Assembly: GCA_963921825.1 (NCBI GenBank)
Contig: OY997591.1
Span: 57,638,531 to 57,702,530 of the forward strand
Direction: 5' to 3'
DNA length: 64,000 nucleotides
Source of the DNA: Erodium maritimum
Taxonomy: Eukaryota; Streptophyta; Magnoliopsida; Geraniales; Geraniaceae
Shown piece by piece: positions 1 through 64,000 of the stretch. The notes beneath the pieces are model-generated. The model saw only the letters and a list, made by a program, of their open reading frames with translations. It was not told the DNA's origin and did no database searches. Both the position numbers and the translations under genes were made by a program. Every line of letters starts with the position of its first letter. Within the stretch, counting starts at the first letter, position 1.

Positions 1-1380
1 TCATAAAAAATAATGCATTGAAACGGTGACATGTGTTCTGAGAAGAAAATCACAAACCAACAATAAGATCCAGAAAATCCGAAAAGGCCGAAAAACAAAG
101 AGACAAAGAAATATTTTGAAAGTGAATATATCTCTTAGACGAAATCAATAGTTTTTGTTTTTGAAGAAAGGGTAGACTTTCATGTTCTCAATCTCGAAAC
201 ATTACAACCATACAATCCAGAGATAAAACCCGAAACAATCCTAAAGTTTGGTCGGTATCCCCCGTTTGCCTAAACAGGTGATCATATACAGTAGGATAAA
301 CATAACAAAGACTTTTATTATAGTACAATAAAAGGGAATCGTCAACAATAAATAAGCACAAAACACAAGAACAAGAAGCTAAATACGCGTTCAGATGATT
401 ATCCTAGCTTGCGAGGTTAGATTTACGTATGTGAAATCAGAAATAACTAAATATAATAAGGTAGAAAGAGCAAGAGAAAAATAAAAAGAAGTTATTTGAG
501 CTAAATAGTTAAATCACTATTAAATGAAGTACTTGATTTAACTGCTGAAGGAACTCCCAACTTTCTACTCATTTTTTGTATTTTGGTTATATAAAAATTT
601 AATGACAGTAACTGTGGAAGAAGAAGAAGAAAAAAAAGATATATAAATGGTAGCAGGTTCAAGAATGATGAATTAGAATATAATTATCTTCGTGATTAAG
701 AAAAGGTGATGTATAGAAAAGATTTTTCGAGAATTTAGATGGTGTGTGTTCGTTGGAATGGCTGCTGACATCAGTGCTTTTCCACCGAAACTCTTTGATA
801 TTAATTCTATTCTCAGATAGAATAAACATCACTCATTAAATATATTTTTAATCTTTAACTTTGTTGTTTAATTATGAGGTGGCCAATGGTGAAGAATCAA
901 TCCAAACACAGCAGCCACCTTAATCTGGTTGAGTTTTGTTGGATGCTGCCATGCGAAGTCCTAGAGAAAATTTTCGTTCTTTGTATCTAACGATATTGTT
1001 TTTTTAGGTTTTTGCTTCCATTTTTAAATATTAATTCACGATGAGAATTCGTTCTCTAATCAATTTCACTGTGCTTGTCACCAATATTAAATTATATATT
1101 TTTGTTAAAAATATAATTAAGTGGTTGTATTGGGATTAAATAATTTTCTTATTTACGAGTCATCATAAGTTTGTACATTCCACATGAAAATTGTCGATTT
1201 GAGCCACCTTTATAAACTGCAGTAATATCCTCTTAAATTAACAAGATTGAAAATGTGATAATATTCTACTATAGAATTTAATACAACTTTGGTTGTAACG
1301 ATTCTAACGGATGATTATAGGTTTGAACGTCACTATTTTATCATAATCGTTATAGGAAAAAACCTAGTGTTCAATTGAAT
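1..1380. other. AT-rich intergenic DNA, nothing recognised
   Basis: No long open frame, RNA gene, terminal repeat or tandem repeat was recognised. Short A/T runs are frequent. It may be ordinary intergenic sequence or strongly decayed transposon DNA. Confidence 0.5.
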
Positions 1381-1385
1381 ACTCC

Positions 1386-1640
1386 CTTTTTTTTAACATC
1401 AAATTTTTATTGAAGAACCAATTCTTTGAAGTAAAGAAAGGGCTAAGAGTACAATTCTTAAAAACACAACTAACCCACAAAGAACATTAACATCACAAAA
1501 AACTACCTAACCTTTGGATGCCTTGCAGTCCAAGAAATCGAAAAACACAACTCTAGTTCCAAATATGTATTAACTAAGAAACCCAAAGTGACGAAAACAA
1601 AATGGATCAGGGGTAAAAATCAGGGTTGTACCTACACTAT
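1386..1640 (-). mobile_element. LINE 3'-end fragment (minus)
   Basis: A T-run at about 1,386-1,394 reads on the minus strand as a poly(A) tail. It is preceded by an A/T-rich 3' UTR with an AATAAAAATTT-type stretch, as in plant L1 3' ends. No coding domain is visible and the upstream limit is approximate. It faces a plus-strand LINE tail ending at 1,934. Confidence 0.4.
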
Positions 1641-1734
1641 ACAAACCCGAACTCTAACTCAGAGCGAACAAGAACGGCTAGCAACGCAGCGTAGAAACGA
1701 TATTTGGAGACAGTTATCAACACGGGGAAGTTGG

Positions 1735-1934
1735 TGACTGAGTGATTTCTCTAGAATATTTTCCAAAGTTGTCTGTTAGGTTTTCTCTTTTGAGTTTTGT
1801 TTCATTTTAATGCTTTTCTTTGGAAAAACATTTCAGTTTTGAGGACGACCTTCTCTCGGGTGGTCTATCCCCATCTTTGTAATTTTCTCAAATTTCAAAG
1901 ATTAATAAATTTCATTGCTTATCAAAAAAAAAAC
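1735..1934 (+). mobile_element. LINE 3'-end fragment (plus)
   Basis: The stretch ends with AATAAATTTCATTGCTTATC followed by a run of ten A, a layout also seen at the tails of the LINE insertions at 3,193 and 28,078. It is a 5'-truncated remnant without recognisable coding sequence. The left limit is approximate. Confidence 0.45.
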
Positions 1935-2075
1935 CCAAAGCTGATAAACTTCTCAAAAACGGGCAAACTAAAACCCAATCAACAGAATAATGGGACTTGT
2001 AACCTAAGAAAACAGTCCAAAGGATACTCTAACAACTCATTGGAAAATTACCAAATACAAAGCAATTCTCCCTAA

Positions 2076-2419
2076 ACCAGTATCAGAGCATTGTTTGTCA
2101 ATGAAGCACCAACTCTATAACAGGTACCATATAACAAAAGGCAGGTGTTCTCAAGAAATTACCAATGATTGTGTCTGAAGTAACTTAAGTAAACCCTCAC
2201 ATATCAAAGCAAAAAACCAGAACATGCCAATAAGATCAGCACTAATCAAATATCAACCAAGAGAGAGGTGAACTGAAAAGCACTCAAAGCATAGCAAAAA
2301 CTCTACCCTCTCAAAAACAAGTGGACTTAGATACATATTAATATCTAAAACTACCTACTCACCACTAAAAACACAAAACAACAAAGAACTAGAATTAACA
2401 ATGCCCTTTCCAAACTCGC

Positions 2420-2450
<31 letters not shown>

Positions 2451-2541
2451 ACCCCGAATACCCCAATACACACACACACCTAAAAACCACCCCAAGAACA
2501 CCCAGATCAACCAAGACCAAAGAGTAACCATAGGAGATCTC
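2076..2541. repeat. Left copy of ~470-bp direct repeat with poly-C tract
   Basis: This block is closely similar, in the same orientation, to 43,914-44,386. Both begin near CAGAGCATTG and end in GATCTC, and both carry a long C run at the same place (29 C at 2,422-2,450 here) followed by CA-rich sequence. The right copy sits just downstream of the ORF2 stop of the large minus-strand LINE, so the block is probably LINE 3' UTR. The two copies flank the whole copia A nest. Confidence 0.7.
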
Positions 2542-3177
2542 GGTGGAGGGTATGAACACATACTCGCAGCGGAAGCAAATAAAACCCGAGACCATGCAAG
2601 GAAAAACTACCAAAGATTAGATATACAAGACCAAAACGAAATAAATGAAGTGACTCAACTTTCAGCTCGTTTATTTTAATAACGAACCGTTGAAATCCAA
2701 ATACCACCGTTCACTTTGAAAACCAATATGTGGAGAACATTCACTCCAAAAATCAGCTTTATCAAACCTTGGATGAACATCCGATCGAGCTGATGAAGGT
2801 GGCTGGTCGGACAAAAAATAGTGCAAAATTTTTTGCACCTTTTCTTCTCTATTTGTTCAATAACACAAAGAATAGATTATCGGCTTGAGTCTCCAAGACG
2901 CCTACGTATCCACCCCGGGAATCAAATCCACGCAATTCTTATATTTAGAACTCAAGAACACAAATTTTGAAGAGGAAAAGGTTTTGGCCAAAACCTAGAG
3001 AGAGAGGAAGAAGATGGAGTTGTGTTCTACTTCTTGTCTTGTGTTTTGTTATGTGAATAAGATGACTTAATCCAAAAACAAAAACAACAACAAGGACAAG
3101 TAAGGTATAGAGAAGCATGGTGTAAATAGGACAAGTATGGTGCTAAGTATGGGTGGACATGATGTGGTTAGGTGATG

Positions 3178-3192
3178 AATCACCAATACTTT
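3178..3192. repeat. Target-site duplication, left copy (LINE insertion)
   Basis: AATCACCAATACTTT at 3,178-3,192 is repeated at 5,026-5,040. The uninterrupted LTR homologue near 42,682 reads nearly the same sequence once, which confirms a target duplication made by the LINE at 3,193-5,025. Confidence 0.85.
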
Positions 3193-5025
3193 TTTTTTTG
3201 ATAAGCTCGAAAATTTTATTAATAAGACCGAATCCAAAAAGGGAATCGGAATGCCCTGGTTCAAGAAGAAACAGGGTAAAAGAGGTCAAAAGACCAGTAA
3301 CACGCTTACAGAGGAGCTCTACTACGGGAGAGCTAAAGGACAAACCTTATCCCCAAACAACAAAAATTCAAACAAAAAACAAAACTAATGAGATAGTTTC
3401 TGCCGAGCCTTATGAGACGCTCTCCACAAGGTCGAAATAGGAGGGGCGGCCTTGATGGCCCGTTCTCGAGTCAAGGAACGAGCTCTCGAACGGGTAACAA
3501 CAGTAAAAGTAGAAGGTCTACTCTGACGAGGTTGAAGAAGAGCGTCCTTCCAAGGACTGTCCTCCTTCTCTTCCGCTTCTACTACATCCTCCAACCCATC
3601 GGTAACCGATTCCGATGCAATCGAACCTGTTGAGCCTAACGAAACATCCACAACACTAGTTGAAGGGCCTGCTTCCACACCCCCCAACTCACATGGGCCA
3701 ACAACCAAAACCGGACTTGGATCAACCAATGTTCTTTGGGCTTCAGATGATGGGCCAGATACAGCACAACCCACATGTTGTGCGTTATTCAAAACGCAAG
3801 CGAGCTTCGGCGCAAATACCGAGATCGTTGTTGACGAAGCAACAGTATTCGGGCTCAAGGGATCAAAAGCCTGATCAGTTTGGGCTGTTGAGAGGCCCAA
3901 ATTTGTACCTTCCACAACATGATGCAAGCCCAATTTCAACACACCAGTACCAGATTTGGTAACTGCGTGATTCCCGCCTACCATCGCAGACGGGACCAGA
4001 TCTTCGCGATCTTCACTACTGCGATCTCTGCCAACCGATCCTTCCAAAAACAACTCATCAGATACGGAATTAAACCGAGAATCACGAGACATCCGGAAAA
4101 TCTGCGAACGAATTTCCTCTGTCACCCAATCGGCGATCAACGTCGATCTCCGGCCACCGTTGAGCAGAAGCTCTAGCACCTTCCCGTCCTCAATTTTGGC
4201 CTTCTGCACCTGTGAAGCTGCTAAATCCGAACCACCTCCTGCCATAACCTTATCTGGAGAAGCTTTAGAGTCCATGTCAAACATGCTCTGTTTTAGAGCT
4301 GAAAAACCTTTAATCGGAATTGGATCCTGTTCCGGACGGGCTAATGCCACAAAGAGGATATAGCCATTATACTTGAAGCCCTTATATATCTCGATGGCCT
4401 TCTGGGCAGCCGCCGGCGAGAAATAGTCCACGAATCCGAAACATCGTCCCTTCTTGTTTGGACGTTTAATTGCAATGGCCGACTTAATGGCTCCAAATTT
4501 CCCGAAGAAATTCCGAATCCAAACATCAGTGGAACCAAAGGGGATATTGTACACGAAAATTTTCGTACCTGAACCACCTTTGGTTGTGAGATCTGTTCTG
4601 GATTCAAGTGAAATAGCCTTTTCACCTTGAAGCGCAACAAAGACATCCAGAACCAGTACTAAATCGCCAGCGCCTGGTTCGACATGTCCCGGTTCGACTG
4701 GGACACCGGCATCGTCTACACAAGCATCCACGTCGGCGATACCCACTTTCCCGGAATCCTTTTGCACTGGCGCAGCTCGAGGCCGAGGATTCGAACAACA
4801 TCCACCAGTACCCAGTTTACTTCTCCCCTTTAAGCCATTACGTTTGCTAAACACTCTTTTACTCTGCGAAGACTTACTTGAAGCCGCCGGATCATGTCTT
4901 CTGGTCTTCTTACATTGATTACTCTCAATATCAACATAGTCTCTGTACAAAGAAAGCATAACCGTACAAAAAGAAGAAAAAGAGAGTAATGGAGCTTGAG
5001 GGAGAGAAGGAAATTCTCGTGCCAT
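3193..5025 (-). mobile_element. ORF1-only LINE insertion (half-LINE) in the copia A LTR
   Basis: A 1.83-kb minus-strand insertion with a 15-bp target-site duplication and a poly(A) tail (T-run from 3,190 on the plus strand). It contains a complete RRM-type ORF1, then about 190 bp of 3' UTR ending TTATTAATAAAATTTTCGAG, then the tail. No ORF2 (endonuclease or reverse transcriptase) is present between ORF1 and the 3' UTR. The 5' end coincides with the ATG of ORF1. The same ORF1-to-3'-UTR architecture recurs at 20,808-28,078, which argues for a non-autonomous family rather than one accidental deletion. Mobilisation would need reverse transcriptase from a full L1 relative. Confidence 0.8.
3385..5025 (-). 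CDS. LINE ORF1 protein with RNA-recognition motif, 546 codons, intact
   Basis: The longest open frame in the window. I choose the ATG at 5,025, because a longer frame starting at 5,034 would use a TTG lying in the target duplication. Residues about 40-95 are basic with cysteines. An RRM spans about 154-232: RNP2 is IFVYNI (156-161), RNP1 is GRCFGFVD (193-200), and the domain ends near ALARPE. The remainder is acidic or low complexity with a conserved tail, WKDALLQPRQSR...TVVTRSRARSLTRE, which also occurs at 21,049-21,258. RRM-bearing ORF1 is known from the BNR-type L1 subclade of plants, where ORF1p binds element RNA. Here it is followed directly by the 3' UTR. The function as an RNA-binding retrotransposition protein is inferred from the family. 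It is not a host splicing factor, because it sits inside a LINE with its own target duplication and poly(A). Confidence 0.8.
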   Translation of the reverse strand: MAREFPSLPQAPLLSFSSFCTVMLSLYRDYVDIESNQCKKTRRHDPAASSKSSQSKRVFSKRNGLKGRSKLGTGGCCSNPRPRAAPVQKDSGKVGIADVDACVDDAGVPVEPGHVEPGAGDLVLVLDVFVALQGEKAISLESRTDLTTKGGSGTKIFVYNIPFGSTDVWIRNFFGKFGAIKSAIAIKRPNKKGRCFGFVDYFSPAAAQKAIEIYKGFKYNGYILFVALARPEQDPIPIKGFSALKQSMFDMDSKASPDKVMAGGGSDLAASQVQKAKIEDGKVLELLLNGGRRSTLIADWVTEEIRSQIFRMSRDSRFNSVSDELFLEGSVGRDRSSEDREDLVPSAMVGGNHAVTKSGTGVLKLGLHHVVEGTNLGLSTAQTDQAFDPLSPNTVASSTTISVFAPKLACVLNNAQHVGCAVSGPSSEAQRTLVDPSPVLVVGPCELGGVEAGPSTSVVDVSLGSTGSIASESVTDGLEDVVEAEEKEDSPWKDALLQPRQSRPSTFTVVTRSRARSLTRERAIKAAPPISTLWRASHKARQKLSH

Positions 5026-5829
5026 AATCACCAATACTTTAATCCATGTCTTCCCTACTTAGTGCTAACTAATCAAGATCTTGATTAATTATTTCCATGG
5101 GCCTCTTGGAACATGGCCCGTGGCCATTCCTAACGAGGTACCGTGACGCGCTCATCGCCTTCAAGCCTTCCATACTGGAAATGTCCAACACTGTCACGCC
5201 CCAAATTCAGTAAAACCGAACCTGGAACGTGAACGTTTTAAAACAATAAAACAATGAAACCTGTTTTGGATAAACACTTTAAAATCTCCATTTAATTAAT
5301 CAAAATAATATTTACAACTTAAAAATATGTCCCAACACGTGGACAAAAGTACAAGGTATCCGTCACTAGACTCAAAAGATAAAAACCCGGACTCCGCTCC
5401 TAGCTCCACAAGCTTCGAGAGCTCACCTAGTCCGTCCTGTGATCAGTACTTGTGGGAAAAGCAGCTAGGGGTGAGCGTTCGCTCACCACCACAGATAACA
5501 GACTGACTACGGCATAATTAACAGACAATGCCGGTAACACCAACAACAAACTCAACACCGGGGATCACTGTCCCCAACTCAAGTACTCCGACTGACACAC
5601 ACCCACGGTGACCTTCCTCGAATGACTCGACACTTGACACGTAAAGTAGACCCGACACAACGATCACGACCTCTTCCAAGGACTCAAACAAAAGATACGC
5701 AACACCAAACAAGATCACAAAGGATCGCACACCAAACAAGATCACAAAGGATCGCACACCAAACAAGATCACAATTGATCGCATACCAGCTGCTCAGTAA
5801 CCTCTCCCACTCACACGAACACGGATCAG

Positions 5830-6095
5830 GCTAGCCAAAGAATGCTTACAACCTGTGATACTCAAACTCGGACCAGGCCAGCCAAAGAATGCTTGCAACC
5901 TGTTGATACTCAAAATCGGATCAGGCTAGCCCAAGAATGCTTACAACCTGTTGATACTCAAACTGTGTCAGGCCAGCCAAAGAATGCTTGCAACCTGTTG
6001 ATACTCAAACTGTGTCAGGCCAGCCAAAGAATGCTTGCAACCTGTTGATACTCAAACTTGGTCAGGCCAGCCAAAGAATGCTTGCAACCTACCGG
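5830..6095 (+). repeat. 47-bp minisatellite, ~6 copies
   Basis: Units containing CCAAAGAATGCTTGCAACCTG recur at 5,841, 5,888, 5,936, 5,983, 6,030 and 6,077, a 47-48-bp period, with few mismatches. The array lies inside the solo LTR. Confidence 0.9.
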
Positions 6096-6199
6096 GATCC
6101 GCAAGCACAATCACAATCACAATCACAAGCAAGTTCAACAACCAGTAACAAGACCAGTTCAACACTCCACAGGCACTCATGGCCACATAAGACACCGAC

Positions 6200-6545
6200 A
6201 GTAAAACACAGACTCAACAACCCCAAACCATTCACGGGCACTCACGGCCACCAAAGACACACCAACAGTAACTCACGGGCTCAACGACCCCACGGGCACT
6301 CACGGCTTCCCAAGACACACCAACAGTAACTCACGGGCTCAACAACCCCACGACACTCACGGCCACTCAAGACACACCAACAGTAACTCACGGGCTCAAC
6401 GACCCCACGGCACTCACGGCCACTCAAGACACACCAACAGTAACTCACGGGCTCAACAACCCCACGGCACTCACGGCCACTCAAGACACCAGCAATAAAG
6501 CAACACGGGTTCAACAACCCAACGGCACTCACGACCACCCAAGAC
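6200..6545 (+). repeat. ~57-bp minisatellite, ~5 copies
   Basis: ACCAACAGTAACTCACGGGC recurs at 6,261, 6,319, 6,376 and 6,433, with weaker flanking copies. Units carry CACTCACGGCCAC. The array is inside the solo LTR, directly after the 47-bp array. Confidence 0.85.
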
Positions 6546-6559
6546 ACCAACGGTAAAGT

Positions 6560-6830
6560 ACGGGTTCACAACCCCACGGGCACTCACGGCCACCCAAAAC
6601 ACCAATAATAATACCACGGGCTCTCGTGGCCACCCAAACACAACAATAATAACACGGGCTCTCATGGCCACCCAAACTCAACAATAATAACACGGGCTCT
6701 CATGGCCACCCATACTAAACAATAATAACATGGGCTCTCATGGCCACCCAAACTCAACAATAATAACACGGGCTCTCATGGCCACCCAAACTCAACAATA
6801 ATAACACGGGCCCTCATGGCCACCCAAGAC
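6560..6830 (+). repeat. ~38-bp minisatellite, ~6-7 copies
   Basis: Units of the form CGGGCTCTCATGGCCACCCA followed by AACTCAACAATAATAACA repeat with little divergence. This is the third distinct tandem repeat in the same LTR. Confidence 0.85.
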
Positions 6831-9800
6831 GTAAATTAAACAGTCAACCTCCGGGCATGGTCATATGCCTCCAGTAATCCTAATATCGCTAAGTTCTCTG
6901 TTCCTACGACACTACTAAGTGTCACATGCTTTTCTCATAAACGCTACCTTCCCGTATCATGCTTTTCTAATATTTAAATAAACCTGCTCAACCCACGACA
7001 CCCCAGTGTCACATGCATTTCTACTGTTAACTTTCCCTAGTCAGGGCCGAGATCCGGCTACTTTTCCCTACCTCGTATATAAATCCAAAAGTGCTCCACT
7101 AAGCCTCGACGTGATCCCAGTAACTCTCCGAGCTTCCCTTTTCCTCGGTCCGCAGCACGATCTAAAAGAACACAATTTTTAATGCACTTTAAACTCGCAG
7201 GAATAAACTGGAATTTAATAAACTTAACGCCCAAACGTAACCCCAACAATGTCGATCACTCCCAACCTTCCCAATTACTCGACATTTTCGATAAAGGACC
7301 CGTAAAGGCCCGATTCGCCCGACATGACGAATCTGCCCGGGTTTTGTAAATGCCCTTCCGGGGCTCCAAAAATTCCCGTTTTTGTTTCTACGGTCTTAGA
7401 ATAATTCAAGGACCCCAATGCACTTGACGAAATCGAATTCCGACTTCCGAGTCAATTAATTAACGTTTAAAGTTTCTAAAACCCGTTAATTACAACTTTT
7501 CCAATTTAATTCCAAATTTCGATTCGGTTATGGATAAATGGTCTGGGGAACGTTTTAAACCTCCCGAACACTAAACCCGAGCACCCGAGCACGTGGGCCC
7601 CACACGGCCATAATGGGAAAATTCCCTTTTTGCCCCAAAACGTTCTTAACAAACCCCAAACCTCAACCATACATCTTTAAACCAATCTTAAACAAAACCC
7701 AATCTTAATAAAACCGTTTAAACTCAAACCCTAAAATTCAAACGTGCCAAAATGAGAAAAGATTGGGTTCTCACCGTAGGGAATGACGAGGGGAGTTCGA
7801 ATCTTCAATCGTTGAGTCGATCGGTCGGTCGGATCGTCGGGAAATCACCAAAAACCCAACCTTCTTCTTCCTTTCTCTCCTTCCCTTTCTCTCTCTTATT
7901 TTCTCCCTCTTCTCTCTCCTAAATTCTGAAATTGCCGAACATCTCACTCTCTTCCCCTTTTGTTTTGTTTTAAAAAATCAAACCACACATCAAAATGACA
8001 AAAGTACCCTTTCTTCTTGTTGTTTTTGATTTTTAAGTCAAAGGGCAATGTGGTACTTTCAACTCTCTTCCACAACTATCTTGACATGTGTCCAGTGGGT
8101 CCCACACCTTTTGGAAAATATCTTCTAGATATTTTTAAGTCAGATTCGCGAAATTCGGCTGTTTCGGGCCCCGAACGGGCACTTTTTCCCAAAAATTACG
8201 AAACTTCACGGGTTACAAGGAAACGGCTCAACTAAGACCACTGCGACGACGGCTAAGCTTTTTGGATCCAAAACGGTCCTCGAATGGACCAAAACATCGC
8301 TCGGTTGACTTTTCCAGCGAAAAGTCAACTTTTCCCAAATTGATCAGAAAGTTGCCCTGAGTCCCCTGGAACTCACTTTGGTCAATAACGGGGTCAACTT
8401 AAGTCCGGTATGACACTCGGGGTCATTTTAGGTTCACTTAACTGTCAGTCTTAAATTTTTTAAATTTTTCTGTTTTTCGCAGGTTTGACTGGCGTTGACC
8501 GGGAGTGGTTATTACAAACACAATCCGAAGTAATCAATCACAAAAATCCAAGCCTTGTCACGATCTATAAAGTCCTATTCACTTATGGGAACATGACCCA
8601 AAACCCAGTTTTGGACATGTCCCAAGACAACTCCCTTTTGGCCATCCTCTATAAATGTGTCAATGAGTTTCACCCTCCGGTGTGACCCTTAGGTTTATTC
8701 ATGTCAATAGATCAACGTAAAATCCCATTTTACTTGATCTTATTTAAGCGGAAAGTAACGAGACTTTAGTATTGCCTGACACTGCATAACGAATCGACCC
8801 TGTCAATTCTAACCTTTTGGTCGTCCTTGTCATTATCTTTTTATCTCCGATATCCTGATTGAGATAAGTGTGGGGTCTCGAGGTAGGGTTGGAGATGAAC
8901 CAACTCGCAGCGAAAAATCAATGAAAACCATGAGACGATTATAACCATGAAACAACTAACAAAGAATGGATTCAGAAGAGAAAAATTCAGCACTATTTCT
9001 TACCAAAACAAAAACACCGGGTAACGAATAATTGGCTTGAGTCTCCAGGATGCCTACGTATCCACATGGGAATCAAAGCCACGTAGTTTTTCTCTTTGAA
9101 GACTCAAGAACACAAAAATGGAGGTGGAACACACCCTTGGCCGAAATTACCATGGAGACGAGGGAGAAGTTGTGTTTCCTATTCTTGTTTTGTATTTGTT
9201 ATGTTGAAAAAAGATTACTTAAACATAACAAACCCCATACTTGTCAAACTAAAAGCATGGGAGAAGTATGGTGACAAGTAAGGTGTAAATAGGACAAAGT
9301 ATGGCTAGAAAAGATGGGGTTATGTGGTGAATCACCAACACCTTAATCCTTGTCTTGCTTACTTAGTATTAATTAATCAAGACTTGATTAACTAGTTCCA
9401 TGGGCCTTGGTTGCATGGGCCTTTCATGGGCCTCTTGGAACATGCCCCGTGGTCATTCCCAACGAGGTCTCGTGATGCGCTCATTGCCTCCAAGCCTTCC
9501 ATGCCGGAACTGTCCAACATTATTCGACGTGATCAATCCCAAGACTCCAAGCCTTGTCTCGATCTGTAATGTGCTATTTATTCACTTACGAGCACATGAC
9601 CCAAAACCCAGTTTTGGTCATGTCCCGAGACAACTCCCTTTTGACCATTATCCATAAATGTGTCAATGAGTTTCATCCTCCGTGTGACCCTTAGGTTTAT
9701 GCATGTCAATAGATCAACGTAAAATCCCATTTTATTTGATCATATTTAACGGCAACTAACGAGACTTTAGTATTGCCTGACAGTGCATAACGAATCGACC

Positions 9801-10566
9801 TTATCGATTCTAACCTTTCCGTTGTCCCTGTCATTATCCTTTTATCTCCGATATCCTGATTGAGATAAGGCATAGAGCCGTCATCCTTATTATTCTCAAT
9901 CACTATTCCTTGATATGTGAGATGACTGAATATATGATACCCAATATCATGTGCATGGCCATGCTATTCTTTCAGTCACTCTCGATCAAGCGGCCGAGAA
10001 CCGATATCTTTCCCATACCGTAGTATGAGGGGTAAATCCCTTAGCCGTCTTTCGTATCGCTCATGCACTCCGTCCCCAAGCTAATCCTGGCCGTTATGGA
10101 AGCCCTGTTACGGACAACGTTAGCCTCAGGTCAAACTCAGTTTTTTATTGCATAGCGATCACAAAGAATCGTTGGTCTAAGGATACATGACAAGCTACGA
10201 CAATGAATATGTTTATGACTTGATCTATGGCATATATCGGGTCGTCCAATATCATGTCCCACATGATATCTATGATCAGACTCCGGAATCCCATTCCAAT
10301 GACTAACAGAACGTAGGTCATAAAGAGTCATCTTTCATATTAGTCGCTTCTAGTGAAGCTTTGTTGACTAGGGACCCATCGAGTGTGATTTATCTCGATC
10401 TATGATTCTATTCGCATGGTGGGCATAGATCAGAGCACACATCGATATATTACTCCAACACATAAGTAATATAAAGCCACTTTATTTTCATTAATAACGA
10501 TGATATAAACATTTGGACATTTAGGATTGAACTACGGGCACTAAGACTAACAATCTCACACTTGCC

Positions 10567-13010
10567 CTAGTTCCAATCTAAACTCCAATATGTCCCCATC
10601 GACTTCACATGTCTAACATGTTTAGCCAGCGACAATGCCTTAGTCAAAGGGTTAGGTATGTTATCATTTGTTGCAATATAAGTTATCTTCACTTCACCTC
10701 GGTTCAGTATTTCGCTGATGAGGTGGATACGCCGCAGTGGTTTTGACATCCACTTGCCATTTCTCGTAATTATGATATGCAATTATGTCAAGAAGAATTT
10801 GGATCGATTTTGACCATAACCACTAGAGAGAAGGTTTCCTCATAGTCAGTCCATTGGAGCTGCCTATAACCTTTCGCCACCAGTCGATCTTTGTAGGTCA
10901 GAGGGTTGCCGTCCATGTCTATCTTCACCTTGAAGATCCATTTGCATCTGATGGTTCTCACACCATTGATGGGATCAACCAGTTCCCAAACTCGGTTGTC
11001 CGACATGGATTGCATTTCCTCCCTCATGGCTCCCAGCCATAACTCGGAGTTGGGCTCATCCACGACTTCATGAAAGGTGGCTTGATCATAGTGGTCCACC
11101 ATGACTTCATTGTCACCTACGACCATCTCTGGCTCCTTTCAACTGGGTTGTCAATTGGTTTAGACGGATCTGTACCATCCTGAATTTCTTCGAGATGCAC
11201 ATTCCTCCCAATGACGTCTTTGGAAACCAAACTCCTTTTCCGTAGAGACCCCACCCCAAGCGACGAACACCATGTTCTCACTGGTTTGTAGAAGTAGTAT
11301 CCCCTTGTTGCTTTGGGATACTACATGAAGGTGCATATCTTAGATCTTGGTTCGAGCTTAGTCGAAACCAAATGTTTCACATAAGCCTCGCAACCACAAA
11401 TCTTTAGGAAGGACAAAGCGGGCATCTTCCCATTCCATTTCTAAAATGGTGTCCTTTCCACAGCCTTCGTCGGAGCCCAATTCACTATGAATGCAGTCGT
11501 CTCTAAAGCATAACCCCGGAAAGAGATTGGGAAATCAGTCCAATTGATCATGGATTGGACCATATCCAATAAAATCCGATTTCTCCGCTCGGACACATCA
11601 TTCAACTGCGGTGTTCCGGGAGGAGTCCATTTTGAAAAAATCTCGCTCTCCACCAGATGATCTAAAAACTCTGTGTTTAAGTATTTTCCATCTCGATCCA
11701 ATCGAAGTGTTCTTAATACTTTTCCCGAGCCGGTTTTCTACTTCAGTCTTGAACTCTTTGAATCTATCAAAAGTTTCAGACTTATGTCTCATCGAAGAGA
11801 CATAACCATATTTACTGTAATCAACAGTAAATGTGATAAAGTAGCTAAAACCCCTCCTGGAAAGCGAACTTATTGGTCTACACACACCCGAGTGTATTAG
11901 CCCCAATAACTCACCCGTCCTTTCACCGCAACCGATGAATGGCGCTTTAGTCATTTTTTCCATCAAACAAGCCTCGCACCTATCAATCGAATGAAATTCG
12001 AACAGGCTTAAAAGTCTGCACTTTCGAAGTGCTGATATGCATTTTTGTTTATACGACCCTAATGACAGTGCCTTATAAGAGTTTCGGTTTAAATCGTCGG
12101 ATTTAAACCTCTTGGCATTAATATTATAAATAGAGCTTGAGGCATTGTTACTCATATCTAATATGTACAATCCTCCAACCATGTTAGCACTAACATAAAA
12201 CATGTCATTGCATAGAATATTGAAAATAAAAATTATATCCTTCCTTGTCTAACATGGACACGAATATAATTTTCCTACTAAAAGTAGGTATGCAATATAC
12301 ATTATGTAGCATAAAACTAGGCCTCTTGGCAAAGCAAGACTTATGGATCCTACAACAGTCGCCATAACTCTGAGCTCCACTTCGTGCTTTCCAAACCTCT
12401 CCAACTTTCAGCCACTATACGTTAGTGCACTTGTGAGATTCAGTCCTGGTATCTAATACCCATGAATCTTTGGAATTAGAGAGATGTAGCTCTATATAGT
12501 TAATATCGGATGAAGACACGGTCCCACCGCCCTTCCATAGATCATCCAGGTTTCCTGATGAAGGCGCAGTCCTACTGCGCTTCTTCAGATCATTCAGGCT
12601 ATCTGATGAAGGCGCAATCCCACTGCCCTTCTTCATATCAGCCGTGCACTTCCTGTAATCCCGGTTCCAATGACCAGGCCGTTGGCAATAGAAGCAAACA
12701 TTCTCAGGTGTCTCATCTTTCCCGCCAGGTGTGCATGGGCCCCGCCCTTGCCACTTCCAATCCCCTTATTGACCATCAAAATATCCTTGGATCCTAGATC
12801 CATGATATTCTTCTCAGCAGTTAATGACACTTCATGTAACTATGATATGGTCTTAGAGACAGCCTTGTCAAGGACATATTCTTTGCGTTCAGACTTGAGG
12901 ATTATCCTCAAAATTCTGTATCAATCCAAATAGTTTGTCCCATTCAGATTGACCCTGTCAAGAATGGTTTTTAATGACAAACTATTAATGTTCGTTGAAT
13001 TTTCCATTTG
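10567..13010 (-). pseudogene. copia B gag-pol region (fossil)
   Basis: Recognisable parts, right to left: gag N-terminus near 13,006; gag C-terminal region about 12,415-12,830; GAG-pre-integrase and integrase about 11,598-12,203 (GGLYILDM, then FITFTVDYSKYGYV); reverse-transcriptase start about 10,788-11,126 (ELWLGAMREEMQSM, KWIFKVKIDMDG); RNase H tail about 10,567-10,782 (YIATNDNIPNPLTKAL). The order gag-integrase-RT-RNase H is diagnostic of Ty1/copia. The region is decayed, with several breaks, and no functional polyprotein is expected. Confidence 0.8.
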
Positions 13011-14530
13011 ATCTAAAACAGATAAAATTCAATCAGTAAACTGAATAAATTTTATGAAGATCAAGCTTAAACACCAACAATCGATTCTAAACCTTTAGAA
13101 TCTGAAACCAAGATCCTTGATTCAATCGATTAAGCTGAACTAATGCTCACCACTTAATCGAGCTATGTAGGTAGGACTCCATCCAATGTGACTCTTGGCT
13201 AGGGTATGTACTTATGTAAACGGCTTACCCTATCTGTTACCCTAGCTCAACCTCGGGCTAAGAAACGTAGTCGGGTCCCCCAATTTTCAACTTTGGCCCG
13301 TCACTATGTAGGTACTCCGCTAATGCGCACGACACCCACATATGTCGTACAAACCTACTACCCCTCTTTCCCATGGATGCTCCGCTAATGCGCACGACAC
13401 CCATAAGATGAGGAGGTAGTAAGGTGTTGATAATTGGGAGGTATCGGACATGACCCGTTTTTACTTGTTTGGTTGTGTTTAAAATTTTGGCACATCCTAG
13501 ATGCGATGAGCACATCAACTACATTCCAAATGCAATGATGCCTCAAACTACATCCAATGTAATTCTTCCTTCAAACCAGTCAACTACATCGAATGTAATG
13601 ACGGTTCTAAGGGCTCACATACAATGATCAAAAACCAATTTTATCTTTGCATGTGAGGTGATATGCTCGGTAAATAAAGTTAAAGAATGCAATTCTAATA
13701 CACATAGAATTAATCATGCATAAATTAAACCAAGCATAAAGCGATAAATGTCCACATAATAGCCCCCTAAACTAACTCCCACTAGCTTCTTGAGCTCCAC
13801 CAACTCCAAGTCGATGTCAACACCCGAAAAGCCACCGAATGACCTTTTCGCCCTTTCTTCGTCTTGAGTACAAAATTACAATTTAATACACGACTCGCAG
13901 GTCGGGAATAAATAAATATTACAAATAAGTGTTTCGATGACCATGCCTTGAAAGAATAATTACACGCTAACTCTAATGGCTCACAGGTCGTGAAAAGCGA
14001 TAAATAATTAAAACGAGCTCGGGGCTATTATGTACACCATGCTAAAATCACATCACACATCGTGTTATCAAACAAGCATGTTATCAAACATCATGTGATT
14101 TTCCGTTTTTAATTAATGGCCAATCTTCGGAAAAAAAATTGATGCTCGGTTTATCGAAACCGTTCAAAATTGAAACTTTTGAACATTTGATTTTCGAGTT
14201 CGTCATGACGGTTCCAAACTCCTCATAAAAAACGGTTTAGCCTTGGCATATCAACCGTCCAATGGTCAAGCTCGGCCTAGCTCCGTCCAACGGAGCCCCG
14301 TTTGGTCCCGGTTTCGGCTCCGAGATAGTCCCGCTCCCGAGACCCGAAAATAAAACTTTTTTCAAAAAGTTCCAGATTTTAAAAAATTTCAAAAATTCAT
14401 TTTTCATGCTTTAAACCCATAAAGAATAAATTAAAACATGTTATCAAACAATTTGGCAAATTAACATGTCAAAACCGAAACTTTCAACGTCGTCTTGTGA
14501 ATCCCGAAGGTAGCACGGCTCTGATACCAC
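13011..14530 (-). other. copia B 5' leader (untranslated) region
   Basis: About 1.5 kb between the 5' LTR and gag without recognisable coding sequence. It has a matching counterpart in copia A at 19,388-20,807. It includes locally repeated AACTACATTCCAAATGCAATG-like units around 13,510-13,610. Confidence 0.6.
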
Positions 14531-16639
14531 TGTTGGATCTCGAAGTAGGGTTGGAGTTGAATCAACTCGCAGCGGAAAATCAATGAAAACCAAGAGAGGA
14601 TTATAACCATGAAACAACTACAAAGAATGGATTCACAAGAGAAAAATTCAGCACTATTTCTTACCAAAACAAGAACACCGGGTAACGAATGATTGGCTTG
14701 AGTCTCCAAGACGCCTACGTATCCACATGGGAATCAAAGCCACATAGTTCTTCTGCCATGGAGAGGAGGGAGAAGTTGTGTTTCCTATTCTTGTCTTTTA
14801 TTTGTTATGTTGAAAAAAGATTACTTCAACATAACAAACCCCATACTTGTCAAGCTAAAAGCATGGGACAAGTATGTGACAAGTAAGGTGTAAATAGGAC
14901 AAAGTATGGATAGACAAGATGGGGTTAGGTGGTGAATCACCAACACCTTAATCCTTGTCTTGCTTACTTACTACTAATTAATCAAGACTTGATTAATTAG
15001 TTCCATGGGCCTTGGTTGCATGTGTCTTTCATGGGTCTCTTGGAAGATGGCCCGTGGTCATTCCCAACGAGGTCCCGTGATGCGCTCATTGCCTCCAAGC
15101 CTTCCAAACCGGAAATGTCCAACATTATCCGACGTGATCAATCTCAAGATTCCAAGCCTTGTCTCGATCTGTAATGTCCTATTCACTTACGGACACATGA
15201 CCCAAAACCAAGTTTTGGTCATGTCCTGAGACAAATCCCTTTTGACCATTCTCCATAAATGTGTCAATGAGTTTCATCCTCCGGTGTGACCCTTAGGTTT
15301 ATGCATGTCAATAGATCAACGTAAAATCCCATTTTACTTTATCCTATTTAAGTGGAAACTAACGAGACTTTAGTATTGCCTGACACTGCATAACGAATCG
15401 ACCCTGGCGATTCTAACCTTTTCGTCGTCCCATCATTATCCTTTTATCTCCGATATCCTGATTGAGATAAGGCATAGAGCCGTCATCCTTATTATTCTCA
15501 ATCACTGTTCCTTGATATGTGAGATGACTGAATATATGATACCTAGTATCATGTGTATGGCCATGCTGTTCTTTCAGTCACCCTCGATCAAGCGGCCGAG
15601 AACCGATATCTTTCCCATACCTTAGTATGAGGGATAAATCCATTTGCCGTCTTTCGTGTCACTCATGCAGTCCGTCCCCAAGCCAATCCTGGCCGTTATG
15701 GAAGCCCTATTACGTACAATGTTGGGCTCAAGTCAAACTCAGTTGTTTACTGTACAGCGATCACAAAGACTCCTTGGTCTAAGGATACATGACAAGCTAC
15801 GACAATGAATATGTTCATCACTTGATCTATGGAACATATTCATGTCGGGTCATCCAATATCATGTCCCACATGATATCTATGATCAGACTCCAGAATCTC
15901 ATTCCAATAACTAACAGAACGTAAGTCATAAAGAGGCATCTTTCATACTAGGCGCTTCTAGTGAAGCTTTGTTGACTAGGGACCCATCGAATGTAATCTA
16001 TCTCGATCTATGGTTCTATTCACATAGTGGGCATAGATCAGAGCACACATCGATATATTACTCCAACACATAAGTAATATAAAGCCGCTTTATTTTTATT
16101 GATAACGATGATATAAACATTTGGACATTTAGGATTGAACTACGGGCATTAAGACTAACAATAAGGCATAGAGCTGTCATCCTTATTATTCTCAATCACC
16201 GTTCCTTGATATGTGAGATGACTGAATACATGATACCCAGTATCATGTGCATGGCCATGCTATTCTTTCATTCACTCTCGATAAAGCGCCGAGAACCGAT
16301 ATCTTTCCCATAACACAATATGAGGGATAAATCCCTTAGCCGTCTTTCGTGTCACTCATGCAATCCATCCCCATGCCAATCATGACCATTATGGAAGCCT
16401 TGTTACGGAAAAACATTAGGCTCTGGTCAAACTCAGTTGTTTACCGCATAACGATCACAAAGACTCCTTGGTCTAAGGATACATGACAAGCTACGACAAT
16501 GAATATGTTCATGACTTGATCTATGGCACGTATTCATGTCGAGTCGTCCAATATCATGTCTCACATGATATCTATGATCAGACTCCCGAATCTCATTCCA
16601 ATGGCTAACAGAACGTAAGCCAAAAAGAGCCACTTTCCC

Positions 16640-19600
16640 CCGGGTTAGACTGATGTCTACTGGTACAACATAAGGCTTACGAGATGTCTGATCTCGTACA
16701 TGTCATGGCATATATGGTCGATTCCGCCCCTAGGCGCATGGGATACACATCATCCTTTTCAGCTCATCAAGTGTCTTAGGACACTAAAACTTGATGAGAT
16801 TAATGCCATGACTAGTGGGTAAGAGTCATTTCTTTTTTATCGAGCATTGAAAACCTACTCGATGCCTTGTTCACATAGGTTCCCTGACTTAAATCCAAGA
16901 CCCTCTTGGTGAAATCTCTACATATATTAATCCCTGAGATATGAGCAGCATCGCCTAAGTATTTTATTGAGAAACACTTCCTCAACCAAGCTCTAGTCTC
17001 GTGCAAGGTTGGGATGTCATTTCCAATGAGCACCAGAAAGGTAATCTTGCTCCCACTAGCTTTCTTATAAATGCAAGATTCATCCTCGTTCTTGATCAAG
17101 CCAAATCCAAATTACAGCTTCATCAAAACGAAGGATCCAACTCCGAGAAGTTCGTTTCAATCCATAAATGGATTTCAACAACTTACAAATCTTTCCCTTA
17201 TTCTTCGGATCGTCAAAACCTTTGGGTCGAGACATACAAACGTCCTCAGTCAAATTTCAATTTAAGAAAGCGGTTTTGACATCTACTTTCCATATCTCGT
17301 AATCAAGACACGAGACTATGTCAAAAAAATCTGGATAGATTTGCCCATAGCCACTAGGGAGAAGGTTTCCTTATAGTTAATCCCTTGGATATGTCTATAA
17401 CCTTTCGCCACCAGTCGGGTTTATAGGTCAAAAGATTTCCATCCATGTCCATCTTCAACTTGAAGATCCTTTTGCATCGATGGTACCCACACCACCGATG
17501 GGATCAACCAGTTCCCAGACTTGGTTGTCCGACAAGGGCTGCATTTCCTTCCTCATGGCTCTCAGCCATAACTCGGAGTCAGGTCCATCCACGGCTTCTG
17601 GAAAGGTGGTTTGATCCCCGTGATCCACCATAATCTCATCATCACCTCCAAACAAAAAGTAAACATATCTCGGAGGTTGATGAATAACCTTTTAGATCGC
17701 CTTGGACCTTCAGGAATTATTACTGGAATTGGTTCTTGCTCTACGACCATCTCTGGTTGCGGCCGTTTCCAAAGCATAACCCCAGAAAGAGAACGAGAGA
17801 TTAGTCCAACTGATCATGGAACAGACCATTGTCTAACAATGTCCGATTTCTCCGTTCAACTACACCTTTCTATAGTGTCCCAAGAGGAGTACATTCCAAA
17901 AGGATGTCATTCTCTTTTAGATGATCTTAAAACTTTGTGGTCAAGTATTTTCCACCTTGATCCAATCAAAGTGCCTTAATACCTTTCCCGAGCTGGTTTT
18001 CTACTTCATTCTTTAATTCTTTGAATTTATCAAAAGCTTCAGACTTATGTCTCATTGAATAGACATAACCATATTTACTATAATCATCAGTAAATGTGAT
18101 AAAGTAGCTAAAACCCCTCATGGCAAGCGAACTTATTGGACTACACACATCCGAGTGTATCAGCCCCAATAATTCACCCGCCCTTTCACCGTAACTGATG
18201 AAGGGAGCTTTAGTCATTTTTCCCATCAAACAAGCCTCGCATCTATCAATCGATGAAAATTCGAATGGACCTAAAAGTTCGCACTTCCGAAGTACGGATA
18301 TGCACTTTTGTTTATGCGACCTTAACGACAGTTCCTTATAAGAGTTTCGGTTTAAATCTTCGGATTTAGACCTCTTGGTATTAACGTTATAAATAGAGAA
18401 TGAGGCATTGCTATCCATATCTAATATGTACAATCCTCCAACCATGTTAGTACTAACATAAACATTTCATTGCATAGAATATTAAAAATCAAAATTGTAT
18501 CCTTCCTTGTCTAACATGGACACAGATATAATTTTCCTACTAAAAGTAGGTATGCAATATACTATGTAGCACAAAACTAGGCCTCTTGACAAAACAAGAC
18601 TTATGGATCCTACATCAGTTGCTACAACTCTGAGGTCCACTTTATGCGTTTCAAGCTTCTCCTACTTTCCAGCCATTACACGTCAGTGCATATGTGAGAC
18701 TCATCTCAGGTATCCAATACCATAAATATTAAAAGTAGAGAGATGTAGCTCTATAAAGTTAATACCTGATGAAGGCACAGTCCCACTGCCCTTCTTCAGA
18801 TCATCCTGGTTGTTCCCGCAATCCCTTTTCGTTGACCATGCTTTTGTAAATAGAAGCAGACATTCTCATCCTCCTTATCCTTCCTTAAGGACCCCAATAC
18901 TAGGAGGGTTAGGAACGATCAAGTGTCTCATCTTTCATGCCAAGTGCGCAGGGGCCTTTCCCTTGCCACTACCAGTTTCCTTATTGAAACTGGATCTCTT
19001 TCTGACCATCAGAATATCCTTGGATCCCAGATCCCTTATATTCTTCCCAACAGTTACAAACACGCCATGTAACTCTGATATGGTCATGTCCATATCGTGC
19101 ATGTGATAGTTCATGATGAACTCAACCTACGCACGAGGAAGGGAGCGCAGAAACCTTTTTGTTGCCATCTCTGACTCTATCTTAAGACCCAGTCCATTAA
19201 GACGTTCGAGATGCCCCTTCATTTTCTGGACATGAAGGATAGTCTTGTCAAGGACATATTCTTTGCGTTCAGACTTGAGAACTATCCTTAAAATTCTATA
19301 CCAGTCCAAATAGTTTGTCCCATTCAGCTTGAGCTTGTCAACAATGGTTTTTAATGACAAACTATTAATGTTCGCTGAATTTTCCATTTGATCTAAAACA
19401 GATAAAATTCATTCAGTAAATTGAATAAATTTTATGAAGATCAAGCTTAAACACCAACAATCGATTCTAAACATTTAGAATCTGAAACCAAGATCCTTGA
19501 TTCACTCGATTAAGCTGAACTAATGCTCACCACTTAATCGAGCTATGTAGGTAGGACTCCATCCAATCACATCCAATGTGAATCTTGGCTAGGCTATGTC

Positions 19601-20807
19601 CTTATGTACATGGCTTACCATATTTGTTACCCTAGCTCAACCTCAGGCTGAGAATCGTAGTTGGGTCCAACAATTTTCAACTATGGCTCGTCACTATGTA
19701 GGTGCTCCGGTAATGCGCACAACACCCACATATGTCGTCCAAACCTACTACCCTGCTTTCTCATGGATGCTCCGTTAATGCGCATGACACCCATAGGACG
19801 GGGAGGTAGTAAGGTGTTGATAATTGGGAGGTACCGGACATGACCCGTTTTTAGTTGTCTGGTTGTGTTTAAAACTTTGGCACGTCCTAGATGCGATGAG
19901 CACATCAACTACATTCCAAATGCAATGATGCTCAAATTACATCCAATGTAATTCTTTCTTTGAACCCGTCAACTACATGTAATGCAATGACGGTTCTAAG
20001 GGCTCACATACAATGATCAAAAACCAATTTTATCTTTGCATGTGAGGTGATATGCTCGGTAATAAAGTTATGCGTGCAATTCTAATCCAAGCATAAAGTG
20101 ATAAATGTGTACATAACAACCCCCTAAACTAACTCCCACTAGCTTCTTGAGCTCCACTAACACCAAGTCGATGTCAACACCCGAAAAGCCACCAAATGAC
20201 CTTTTCGCCCTTTCTTCATCCTGAGAAAAATATTAAAATTTAATGCACGACTCGCAGGTTGGGAATTAATAAATATTAAAAATAAATGGTTCGACTACCA
20301 CACCTCGAAAAAATAACTACACGCCAACTCTAACGACTCGCATGCCGTGAAAAGCGACAAATAATTAAAGCGAGCTCGGGGCTATTATATACACCATGCC
20401 AAAATTAAATCACACATTGTGTTATCAAACATCATGTGATTTTCTGGTTTTAATTAATAGCCATGTTTCGAAAATTTTGATGCTCGGTTTATCCAAAACT
20501 GTTCAAAATCGAAACTTTTGAATATTTGATTTTCGAGTTCGTCATGAAGGTTCCAAACTCGTCGTGACTAACAAAATGGTTTGGCCCCGGCATATCAACC
20601 ATCCAATGGTCATGCTTGGCCTAGCTCCGTCCAACGGAGCCTCGTTCCGTCCCGGTTTCGGCTCCCCGAGAGTCCCGCTCCCGAGACCCGAACAATCAAA
20701 CTTTTTTAAAATTTCCAGATTTGAAATAATTTTCAAAAATTCATTTTACATGCATTAAATCCATAAACAAGAATTTAAAACATGTTATCAAACAATTTAG
20801 AAAAACT
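16640..20807 (-). pseudogene. copia A internal region, first copy (fossil)
   Basis: Minus-strand copia domains: reverse-transcriptase parts about 16,812-17,099 (RKCFSIKYLGDA) and 17,455-17,655 (LWLRAMRKEMQPL); GAG-pre-integrase/integrase about 17,966-18,445 (RCEACLMGKMTKAPF, FITFTDDYSKYGYVYSM); gag C-terminal region about 18,700-19,000; gag N-terminus about 19,127-19,387 (LNGTNYLDWYRILRIVLKSE). The 19,388-20,807 stretch matches the copia B leader. It is broken, with several breaks. Confidence 0.8.
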
Positions 20808-21299
20808 ATATGCTAAATTGGGTTGTGTTTCAGGCCCATCTTTGGTGGAGTTTGATTGTGGGGATCCTGCTAAAGTTAAGTTACTTGTCAAACAAGTATC
20901 ACAGGTAAATGCGGTTCTGGAGTATACTGATTCTCAGCCCGGTGTGACCCAAGGTCAATTGGGTTGAGAGGTATTAGGCCCTTTACCTGTTGAGGATGGT
21001 GGGGTAGTTTCGGCGCGTCTTACAACTTCGGACCCAGTCTTCGAAAGGTTGGAGGATACGGTGGAAGTAGAGGAGAGTGATAACAGTCTGTGGAAGGATG
21101 CCCTCCTTCAACCTCGTCATAGCCGGTCTTCTACTTATACTGTTGTTACTCGTTCGAGAGCTCGTTCTTTGACTCGGGAACATACCGTCAGGGCTGCGCC
21201 TCCTATTCCGACCTTGTGGAAATCGTCTCATAAGGCTCGGCTAAATTCAGCTCTCTAGTTTTTTTCGGTTTTTTCTGTTTTTGGGATAGGGATTGTCCC
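20808..21299 (+). mobile_element. ORF1-only LINE, 5' part (plus), split by a LARD element
   Basis: A plus-strand fragment of the same LINE family as 3,193-5,025. It starts inside ORF1 (5'-truncated) and encodes the conserved C-terminal tail (SLWKDALLQPRHSRSSTYTV, then RARSLTREHTV) ending at 21,258, with one in-frame stop near 20,967. It passes into 3' UTR (GGGATAGGGATTGTCCC), where the LARD element is inserted. The LINE tail resumes near 28,020 and ends in poly(A) at 28,078. TATATGCTAAA at 20,808 and again at 28,078-28,088 is its target duplication. No ORF2 is present. Confidence 0.75.
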
Positions 21300-22182
21300 T
21301 GTCACGCCCCAAATCCGGTTTTGACCGAATTCGAGACGTGAACTAAAACGATAATAAATTTAACGGAAAGTAAAGCCAACAAGTCTCAAATAGTAGTTTA
21401 CAACTTTAAACAACGTTGCGAGTCACAGCTCGGTAAAAACAACGGTAAAAAGACTATACGTCTCTAGACACTAGCACAAATCTCCGTCAGCTCCCTAGCC
21501 TCGAGAATCCTGCCAGTACAAGTCCCGCTCAACACCTGAAACACAATAAAGTAAGGGGGTGAGCTTACGCTCAGTAGGAAAAGTAGTTAAGGATCTGAAA
21601 CTCAGTTCATCACCACAGGTAACCGTCCAATTAGGGCATACTAGTAACGCACCACTCTTAGAAACAAATAAACCATTACTCCCAGACAACACTTGGCCTT
21701 CACTCAGGCACAACCCGTCAAACAACTCACAACGAACCGAACTCACTACCACTTCCCACAATCAGCTCTTGACACCCACCACCTAACAATTCTCAAAGGA
21801 CAACGCCCACGGTTATCTTACAACCAACCACACGTGCGAACTCGCACTGTAACACAGGAATCAGGTACAACATCACCTCAAGTCCCCCAACACTCTCACA
21901 AGACCAAAGTCTCACTTAACCCAATGCACAAAGCCCAACAATACGCTTCCCCATTACTGCCCATTTCCACAACCTTAAACGTACTTATACAAATGCACAC
22001 AGCCAACCAATGAGAACAAAGCACACAGCAAGACACACACAGATGTCGTAAGACAGCACACAACCAAACAGCCAGAATAAGGCATGGCCGAGACACACAC
22101 AGATGTCGTCTAACGGCATAAGTCATACCACCGGATGCACACAGCCACTTATATCGTACTGGACCATACAACATCAGTCCCA

Positions 22183-22546
22183 ATATCTTCCTCCGCACAC
22201 AGACGAAGGGTTCCACGCACCCAGACGTGGGGAAAAATCTTCTTCCGCACACAGACGAAGGGTTCCACGCACACAGACATGGGGAAATATCTTCCTCCGC
22301 ACATAGATGAAGGGTTCCACGCACACAGACGTGGGGAAATATCTTCCTCCGCACACAGACGAAGGGTTCCACGCACACAGACGTGGGGCAATATCTTCCT
22401 CCGCACACAGACGAAGGGTTCCACGCACACAGACGTGGGGCAATATCTTCCTCCGCACACAGACGAAGGGTTCCACGCACACAGACGTGGGGAAATATCT
22501 TCCTCCGCACACAGACGAAGGGTTCCACGCACACAGACGTGGGGCA
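22183..22546 (+). repeat. 52-bp minisatellite, 7 copies
   Basis: Units centred on AGACGAAGGGTTCCACGCAC start at 22,201, 22,253, 22,305, 22,357, 22,409, 22,461 and 22,513, an exact 52-bp period with few mismatches. 52 is not a multiple of three, so each strand shows long repetitive open frames in several phases. These are by-products of the repeat, not genes. The array lies in the LARD 3' LTR. Confidence 0.95.
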
Positions 22547-23389
22547 TCTCTCACCACACGTACAAGATCGGTACACATCTCGGTCAAACATCGTCTTGGA
22601 CCGAGAGTCATCGAGTACTGATCACGCCATCCTTGGCCTCGATACACTTCACTAGAACTATCCCTCAGTGTAAGTTCACTCCGGATACGCCGTGTCTTGG
22701 AACACCCCAAAACAGGGTATAATACACAGCATAAACCACTGATGGTCTCGGTATACCAACCGGACCATCTCAACATAGCACACAACCGGTCTATCACTCA
22801 CCCGGTCATATCACAACCAAGGGTTCACATTATCAAACATGGCACACTTGCCCACACACAGTCACAACATGCAACACCGAGTATAATCTTACTTAGACTC
22901 TCACACAACGATTATAGCACACAACACGCAATCCTAGGGCTTGACATGGCCCATTTACCAGCACGGCAATTTTCCCAAGTATTGAAAGAAGTTAACGCAA
23001 GTAACTAGTGAATCTCGTCCTACATGTTACTAGACTTATTCGTTTAATCATTTAAGTAAAGTATTCGTTCCTATATGCCAACTAGGACCTTTCCGGTTAT
23101 TATTAAAACCTAATCATGCATACTAGTAACTTTCCGTAATTAAAGCGGTATCCGCTACTTTCCCTACCTCAACCAAAGAACAACCGCTACGTCTCCTAGC
23201 TGCTGACGTCCTGGCTTGCTACCTCCGGTCTTCTCTTCGATCGAAGCCGGACTCTAATTTAAAACGAAAGCCACAATCAAAAACGGTTTCAAAGATAAAT
23301 TAAAAGTTACGACGGTTTCGATTTAAGTTCAACAGTTGTCATTTAAACCCGAGCGGGCAAAAACGGGATTAACGACGAATCGGGTTCGA

Positions 23390-23545
23390 GTACTCGAATA
23401 CAGAACCCGGTGCACGTTTCCCGAGGTACGGTTACCGATACACTGATCTTGAGGCACGGGTTTTGAGGTACGAGTTTTGAGGTACGAGTTTCGTGGCACG
23501 ATTCCTGAGGTGCGGGTTTCGTGGCACGATTCCTGAGGTACCGAT
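23390..23545 (-). repeat. Short tandem/inverted GC-rich array in LARD LTR
   Basis: Repeats of the type GAGGTACGAGTTT and CGTGGCACGATTCCTGAGGT, about 15-40 bp apart, many ending in TGAGG(T/C)AC. The array occupies a place in the LTR similar to that of the GTCACGG palindrome array at 50,330-50,495 in the second solo LTR. Confidence 0.65.
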
Positions 23546-25530
23546 TCAACGTTCCACTTTTGTCCCATTTTCAGTCCGGTTTAAACGACGTTTCAAGGTA
23601 CTCAGATTCGTTCAAACGACCAAATAACAACCTTTTTAAGATTATTTTTAATCCCTTTTCAATTTAACTCAGATTTTCGTTTTTTTACAAGTTGAATCCT
23701 TTAATCTCTTCAGTTAAACAACTTCAACAACTTGTCCAGATCCAAACGGTTTTTCGTTTCATCACGCCCAGATTCGAAAAGGAGCTCGTGAACCAAAAGA
23801 AACAGAAGAAGAAGAAGAAGAAAGAGGGGTGTTCGGGTCCGAAAACTGACCGGTCACCGGCGGAGATGTCGGCGACCAACACAGCACGTTTATATTTTTC
23901 GATTCTCACCGTGGGAAAAAGGAGGCGGCGGAAGACGACGGGAACTCGCCTCAGATCCGGACGAGAGGCGAACGCCGGTGACGTCTGAAACTTGGGCGGT
24001 GGTTTGGGTTTGAACGTGGACGGCGAGGGGGAAGCTCGAACGATGAGGGTACATGAGACGGTGCCGGAGTCTGTGAGAGAAGAGGAGGAGGCGGGGGTTT
24101 CGGGGCTACGCGAGAAGGAGGGGGAGAAACAGCTCGGTGGCGTGGCCGGCGAGCTGTGGCTAGACGGGAAGGAGGCCGGCGATGGAGAGAGGGAAGGAGC
24201 TCGGCGAGGTTGTGGTGGTCGGAGGGGAGATGAAGGTCTGCCGTGAGTTTAGGAGAAGACGATGGAGGTAGAGAGAGAGAAGTCTGGCGGTAGAGAGAGA
24301 AGGCAAAATGGGGTTGAAAACACTAATTTTGCTTTTTAAACCGAGGCACAGACTGGGCTTGGGCCCAGAACCGGGATCGACGTCTTCTTGGGCTTCTCGG
24401 CCCAAATAGAGATGGCCTGGCGCGGGTTGGCCTGGTTCGGGTCGGGTTGTTGGTCGTGTCAGGCCCGCCAGTCCAGCCTTCCCTCTTTTTTTTCTTTTTT
24501 TTTCTTTTTAAACGAATCAAGAGTTAATCCAATTTTTGACCTCAACGCTCCGATCGAATAAAATTAAATAAATTAAAATCTTTTCCGAAGTGGTCTTCAC
24601 GATCTACCCCCCTTAAAAGAATTTCGTCCTCGAAATTTAAAACGAACGCGCTCCACTTAACCCCAACTCAGGGAACGTCCGATTAAAACTTCAAGTCCAC
24701 CAACCCTCAAGCACGCGGAAAACACTTAAGCCAGTTAGTCGATACTGAAATCCTTCGTCGGTTGAGACGTCACACCGACACACGCAACTTGGTCGCGATA
24801 CCCTATACCGGAACCGTCTATCGGTGTAAGTATCACACCGGAAAAAAATTTCTCACCTCGCACTCAAAACGGATCCAACACACGGACACTCCTCCTCGGC
24901 TACTCACTCGTTTAACCAAGTATCACGCTCCTAACAAATAAAAGAAGTCCACGTCCCGTTACTCGGACTATCGTCATCGAACTCCAAACGTAGTCACGCC
25001 CTGACCAACCACCCACAGTAACACAAGTAAACAACACGCAAACTCAACCAGTTTACAGGTTGATTCACCCACAGTACCACGAAACTGAACACACTACGAG
25101 TACCAGTCCCTCAGGCTCCGAACGGCTTGGGTACCTCGCGCGTATCTCATCCTTGCGCTTCCGTGTCAACTCTACGCGGTTCTTAATCGTCCACGGTCAC
25201 GCGACCCTTCAGTCGCTTCTCGAGCAACTTGGGACCACTCTGGTCACTATTAAACCTCAAGTGTGCCCTGCTTGGGCAAATGCCTGACCTACCATCCAAC
25301 GCTTCGTGCGGTTCCATATTGTCATTGGCCTGAAAGCGTTGTGGTAGTCGTACTCGGTGATTTGTTTCCGGATACCTCGTGAAGTACTCCCACTTCTACC
25401 ATACACTACACACACTCGTCCAACCACAACGTACTCAATCGGGGTGTCAAGACGCCAGAACCGCATCAAGGTTCTACTCTTAGACTCCCACTTCTCATCA
25501 CGTATAAAGAACACCGAAGAAGGCGATGCA

Positions 25531-25573
25531 TGTGGGTTATGGGCCCATCACGCTTCCGCTGCGCCACTCTGAT
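25531..25573 (-). other. 5' half of initiator tRNA-Met embedded in the LARD interior
   Basis: The minus strand reads ATCAGAGTGGCGCAGCGGAA, continues to GGGCCCATAACCCACA, and then diverges. This matches nucleotides 1-43 of plant initiator tRNA-Met as I remember it, with one difference (GTGATGGG for GTGGTGGG). The D arm with a Pol III A-box-like TGGCGCAGCGG and the anticodon CAT are present. The variable, T and acceptor 3' parts are absent, so it is not a tRNA gene. The host element itself uses initiator tRNA-Met as primer. Confidence 0.8.
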
Positions 25574-27247
25574 CTCATCGTCACTCAGTCACCTCTCCTT
25601 ACCGGGCTGACGGTTACTAGTGTTGTTGCGGCCCTCCGCCGCTCGGGCACTCGTCTCCGATGTCCCGGCTGCCGACAGCGTAAACACACTGGTCCCCCGT
25701 TCCAACACGAAGGGACCTCCCGATGTTCCTGATCATGTCTGCTTCATACGGTCAGACAGTGCCTGAGGCCGGGAAACCCTACGGTTCTCTAACCCTCTCA
25801 AGTCTCGAGTCTCGTACAATCCCGCAGCACTGCTCAGTCGCTAACGAGTCTTACGGGCCCTCGCGGTCTTTCGGTGACCTCGTTCCACTGTTGTCGTTGT
25901 ATCCACCATCTCAAAACTACAACCGATTCATCGGGTTGATAACTTGACCTAAACTACGGGCTTGGGGCCCTCTCTCAAACTTCTTGCATTCATTTGCCTC
26001 GACGGCCACCTAAACTGGTGCAACGGTCCATGCCGTAACTCTGGTCTCGCACCTCATCTCTGATACTCCATCCCGTGGCAGCCCGGGACCTGCTGGTGTT
26101 GTTCCTCTTAACCTCCCCAGTGGGAGTAACTCGGGCACTTGTGCCCCCAACGGCTTACCTCTCCTACCTCGAGGTGCCACGACGCAAGTACCCTCCACAC
26201 GGGTAACGCCCACATTTAGTTTCTTACTCTTAAAAACGACACGTTTAAAATAACTAACGCCACACACAGTCCAGTCACTACTACTCATAGTAATAATATA
26301 CTTAATATAGTATAGTCACACAGATGCACACAGCAAAGAAGTTAGCACACTAGTGCTTCACACAGACTTATATACACACAGATCATATATACACACAACA
26401 GGATTACACACGATTTCACACTTAAGCCACATAGGATACAGTTACACTACAGGCAACCACAAAGCACACTCATATTTCAGTTTCAAATTCTTAGCAGTCC
26501 TCTTTCTAACATAACATTCATGTTGACATCGCGTCGTTACAACCTGATTCAGACGTCCCCGAACTACGTTGTAACCACTTGGCATCCCCACAATCACGTC
26601 TAGCTACAGTGGCCCCTATAGCTGAATCGTGATGGTACATACACTTCAGTTTCTGTAGAAAATCGGGCATGACCCGTTTGTAAATTAAGTCAACCATCCG
26701 CTTATGCGGGACAACCAACATTAGCTGCACACAACACTCAATCACAATTATACCACACAGCAGTTTATCGCAACTTTAACACCTCGGTCTCGGTGATATT
26801 ACTCTTACCGTTCGACCGAGTCCACACTTGGAAAACAGTTCAACTCCAACAATAACCGCAACACACACAAGTTCACCAAAATTCCACGGCACTTGGGTCG
26901 GGCGTTTCACCAATCAAACACGGCCGACCGAGACGGCAACCCACATAACAATTTAATCAACCAACACGTCATAACTAGCCCGAGCCTCGCTCGGTAACCA
27001 ACCTCGATCTCAACCGATCGGCATCACGGATCCACTGAGGTGTACAGTACACAATGATTAAGGTTCAAATCAAATACGGTAAAACTTAAACAACACACTT
27101 AACAAACGAGGCTCTTGTCGTTTGGACTCTACGCACGGGATATTTCCAACTCGCGTCACTGAGCACTACGACTTGAACCACCTAAATCTACCCACCTAAT
27201 TGACGTACGGTCCGAGGTTTGAAAAATCACTTCAAATTGCAACCAGG

Positions 27248-27259
27248 CTCTGATACCAA
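27248..27259 (-). other. Primer-binding site of the LARD element
   Basis: The minus strand reads TGGTATCAGAGC, complementary to the 3' end of initiator tRNA-Met, just after the LTR end CGTGACA plus a short spacer. It fixes the element's orientation as minus. The copy in the second unit is at 41,122-41,133. Confidence 0.85.
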
Positions 27260-28019
27260 ATTGTCACGCCCTAAATCCGGTTTTGACCGAATTCGAGACG
27301 TGAACTAAAACGATAATAAATTTAACGGAAAGTAAAGCCAACAAGTCTCAAATCGTAGTTTAAAACTTTAAACAACGTCGCGAGTCACAGCTCGGTAAAA
27401 ACAACGGTAAAAAGACTATACATCTCTAGACACTAGCCCGAATCCCCATCAGCTCCCTAGCCTCGAGAATCCTGCCAGTGGTGTTTGGGTCCGAAAACCG
27501 ACCGGTCACCGGCGGAGATGCTAGCGACCAACACATCACGTTTATATTTTTCGATTCTCACCGTGGGAAAAAGGAGGTGGCGGAAGATGGCGGGAACTCG
27601 CCTCAAATCCGGACGAGAGGCGAACGTCGGTGACGTCTGAAACGCCGACGACGATTTGGGGTTGAATGGGGACGGCGAGGGGGAAGCTCGGACGATGAGG
27701 GTACAGGCGACGGTGGCGGAGGCCGTTAGAGAAGAGGATGCGGGGGTTTCGGGGCTACGCGAAAAGGAGGGGGAGAAACAGCTCGGTGGCTTGGCCGGCG
27801 AACTGTGGCTGGACGGGAAGGAGGCCGACGATGGAGAGAGGGAAGGAGCTCGGCGAGGTTGTGGTGGTCGGAGGGGAGATGAAGGTATGCTGTGAGTTGA
27901 GGAGAATATGATGGAGGTAGAGAGAGAGAAGTCTGGCGGTAGAGAGAGAAGGCAAAATGGGGTTGAAAACCCTAATTTTGCTTTTTAAACCGAGGCTCAG
28001 ACTGGGCTTGGGCCCAGAA

Positions 28020-28088
28020 CCCCGATTCCTTCTTGGAGTTGGTCTTATCAATAAAAATTTGGAGCTTATCAAAAAAATATATGCTAAA
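28020..28088 (+). mobile_element. ORF1-only LINE, 3' tail and target duplication
   Basis: GATTCCTTCTTGGAGTTGGT, then CTTATCAATAAAAATTTGGAG and an A run, matches the 3' end of the LINE at 3,193-5,025. The duplicated target TATATGCTAAA follows. This is the far side of the LINE begun at 20,808. Some 3' UTR is missing where the LARD element lies. Confidence 0.7.
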
Positions 28089-28166
28089 AACAAAAGTTTC
28101 AAGCAAAAACAAAACTTCCTCAACACCGTCTTGTGAATACCGAAGGTAGCACGGCTCTAATACCAC

Positions 28167-30034
28167 TGTTGGGTCTCAGTGGAGGGTATGAACACATACT
28201 CTCAGCGGAAGCAAATAAAACCCGAGACCATGCAAGGAAAAACTACCAAAGATTAAATACACAAGACCAAAACGAAATAAATGAAGTGACTCAACTTTCA
28301 GCTCTTTTATCTGAATAACGAACAGTTGAAATACAAATTCCACCGTTCACTTTGAAACCAATACGTGGAGAAAACTCAATCCAAAAATCAGCTTCATCAG
28401 AGCTTGGGTGAATTTCCGATCGAGCTCATGAAGGTGGCTGGTCGGACAGAAAACAGTGCAGAAATTCTACATCTTTCTTCTCTATTTGTTCAAGAACACC
28501 AAGAAAAGATGATCGGCTTGAGTCTCCAAGACACCTACGTATCCACCCCGAGAATCAAATCCACGTAATTCTTGTATTTAGAACTCAAGAACACAAATTT
28601 TGGAGAGGAAAAAGTCTTGGCCAAAACCTAGAGAGAGGAAGAAGATGGAATTGTGTACTACTTCTTGTCTTGTGTTTTTTTATGTGAATAAGATGACTTA
28701 ATCCAACAACAACAACAAAAACAATGACAAATAAGGTGTAGAGAAGCATGGTGTAAATAGAACAAGTATGGTGCTAGGTATGGGAGGACATGATGTGGTT
28801 AGGTGGTGAATCACCAACACCTTAATCCTTGTCTTGCTTACTTACTACTAATTAATCAAGACTTGATTAATTAGTTCCATGGGCCTTGGTTGCATGTGTC
28901 TTTCATGGGTCTCTTGGAAGATGGCCCGTGGTCATTCCCAACGAGGTCCCGTGATGCGCTCATTGCCTCCAAGCCTTCCAAACCGGAAATGTCCAACATT
29001 ATCCGACGTGATCAATCTCAAGATTCCAAGCCTTGTCTCGATCTGTAATGTCCTATTCACTTACGGACACATGACCCAAAACCAAGTTTTGGTCATGTCC
29101 TGAGACAAATCCCTTTTGACCATTCTCCATAAATGTGTCAATGAGTTTCATCCTCCGGTGTGACCCTTAGGTTTATGCATGTCAATAGATCAACGTAAAA
29201 TCCCATTTTACTTTATCCTATTTAAGTGGAAACTAACGATACTTTAGTATTGCCTGACACTGCATAACGAATCGACCCTGGCGATTCTAACCTTTTCGTC
29301 GTCCCATCATTATCCTTTTATCTCCGATATCCTGATTGAGATAAGGCATAGAGCCGTCATCCTTATTATTCTCAATCACTGTTCCTTGATATGTGAGATG
29401 ACTGAATATATGATACCTAGTATCATGTGTATGGCCATGCTGTTCTTTCAGTCACCCTCGATCAAGCGGCCGAGAACCGATATCTTTCCCATACCTTAGT
29501 ATGAGGGATAAATCCATTTGCCGTCTTTCGTGTCACTCATGCAGTCCGTCCCCAAGCCAATCCTGGCCGTTATGGAAGCCCTATTACGTACAATGTTGGG
29601 CTCAAGTCAAACTCAGTTGTTTACTGTACAGCGATCACAAAGACTCCTTGGTCTAAGGATACATGACAAGCTACGACAATGAATATGTTCATCACTTGAT
29701 CTATGGAACATATTCATGTCGGGTCATCCAATATCATGTCCCACATGATATCTATGATCAGACTCCAGAATCTCATTCCAATAACTAACAGAACGTAAGT
29801 CATAAAGAGGCATCTTTCATACTAGGCGCTTCTAGTGAAGCTTTGTTGACTAGGGACCCATCGAATGTAATCTATCTCGATCTATGGTTCTATTCACATA
29901 GTGGGCATAGATCAGAGCACACATCGATATATTACTCCAACACATAAGTAATATAAAGCCGCTTTATTTTTATTGATAACGATGATATAAACATTTGGAC
30001 ATTTAGGATTGAACTACGGGCATTAAGACTAACA
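28167..30034 (-). repeat. Chimeric copia LTR at the duplication joint
   Basis: The left part (28,167-28,796) is the copia A 5' LTR type, starting TGTTGGGTCTCAGTGG. From 28,797 onward the sequence is identical to the copia B 5' LTR and ends ACTAACA at 30,034. The switch occurs within GGTTAGGTG. It marks the crossover product. Confidence 0.85.
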
Positions 30035-30513
30035 ATAAGGCATAGAGCTGTCATCCTTATTATTCTCAATCACCGTTCCTTGATATGTGAGATGACTGAA
30101 TACATGATACCCAGTATCATGTGCATGGCCATGCTATTCTTTCATTCACTCTCGATAAAGCGCCGAGAACCGATATCTTTCCCATAACACAATATGAGGG
30201 ATAAATCCCTTAGCCGTCTTTCGTGTCACTCATGCAATCCATCCCCATGCCAATCATGACCATTATGGAAGCCTTGTTACGGAAAAACATTAGGCTCTGG
30301 TCAAACTCAGTTGTTTACCGCATAACGATCACAAAGACTCCTTGGTCTAAGGATACATGACAAGCTACGACAATGAATATGTTCATGACTTGATCTATGG
30401 CACGTATTCATGTCGAGTCGTCCAATATCATGTCTCACATGATATCTATGATCAGACTCCCGAATCTCATTCCAATGGCTAACAGAACGTAAGCCAAAAA
30501 GAGCCACTTTCCC

Positions 30514-33500
30514 CCGGGTTAGACTGATGTCTACTGGTACAACATAAGGCTTACGAGATGTCTGATCTCGTACATGTCATGGCATATATGGTCGATTCCG
30601 CCCCTAGGCGCATGGGATACACATCATCCTTTTCAGCTCATCAAGTGTCTTAGGACACTAAAACTTGATGAGATTAATGCCATGACTAGTGGGTAAGAGT
30701 CATTTCTTTTTTATCGAGCATTGAAAACCTACTCGATGCCTTGTTCACATAGGTTCCCTGACTTAAATCCAAGACCCTCTTGGTGAAATCTCTACATATA
30801 TTAATCCCTGAGATATGAGCAGCATCGCCTAAGTATTTTATTGAGAAACACTTCCTCAACCAAGCTCTAGTCTCGTGCAAGGTTGGGATGTCATTTCCAA
30901 TGAGCACCAGAAAGGTAATCTTGCTCCCACTAGCTTTCTTATAAATGCAAGATTCATCCTCGTTCTTGATCAAGCCAAATCCAAATTACAGCTTCATCAA
31001 AACGAAGGATCCAACTCCGAGAAGTTCGTTTCAATCCATAAATGGATTTCAACAACTTACAAATCTTTCCCTTATTCTTCGGATCGTCAAAACCTTTGGG
31101 TCGAGACATACAAACGTCCTCAGTCAAATTTCAATTTAAGAAAGCGGTTTTGACATCTACTTTCCATATCTCGTAATCAAGACACGAGACTATGTCAAAA
31201 AAATCTGGATAGATTTGCCCATAGCCACTAGGGAGAAGGTTTCCTTATAGTTAATCCCTTGGATATGTCTATAACCTTTCGCCACCAGTCGGGTTTATAG
31301 GTCAAAAGATTTCCATCCATGTCCATCTTCAACTTGAAGATCCTTTTGCATCGATGGTACCCACACCACCGATGGGATCAACCAGTTCCCAGACTTGGTT
31401 GTCCGACAAGGGCTGCATTTCCTTCCTCATGGCTCTCAGCCATAACTCGGAGTCAGGTCCATCCACGGCTTCTGGAAAGGTGGTTTGATCCCCGTGATCC
31501 ACCATAATCTCATCATCACCTCCAAACAAAAAGTAAACATATCTCGGAGGTTGATGAATAACCTTTTAGATCGCCTTGGACCTTCAGGAATTATTACTGG
31601 AATTGGTTCTTGCTCTACGACCATCTCTGGTTGCGGCCGTTTCCAAAGCATAACCCCAGAAAGAGAACGAGAGATTAGTCCAACTGATCATGGAACAGAC
31701 CATTGTCTAACAATGTCCGATTTCTCCGTTCAACTACACCTTTCTATAGTGTCCCAAGAGGAGTACATTCCAAAAGGATGTCATTCTCTTTTAGATGATC
31801 TTAAAACTTTGTGGTCAAGTATTTTCCACCTTGATCCAATCAAAGTGCCTTAATACCTTTCCCGAGCTGGTTTTCTACTTCATTCTTTAATTCTTTGAAT
31901 TTATCAAAAGCTTCAGACTTATGTCTCATTGAATAGACATAACCATATTTACTATAATCATCAGTAAATGTGATAAAGTAGCTAAAACCCCTCATGGCAA
32001 GCGAACTTATTGGACTACACACATCCGAGTGTATCAGCCCCAATAATTCACCCGCCCTTTCACCGTAACTGATGAAGGGAGCTTTAGTCATTTTTCCCAT
32101 CAAACAAGCCTCGCATCTATCAATCGATGAAAATTCGAATGGACCTAAAAGTTCGCACTTCCGAAGTACGGATATGCACTTTTGTTTATGCGACCTTAAC
32201 GACAGTTCCTTATAAGAGTTTCGGTTTAAATCTTCGGATTTAGACCTCTTGGTATTAACGTTATAAATAGAGAATGAGGCATTGCTATCCATATCTAATA
32301 TGTACAATCCTCCAACCATGTTAGTACTAACATAAACATTTCATTGCATAGAATATTAAAAATCAAAATTGTATCCTTCCTTGTCTAACATGGACACAGA
32401 TATAATTTTCCTACTAAAAGTAGGTATGCAATATACTATGTAGCACAAAACTAGGCCTCTTGACAAAACAAGACTTATGGATCCTACATCAGTTGCTACA
32501 ACTCTGAGGTCCACTTTATGCGTTTCAAGCTTCTCCTACTTTCCAGCCATTACACGTCAGTGCATATGTGAGACTCATCTCAGGTATCCAATACCATAAA
32601 TATTAAAAGTAGAGAGATGTAGCTCTATAAAGTTAATACCTGATGAAGGCACAGTCCCACTGCCCTTCTTCAGATCATCCTGGTTGTTCCCGCAATCCCT
32701 TTTCGTTGACCATGCTTTTGTAAATAGAAGCAGACATTCTCATCCTCCTTATCCTTCCTTAAGGACCCCAATACTAGGAGGGTTAGGAACGATCAAGTGT
32801 CTCATCTTTCATGCCAAGTGCGCAGGGGCCTTTCCCTTGCCACTACCAGTTTCCTTATTGAAACTGGATCTCTTTCTGACCATCAGAATATCCTTGGATC
32901 CCAGATCCCTTATATTCTTCCCAACAGTTACAAACACGCCATGTAACTCTGATATGGTCATGTCCATATCGTGCATGTGATAGTTCATGATGAACTCAAC
33001 CTACGCACGAGGAAGGGAGCGCAGAAACCTTTTTGTTGCCATCTCTGACTCTATCTTAAGACCCAGTCCATTAAGACGTTCGAGATGCCCCTTCATTTTC
33101 TGGACATGAAGGATAGTCTTGTCAAGGACATATTCTTTGCGTTCAGACTTGAGAACTATCCTTAAAATTCTATACCAGTCCAAATAGTTTGTCCCATTCA
33201 GCTTGAGCTTGTCAACAATGGTTTTTAATGACAAACTATTAATGTTCGCTGAATTTTCCATTTGATCTAAAACAGATAAAATTCATTCAGTAAATTGAAT
33301 AAATTTTATGAAGATCAAGCTTAAACACCAACAATCGATTCTAAACATTTAGAATCTGAAACCAAGATCCTTGATTCACTCGATTAAGCTGAACTAATGC
33401 TCACCACTTAATCGAGCTATGTAGGTAGGACTCCATCCAATCACATCCAATGTGAATCTTGGCTAGGCTATGTCCTTATGTACATGGCTTACCATATTTG

Positions 33501-34681
33501 TTACCCTAGCTCAACCTCAGGCTGAGAATCGTAGTTGGGTCCAACAATTTTCAACTATGGCTCGTCACTATGTAGGTGCTCCGGTAATGCGCACAACACC
33601 CACATATGTCGTCCAAACCTACTACCCTGCTTTCTCATGGATGCTCCGTTAATGCGCATGACACCCATAGGACGGGGAGGTAGTAAGGTGTTGATAATTG
33701 GGAGGTACCGGACATGACCCGTTTTTAGTTGTCTGGTTGTGTTTAAAACTTTGGCACGTCCTAGATGCGATGAGCACATCAACTACATTCCAAATGCAAT
33801 GATGCTCAAATTACATCCAATGTAATTCTTTCTTTGAACCCGTCAACTACATGTAATGCAATGACGGTTCTAAGGGCTCACATACAATGATCAAAAACCA
33901 ATTTTATCTTTGCATGTGAGGTGATATGCTCGGTAATAAAGTTATGCGTGCAATTCTAATCCAAGCATAAAGTGATAAATGTGTACATAACAACCCCCTA
34001 AACTAACTCCCACTAGCTTCTTGAGCTCCACTAACACCAAGTCGATGTCAACACCCGAAAAGCCACCAAATGACCTTTTCGCCCTTTCTTCATCCTGAGA
34101 AAAATATTAAAATTTAATACACGACTCGCAGGTTGGGAATTAATAAATATTAAAAATAAATGGTTCGACTACCACACCTCGAAAAAATAACTACACGCCA
34201 ACTCTAACGACTCGCATGCCGTGAAAAGCGACAAATAATTAAAGCGAGCTCGGGGCTATTATATACACCATGCCAAAATTAAATCACACATTGTGTTATC
34301 AAACATCATGTGATTTTCTGGTTTTAATTAATAGCCATGTTTCGAAAATTTTGATGCTCGGTTTATCCAAAACTGTTCAAAATCGAAACTTTTGAATATT
34401 TGATTTTCGAGTTCGTCATGAAGGTTCCAAACTCGTCGTGACTAACAAAATGGTTTGGCCCCGGCATATCAACCATCCAATGGTCATGCTTGGCCTAGCT
34501 CCGTCCAACGGAGCCTCGTTCCGTCCCGGTTTCGGCTCCCCGAGAGTCCCGCTCCCGAGACCCGAACAATCAAACTTTTTTAAAATTTCCAGATTTGAAA
34601 TAATTTTCAAAAATTCATTTTACATGCATTAAATCCATAAACAAGAATTTAAAACATGTTATCAAACAATTTAGAAAAACT
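30514..34681 (-). pseudogene. copia A internal region, second copy (fossil)
   Basis: Duplicate of 16,640-20,807 at +13,874 with the same recognisable domains: RT about 30,686-31,529, GAG-pre-integrase/integrase about 31,840-32,319, gag N-terminus about 33,001-33,261. It is broken in the same way as the first copy. Confidence 0.8.
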
Positions 34682-35173
34682 ATATGCTAAATTGGGTTGT
34701 GTTTCAGGCCCATCTTTGGTGGAGTTTGATTGTGGGGATCCTGCTAAAGTTAAGTTACTTGTCAAACAAGTATCACAGGTAAATGCGGTTCTGGAGTATA
34801 CTGATTCTCAGCCCGGTGTGACCCAAGGTCAATTGGGTTGAGAGGTATTAGGCCCTTTACCTGTTGAGGATGGTGGGGTAGTTTCGGCGCGTCTTACAAC
34901 TTCGGACCCAGTCTTCGAAAGGTTGGAGGATACGGTGGAAGTAGAGGAGAGTGATAACAGTCTGTGGAAGGATGCCCTCCTTCAACCTCGTCATAGCCGG
35001 TCTTCTACTTATACTGTTGTTACTCGTTCGAGAGCTCGTTCTTTGACTCGGGAACATACCGTCAGGGCTGCGCCTCCTATTCCGACCTTGTGGAAATCGT
35101 CTCATAAGGCTCGGCTAAATTCAGCTCTCTAGTTTTTTTCGGTTTTTTCTGTTTTTGGGATAGGGATTGTCCC
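34682..35173 (+). mobile_element. ORF1-only LINE, 5' part, second copy
   Basis: Duplicate of 20,808-21,299. The ORF1 C-terminal tail lies at 34,923-35,132. The LINE tail resumes near 41,894 and ends at 41,952. Confidence 0.75.
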
Positions 35174-36056
35174 TGTCACGCCCCAAATCCGGTTTTGACC
35201 GAATTCGAGACGTGAACTAAAACGATAATAAATTTAACGGAAAGTAAAGCCAACAAGTCTCAAATAGTAGTTTACAACTTTAAACAACGTTGCGAGTCAC
35301 AGCTCGGTAAAAACAACGGTAAAAAGACTATACGTCTCTAGACACTAGCACAAATCTCCGTCAGCTCCCTAGCCTCGAGAATCCTGCCAGTACAAGTCCC
35401 GCTCAACACCTGAAACACAATAAAGTAAGGGGGTGAGCTTACGCTCAGTAGGAAAAGTAGTTAAGGATCTGAAACTCAGTTCATCACCACAGGTAACCGT
35501 CCAATTAGGGCATACTAGTAACGCACCACTCTTAGAAACAAATAAACCATTACTCCCAGACAACACTTGGCCTTCACTCAGGCACAACCCGTCAAACAAC
35601 TCACAACGAACCGAACTCACTACCACTTCCCACAATCAGCTCTTGACACCCACCACCTAACAATTCTCAAAGGACAACGCCCACGGTTATCTTACAACCA
35701 ACCACACGTGCGAACTCGCACTGTAACACAGGAATCAGGTACAACATCACCTCAAGTCCCCCAACACTCTCACAAGACCAAAGTCTCACTTAACCCAATG
35801 CACAAAGCCCAACAATACGCTTCCCCATTACTGCCCATTTCCACAACCTTAAACGTACTTATACAAATGCACACAGCCAACCAATGAGAACAAAGCACAC
35901 AGCAAGACACACACAGATGTCGTAAGACAGCACACAACCAAACAGCCAGAATAAGGCATGGCCGAGACACACACAGATGTCGTCTAACGGCATAAGTCAT
36001 ACCACCGGATGCACACAGCCACTTATATCGTACTGGACCATACAACATCAGTCCCA

Positions 36057-36420
36057 ATATCTTCCTCCGCACACAGACGAAGGGTTCCACGCACCCAGAC
36101 GTGGGGAAAAATCTTCTTCCGCACACAAACGAAGGGTTCCACGCACACAGACATGGGGAAATATCTTCCTCCGCACATAGATGAAGGGTTCCACGCACAC
36201 AGACGTGGGGAAATATCTTCCTCCGCACACAGACGAAGGGTTCCACGCACACAGACGTGGGGCAATATCTTCCTCCGCACACAGACGAAGGGTTCCACGC
36301 ACACAGACGTGGGGCAATATCTTCCTCCGCACACAGACGAAGGGTTCCACGCACACAGACGTGGGGAAATATCTTCCTCCGCACACAGACGAAGGGTTCC
36401 ACGCACACAGACGTGGGGCA
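36057..36420 (+). repeat. 52-bp minisatellite, second copy
   Basis: Same seven units as 22,183-22,546, differing by one base (36,128). Confidence 0.95.
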
Positions 36421-39404
36421 TCTCTCACCACACGTACAAGATCGGTACACATCTCGGTCAAACATCGTCTTGGACCGAGAGTCATCGAGTACTGATCACG
36501 CCATCCTTGGCCTCGATACACTTCACTAGAACTATCCCTCAGTGTAAGTTCACTCCGGATACGCCGTGTCTTGGAACACCCCAAAACAGGGTATAATACA
36601 CAGCATAAACCACTGATGGTCTCGGTATACCAACCGGACCATCTCAACATAGCACACAACCGGTCTATCACTCACCCGGTCATATCACAACCAAGGGTTC
36701 ACATTATCAAACATGGCACACTTGCCCACACACAGTCACAACATGCAACACCGAGTATAATCTTACTTAGACTCTCACACAACGATTATAGCACACAACA
36801 CGCAATCCTAGGGCTTGACATGGCCCATTTACCAGCACGGCAATTTTCCCAAGTATTGAAAGAAGTTAACGCAAGTAACTAGTGAATCTCGTCCTACATG
36901 TTACTAGACTTATTCGTTTAATCATTTAAGTAAAGTATTCGTTCCTATATGCCAACTAGGACCTTTCCGGTTATTATTAAAACCTAATCATGCATACTAG
37001 TAACTTTCCGTAATTAAAGCGGTATCCGCTACTTTCCCTACCTCAACCAAAGAACAACCGCTACGTCTCCTAGCTGCTGACGTCCTGGCTTGCTACCTCC
37101 GGTCTTCTCTTCGATCGAAGCCGGACTCTAATTTAAAACGAAAGCCACAATCAAAAACGGTTTCAAAGATAAATTAAAAGTTACGACGGTTTCGATTTAA
37201 GTTCAACAGTTGTCATTTAAACCCGAGCGGGCAAAAACGGGATTAACGACGAATCGGGTTCGAGTACTCGAATACAGAACCCGGTGCACGTTTCCCGAGG
37301 TACGGTTACCGATACACTGATCTTGAGGCACGGGTTTTGAGGTACGAGTTTTGAGGTACGAGTTTCGTGGCACGATTCCTGAGGTGCGGGTTTCGTGGCA
37401 CGATTCCTGAGGTACCGATTCAACGTTCCACTTTTGTCCCATTTTCAGTCCGGTTTAAACGACGTTTCAAGGTACTCAGATTCGTTCAAACGACCAAATA
37501 ACAACCTTTTTAAGATTATTTTTAATCCCTTTTCAATTTAACTCAGATTTTCGTTTTTTTACAAGTTGAATCCTTTAATCTCTTCAGTTAAACAACTTCA
37601 ACAACTTGTCCAGATCCAAACGGTTTTTCGTTTCATCACGCCCAGATTCGAAAAGGAGCTCGTGAACCAAAAGAAACAGAAGAAGAAGAAGAAGAAAGAG
37701 GGGTGTTCGGGTCCGAAAACTGACCGGTCACCGGCGGAGATGTCGGCGACCAACACAGCACGTTTATATTTTTCGATTCTCACCGTGGGAAAAAGGAGGC
37801 GGCGGAAGACGACGGGAACTCGCCTCAGATCCGGACGAGAGGCGAACGCCGGTGACGTCTGAAACTTGGGCGGTGGTTTGGGTTTGAACGTGGACGGCGA
37901 GGGGGAAGCTCGAACGATGAGGGTACATGAGACGGTGCCGGAGTCTGTGAGAGAAGAGGAGGAGGCGGGGGTTTCGGGGCTACGCGAGAAGGAGGGGGAG
38001 AAACAGCTCGGTGGCGTGGCCGGCGAGCTGTGGCTAGACGGGAAGGAGGCCGGCGATGGAGAGAGGGAAGGAGCTCGGCGAGGTTGTGGTGGTCGGAGGG
38101 GAGATGAAGGTCTGCCGTGAGTTTAGGAGAAGACGATGGAGGTAGAGAGAGAGAAGTCTGGCGGTAGAGAGAGAAGGCAAAATGGGGTTGAAAACACTAA
38201 TTTTGCTTTTTAAACCGAGGCACAGACTGGGCTTGGGCCCAGAACCGGGATCGACGTCTTCTTGGGCTTCTCGGCCCAAATAGAGATGGCCTGGCGCGGG
38301 TTGGCCTGGTTCGGGTCGGGTTGTTGGTCGTGTCAGGCCCGCCAGTCCAGCCTTCCCTCTTTTTTTTCTTTTTTTTTCTTTTTAAACGAATCAAGAGTTA
38401 ATCCAATTTTTGACCTCAACGCTCCGATCGAATAAAATTAAATAAATTAAAATCTTTTCCGAAGTGGTCTTCACGATCTACCCCCCTTAAAAGAATTTCG
38501 TCCTCGAAATTTAAAACGAACGCGCTCCACTTAACCCCAACTCAGGGAACGTCCGATTAAAACTTCAAGTCCACCAACCCTCAAGCACGCGGAAAACACT
38601 TAAGCCAGTTAGTCGATACTGAAATCCTTCGTCGGTTGAGACGTCACACCGACACACGCAACTTGGTCGCGATACCCTATACCGGAACCGTCTATCGGTG
38701 TAAGTATCACACCGGAAAAAAATTTCTCACCTCGCACTCAAAACGGATCCAACACACGGACACTCCTCCTCGGCTACTCACTCGTTTAACCAAGTATCAC
38801 GCTCCTAACAAATAAAAGAAGTCCACGTCCCGTTACTCGGACTATCGTCATCGAACTCCAAACGTAGTCACGCCCTGACCAACCACCCACAGTAACACAA
38901 GTAAACAACACGCAAACTCAACCAGTTTACAGGTTGATTCACCCACAGTACCACGAAACTGAACACACTACGAGTACCAGTCCCTCAGGCTCCGAACGGC
39001 TTGGGTACCTCGCGCGTATCTCATCCTTGCGCTTCCGTGTCAACTCTACGCGGTTCTTAATCGTCCACGGTCACGCGACCCTTCAGTCGCTTCTCGAGCA
39101 ACTTGGGACCACTCTGGTCACTATTAAACCTCAAGTGTGCCCTGCTTGGGCAAATGCCTGACCTACCATCCAACGCTTCGTGCGGTTCCATATTGTCATT
39201 GGCCTGAAAGCGTTGTGGTAGTCGTACTCGGTGATTTGTTTCCGGATACCTCGTGAAGTACTCCCACTTCTACCATACACTACACACACTCGTCCAACCA
39301 CAACGTACTCAATCGGGGTGTCAAGACGCCAGAACCGCATCAAGGTTCTACTCTTAGACTCCCACTTCTCATCACGTATAAAGAACACCGAAGAAGGCGA
39401 TGCA

Positions 39405-39447
39405 TGTGGGTTATGGGCCCATCACGCTTCCGCTGCGCCACTCTGAT
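39405..39447 (-). other. 5' half of initiator tRNA-Met, second copy
   Basis: Identical to 25,531-25,573, as part of the duplicated unit. Confidence 0.8.
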
Positions 39448-42040
39448 CTCATCGTCACTCAGTCACCTCTCCTTACCGGGCTGACGGTTACTAGTGTTGT
39501 TGCGGCCCTCCGCCGCTCGGGCACTCGTCTCCGATGTCCCGGCTGCCGACAGCGTAAACACACTGGTCCCCCGTTCCAACACGAAGGGACCTCCCGATGT
39601 TCCTGATCATGTCTGCTTCATACGGTCAGACAGTGCCTGAGGCCGGGAAACCCTACGGTTCTCTAACCCTCTCAAGTCTCGAGTCTCGTACAATCCCGCA
39701 GCACTGCTCAGTCGCTAACGAGTCTTACGGGCCCTCGCGGTCTTTCGGTGACCTCGTTCCACTGTTGTCGTTGTATCCACCATCTCAAAACTACAACCGA
39801 TTCATCGGGTTGATAACTTGACCTAAACTACGGGCTTGGGGCCCTCTCTCAAACTTCTTGCATTCATTTGCCTCGACGGCCACCTAAACTGGTGCAACGG
39901 TCCATGCCGTAACTCTGGTCTCGCACCTCATCTCTGATACTCCATCCCGTGGCAGCCCGGGACCTGCTGGTGTTGTTCCTCTTAACCTCCCCAGTGGGAG
40001 TAACTCGGGCACTTGTGCCCCCAACGGCTTACCTCTCCTACCTCGAGGTGCCACGACGCAAGTACCCTCCACACGGGTAACGCCCACATTTAGTTTCTTA
40101 CTCTTAAAAACGACACGTTTAAAATAACTAACGCCACACACAGTCCAGTCACTACTACTCATAGTAATAATATACTTAATATAGTATAGTCACACAGATG
40201 CACACAGCAAAGAAGTTAGCACACTAGTGCTTCACACAGACTTATATACACACAGATCATATATACACACAACAGGATTACACACGATTTCACACTTAAG
40301 CCACATAGGATACAGTTACACTACAGGCAACCACAAAGCACACTCATATTTCAGTTTCAAATTCTTAGCAGTCCTCTTTCTAACATAACATTCATGTTGA
40401 CATCGCGTCGTTACAACCTGATTCAGACGTCCCCGAACTACGTTGTAACCACTTGGCATCCCCACAATCACGTCTAGCTACAGTGGCCCCTATAGCTGAA
40501 TCGTGATGGTACATACACTTCAGTTTCTGTAGAAAATCGGGCATGACCCGTTTGTAAATTAAGTCAACCATCCGCTTATGCGGGACAACCAACATTAGCT
40601 GCACACAACACTCAATCACAATTATACCACACAGCAGTTTATCGCAACTTTAACACCTCGGTCTCGGTGATATTACTCTTACCGTTCGACCGAGTCCACA
40701 CTTGGAAAACAGTTCAACTCCAACAATAACCGCAACACACACAAGTTCACCAAAATTCCACGGCACTTGGGTCGGGCGTTTCACCAATCAAACACGGCCG
40801 ACCGAGACGGCAACCCACATAACAATTTAATCAACCAACACGTCATAACTAGCCCGAGCCTCGCTCGGTAACCAACCTCGATCTCAACCGATCGGCATCA
40901 CGGATCCACTGAGGTGTACAGTACACAATGATTAAGGTTCAAATCAAATACGGTAAAACTTAAACAACACACTTAACAAACGAGGCTCTTGTCGTTTGGA
41001 CTCTACGCACGGGATATTTCCAACTCGCGTCACTGAGCACTACGACTTGAACCACCTAAATCTACCCACCTAATTGACGTACGGTCCGAGGTTTGAAAAA
41101 TCACTTCAAATTGCAACCAGGCTCTGATACCAAATTGTCACGCCCTAAATCCGGTTTTGACCGAATTCGAGACGTGAACTAAAACGATAATAAATTTAAC
41201 GGAAAGTAAAGCCAACAAGTCTCAAATCGTAGTTTAAAACTTTAAACAACGTCGCGAGTCACAGCTCGGTAAAAACAACGGTAAAAAGACTATACATCTC
41301 TAGACACTAGCCCGAATCCCCATCAGCTCCCTAGCCTCGAGAATCCTGCCAGTGGTGTTTGGGTCCGAAAACCGACCGGTCACCGGCGGAGATGCTAGCG
41401 ACCAACACATCACGTTTATATTTTTCGATTCTCACCGTGGGAAAAAGGAGGTGGCGGAAGATGGCGGGAACTCGCCTCAAATCCGGACGAGAGGCGAACG
41501 TCGGTGACGTCTGAAACGCCGACGACGATTTGGGGTTGAATGGTGACGGCGAGGGGGAAGCTCGGACGATGAGGGTACAGGCGACGGTGGCGGCGGCCGT
41601 TAGAGAAGAGGATGCGGGGGTTTCGGGGCTACGCGAAAAGGAGGGGGAGAAACAGCTCGGTGGCTTGGCCGGCGAACTGTGGCTGGACGGGAAGGAGGCC
41701 GACGATGGAGAGAGGGAAGGAGCTCGGCGAGGTTGTGGTGGTCGGAGGGGAGATGAAGGTATGCTGTGAGTTGAGGAGAATATGATGGAGGTAGAGAGAG
41801 AGAAGTCTGGCGGTAGAGAGAGAAGGCAAAATGGGGTTGAAAACCCTAATTTTGCTTTTTAAACCGAGGCTCAGACTGGGCTTGGGCCCAGAACCCCGAT
41901 TCCTTCTTGGAGTTGGTCTTATCAATAAAAATTTGGAGCTTATCAAAAAAATATATGCTAAAAACAAAAGTTTCAAGCAAAAACAAAACTTCCTCAACAC
42001 CGTCTTGTGAATACCGAAGGTAGCACGGCTCTAATACCAC

Positions 42041-43910
42041 TGTTGGGTCTCAGTGGAGGGTATGAACACATACTCTCAGCGGAAGCAAATAAAACCCGAG
42101 ACCATGCAAGGAAAAACTACCAAAGATTAAATACACAAGACCAAAACGAAATAAATGAAGTGACTCAACTTTCAGCTCTTTTATCTGAATAACGAACAGT
42201 TGAAATACAAATTCCACCGTTCACTTTGAAACCAATACGTGGAGAAAACTCAATCCAAAAATCAGCTTCATCAGAGCTTGGGTGAATTTCCGATCGAGCT
42301 CATGAAGGTGGCTGGTCGGACAGAAAACAGTGCAGAAATTCTACATCTTTCTTCTCTATTTGTTCAAGAACACCAAGAAAAGATGATCGGCTTGAGTCTC
42401 CAAGACACCTACGTATCCACCCCGAGAATCAAATCCACGTAATTCTTGTATTTAGAACTCAAGAACACAAATTTTGGAGAGGAAAAAGTCTTGGCCAAAA
42501 CCTAGAGAGAGGAAGAAGATGGAATTGTGTACTACTTCTTGTCTTGTGTTTTTTTATGTGAATAAGATGACTTAATCCAACAACAACAACAAAAACAATG
42601 ACAAATAAGGTGTAGAGAAGCATGGTGTAAATAGAACAAGTATGGTGCTAGGTATGGGAGGACATGATGTGGTTAGGTGATGAATCACCAACACTTTAAT
42701 CCATGTCTTCCATAATTAGTGCTAATTAATCAAGACCTTGATTAATTATTTCAATGGGCCTTGGTTGACATGGGCCTCTCATGGGTCTCTTGGAACATGG
42801 CCCGTGGTCATTCCCAACGAGGTCCCGTGACGCGTTCACCGCCTCCAAGCCTTCCATACCGGAAATGTTAAACATTATCCGAAGCGATCAATCCCAAGAC
42901 TCCAAGCCTTGTCTCGATCCATAAAGTCCGATTCACTTAGGAGAACATGACCCAAAACCCATTTTTGGTCACGTCCCAAGACAACTCCCTTTTGGCCATC
43001 CTCCATAAATGTGTCAATAAGTTTCACCCTCCGGTGTGACCCTTAGGTTTATGCATATCAATAGATCAATGTAAAATCACATTTTATTGATCCTATTTAA
43101 GTGGAAACTAACGAGACTTTAGTATTTCCTAACAATGCATAACGAATCGACCTTGTCGATTTTAACCTTTCTGTCGTCTCTGTCATTATCCTTTTATCTC
43201 CGATATCCTGATTGAGATAAGGCATAGAGTCATCATCCTTATTATTCTCAATCATTGTTCCTTGATATCTGATATGACTGAATATATGATACCCAATATC
43301 ATGTGTATGGCCATGTTGTTCTTTCAGTCACCCTCGATCAAGCGGCCGAGAACCGATATCTTTCCCATACCGTAGTATGAGGGATAAATCCCATATCCGT
43401 CTTTCGTGTCACTCATGCAGTCCATCCCCAAGCCAATCTTGGCCTTTATGGAAGCCATGTTACGGACAACGTTAGGCTCTGGTCAAACTCGTTTATTTAC
43501 TGCATAGCGATCACAAAGACTCCTTGGTCTAAGGATACATGACAAGCTACGACAATGAATATGTTCATGACTTGATCTATGGCGCATATTCATGTTGAGT
43601 CGTCCAATATCATGTCCCACATGATATCTATGATCAGACTCCGGAATTATATTCCAATGACTAACAGAACGTAAGCCATAAAGATCCATCTTTCATACTA
43701 GTCGCTTCTAGTGAAGCTTTGTTGACTAGGGACCGATCGAGTGTGATCTATCTCGATCTATTATTATGTTCGCATGGTGGGCATAGATCAGAGCACACAT
43801 CGATATATTACTCCAACACATAAGTAATATAAAGCCGCTTTAATTTTATTGTTAACGATGATATATACATTTGGACATTTAGGATTGAACTACGGGCACT
43901 AAGGCTAACA
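42041..43910 (-). mobile_element. 5' LTR of copia A (1.87 kb)
   Basis: Runs from TGTTGGGTCTCAGTGG to GGCTAACA. The primer-binding region lies just to its left on the plus strand (42,026-42,040), in a CTCTAATACCAC form. It is the only uninterrupted copia A LTR in the window. It is followed at 43,911 by the right copy of the 470-bp repeat. Confidence 0.85.
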
Positions 43911-43913
43911 ACC

Positions 43914-44289
43914 AGGACCAGAGCATTGTCTGTCAATGAAGCACCAATTCTGTAGCAGGTACCATATATCAAAAGGCAGGTCTTCTCAAGAAATCACCAA
44001 GGATTGTGTTTGAAGTAACTTCACTAAACCCTCACATATCCAAGCAAAAAACCATAACATGTCAATAAGATCAGCACTGATCTAATATCAACCCAAGAGA
44101 GAGGTAAACTGAAAAACACTCAAAACCTAGCAAAAACTCTACCTTCTCACAAAAACAAGTGGACTTAGATACATATTAGTATATGAAACTACCCATTCAC
44201 GGTTAAAAACACAAAAACAACAAAGAACCAGAATTAACAATGCCCTTACCAAACTCACATGTCACTTCCCCAAGAACACCCCCCCCCCC

Positions 44290-44320
<31 letters not shown>

Positions 44321-44386
44321 ACACCTAAAAACCACCCCAAGAACACCCAAATCAACCAAAACCAAAGAGTAACCATAGAAGATCTC
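43914..44386. repeat. Right copy of ~470-bp direct repeat with poly-C and (CA)n
   Basis: Homologous to 2,076-2,541 in the same orientation. It has 28 C at 44,279-44,306 followed directly by a CA microsatellite to about 44,324. It continues into the large LINE at 44,387, so it is probably that LINE's 3' UTR. Confidence 0.7.
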
Positions 44387-44405
44387 AATCCAGATGCAAT
44401 TGAAA

Positions 44406-47400
44406 TTAATTCCTAATCTTTATTCTGTAGCAAGACTTAAGGGAGGAAATCCAAGGTTGGAAAGAGAAAGATTGATATTTATAAAAAAGACTCCATTCCA
44501 AATTGAAAGAGTAATTCTGAATTTTTTCTAATAAGTTCAAAGGAGAGGCTAAAACATTATTGAATATCAAATCATTCCTGGAGAGCCTGATATGCCAAAG
44601 AGTGATAAATGCAATATTCCTCCATTGTTTGTTGGATGCTCTAGGACTAAGTTCCATCCAAGAGTAAATGACTTCCAAGAATACACCCATCTGAGCTCCT
44701 TTGATGCCCCACCAATCCAACACTACAGACCAAACTAACCAAGATCTATGACAATTTAATGGCATGTGATTGATCTCTTTAAAGTCTTAGCCACAGGGGC
44801 AAAGGGAATCCTGCAGGTTAAAATTTAAACCTCTACCATCTAAAAATAACTTAGTGGGCAAGGCATTATGGCAAGTTAGCCAGGAAAATGCAGAGATTTT
44901 AGGAGGTAAAATAAGAGACCAGAGAAGTTTTGCCCAAGGAAGATCTTGTGTATCAGTTTCTTCTAAAAAGCCATACATCTTCTTTACTTTAAAACCAACT
45001 TCATGAATTTTCCGCACCATTTTATCCTCTCATGTATCTTGTAGGCTGAAGAGGTTGAGAAAATCAGATACGGCTCTGAACTGTCCAATTTCCCAGCCCC
45101 TAAATTGTCTTCTAAAGTTTAAAAATCAGTTGTCATTGTTCCAAAAAAGAGCTACCTTCTACTTTTTCTGCAAGCATAGGTGAAAATGTTTGTGGAACCT
45201 ATCTTTAAGAGGAACATCAATCAACCAAATGTCACTTCATAAATCCACCCTTAGGCCATTATTCACAAACCACTCCAAACCGGAGAATCCAACTGCATTG
45301 CTGAATTTTTTGTCAGATAATAATGACTGAATGTGGCTGAGAAAATTTTGATTCCCTGAAATTTTAATATAGGAAAGATCCCAATCTTCTGCACACCAAC
45401 CATACTTAGCACAAATGAATTTTTTCCAAAAAGAATTAGTCTCAATTGTAAATCTCCACCACCACTTAGGCAAGAGTGTTGAGTTCATGATATATGGATT
45501 TTTTTTTATCCCAAGGCCACCTTTCTCTCTAGAAGTGAAAACCAGTCCCCATATAACTTTGTGAAGCACTTTTTTTGTTACGGGTCCATTTCATAAAAAT
45601 CTCCTCTGCCACATTTCCATTCCTCTTAACACTTTCTTTGGGGCTTTAGAGAGAGACATATAGTATAGGGGAAGGGAAGAGAGAGAGGATTTGATTAAAG
45701 TAATCCTCCCTCCAAAATTGAGTGTCTTGGCCTGCCACATATTAAGTTTTCTTTTGAACTTTTGTAAAATAGGGACCCATGTTTTATACCTTCTTGGATC
45801 GGCTCCTAACTGAAATCCCAGATAGTCTAGTGGGAGGAAAGTTGATTCACAACCAAGAATATCATACACTTGAGATAAACTGATAGTAGAAGGATTAATG
45901 AGTACCACTTTGGATTGACTGAAGTTGATCTTCAATCCTGAAGCTAACTGAAAAGCCTTGAGAGATGACTTGATGTTATGGACATGAGGAATTTTAGATT
46001 TCAAAATGATGAGGGTATCATCAGCAAACTGCAAGTGAGAGATAGTATGACCCAAATTGCCACACTTGATCCCCTCTAAATTTCTTGAGGAGATACCTTC
46101 CTCTAAAATAAGATGGATGCCTTCAGCTGCAAGAGCAAAGAGGAGTGGAGAAAGGGAAACAACCTTTCCTCAATCCCCTAAAGAGTTTGAAGTCTGCAGA
46201 GGGTGATCCATTAACCAATACTGAAGCCCAAGCCTCAAAACAATAAGTCATCCACATTCTCCAAATTCTGCCAAAACCCATATAAACCAGTACCTTGTCC
46301 ACAAAATCTCAATCTAGATGATCATAAGCCTTCTCAAAATTTGCCTTAAAAATAATAACCTCTTCTTTTGATGATTTTAATGAATGAATAAGCTCGTATT
46401 CTATTATTAGGCCATCTAGAGTTTGCCTCCCTGCAATGAAGCATGTCTGCACATCACTAACTAGTTGATTCATTACTGTCTTTAATCTTGCAGCAAGGAT
46501 TTTAGAGATAATTTTATACAAAGTCCCAACTAAACTGATAGGTTTGAATTCATCAAAAGGTGTAGGGATAGGAACTTTAGGGAACAAAGTGAATAAGGAG
46601 GATGTATTCCTTTTCCCAGAAGACCAGTAAGATGAAATTGATGGCAAAAAGTACAGATATCTTCTTGTAAAAAAATCTCAACCCTTCTGAAAGAATTTTA
46701 GTGTGTAACCATCAAGACATGGAGCTTTCTCCCCATCACAATCCATCATTGCAAAGTGGATCTCTGCCTCAGAGAAAGGTCTTTCTAAGAATGAAGCTTT
46801 AGCAAGAGAGATACAACTGAAAGGCAATTGAGAGACATCCAAAAGGATATAGTATGATTTCTGAAACCTAGCCCCAAAGTGACTGCTAGCTGCCTTCTTA
46901 ATATTAGATGGAGAAGAGAATGTGAGGCCTCCTTCTACAATTTGAGAAATTTTCTTCCTTGATGTTGAATAATTATCCAACAAGTGATAATATCTAGTAC
47001 ACCTCTCCCCATTCTTAATCAACTTGTCTCTAGATTTTTGTCTTCAGACTTTGGTCAAGGCTTTCAATTTCTGAATTAATAGAGCACCTGTATGTGCTCT
47101 CAAAGATCTCTCATAGGGTGTTAGCTCTCTAATCTCCACAACACCATCAAGCTCATTAATCTGCAATTGTCGAGCATCAATACTTTTCTTTAGAAAACCA
47201 AACACCTCAATATTCCACTGCTTTAAAAATTCTTTTAGTTTCTTCAATTTCATCCAAATAACAAATTGTGGTTCCCCAACAATCTTCAAAGAAGTCCAAA
47301 AAAGTGCCACATCAGTTAGGAAGAGATGATGATCAAGCCAAGCATTTAAAATTTTAAAAGGTCTAGGACCCCAGTCAATGAAATGATCAGCAAGAATTAT

Positions 47401-48055
47401 AGGCTTCCGATCATAAATTGATCTAGCAAGGTAGGACTAAAAGAGATTATGAAACGGGACTATTACTTGTTGTGCAAGTAAGAACCTATCTAGTCTTGAG
47501 GCTCTAGATTGAGAGTTAAACCAAGTGTATTTACCACCACTGAGAGGGGGATCAATCAAAGAGGCATCATCTAAGAAATTATTAAAGTATCTGATAGAGG
47601 GAAGAGATTGAGATGAACTAGTTTTTTCAACACGATCAAGTATTGAGTTGAAATCTCCTGCACATATGTAGAAATCTCCCAGCCTTAGTAATTCCTCAGA
47701 TAGTTCCTGCTATATTTTCAGTGAGCATACACATTAATGATTTCCACATTGATATTCCACTCCACTGAGAACCCAAACCAGATCAAAGCATGATTGATAG
47801 GCTTGATGAATTGAACTATAAAAGCCTTCACATTCCAAATGGTGCAAATCTCTCCCGCTAATCCAATGGCATCAATTGTAGTCAGCTCCCAACCATTTAT
47901 CAACCTCACTGATCTTAAAAAAAAGGAGGCATGTCTTGTAATTTTGTCTCCTGCAACACAATGAATAAAGGCTTGTGTTTCTAAATAACATCTCTAAGAG
48001 CTCTCCGTTTCTGTACGGAGGATGATCCTCTCAAGTTCCAGGAGAGGATCTTCAT
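44406..48055 (-). pseudogene. LINE ORF2: endonuclease-reverse transcriptase (decayed)
   Basis: The start MKILSWNLRGSSSVQKRRAL at 48,055 is a typical plant L1 endonuclease N-terminus. An in-frame stop follows after about 24 codons, and LQETKL (catalytic Glu region) comes soon after. Endonuclease parts continue to about 47,718 (INVYAH). A coiled linker lies at 47,044-47,310. Reverse transcriptase covers about 47,022-45,591: DCDGEKAPCLDGYTLKFFQK, PISLVGTLYKIISKILAARL, then the FADD catalytic motif in ISHLQFADDTLIIL near 46,030. A zf-RVT domain lies at 45,020-44,787 (LPPKISAFSWLTCHNALPTK ending CPCG), and the C-terminus ends at 44,406. The total of about 1,215 codons matches plant L1 ORF2. Several frameshifts and stops make it inactive. 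Confidence 0.85.
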
Positions 48056-48063
48056 CCTCAGAG

Positions 48064-48717
48064 CTAATGAGAACTATGGATCCTGGCTTGAGATTCGATC
48101 TCATCCAGACAAGCTTCTTCCTCTCCTTCTAGGTCTACAAAGTCATCTTCAGAATCAGTTTCAAAGTTGAGCCTTTGATTAATCTCTGCCTCAAAATTGT
48201 CAAATTGATGTATAAATAATTCATCAGCAACAAAAGCCTTCAAACGAAGTCTTACAATATTCTCAGGGGCTTTTATATTCTTCACGGGTTGTTGAAGTTG
48301 TGCCTTTTCTTTTCTTATTCTTGTCTGTCAGTGGGAGTAGAGGTACCTTTTTGCCTCTCTTAGATCTACTATCATAAACATATGAGACCTGAGGCTTCTT
48401 ATATTTTTTCTTGGCTGCAGAATTTTTAGATTGAGAAGAGGTGAACTGAGTGTGTATACTATTGTTCCCAGAGAAAATAAAGTTCAGATTTTGAGTTCCC
48501 TCCAAAAATACTTCTTTCTCAATGACTAAATCTGCTTGTGGTCCCTATGGAGTACTTTTTCTCAATGAATAAATCAGCTAAGCTCTCCACTTGAACCTCC
48601 TCAACACTAACTTAGGCCTCGAACGAAAAGGCTGGAGAATCACAGCCCATCAATACAACATACTTTGGCTGTTGGGATGTATTTGAGCCCACCACAACCA
48701 AATACTCTGATTGTTGG
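48064..48717 (-). pseudogene. LINE ORF1, C-terminal part
   Basis: Lysine-rich then acidic sequence (KKKYKKPQVSYVYDSRSKRG; TDSEDDFVDLEGEEEACLDE) ending in a stop at 48,064, nine bases before the ORF2 ATG. It continues the RRM-bearing ORF1 found on the far side of the solo LTR. It is broken by at least one frame change (two overlapping open pieces, 48,263-48,505 and 48,064-48,285). Confidence 0.65.
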
Positions 48718-49279
48718 TGTCACGCCCCAAATCCGGTTTTGACCGGACTCGAGACGTGAACTAAAGAGAATAATAAAATAATAACAAAATAAGTTTAAAC
48801 AACATAAATCTTCGAATAGTTCATAATCAAAAACTTAAGCCACGAGTCAAAGCTCAAAAGTTAAATAAAAAGGGACATTGTTTAATACAAGAAAGAAAAG
48901 TGCATCTCTACTAAAGATAAGTCTTCGGACTCTCGATGAGCTCCCGAGTTCTGAGACGTCCTCTAAACCGACTCACGATCAAAACCTGTAGAAACAGTAA
49001 AACAGAGGGGGTGAGCTTTCGCTCAGTAGGAAAAAGTAGTAATGGGAATGACTCATGCACTGTCACCACAAATACTCGGTCAAAAATTCATACTAGTACA
49101 TGACAACTCAGGCCCTAACCAACAGGAATATAACATTATCGACAACAGAATCAGCTAGAGAAACACACGACAACAAAATATTACATTACAATGCCAACTA
49201 CAACAACACTCAAACCGACATCATACGGACATGAAAAAGGTACACCATGACACTCCGAACATCACTCATAACTCAACAT

Positions 49280-49560
49280 ATCGTACCGGAACACGACATC
49301 GGTCTAGATATCTTCCCGGACCCGCACATCGGGGTGAAATACATACATCGTACCGGAATACACCATCGGCCTAGATGTCTTCCCGGACACACAGCATCGG
49401 GGTGAAACAAATAATACATCATACCGGAATACCCATCGGTCTAGATGTCTTCCCGGAAACGCACATCGGGGTAAGCAAACAATACATCATACCGGAAACG
49501 CACATCGGTCTAGATGTCTTCCCGGAAACGCACATCAGGGTAAACCTCATCACACACATA
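49280..49560 (+). repeat. ~67-70-bp minisatellite, 4 copies
   Basis: Units with CATCGGTCTAGATGTCTTCC and CACATCGGGGTAA repeat, with TCTTCCCGGA anchors at 49,311, 49,378, 49,448 and 49,517. It occupies the LTR subregion that carries unrelated repeats in the other family members. Confidence 0.85.
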
Positions 49561-50329
49561 CCGGACCGGCACACACCTCGGTCGAGTATCTTTCCATCAC
49601 ACGGAGTACAAGTCACACCACACAATACCATACCCAACACGCCACACTGAACTTATCATACCATTAACACAACTTACCAAGAGCACCACATCGGTCTATC
49701 ATTCACCCGATCATATCACAAGACAACAATTAATATCACATTCATCACATTCATTCACCCATTCACATCACGAGACAATCAACCATATCACATTCATTGC
49801 ATTTATCACATTCTAATAGCATAACATGATTCTTAAGTTAACCAAGGACTATACTATACGTTAACATTAAAGGACCACTAATCACAACCAAACACAACCA
49901 GCATACATAGTCCTAAGGCCCGACATGGTCACATGTGATTCTACAGCACGGCAATTCCCATAACTGAAAGCGATTATTCTAGTTAATCACATCCTATATG
50001 CAAGCTAAGACTTTACCGGTTATTATCATCCTATATGCATACTATTAGCATTCCTTAATTAAAAGCGGTAAATTACTACTCTTCCCTACCTCAAATGTTA
50101 TCCAAACGCTTAGTCACGTGAACCGTCTAGTAAGCTCCTCCTCCGCCGTGCTCGGGAACAAGGTCTAAGGTCACAAGTAATACTAGAATTAATGACAATT
50201 CAAGGGTGGTTTAATAGGTAAACACCCAAGTTAAAACCCTCAAACGTTCGGTTAAAAATAAATTTTCTAAATACTTTAAAAACACTCAAAATGGACCCAA
50301 AAGGCCCAAAACTGATCTACCACGGTTCG

Positions 50330-50495
50330 GGTCACGGAGCCTTGACGGACTTCGTGACGGTTCGGATCACGGGACCGTGATGTTCCCCGTGACGGGTGAC
50401 GTCACGGAGCCGTGACGTGTGCCGTCACGGCCTCCGTCACGGAGCCGTGACGCACACCGTCACAGGTACCCGTCACGGATCCGTGACGGGTCTGA
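50330..50495. repeat. GC-rich palindromic array (GTCACGG...CCGTGAC)
   Basis: Perfect or near-perfect palindromes such as GTCACGGAGCCGTGAC and GTCACGGATCCGTGAC recur about every 15-25 bp. This gives a strongly self-complementary, CpG-rich block in otherwise AT-rich DNA. Two open frames across it are by-products of the repeat. Confidence 0.8.
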
Positions 50496-51150
50496 CAGCT
50501 CCGTCATTCTTCTTCCTCCAGCCTCTTCTCCACGAAATCAAACCCCAAAAAATCCATTTTTATCAACCAAAAACCTCCAAAACAGTACCATAAAATCCAA
50601 AACTCCAACACCCATAATGGGTTTCATCCAAAAACACAAAACCCCAAATGATTTCTACATAAATCATTCATTTTCTTCACTAAACAATCATCTAGCAACA
50701 AATAACTCAAAACCCATCTAGTTCATGCAATTTCTATAGAAACCTGTAACCTCAAATTGTTTCAAAGTAGATTGTTAGAGCTTACTTACCTTGGGGATGA
50801 AGAGATGATGAAGATTATGAGCTTTTTGAGAAGATTTGATGAAGAAATTGACCAAAGCTTCCTCTTTTCCTCCCTTTCTTCCTCCTCAAGCTATGGAGCT
50901 TTTCTTCTCTCCTCCCTCTTGTGATTTTCGGCTACAATGATGAAAATGGGCTGAATTGGTTGCTCCAAGAGGACTTAAACCTAAGGTAGAAATGACTTAA
51001 AGGTCCCCCGTGTTCCCTTTCTTCTATTTTGGCATAAGTGAGGGTAAATTGGTCATTCTAGACCCATTTCTTCTCCTCCAAGCCACCATGGACAAGTGTC
51101 CATGTGGGGGCCACCTTGCCCTTGCCAATTTCCAGCACCATTAAATTTAA

Positions 51151-52936
51151 GGGTTATTATCATCCGGGTACCCTAAAAATACTTGGTTTTCATCTGAGTA
51201 CACTGACCAAACTTTGTGACACATCAGTACCCAAACGAAACATGTTGTTTCAACTTAGTACCCGCCGTTAGTTTTCCATCCATTTGGATGGAAAATGGTC
51301 ATGTGCATTGCACATGACCTTAAAATTTTCTCTAAATACCAATTATACCCTCTCATCCACACTTTTTAACCTTATTCCCTTTTAATTTTTCCCATTCCAA
51401 ACCCTCTCTTCACACCTTTGATCTCTTCTTCTCACCATCTCTGTGCAAGAGCACACCTTCGGTCGTCGACCAACAACACCCAGACCACCTATTCCAATGA
51501 TTTCACGGCAGCGTCGATGTCATACTCCTATTCCCACTCGTTCTCGCACAACCCCAGTTGCTCGCTGACCCGAAACTCGACTACCATGGGGTTATGAGAT
51601 TTGGGTTTGTGTTTTTGGTGATTTTAAATCTTGTTGAGTTTGCGTTTTGAAATAGGGGTTTGTATTTGAAATCTGGCTGTATCTCTGTAAAATTGTTTCC
51701 ATGAGAAGTGGGTTTGTCTCTATAAAACTGGTTCCATGAAATTTGGGTTTGTCTTTGTGAAATTGTCTCCCTAAAATCTGAATATTTGAATTATTGTTTT
51801 GTGTTATGTATTTGAAATTTCTGTTATGATTTGTTTTGATTTTGGGGGTTTGATTGTCACTGGTTTGATGGCTTGATCGAACATGGGGAAGATGATTTAG
51901 GTTTCAACTTTTTAACGATCTGAGCGACGACCGGCTCCGGCGAGTGACCTCCGGCAGCCCGAGTTCATCTCCCTCCGGTAAGACACGGATTCATCTCCCT
52001 CCAGCAAGACACGGGTTCATCGTTTCACGGGGAAAATTCCAGATCTACAACCTGGTTCATCGTTTCACGGGGGGAAAATTTCAGATCTACAGAGCAAAAT
52101 AATGACAAGTATGGTTGCTGCAAAATCATCAAGTTTGGATTGTTTTTTTTTCTCAAATCTGTTGTAGAAATTTTGCACATTTTGTGGTTAATTTTGTTTT
52201 GTCTGAGAAAGTGTAATATTACTTAAGAATCATGACAAGTAAGATTGTTGCAAAGGATGTTCTTCGCGTTTTGAATCTGAAGTTGAAAGAGATGAAGTTG
52301 AAAACCATAGTAAATTGTGAATTGCTACCTGTGAATTGCTACGTTTTTTGGTAGCAAAATGAAGAAACAAAATAATAATAATAATAATAATAAATTAATA
52401 AGGCACTAATTCAATAAAAAAAATTAATTGTAATTAAAAAATAGTAAGTGAAAAAAATCTGATTTAAAAGAAAAACATATTTTTATTAGAAAACTCATTT
52501 TTTTTAAAATAAAATCTGATTTTTTAAAATAAAAAAATGATTTTTTGAAATAAAAAGTGATTTCAAAATAAATAAATCTGATTTTAAAAAATAAAAGTGA
52601 TTTTTTAAAATAAAAAGTGATTTTAAATAAATAAATCTAATTTTTAAAAAATAAAACTGATTTAAAAAAAAATTAAATCTGATTTTCAAAAATCAAAACT
52701 GATTTTTGAAAAGTAAAATGTGAGGGGAATGAGTTTGAAAATTTGACTGTTGGTGAAGGGTATTTTCGACTTTTTAAGTATTTGGATGGAAAAATGGATG
52801 GAAAAGAGACAAAAACTAACGGCGGGTACTAACTTGAAACAAAATGTTCCGTTAAGGTACTGATATGTCACAAAGTATTTTTAGGGTACTCGGATGAAAA
52901 CCAAGTATTTTTAGGGTACTCGGATGATAATAACCC
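51151..52936. mobile_element. Mutator-like non-autonomous DNA transposon, 1,786 bp
   Basis: Long terminal inverted repeats start GGGTTATTATCATCCGGGTA (left) and end GGATGATAATAACCC (right). Homology extends about 150 bp inward and includes TAGTACCCGCCGTTAGTTTT against AAAACTAACGGCGGGTACTA. The flanks TTAAATTTAA and TTAAATTAAA match at 9 of 10 bases, which fits the 9-11-bp duplications of Mutator-like elements. The right TIR has a doubled motif (ACCAAGTATTTTTAGGGTAC twice). No transposase is visible. The interior (about 51,420-52,330) has moderately GC-rich stretches and could be captured host sequence. Confidence 0.75.
52440..52715. repeat. AT-rich degenerate tandem repeat
   Basis: Irregular repeats of TGATTTT(T)AAAATAAAAA, about 20-30 bp per unit, inside the Mutator-like element. 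The arrangement suggests replication slippage. Confidence 0.7.
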
Positions 52937-53181
52937 TTAAATTAAACGGTTTAACCTCTAATTAAGCCTAGTTTGACCGAAAGTTGACTTTTTCGTAAAA
53001 TTAGTCATTTGAAAGGAAACGACCCAACTAAGCTAACCGTAACAACGGCTAAGCCTTTTGGGTCCCGGAAAGGTCCCGAATGACAACCGGAGTCATCGGT
53101 TGACTTTTCAGACGGAAAGTCAACTTTCGCCAAAAACCACTGGTTCGACCGGGATCGACCGGGGGCGGTTCTTACAGTTGG

Positions 53182-54225
53182 GCTTCGTTCCCAGCCAAAC
53201 CCAACACCTATGCATAATCCAAAACGGCGTCACTCGTTTCTTCTTCTTCCCCACGCAACGGACCCGAAAGAACAAGCGACGTAGAATCTACAAGACCGCG
53301 AACAACCACCTGAACCGTAACATCCCAAGAAAGATGAGGTATATAAAATTCAAAATCGAAGCCACGAATATCTAGGAAAGACAAATGAGCTACGGTGGAA
53401 ACTTCGCCGGCCAGAAGATGCTTGGGGGAAATCGAAAATTTGTTAGGCAGAACAACCTTGATGGTTCGACTACGACCTTCACCTGAGTCAAAATGAGGCT
53501 GGCTCCCATTCAGAGCATCCCCATTGTCGATCCAATACTGACAACGGAGCCCTCTGTTTTGAACTCCAACACCACAAGATGAAGTTCTAAATCGAGCTAA
53601 GGCAACAAAACCATTTAACTTGTACCCATGAAATCTCTTTACAACCTCATAAATAGTTGTTGACGACGAGAACAAGACAAAGCCAAAAAAACTCCCCCCT
53701 GTTTGGGTGCTTCAAAACAGAGCAGGATTGGATGGTTCGAAAAGGTCCAAAAAAAATTCATACCCAATCTTCGTCTATTACATAAGGTAAATTGCAGATA
53801 AAAATCTCGCAAGGATTTACCTGATGCATATTGAGGCTCGATTCCGTCCGGGACAAAAAATCAACATTCGAAGTATCCGTCATAGAACGTACGGCCTCAA
53901 CCTCTTGCATTTGGATGTCGATGACCCCACCAGAATCAAAAGGAACCGGATAAATCTTCTTAACTTGCATCCCATCGGACAAAGTCGACGAGATGGTCTT
54001 GGCAGCCTGACTGATGTCCAAAATAACCTTAATCGGCTTCTAGAGCACCTGAACCCCATCAGAAGGCTTGGACGGTTTGGCCTTGACGTCGTCCTTCCCT
54101 TTGTCCACACCAGGCAAAGACGTCCAGTGATTCCGTGGACGCGAATTCTGGACCTGAGCCATCGATTTAATCTGTACCTTGGCTTTTCTGACCTTTGGTA
54201 CCCTTTTCCGCGTTGCTGCTTTCAC
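53182..54225 (-). pseudogene. LINE ORF1, N-terminal part with RRM (decayed)
   Basis: A basic N-terminus (RKRVPKVRKAKVQIKS) at 54,225-54,040 is followed by an in-frame stop and then the same frame to 53,758. The latter ends with the first half of an RRM (CEIFICNLPYVIDEDWV, RNP2-like IFICNL). The second half (VVKRFHGYKLNGFVALARF) lies in another frame from about 53,675, after a frameshift near a G run. The RRM resembles the one at residues 154-232 of the intact ORF1 at 3,385-5,025 but is clearly divergent. It is cut by the solo LTR at 53,176. Confidence 0.75.
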
Positions 54226-54299
54226 AGCTTGGTTGGTTACATCCCAAAAAAGATCGAACAGTAATCACGAAAGGCAGCCAACATACCAGAGCAGAAGGA

Positions 54300-54556
54300 T
54301 GTGAATGAGAGAACCTTGATTGCATGCTTCATCCTTATTGTTGGTAGTGTTGACTAGATGTCGCGGAAGATGTTGATTAACGATTTCAGTTCTGGATTAT
54401 CAAGTCGGTATTGGGTCCACACTGTGGCGGTTCCAAGACCTGGTTCTGGCCAAGAATATTATCTCATCCTGTTAGTTAACTTTCACTTTTGTACGATTTT
54501 TATGACCACTTTATTTCCATATCAATAAAAAGTCTCGTCTGTTTGCTAAAAAAAAG
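54300..54556 (+). mobile_element. LINE 3' tail (plus), possible twin-priming product
   Basis: The stretch ends TATCAATAAAAAGTCTCGTC, then GTTTGCT and an A run at 54,548-54,555, a LINE 3' end on the plus strand directly beside the 5' end of the minus-strand LINE. This head-to-head arrangement is what twin priming produces, but a separate older fragment is equally possible. The left limit is approximate. Confidence 0.5.
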
Positions 54557-56400
54557 CATTTTATAGTCTATATTTACTATTATTTACTATTTAATTTAGC
54601 ATTTAATAAATTTAACAAAAAAATATTAATTATCCCGTCAATACACAAAGTCTCTAGTGAATTATATATAAAAACTTACGATATAAAAATGAATAGATTT
54701 TAATTCAAGAACTCATCCCCCGAATCTCAATTCAAATTTTAGAAGTCTAAACCCTTCACTAAATACCTAACAATGTATATGTTCTAAGGGTTGGGGTTTT
54801 GTCACTATAATTTTAGTCAAATAAAAAGGATGTCGTGGACTCAATCATATCGATTTTGTCGAGATTCTTCTACTGTTCAGAAGATTGATTCAATTTCCGT
54901 AAACCTCGCCCTAATAATCTTATATCTGTGTGGGTACTTTTGGCTTTTCACAAATAAAATTGCAATAATTTGTGATCCATGTGTGTCTGGGTGAGTCATG
55001 ATGAACACATCATCAGAAGCCTCATGAATGCCTTTCCTTTTCAAACTCCATGAAATGCTATGAAATCAAAACAGCAAGGGACCAATTCTCATGTCATGTG
55101 GATCTTCATTGTATTTCAAGCTACCTTTCCTACCAGACAACTCACTACATCCCTCTCTGTTTCCAATTATTTCTTTGACCCTTCAAACTATAATCATTCA
55201 TTGCATTTTCTTCATTAACTTTACGTTCAAATTTAGTAGTCTACATAAACACAATAATATCAACTTATTTCTTTCATTCAAAGGACATATTATTAAACTA
55301 TAAGAAATATGAATGATATAGCAGCTTAATAAAACATTTACATAGATCAAATCTTAAATGCTTACCAAGAAAATGGCTCTCTTTCATCCCTTAGAGTTTT
55401 ATGTCAATGGCAGTGTTGTCTCTTGGTCGCGTCTCATCCACCCATCATAAATCTATCATCACCACCCCCACTTCCATGTACTTTAGCATTTACCCTCCAG
55501 ACCTCTCTTGGAATAATCGAAGCAAGGGATCAGAAGCACCACTGTCACTGCCACCACCCTCTACTCCTCTTTATACCCTCGTCGGGTATGACTAAGGGGC
55601 TACTGTTCCTTGCCATGTTCAGCACTTGAAGACCCTCCTCTGTACGTCCTCTCCACAAATAATCCTTCTCTTCTAGATGATGCAAACGGGTGATCGCATT
55701 GTCGTACTTTGCCGCAACCTAGGCTTCCATGGAGACACGTTGGTGTCTATAAATGGTCACAAAGGGGGAACTCGCCCTCTTCAAGGATCGGGTTGTGGAG
55801 GTCGCCAGCTATACAAAGGAGGTCGGGTGTATCGATATGGGGATCAAGGCCCCTGAGCCAAGAGGACTTCCTCCTCAGGGGTGTGTACGGTGAACCAGGA
55901 AGAATCAACCAAGCGAGGTCTGTTACGCAACCTCCCAGACGGGAGAGTCAGACGTTGTTGAGGAGACATGCCCCGTCCCACTGGAATCTGGCACAATGCA
56001 ATCCCAAGCTTCCTCCTTTTCCTAAAGACCTCATTGAATGTCTAGCATTATCCCCATCTCCCCCCCAAGAGTCTCCACCGAGGGATTAACGTGTTCAATA
56101 AGCAAACAAGTCCATCCAAATCGAATCAGGAAAAATACAAGTTGTGATAATAACGCGCCTCTATAAAAATAATCTTGTTACAAAAGAAGCGCTCTGGGCC
56201 TATCCAGAACAATGTGTTTGCCTTTCTTTCTGGTTTTAAATCTGTTTATCACTCTAATCCAAAGCTCCGGTCCCAAATGCCTTTTTATGTATATTGCAGT
56301 TAGGGAAATTAAAGAATGTTTCTTTCGCTCAAAAAATAAGAATCACTCAAATACCTCACCCTAATTATGAACGAGGCGTGGAAAATTTTACAAATAAACT
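54557..56400. other. Intergenic region, no recognised gene
   Basis: AT-rich to 55,390. From 55,400 to 56,340 the composition is less AT-rich with several short open frames (for example a 126-codon plus-strand frame at 55,709-56,089), none with a recognisable domain. It could be an old transposon or a pseudogene. Nothing is annotated with confidence. Confidence 0.4.
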
Positions 56401-56641
56401 TTTAATATACATATGTAGCTACTGCAACAACTAAATTGTAAGGTATGATACAAATTTCACAACAATGACTCAAGCCCAGTGCATGCATTGGATGCAAGTC
56501 ATTATACGGCAAAACCTAACAGACACGTGTTCAGAGAAGCTAATTATCGTCTTGCTCACACTTAAGGACACACCATCGCCGTGCTTGAGCATGAGGTCCG
56601 TGAAGGTGTTGGTGAAGGAAGCCTGATCATGCCAATTTGGG

Positions 56642-59600
56642 TTAGTTCATGGCAGCAGAATCATTTCTGAACTGCTCTACTGGTGGAGGAAGTAGAAGAG
56701 CAAGCCTTGTTTTGTATCTTGCAATTCGTTGCAACCGTTCTTCCCTTAATCTGTAGATATATAACAAACATGTAGGTCAATTATGGGTCTCACCCACAAA
56801 CAGTAAAAGTTAAATATTTGTTTAGGACACATATCGGATGCTAATACTGAAAGATAATGGTTAGTAGTATTTTATAGCATTCAAATGCACACAAGGATCA
56901 TTGTGCCAAAGCCTACTTGGGTTCAAAACCAATCTTGTTCAATTAAAAAGCCACATTCTGACATTGAAATAATCTTTTCAAGGCAAGAATAACCATGCTT
57001 AATGATGAAGGGCCAGTCCAATTAACCACCTGACAGTCAGGAAGAACCTTACCGTGATCGAACTCTTTTAGCACGCTTGATGTGTTTTTCTAATAGATCT
57101 TGTGCTGATAACTGCTCAGCAGTTTCCTCGTTCTGAATATAAGATACAGGAAAATTGAAGTTACATTATGACAGATACATATAAATAAACATTTTTCTAT
57201 ATCAGAACGAAGGGGAAATATTATTCAAAAGAGGGCGAGATTCACCCACCAAGACTGAAAAAATACAAATGAGTCAAAAATGAACATGATAAAATGACAA
57301 AAGACATAAATGAGAGGTGAAAGGCTAAAAGGAACCAAAGACTAAGGAATGGCCGATGATAAAGGAAGTTTGTGCTCTTTAGAATCACATATAATCTTAT
57401 GAATAATGTCCATGTCCTTGCCCAGAGCAGAAACACAACCATGAACTTAGCGAAATTCTCAATAATTGATGCGTCCTGCCGAACCTTTTCAGCTTCAGAG
57501 CTACAGTGAGACATGTCGGCAGAAAAGGAAGATAAGGAAACATTGGAGGATGGTGGTTTGGAATCCTTGGGTAATGGCAGTTTGGATCTGTCCCGATTAA
57601 GAACAGATGGAGACGATTTTTGGGAAGCTTTAGACTAACGAGAATGATGAAGAAAATGACGATTTATCAACTCTTTCGAATACCTAGGAATACTGGTACG
57701 TGAATTCTTATATTTGTGAAGATATATATCTTTTTGGGGCACTACTGTTTCTAATTGTCTTCTGGGCTCTTGAACTTGAGAAAATCTGTTGTATTCTATC
57801 TGAATTGAGCTTGGAAACCTGACCCACAGTGCCACAACTACCTTGAGAGTCCAAGCCTGGGCCTAGGTCAAAACTGCAACAAAAGGACTTGACAAAAGCC
57901 CTGAACCAACTTGAGGCAGGAACATCAAGCAAACCTAGGGCAAGCCGAGATTGCCCAATTGAAGTTCAACTTTGCTGGAAAAGGGGAGATGAAATCATCC
58001 CCGAAAACCCAGCAGTTCGAAACCAATGGACTTGACGAAATTGCAGGGAGATTCGACGCAATCTGCGCAAGATCCGGAGTCAACGCCCCACAAACGTGCT
58101 CGGCGGATATGGAAAGCGCTAGAGGAGAAGAAGACGCAGCTCCTGTCGGAATAAAATTTGTCCTCTTCAAGACTACAACATCAACACCGAGCTCCATCTA
58201 AAAACTCACCTTATTCTAGATCATCCAAGCCCGGAGTTGACCAATGCTCAAGGAAGGGAGAGGATTCCTAGACTCCCAAGCCTCGGAGGACGGCGTCAAT
58301 AGAGCAAGCCTAGGCTCCAGTGACGACACCAACTAAGCAAACGTAGGTTCAGAATCGATACTTAAACAAGGGTATGGGGGAGCTTCAAACTAGACAGGCT
58401 TCCAACAGTCAGGGCATAATCAAGGTGCAAACCAGAAGAAGAAAGAGGATGAACCATCACCACAACACCTATGATACTAACAACGTTGATAATGGTATCG
58501 CGAGTCCAGCCGAATGGCAAGATACCCATCATTTCTAATGACTAGAACATGCCATCCTTCAGAACCAACAAGTTAACAACGCAAAGTGGAAGAACCACTA
58601 ATCCAAGTTCCTCCAAGCATTCTCCTTCAAACCGAAAAATGCAACCTCGTCATCCAAGCAGACAAGGAAGACTCTACTTCTCAGATAACGGACAAAGAAA
58701 TCCTAAAACTCATCTTTAAACATCTCTACAACAATAATGTTGAAGTCAAGTCTTTGAGAAATGAGGGAGTTAATTGAACCAAAGCATCTTACAGAAGAAA
58801 CCTGAGTTGAAGCGACACCCAACACCACTCCTTGAAGGAAAGACTCATTAGAGAAGCATATACAGGATAGAAGGTGATAGGGGTTGACGCCTTAGAAAAA
58901 AAAAGGTTGAGGCTTAACTTATGTGACAAGTAGTCTCTAATTTTTTATGTAAACTCCATTGATGATCTTGACAGCTTCCTTGCAAACCGGTGTATAGAAA
59001 AACCTATTTAACTACCACTTACCTAATAACATTTACAAAATGAAAAAACTATATCAATTGTCTAATTTACTCCTTTTTGTAGTCAAATAATAAAATATAC
59101 TACTAATTTGGATGTTATCCACTTTGAAAGTTATCATGCAAAAAAATACCAAAAATATTCTTCTTATTAGTGAGGTGCAACCACTTAATGGGATGCAACA
59201 TAAAGCGCATCAGTGTAGCTAGCAAGGGCTTACACACCAGTAATAGGTCTTAAGACTTAATGCCTCGATTTGAGTATAGGGGGTTATATTTGAGTCATCC
59301 CAAGATATTAACCTTACTTTGTTTTTTTCAAACAAGTCAAAAAATATACTTATGGATAAAGGGAGAGCCAATATGATCAGTTGTCAATGGGATAATATAT
59401 TAATGAAGCTTTCAGTTCCAAGTCGGTAACAAAAGAAACAATAAACCCAAGATATACGAATAGGGGGCATATCAACTTCTGAGAGCAAGAATTAATGGCA
59501 AAAAATATAGGATTATCAACCTTAACCATCTACTCGGCGAAGGAGGGTTGCGCGAAACAAAACTAGGATAGTTAGACACCCCAAACAAGACCAAAGCCAA

Positions 59601-62600
59601 CTATCAATACATAATTCAAATCAATGATGCCTCCGCTTTGGAGAATCAGCTGAGTAGAAAATCTGAGCTTGCATACCAAGTTGTTCGAGTATCCAAGTAA
59701 ACCTAGGGATTTAGTCAATTTCCTATTCTTAATCTTTTTCCTATTACTAGTTCGCTTCCCATTCAATGTAGATATACTCCCTATATTACAGGGATCTCTT
59801 ATTGAACATCAAACTATTAGTGAGTTAAATCAATTCCCTGCCAAGTTTAACAGGAACACTATCTTATAGTTGCAGAAAATAAAGGCAAACCTCTTCTTCT
59901 TCTTCTTTCTCTTCTGCATTTCTCTTTGGCAAATTTGCATCTCCCACGAGTATAGGCAAAGGTCTCGGAAGAGACCTCACACCATCCATATATTGTGGCT
60001 GCAACATTAGGAAAAAAGTATCAAGAGTTGAGCAAAGGAAAAAGAAATACAAAGAAAATGGGAAAGCAAATGAACGTGTACACTGCATATAAGAAGATAT
60101 TTTAGTCATTTAAATCAGTCACAATAACATTACAATACATGATATCCTACTACATTAATGAGTTTTTCACAAGGGATGAAAATGTCTGGTTTATAATTTC
60201 CAGAAAATATTTTATTGTCCAATCATCTATCTAAAAGCAAGGTCCATACATACAGAAATTATATACTCCCGGTTCTTTCAGTCAATTTCATTGACCAAAT
60301 GAATTTGGTGAAGATCTAGACTCTGAAAAATGAAAAGGACAGAAGAGATTTTAAAATGTAATCATAATGTCTAAGTAACAGTTTCTAAGTGAATGTTAAG
60401 ACTTAAGACTATGATAAGCCGACAACCAAACCCACTATATTAACAATGGAATTTCACAACTGAAGATAAACACAAGAAATCTATATATTATATAAGGGGT
60501 TTATTGCTAAAAACTACCTTATGAATTGCCCACGTGCAAAAAAACTACCTTACGTATTGTCCACGCTTTTAAACTACCTTACCTTTTGACTACAGTTGTC
60601 AGTCAGTTTTTCAACGAAATTACTGCCCTTCTGTATTGTCCACGTGTGAAAACTACCCTTACGTATTGTCCATGTTCCTAATTTCAACGGAATGTTTCAT
60701 AAGTCGTCAGTAAACGACGTGGTCAAAAGATATGGTAGTTTAAAAGCGTGGCAAATACATAAGGTAGTTTTTCGCACGTGGACAGTTCATAAGGTGGTTT
60801 TTATCAATTAACCCTTATATAAACCCACAACTCAGGATAGTAAAATCATAAATTAATTCATGTGAACAAAAGACAGATATGACAAATCAGAGAAACCAGT
60901 ACGTTTTTTCAATTTATTCACTTTTTAACAAGGCACTAAAGTTATGATAGATCCCATCAGGATCAGTTTGTAGTTTATCTGGGTGTTTAGAAGATAATCT
61001 TACCACTTGGGGTCGTTTATATGCCTTTTTACCAATAAAACTTACATTTAAAGAATGAACTAGTTCAAGCTAATATGTAATACGTCGGAATCAATATTGT
61101 AAATGATCAGGTCATTAGCATGTACTCTAGACCATCCAAACAATTGGGCATATTAAACTTGGCACCACTTGGTTGAAAAACAATCATAAAAAAGACATTG
61201 AGGAATGTACCATGGAAATTTTGTTAAACTCAAGTAAACTAACAGAGTTACATATGTTTGAAAGAAACCAAACTCAAAGGCAACCACAACAGCAGCAACT
61301 GTTTGTAGGCTACCAATTTGAAGTGATGCATCCTTTGTGGAAATGAGATCGAAAGGGGAAACATGTTTACCAGAAAAAGGCCTACAAGACATGAAACTAG
61401 TTTGCTTTAACCAGTAATTTACAAAGAGATGAACACTGATACAAATTCTAGCATAAACTATCACAATAAACAAAACCCACTGGTAAGATACAAACCTGTG
61501 TTTCTTCATGAAAACCGTTCTTCAACCATGATCGACACATTGCATAAAGAGAAGACCCGGCTGATATTCTAACCTAAGAACACAAACCAAAGGTAACTGG
61601 CAAGGACCAATAAAGAGTATCATAACTGAAGGCTAAATGTAAGTGAAAGTCACAGTGCACACTCGTTATACTTTACATAGTATAAAAAAGCTTCATAGAA
61701 ACTTGACAGGCACAGTTGACCATCCCGAGGAACGCAAGGAAAGAGGAAAAACCAAGTTCCATTAGCAGAATCCCCATTCTTAAAACAAGGATGGATAACA
61801 GGGAAGCAAAATGATCATTTTAACAGACATTAACTAAAGGCACATATGCACAGCAGACATGGTAAAAGAAAGCTAACATGCTCTGTATCCTATGAATAAT
61901 AAGAGAGAAGCTGGTTTCTCTTGTACATTCTACTACCAACTAACTAGGAATATCAGAGGAGTATCTTCCATTGAAAAGGTATTGAAAGTATCTTGATTAA
62001 AATGTACTTCATCTCCTGGCACTCCAAGACTATAAATAATATGGAATGCTCGTGAAGTGTAAGAAATAGAACAGAAGTAACTGCAAGTCTATTATCAGCA
62101 ACTCCTTTGCCAATTAGAAATGAGGTGACCGTAACAGATATTAACATCAGCAAAGTTAGATGCATCATATATTCATATTACTAACTTCCCCCACATGGAA
62201 ATATTTCTGTTTTGCTGGAATAGTTGGATGGATAGGAATTTTAAGATGTGGAAAGGAAAGGAAACAAACTTTAAAGAAGTCTTCTTGTGATAAATTCAAT
62301 GCGCAGCCAATCCCATCCACTAATTAAATGAAACGTAAATATGCATATCATTGGTCAATGACATCATAAATCAAGTATACGTAGATGAATTGGAAGTCAG
62401 TTCATCAGAACTTGAAACCATTGTAAGTGCACTTGCAAACAAGTGCATGCATACTGTGAATGAAATCAATATAACAAACAATTTTGCTTACTTTACGATC
62501 TCGAACAACTGAAAGAGAGCCATCTCTGCAAGAAGTGAACAAAAGAACTTTAATTGTGACCCAAGAACTGAATGGTATTAGCAAGAGGAAAAGAAGACAA

Positions 62601-64000
62601 AAAGAAAAAAAATTATGATGTTTGTACAAGTTTACCTCATATTCCTACATCCATTAGCATCAGGAGCTGATAATGGTGAAGAAGCAACCTTTGACAAAGA
62701 GACAAAAAGTCAGTGACATATGATCTAACCTCATCAACTTAAGGCCCACTAAAAAATAAGACTAGCTATATTGCACTTATATAATACAATTTTACAGAAT
62801 CGAGTTGTTCGTAGGTTGCACCACGACCACAGTGACTCACAAGGGATATTTAGCATGCACTTTGTTTGCCCCTAAAAAGCATCAGAACTATCTGGGTTTA
62901 TTTGTAAGATTACTAGTGACTCACAAGGGACATTTAGCATGCACTTTGTTTTCCCCTAAAAAGCATCAGAACTATCTGGGTTTATTTGTAAGATTACTAA
63001 GGCGATTGTCAGAATTTGGCCTAGACAGCAATTTTTCTATAATAAATTCTCATAACTGAAAATGATTTAACATCTATGAAAAGGTATATCTTCAATTAAT
63101 GCATAAAAAAATATCCAATGTCACAAATTTTGCATATATTTATGTGAATTACAACATTTCCAAATTATACTTTCCCTCCTCAAGTTTTCAATTTCAAACA
63201 ATGAATTACAATAACATCTTCTCCAAAGCTCAATCCAAATGCTGAACAGTCACCATAATAATCAAAAGGGTAAACTACAAATGACTATCCTTAAGTTGGC
63301 ACATTTAACTGATTACACTGAAGTTCAAAAACGACTGATGCATGCCCTGAAGTTACAACTTGTAACTAGAAACCCCTTCCACAGCTAAAATGACGAAAAT
63401 ACCCTCAACTACACTTTAATAATTATTTTAAAAAAATTATTCAAAAATCACTTTTGTTATATATATATACTTATTAAATGACTATTTTTATTTATAAAAT
63501 CACTTCAGTTTTATTTCAAAAAATTTATTTAAAAAAATCACTGAGGGTATTTTGGTCATTTTAGTTGATTGGAGGGGTTTCTAACTTCAGAGTATGCATC
63601 CGTGGATTTTGAACTTCAGGGCAACATGCCAACTTCAAAATAAGAGGGAACAAACTAATCAGATATCCAATAGATTCTAGCAACCGCTCAGTAACGAACC
63701 AATAAAAAAATAAGCTACAATTTCAGGCTAAGAATTAATGCGAAACCCTCTACTGGAAGTAGAATAACAAAATTCCAACAAAAAAAATAATAAGATTTCA
63801 AAAATTGAACCTTAGTGTGAGCAGAAGTTGGAAATCCCTTGATCGGGGCAGAAGCGGTGCCTGCAGGGTGCAGGTGTTGGGCGTGGGGAGGCCGCATCAG
63901 GTGCGCAGGACGTCCGGCAGGATCCTGGTGACCCCGAACGGGCTTCGCATAAGAGAAGACGGGGAGCTGCGGGAGTCCACCGGCGTTGACGACGGCCTGA
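56642..64000 (-). CDS. LIN37: LIN37-like protein (DREAM/MuvB complex subunit), 3' seven exons, 5' end outside window
   Basis: Minus-strand exons: 64,000-63,811 (partial), 62,688-62,636, 62,525-62,492, 61,573-61,496, 59,998-59,891, 57,132-57,053, 56,750-56,642 (stop at 56,644-56,642). All six introns are GT-AG and the reading frame stays open through every joint, giving 216 visible residues. The N-terminal part is Pro/His-rich (LMRPPHAQHLHPAG, SAPIKGFPTSAHTK). Next comes DGSLSVVRDRKVRI followed by SSLYAMCRSWLKNG, which matches the LIN37 signature (human TPLYPICRAWMRN). Then LPRPLPILV, a Glu-rich run, and a basic helical tail (HIKRAKRVRSRLREERLQRI) like the conserved LIN37 C-terminus. In animals LIN37 is a MuvB/DREAM subunit needed for repression of cell-cycle genes; plant homologues copurify with DREAM components. 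A nuclear role in repression is inferred from homology. Intron sizes are 1,122, 110, 918, 1,497, 2,758 and 302 bp. Confidence 0.82.
57240..58900 (-). mobile_element. Degraded retroelement-like sequence in LIN37 intron (unresolved)
   Basis: The 2,758-bp intron between the exons ending at 59,891 and starting at 57,132 contains less AT-rich DNA. Minus-strand open pieces (for example 57,925-58,197, LALSISAEHVCGALTPDLAQ) lie in the broken, multi-frame pattern of a dead LINE ORF1 or gag. No diagnostic motif was found and no target duplication or tail was identified. Confidence 0.3.
60497..60814. mobile_element. Mutator-like MITE, 318 bp, in LIN37 intron
   Basis: Inverted ends GGGTTTATTGCTAAAAACTA and GGTTTTTATCAATTAACCC, with about 100 bp of further inverted similarity (CTACCTTACGTATTGTCCAC against GTGGCAAATACATAAGGTAG). 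The flanks TTATATAAG and TTATATAAA agree at 8 of 9 positions, as expected for a Mutator-type 9-bp target duplication. No coding capacity. Confidence 0.75.
62832..62999 (+). repeat. 84-bp tandem duplication in LIN37 intron
   Basis: GTGACTCACAAGGGA(T/C)ATTT... recurs at 62,832 and 62,916 with about two mismatches over 84 bp, ending AAGATTACTA each time. It keeps an open frame because 84 is a multiple of three, but no splice sites or homology suggest an exon. Confidence 0.85.
63268..63660. mobile_element. Foldback MITE (Mutator-like?) in LIN37 intron 1
   Basis: Long imperfect inverted repeats: GGGTAAACTACAAATGACTA... with CATGCCCTGAAGTT, CCTTCCACAGCTAAAATGAC and AAAATACCCTC on the left, and GAGGGTATTTTGGTCATTTT, GGGGTTTCTAACTTC and TGAACTTCAGGGCAACATGC on the right. 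The right terminus and target duplication are unclear. The GGGTAAA start is common in plant Mutator-like MITEs. Confidence 0.6.

What the first reader, a model, noticed from the sequence alone, without database searches (positions are those of the whole stretch)
3193..5025. ORF1-only LINE family with an intact RRM protein: a plant counterpart of mammalian HAL1
The insertion has a 15-bp target duplication, poly(A), a 546-codon open RRM ORF1 and a 3' UTR, but no endonuclease or reverse transcriptase. An independent copy at 20,808-28,088 has the same direct step from the ORF1 tail to the same 3' UTR, with its own 11-bp target duplication, so the ORF2-less form itself was mobile. Mammalian HAL1 elements (ORF1 kept, ORF2 lost) are the only close analogue I know. 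Keeping a long intact ORF1 in a non-autonomous element suggests that ORF1p helps in cis.
Basis: partly seen in the sequence, partly recalled or inferred. Interest (0 to 1): 0.75.

Follow-up and report, generated by a model that had tools for sequence, protein, structure and literature searches.

The report
ORF1-only LINE insertions, HAL1-like
Two independent jumping-gene insertions in this plant-like DNA carry only the RNA-binding half of a LINE element and lack its copying enzyme, so they were probably moved by a relative's enzyme, much as half-L1 elements are thought to be in mammals.

Summary
Copy 1 (3193-5025, minus strand) has a 15-bp target duplication, a poly(A) tail and an open 546-codon ORF with an RRM domain; paralogous target sites without it lie elsewhere in the window. 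Copy 2 (20818-28077) is a separate insertion with an 11-bp duplication, and its ORF1 tail, stop codon and 3' UTR run on directly as in copy 1 (a later LTR-type insertion splits the UTR). The 35-42 kb copy is a 99% duplicate of copy 2, not a third event. New here: a decayed ORF1 on the minus strand (54332-53177) shares copy 1's N-terminal motif and RRM, and an L1-like ORF2 follows on the same strand beyond an insertion. The protein is therefore most likely a LINE ORF1. ORF1 codons are constrained between copies 1 and 2 (dN/dS about 0.35, 68 codons). Copy 1 is young or selected. Best reading: a non-autonomous, ORF1-only L1 lineage mobilised in trans. Not shown: copy number, an ORF2-bearing parent, a cis role of ORF1p. 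The genome search did not complete. Recurrent retroposition of ORF2-skipped L1 transcripts remains the main rival.

The parts
3193..5025 (-). Copy 1: ORF1-only LINE insertion, 5' end at the ATG (5025), 3' end and poly(A) at about 3199-3193
3385..5025 (-). Intact ORF1, 546 codons, RRM at aa 156-222 (window about 4360-4560); no C..C....H....C knuckle
3193..3384 (-). 3' UTR of copy 1 (192 nt), strongly folding (z = -4.34), with a hairpin CCGATTCC...GGATTCGG just before AATAAA...CTTATC-poly(A)
3178..3192 (.). Target-site duplication of copy 1, AATCACCAATACTTT
5026..5040 (.). Target-site duplication of copy 1, second arm; nick context TTT/AA
20818..28077 (+). Copy 2: 5'-truncated, begins at the equivalent of ORF1 residue 418; stop codon 21256-21258; 3' UTR split by a later LTR-type insertion
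20807..20817 (.). Target-site duplication of copy 2, TATATGCTAAA
28078..28088 (.). Target-site duplication of copy 2, second arm
21300..28016 (-). LTR-type insertion nested in copy 2's 3' UTR (LTRs 704 of 754 aligned columns alike, a 2.3-kb insertion in the left LTR left out of the comparison); no matching target duplication
34692..41951 (+). Tandem (99%) duplicate of copy 2; not an independent insertion
53177..54332 (-). LINE-3: decayed ORF1 with the same N-terminal motif (54314-54252) and RRM (53865-53592) as copy 1
48718..53176 (.). Insertion with TG...CA ends and a CCAAC duplication, splitting LINE-3's ORF1; no terminal direct repeats were found in it
44406..48717 (-). LINE-3 (probable continuation): end of ORF1 and decayed L1-like ORF2 with two RVT_1 matches
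43911..44386 (-). Probable start of LINE-3's 3' UTR, cut by an LTR element; unlike copy 1's 3' UTR

Best explanation
These are insertions of a non-autonomous, ORF1-only derivative of an RRM-type L1 LINE. A source element that keeps ORF1 and the 3' UTR but has lost ORF2 is transcribed. Its polyadenylated RNA is probably coated by its own RRM-bearing ORF1p. The endonuclease/reverse transcriptase of an autonomous L1 then copies it by target-primed reverse transcription, starting from the 3' end (hairpin, AATAAA...CTTATC, poly(A)), which leaves target duplications and 5'-truncated copies. Shown: two independent insertions with target duplications and the same ORF1-stop-3'UTR continuity, homology of the protein to an ORF1 that lies upstream of an L1-like ORF2, codon constraint, and an intact ORF in copy 1. 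Inferred: a heritable ORF1-only source, supply of ORF2p in trans, and ORF1p binding its own RNA.
For: Copy 1 has a 15-bp duplication, poly(A) and paralogous sites without it. Copy 2 has its own 11-bp duplication and the same stop-to-UTR continuity. The copies differ by dS about 0.51, so the shared joint is not a recent duplicate. ORF1 tail dN/dS is 0.35, Fisher p 0.0025, differences by codon position 10/11/22. In a neutral simulation copy 1's ORF stays open in 24 of 400 runs at 1% change and 4 of 400 at 2%, so copy 1 is young or selected. LINE-3's ORF1 shares N-terminal motif and RRM (0 of 2000 shuffles for each of three pieces) and an ORF2 with RVT_1 matches follows on the same strand, across an insertion with a CCAAC duplication. 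The 3' UTR is at least as alike as the ORF tail (34/40 and 50/56 against 164/207) and its terminal hairpin can form in copy 2, as expected if a partner's RT reads it.
Against: Only two independent copies are in hand. No ORF2-bearing parent with this 3' UTR was found, so loss of ORF2 in a master is inferred. Copy 2 is 5'-truncated and shows only the ORF1 tail. Codon constraint could have acted in ORF2-bearing ancestors. Copy 1 begins exactly at its ATG, with no 5' UTR or promoter, so it need not be full length. Copy 2's target does not show the TTT/AA nick context of copy 1. LINE-3's link of ORF1 to ORF2 rests on strand, order and a 5-bp duplication; the frame is open across that joint in all three frames (57, 41 and 43 codons), so it proves nothing. 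The genome-wide count could not be made.
Confidence: 0.67

Rival explanations
1. No ORF1-only master exists. Autonomous L1 transcripts repeatedly lose ORF2 by splicing (or a similar RNA-level skip) and the shortened RNAs are retroposed, each insertion being a dead end.
For: It gives the same joint in independent copies at any divergence. Copies 1 and 2 differ by dS about 0.51, so they come from different source lineages.
Against: No splice signature can be read without the ORF2-bearing parent, so there is no direct evidence for it. In the window the 3'-end pattern (up to 3 mismatches) occurs only in copy 1, copy 2 and copy 2's duplicate, never behind an ORF2; one window is a small sample.
Confidence: 0.14
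2. The RRM ORF lies downstream of ORF2 in an unusual LINE, and both copies are ordinary 5'-truncated insertions.
For: Copy 2 is 5'-truncated, and 5' truncation is common in LINEs. Copy 1 has no 5' UTR.
Against: In LINE-3 the homologous ORF1 lies upstream of ORF2 on the same strand, if the two are one element. A random truncation would have to stop exactly at the ATG in copy 1.
Confidence: 0.08
3. These are processed retrocopies of a host RRM gene (possibly a domesticated ORF1) made by L1 enzymes.
For: Poly(A), target duplication and an intact ORF are also features of a retrocopy. The RRM matches solved host RRM proteins such as poly(A)-binding protein (E 9.9e-20).
Against: N-terminal motif and RRM are collinear with an ORF that an L1-like ORF2 follows. 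The 3' UTR is at least as alike as the coding tail. Two diverged copies lie in 64 kb.
Confidence: 0.08

Closest known systems
Mammalian HAL1 (half-L1)
   Same: ORF1 kept, ORF2 absent, poly(A), target duplications, dependence on another element's RT/EN (passages of PMC5322556, and PMC5753468)
   Different: HAL1 derives from mammalian L1. Here ORF1 is an RRM protein without a second Pfam domain, in a plant-like genome. HAL1 arose several times in mammals, so this would be a further, independent origin.
Drosophila HeT-A
   Same: Non-LTR element with Gag but no reverse transcriptase of its own, thought to use another element's enzyme, with Gag carrying the RNA to its target (passages of PMC5537684)
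   Different: HeT-A adds to chromosome ends and its Gag targets telomeres. The copies here are interspersed and have target duplications.
BNR-type plant L1 (RRM in ORF1)
   Same: RRM domain in ORF1 of a plant L1 (title seen in the reference lists of PMC5348765, and PMC3747384; lineage name in a table of PMC9033089)
   Different: Copies 1 and 2 carry no ORF2, so RT-based membership cannot be tested for them. I have not seen the BNR paper itself.
Plant L1 3' ends with a hairpin (monocot 1a lineage)
   Same: A hairpin close to the 3' end of the L1 RNA (passages of PMC3747384)
   Different: Whether the hairpin here is the same structure is unknown; it rests on two copies, and the original paper is not held.

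Membership tests
HAL1 (mammalian half-L1) | ORF1 present, ORF2 absent, in an element with poly(A) and target duplication | tested here: met
   copy 1; copy 2, ORF1 tail only
HAL1 (mammalian half-L1) | ORF2-less form recurs in independent insertions | tested here: met
   2 independent insertions; a third locus is a duplicate of copy 2
HAL1 (mammalian half-L1) | Derived from an L1 that has ORF2 | tested here: inconclusive
   ORF1 is homologous to LINE-3's ORF1, which an L1-like ORF2 follows, but LINE-3's 3' UTR differs and the direct parent was not found
HAL1 (mammalian half-L1) | Mammalian L1-type ORF1 (coiled coil, RRM, C-terminal domain; recalled) | tested here: inconclusive
   Only RRM_1 matched in Pfam; the structure model is unusable, mean pLDDT 31.6
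Plant RRM-ORF1 L1 (BNR-type) | RRM in ORF1 | tested here: met
Plant RRM-ORF1 L1 (BNR-type) | ORF2 of the BNR subclade | not testable with these tools
   Copies 1 and 2 have no ORF2; no reference sequences at hand
HeT-A | Gag only, no RT | tested here: met
HeT-A | Addition at chromosome ends in head-to-tail arrays | tested here: not met
   Interspersed insertions on opposite strands with target duplications and paralogous sites without them

The most novel reading that the evidence does not exclude
A long-lived plant lineage of ORF1-only L1 elements, diverged to dS about 0.5, in which ORF1 stayed under purifying selection although the element has no enzyme of its own. ORF1p would then be a cis-acting packaging protein that pays for itself in a parasite of a parasite, with a 3' hairpin that the partner's RT reads.
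Probability: 0.4. Interest if true: 0.68.

Novelty: new variant of a known kind. Interest (0 to 1): 0.5.

Why it matters
If it is a family, plants evolved the half-L1 strategy independently of mammals and of HeT-A. Whether ORF1p of a non-autonomous LINE acts in cis, and why such elements keep it, could then be tested in a plant. It would also supply intact RRM-type ORF1 sources whose protein may affect the L1s of the same genome, and a caution that RRM ORF1 genes in plant annotation can come from elements without ORF2.

Tried and rejected
Rejected or left open. (1) A CT-rich 5' leader with the true start at M23: the first 66 nt are the most pyrimidine-rich stretch of the ORF, but LINE-3 shares the peptide LSFxSFC..ML there and differs from copy 1 mostly at third codon positions (6/3/13), so it is coding. 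(2) 'The 44-48 kb LINE is an unrelated family', in my note: withdrawn. (3) LINE-type 3' ends at 1924 (segment D, + strand) and 54548 (segment C, + strand) as further ORF1-tail copies. Against the tails of copies 1 and 2, 129 and 75 of 2000 shuffles did as well for D, and 3 and 10 of 2000 for C (6 of 500 for C). Neither appears in a window-wide profile search listed to E 20, and other places in the window score higher. I do not count them. (4) A tail-like frame ending at 55722 (minus): E 3.9; best of the non-copy frames among 6747. My test used the wrong frame. In the right frame it beat 2000 of 2000 shuffles against copy 1's tail, but 288 of 2000 did as well against copy 2's. No LINE-type 3' end follows it in the list. 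I leave it as probably chance. (5) Segment B (54.33-53.18 kb) and C as one twin-primed ORF1-only copy: not excluded; the CCAAC duplication favours B as part of LINE-3.

Searches without result. ORF1 against 5.8 billion proteins: 2 generic RRM proteins among 7997 scored candidates. Its residues 300-546: none of 1896 candidates. Viral contigs: 10 pattern matches, no relative. Genome contigs: 39 pattern matches, no relative. 3'-end pattern: 0 in both collections. These collections are built from viruses, bacteria, archaea and metagenomes, so the misses say little about plants. Single-sequence structure model: unusable. Nine paper searches showed no title on an ORF1-only plant LINE; two of them matched no paper, two others listed only part of their matches (20 of 328, 25 of 31), I saw listings and some passages only, and most subscription journals are not held.

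Full report
What was claimed and what is there. Copy 1 lies on the minus strand at 3193-5025. It holds an open frame of 546 codons (3385-5025) with one Pfam domain, RRM_1, at residues 156-222 (E 2e-12), a 192-nt 3' UTR and a poly(A) tail. It is flanked by the exact 15-bp repeat AATCACCAATACTTT. Related repeat units in the same window show the target without the insertion. Four such sites, near 9.3, 14.9, 28.8 and 42.7 kb, were printed, each with one slightly diverged copy of the target; two of them (14.9 and 28.8 kb) are tandem duplicates of each other. In the blastn output as printed (cut at 6000 characters) flanks align on both sides at 28.8, 42.7 and 9.3 kb and on one side at 14.9 kb. In element orientation the nicked strand of copy 1 reads TTT/AA, the usual L1 endonuclease preference (recalled); copy 2's target does not show that context.

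Copy 2. On the plus strand, 20818-28077 is flanked by TATATGCTAAA. A paralogous place near 14.47 kb carries both flanks without the element, although it has diverged at the target itself. Copy 2 begins at the equivalent of ORF1 residue 418; 69 of 125 aligned residues agree, over 146 codons with one internal stop. The stop codon and the first part of the 3' UTR follow directly as in copy 1 (34 of 40 aligned bases), and the last part agrees at 50 of 56. Between these lies a younger LTR-type element, without a matching target duplication, and about 75 nt of UTR are missing there. The third occurrence, about 34692-41951, belongs to a 13,874-bp tandem duplication, 99% identical. So there are two independent events.

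Is the protein a LINE ORF1? A protein-level search of the window with copy 1's ORF1 finds a third, decayed relative on the minus strand: residues 138-230 (the RRM) at 53865-53592, E 2e-8, and residues 13-33 at 54314-54252, E 0.014. Three separate pieces (N-terminus and two halves of the RRM) each beat all of 2000 shuffles. The N-terminal stretch differs from copy 1 at 6, 3 and 13 first, second and third codon positions, so it is coding. This ORF is cut at 53177 by a stretch with TG...CA ends and the 5-bp duplication CCAAC. On the same strand there follows an ORF2 with two RVT_1 matches: E 4.2e-9, above Pfam's cut-off, and E 3.3e-6, 27.4 bits, just below the cut-off of 29.6. I scanned 20 frames, of 160 listed. 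No endonuclease family matched; that it is L1-like rests on motifs I recognise in the translation. Weak points of this link: the inserted stretch has no terminal direct repeats, its low end resembles the LTR end nested in copy 2 but its other end does not, and all three frames are open across the joint (57, 41 and 43 codons). I take ORF1 and ORF2 to be one LINE, probably. LINE-3 is not the direct parent: no copy-1-type tail appears there in a profile search, and its 3' UTR as far as present does not resemble copy 1's (local score 22, shuffle mean 22.2, maximum 33).

Age and selection. Copies 1 and 2 differ in the alignable ORF1 tail by dS about 0.51 and dN about 0.18 over 68 codons, ratio 0.35, Fisher p 0.0025 (a simple Nei-Gojobori style count, with sites treated as independent). 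In a neutral simulation (indels at 15% of the substitution rate, my assumption) copy 1's frame stayed open in 246, 114, 24, 11, 4, 0 and 0 of 400 runs at 0.2, 0.5, 1, 1.5, 2, 3 and 5% divergence. So copy 1 inserted recently or is selected, and its source had an intact ORF1. The 3' UTR is at least as alike as the coding tail (34/40 and 50/56 against 164/207, gaps left out). It folds better than 200 of 200 shuffles (z -4.34); its last 88 nt alone give z -2.52, with 3 of 200 shuffles as good. The terminal hairpin can form in copy 2 too, but copy 2's piece alone is not unusual (27 of 200 shuffles as good).

Mechanism. RNA with ORF1 and the 3' UTR but no ORF2 was reverse-transcribed into two unrelated targets, with target duplications and, once, 5' truncation. 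That is target-primed reverse transcription by enzymes supplied from elsewhere. The simplest source is an ORF1-only master that evolves on its own. The rival is repeated retroposition of ORF2-skipped transcripts of autonomous L1s. The shared joint at dS about 0.5 fits an old ORF2-less lineage, but a fixed splice would give the same joint. Copy 1's 5' end at the ATG leaves its promoter unexplained.

Comparison. HAL1 in mammals encodes only ORF1, has poly(A) and target duplications and depends on full-length LINEs (passages of PMC5322556); it arose several times (passages of PMC5753468). HeT-A of Drosophila has Gag and no RT (passages of PMC5537684), so HAL1 is not the only analogue. RRM-bearing ORF1 is known in plant L1 of the BNR type (a title in two reference lists; the lineage name in a table). 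Hairpins near the 3' end are described for one plant L1 lineage (passages of PMC3747384). Gag-only LTR elements in plants are a further analogue that I only recall; that paper is not held. Nine paper searches showed no title on an ORF1-only plant LINE; the library and the listings are partial, so novelty is not proven.

Limits. That the genome is a plant's is inferred from its repeats, not from any call. The search of the window's own genome did not complete in any of 29 attempts, so copy number, parent and phylogeny are open.

Noticed in passing
window 14904-30048 and 28778-43924: A 13,874-bp tandem duplication (99%) of LTR elements (Copia-type RVT_2 match at 10791-11138 in a related unit) with nested insertions, which also doubled copy 2.
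   Followed up: partly
window 1589-1930 (+): Short LINE-type 3' end (AATAAATTTCATTGCTTATC-poly(A)) with a 10-bp duplication AAACCCAAAG, inserted in what looks like another LINE's 3' UTR (1394-2541, minus). Its last codons weakly resemble copy 1's ORF1 tail.
   Followed up: partly
window about 54341-54555 (+): Poly(A)-ended segment abutting LINE-3's ORF1 start head to head, with a weak ORF1-tail-like frame (VLTRCRGR...STLWR...stop). Possibly a twin-primed (inverted) insertion.
   Followed up: partly
window 55722-55892 (-): Frame with an isolated resemblance to copy 1's ORF1 tail (0 of 2000 shuffles against copy 1, 288 of 2000 against copy 2; window-wide E 3.9). Probably chance.
   Followed up: partly
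window 22026-22637 and 35900-36511: Tandem array of a 52-bp unit that stays open in frames on both strands (ORFs of 132-231 aa; repeats), inside an insertion in the left LTR of the element nested in copy 2.
   Followed up: no
window 43911-44386 and 2075-2541: Probable 3' UTR of the LINE-3 family with a long G run in both copies; an LTR element abuts one of them.
   Followed up: partly
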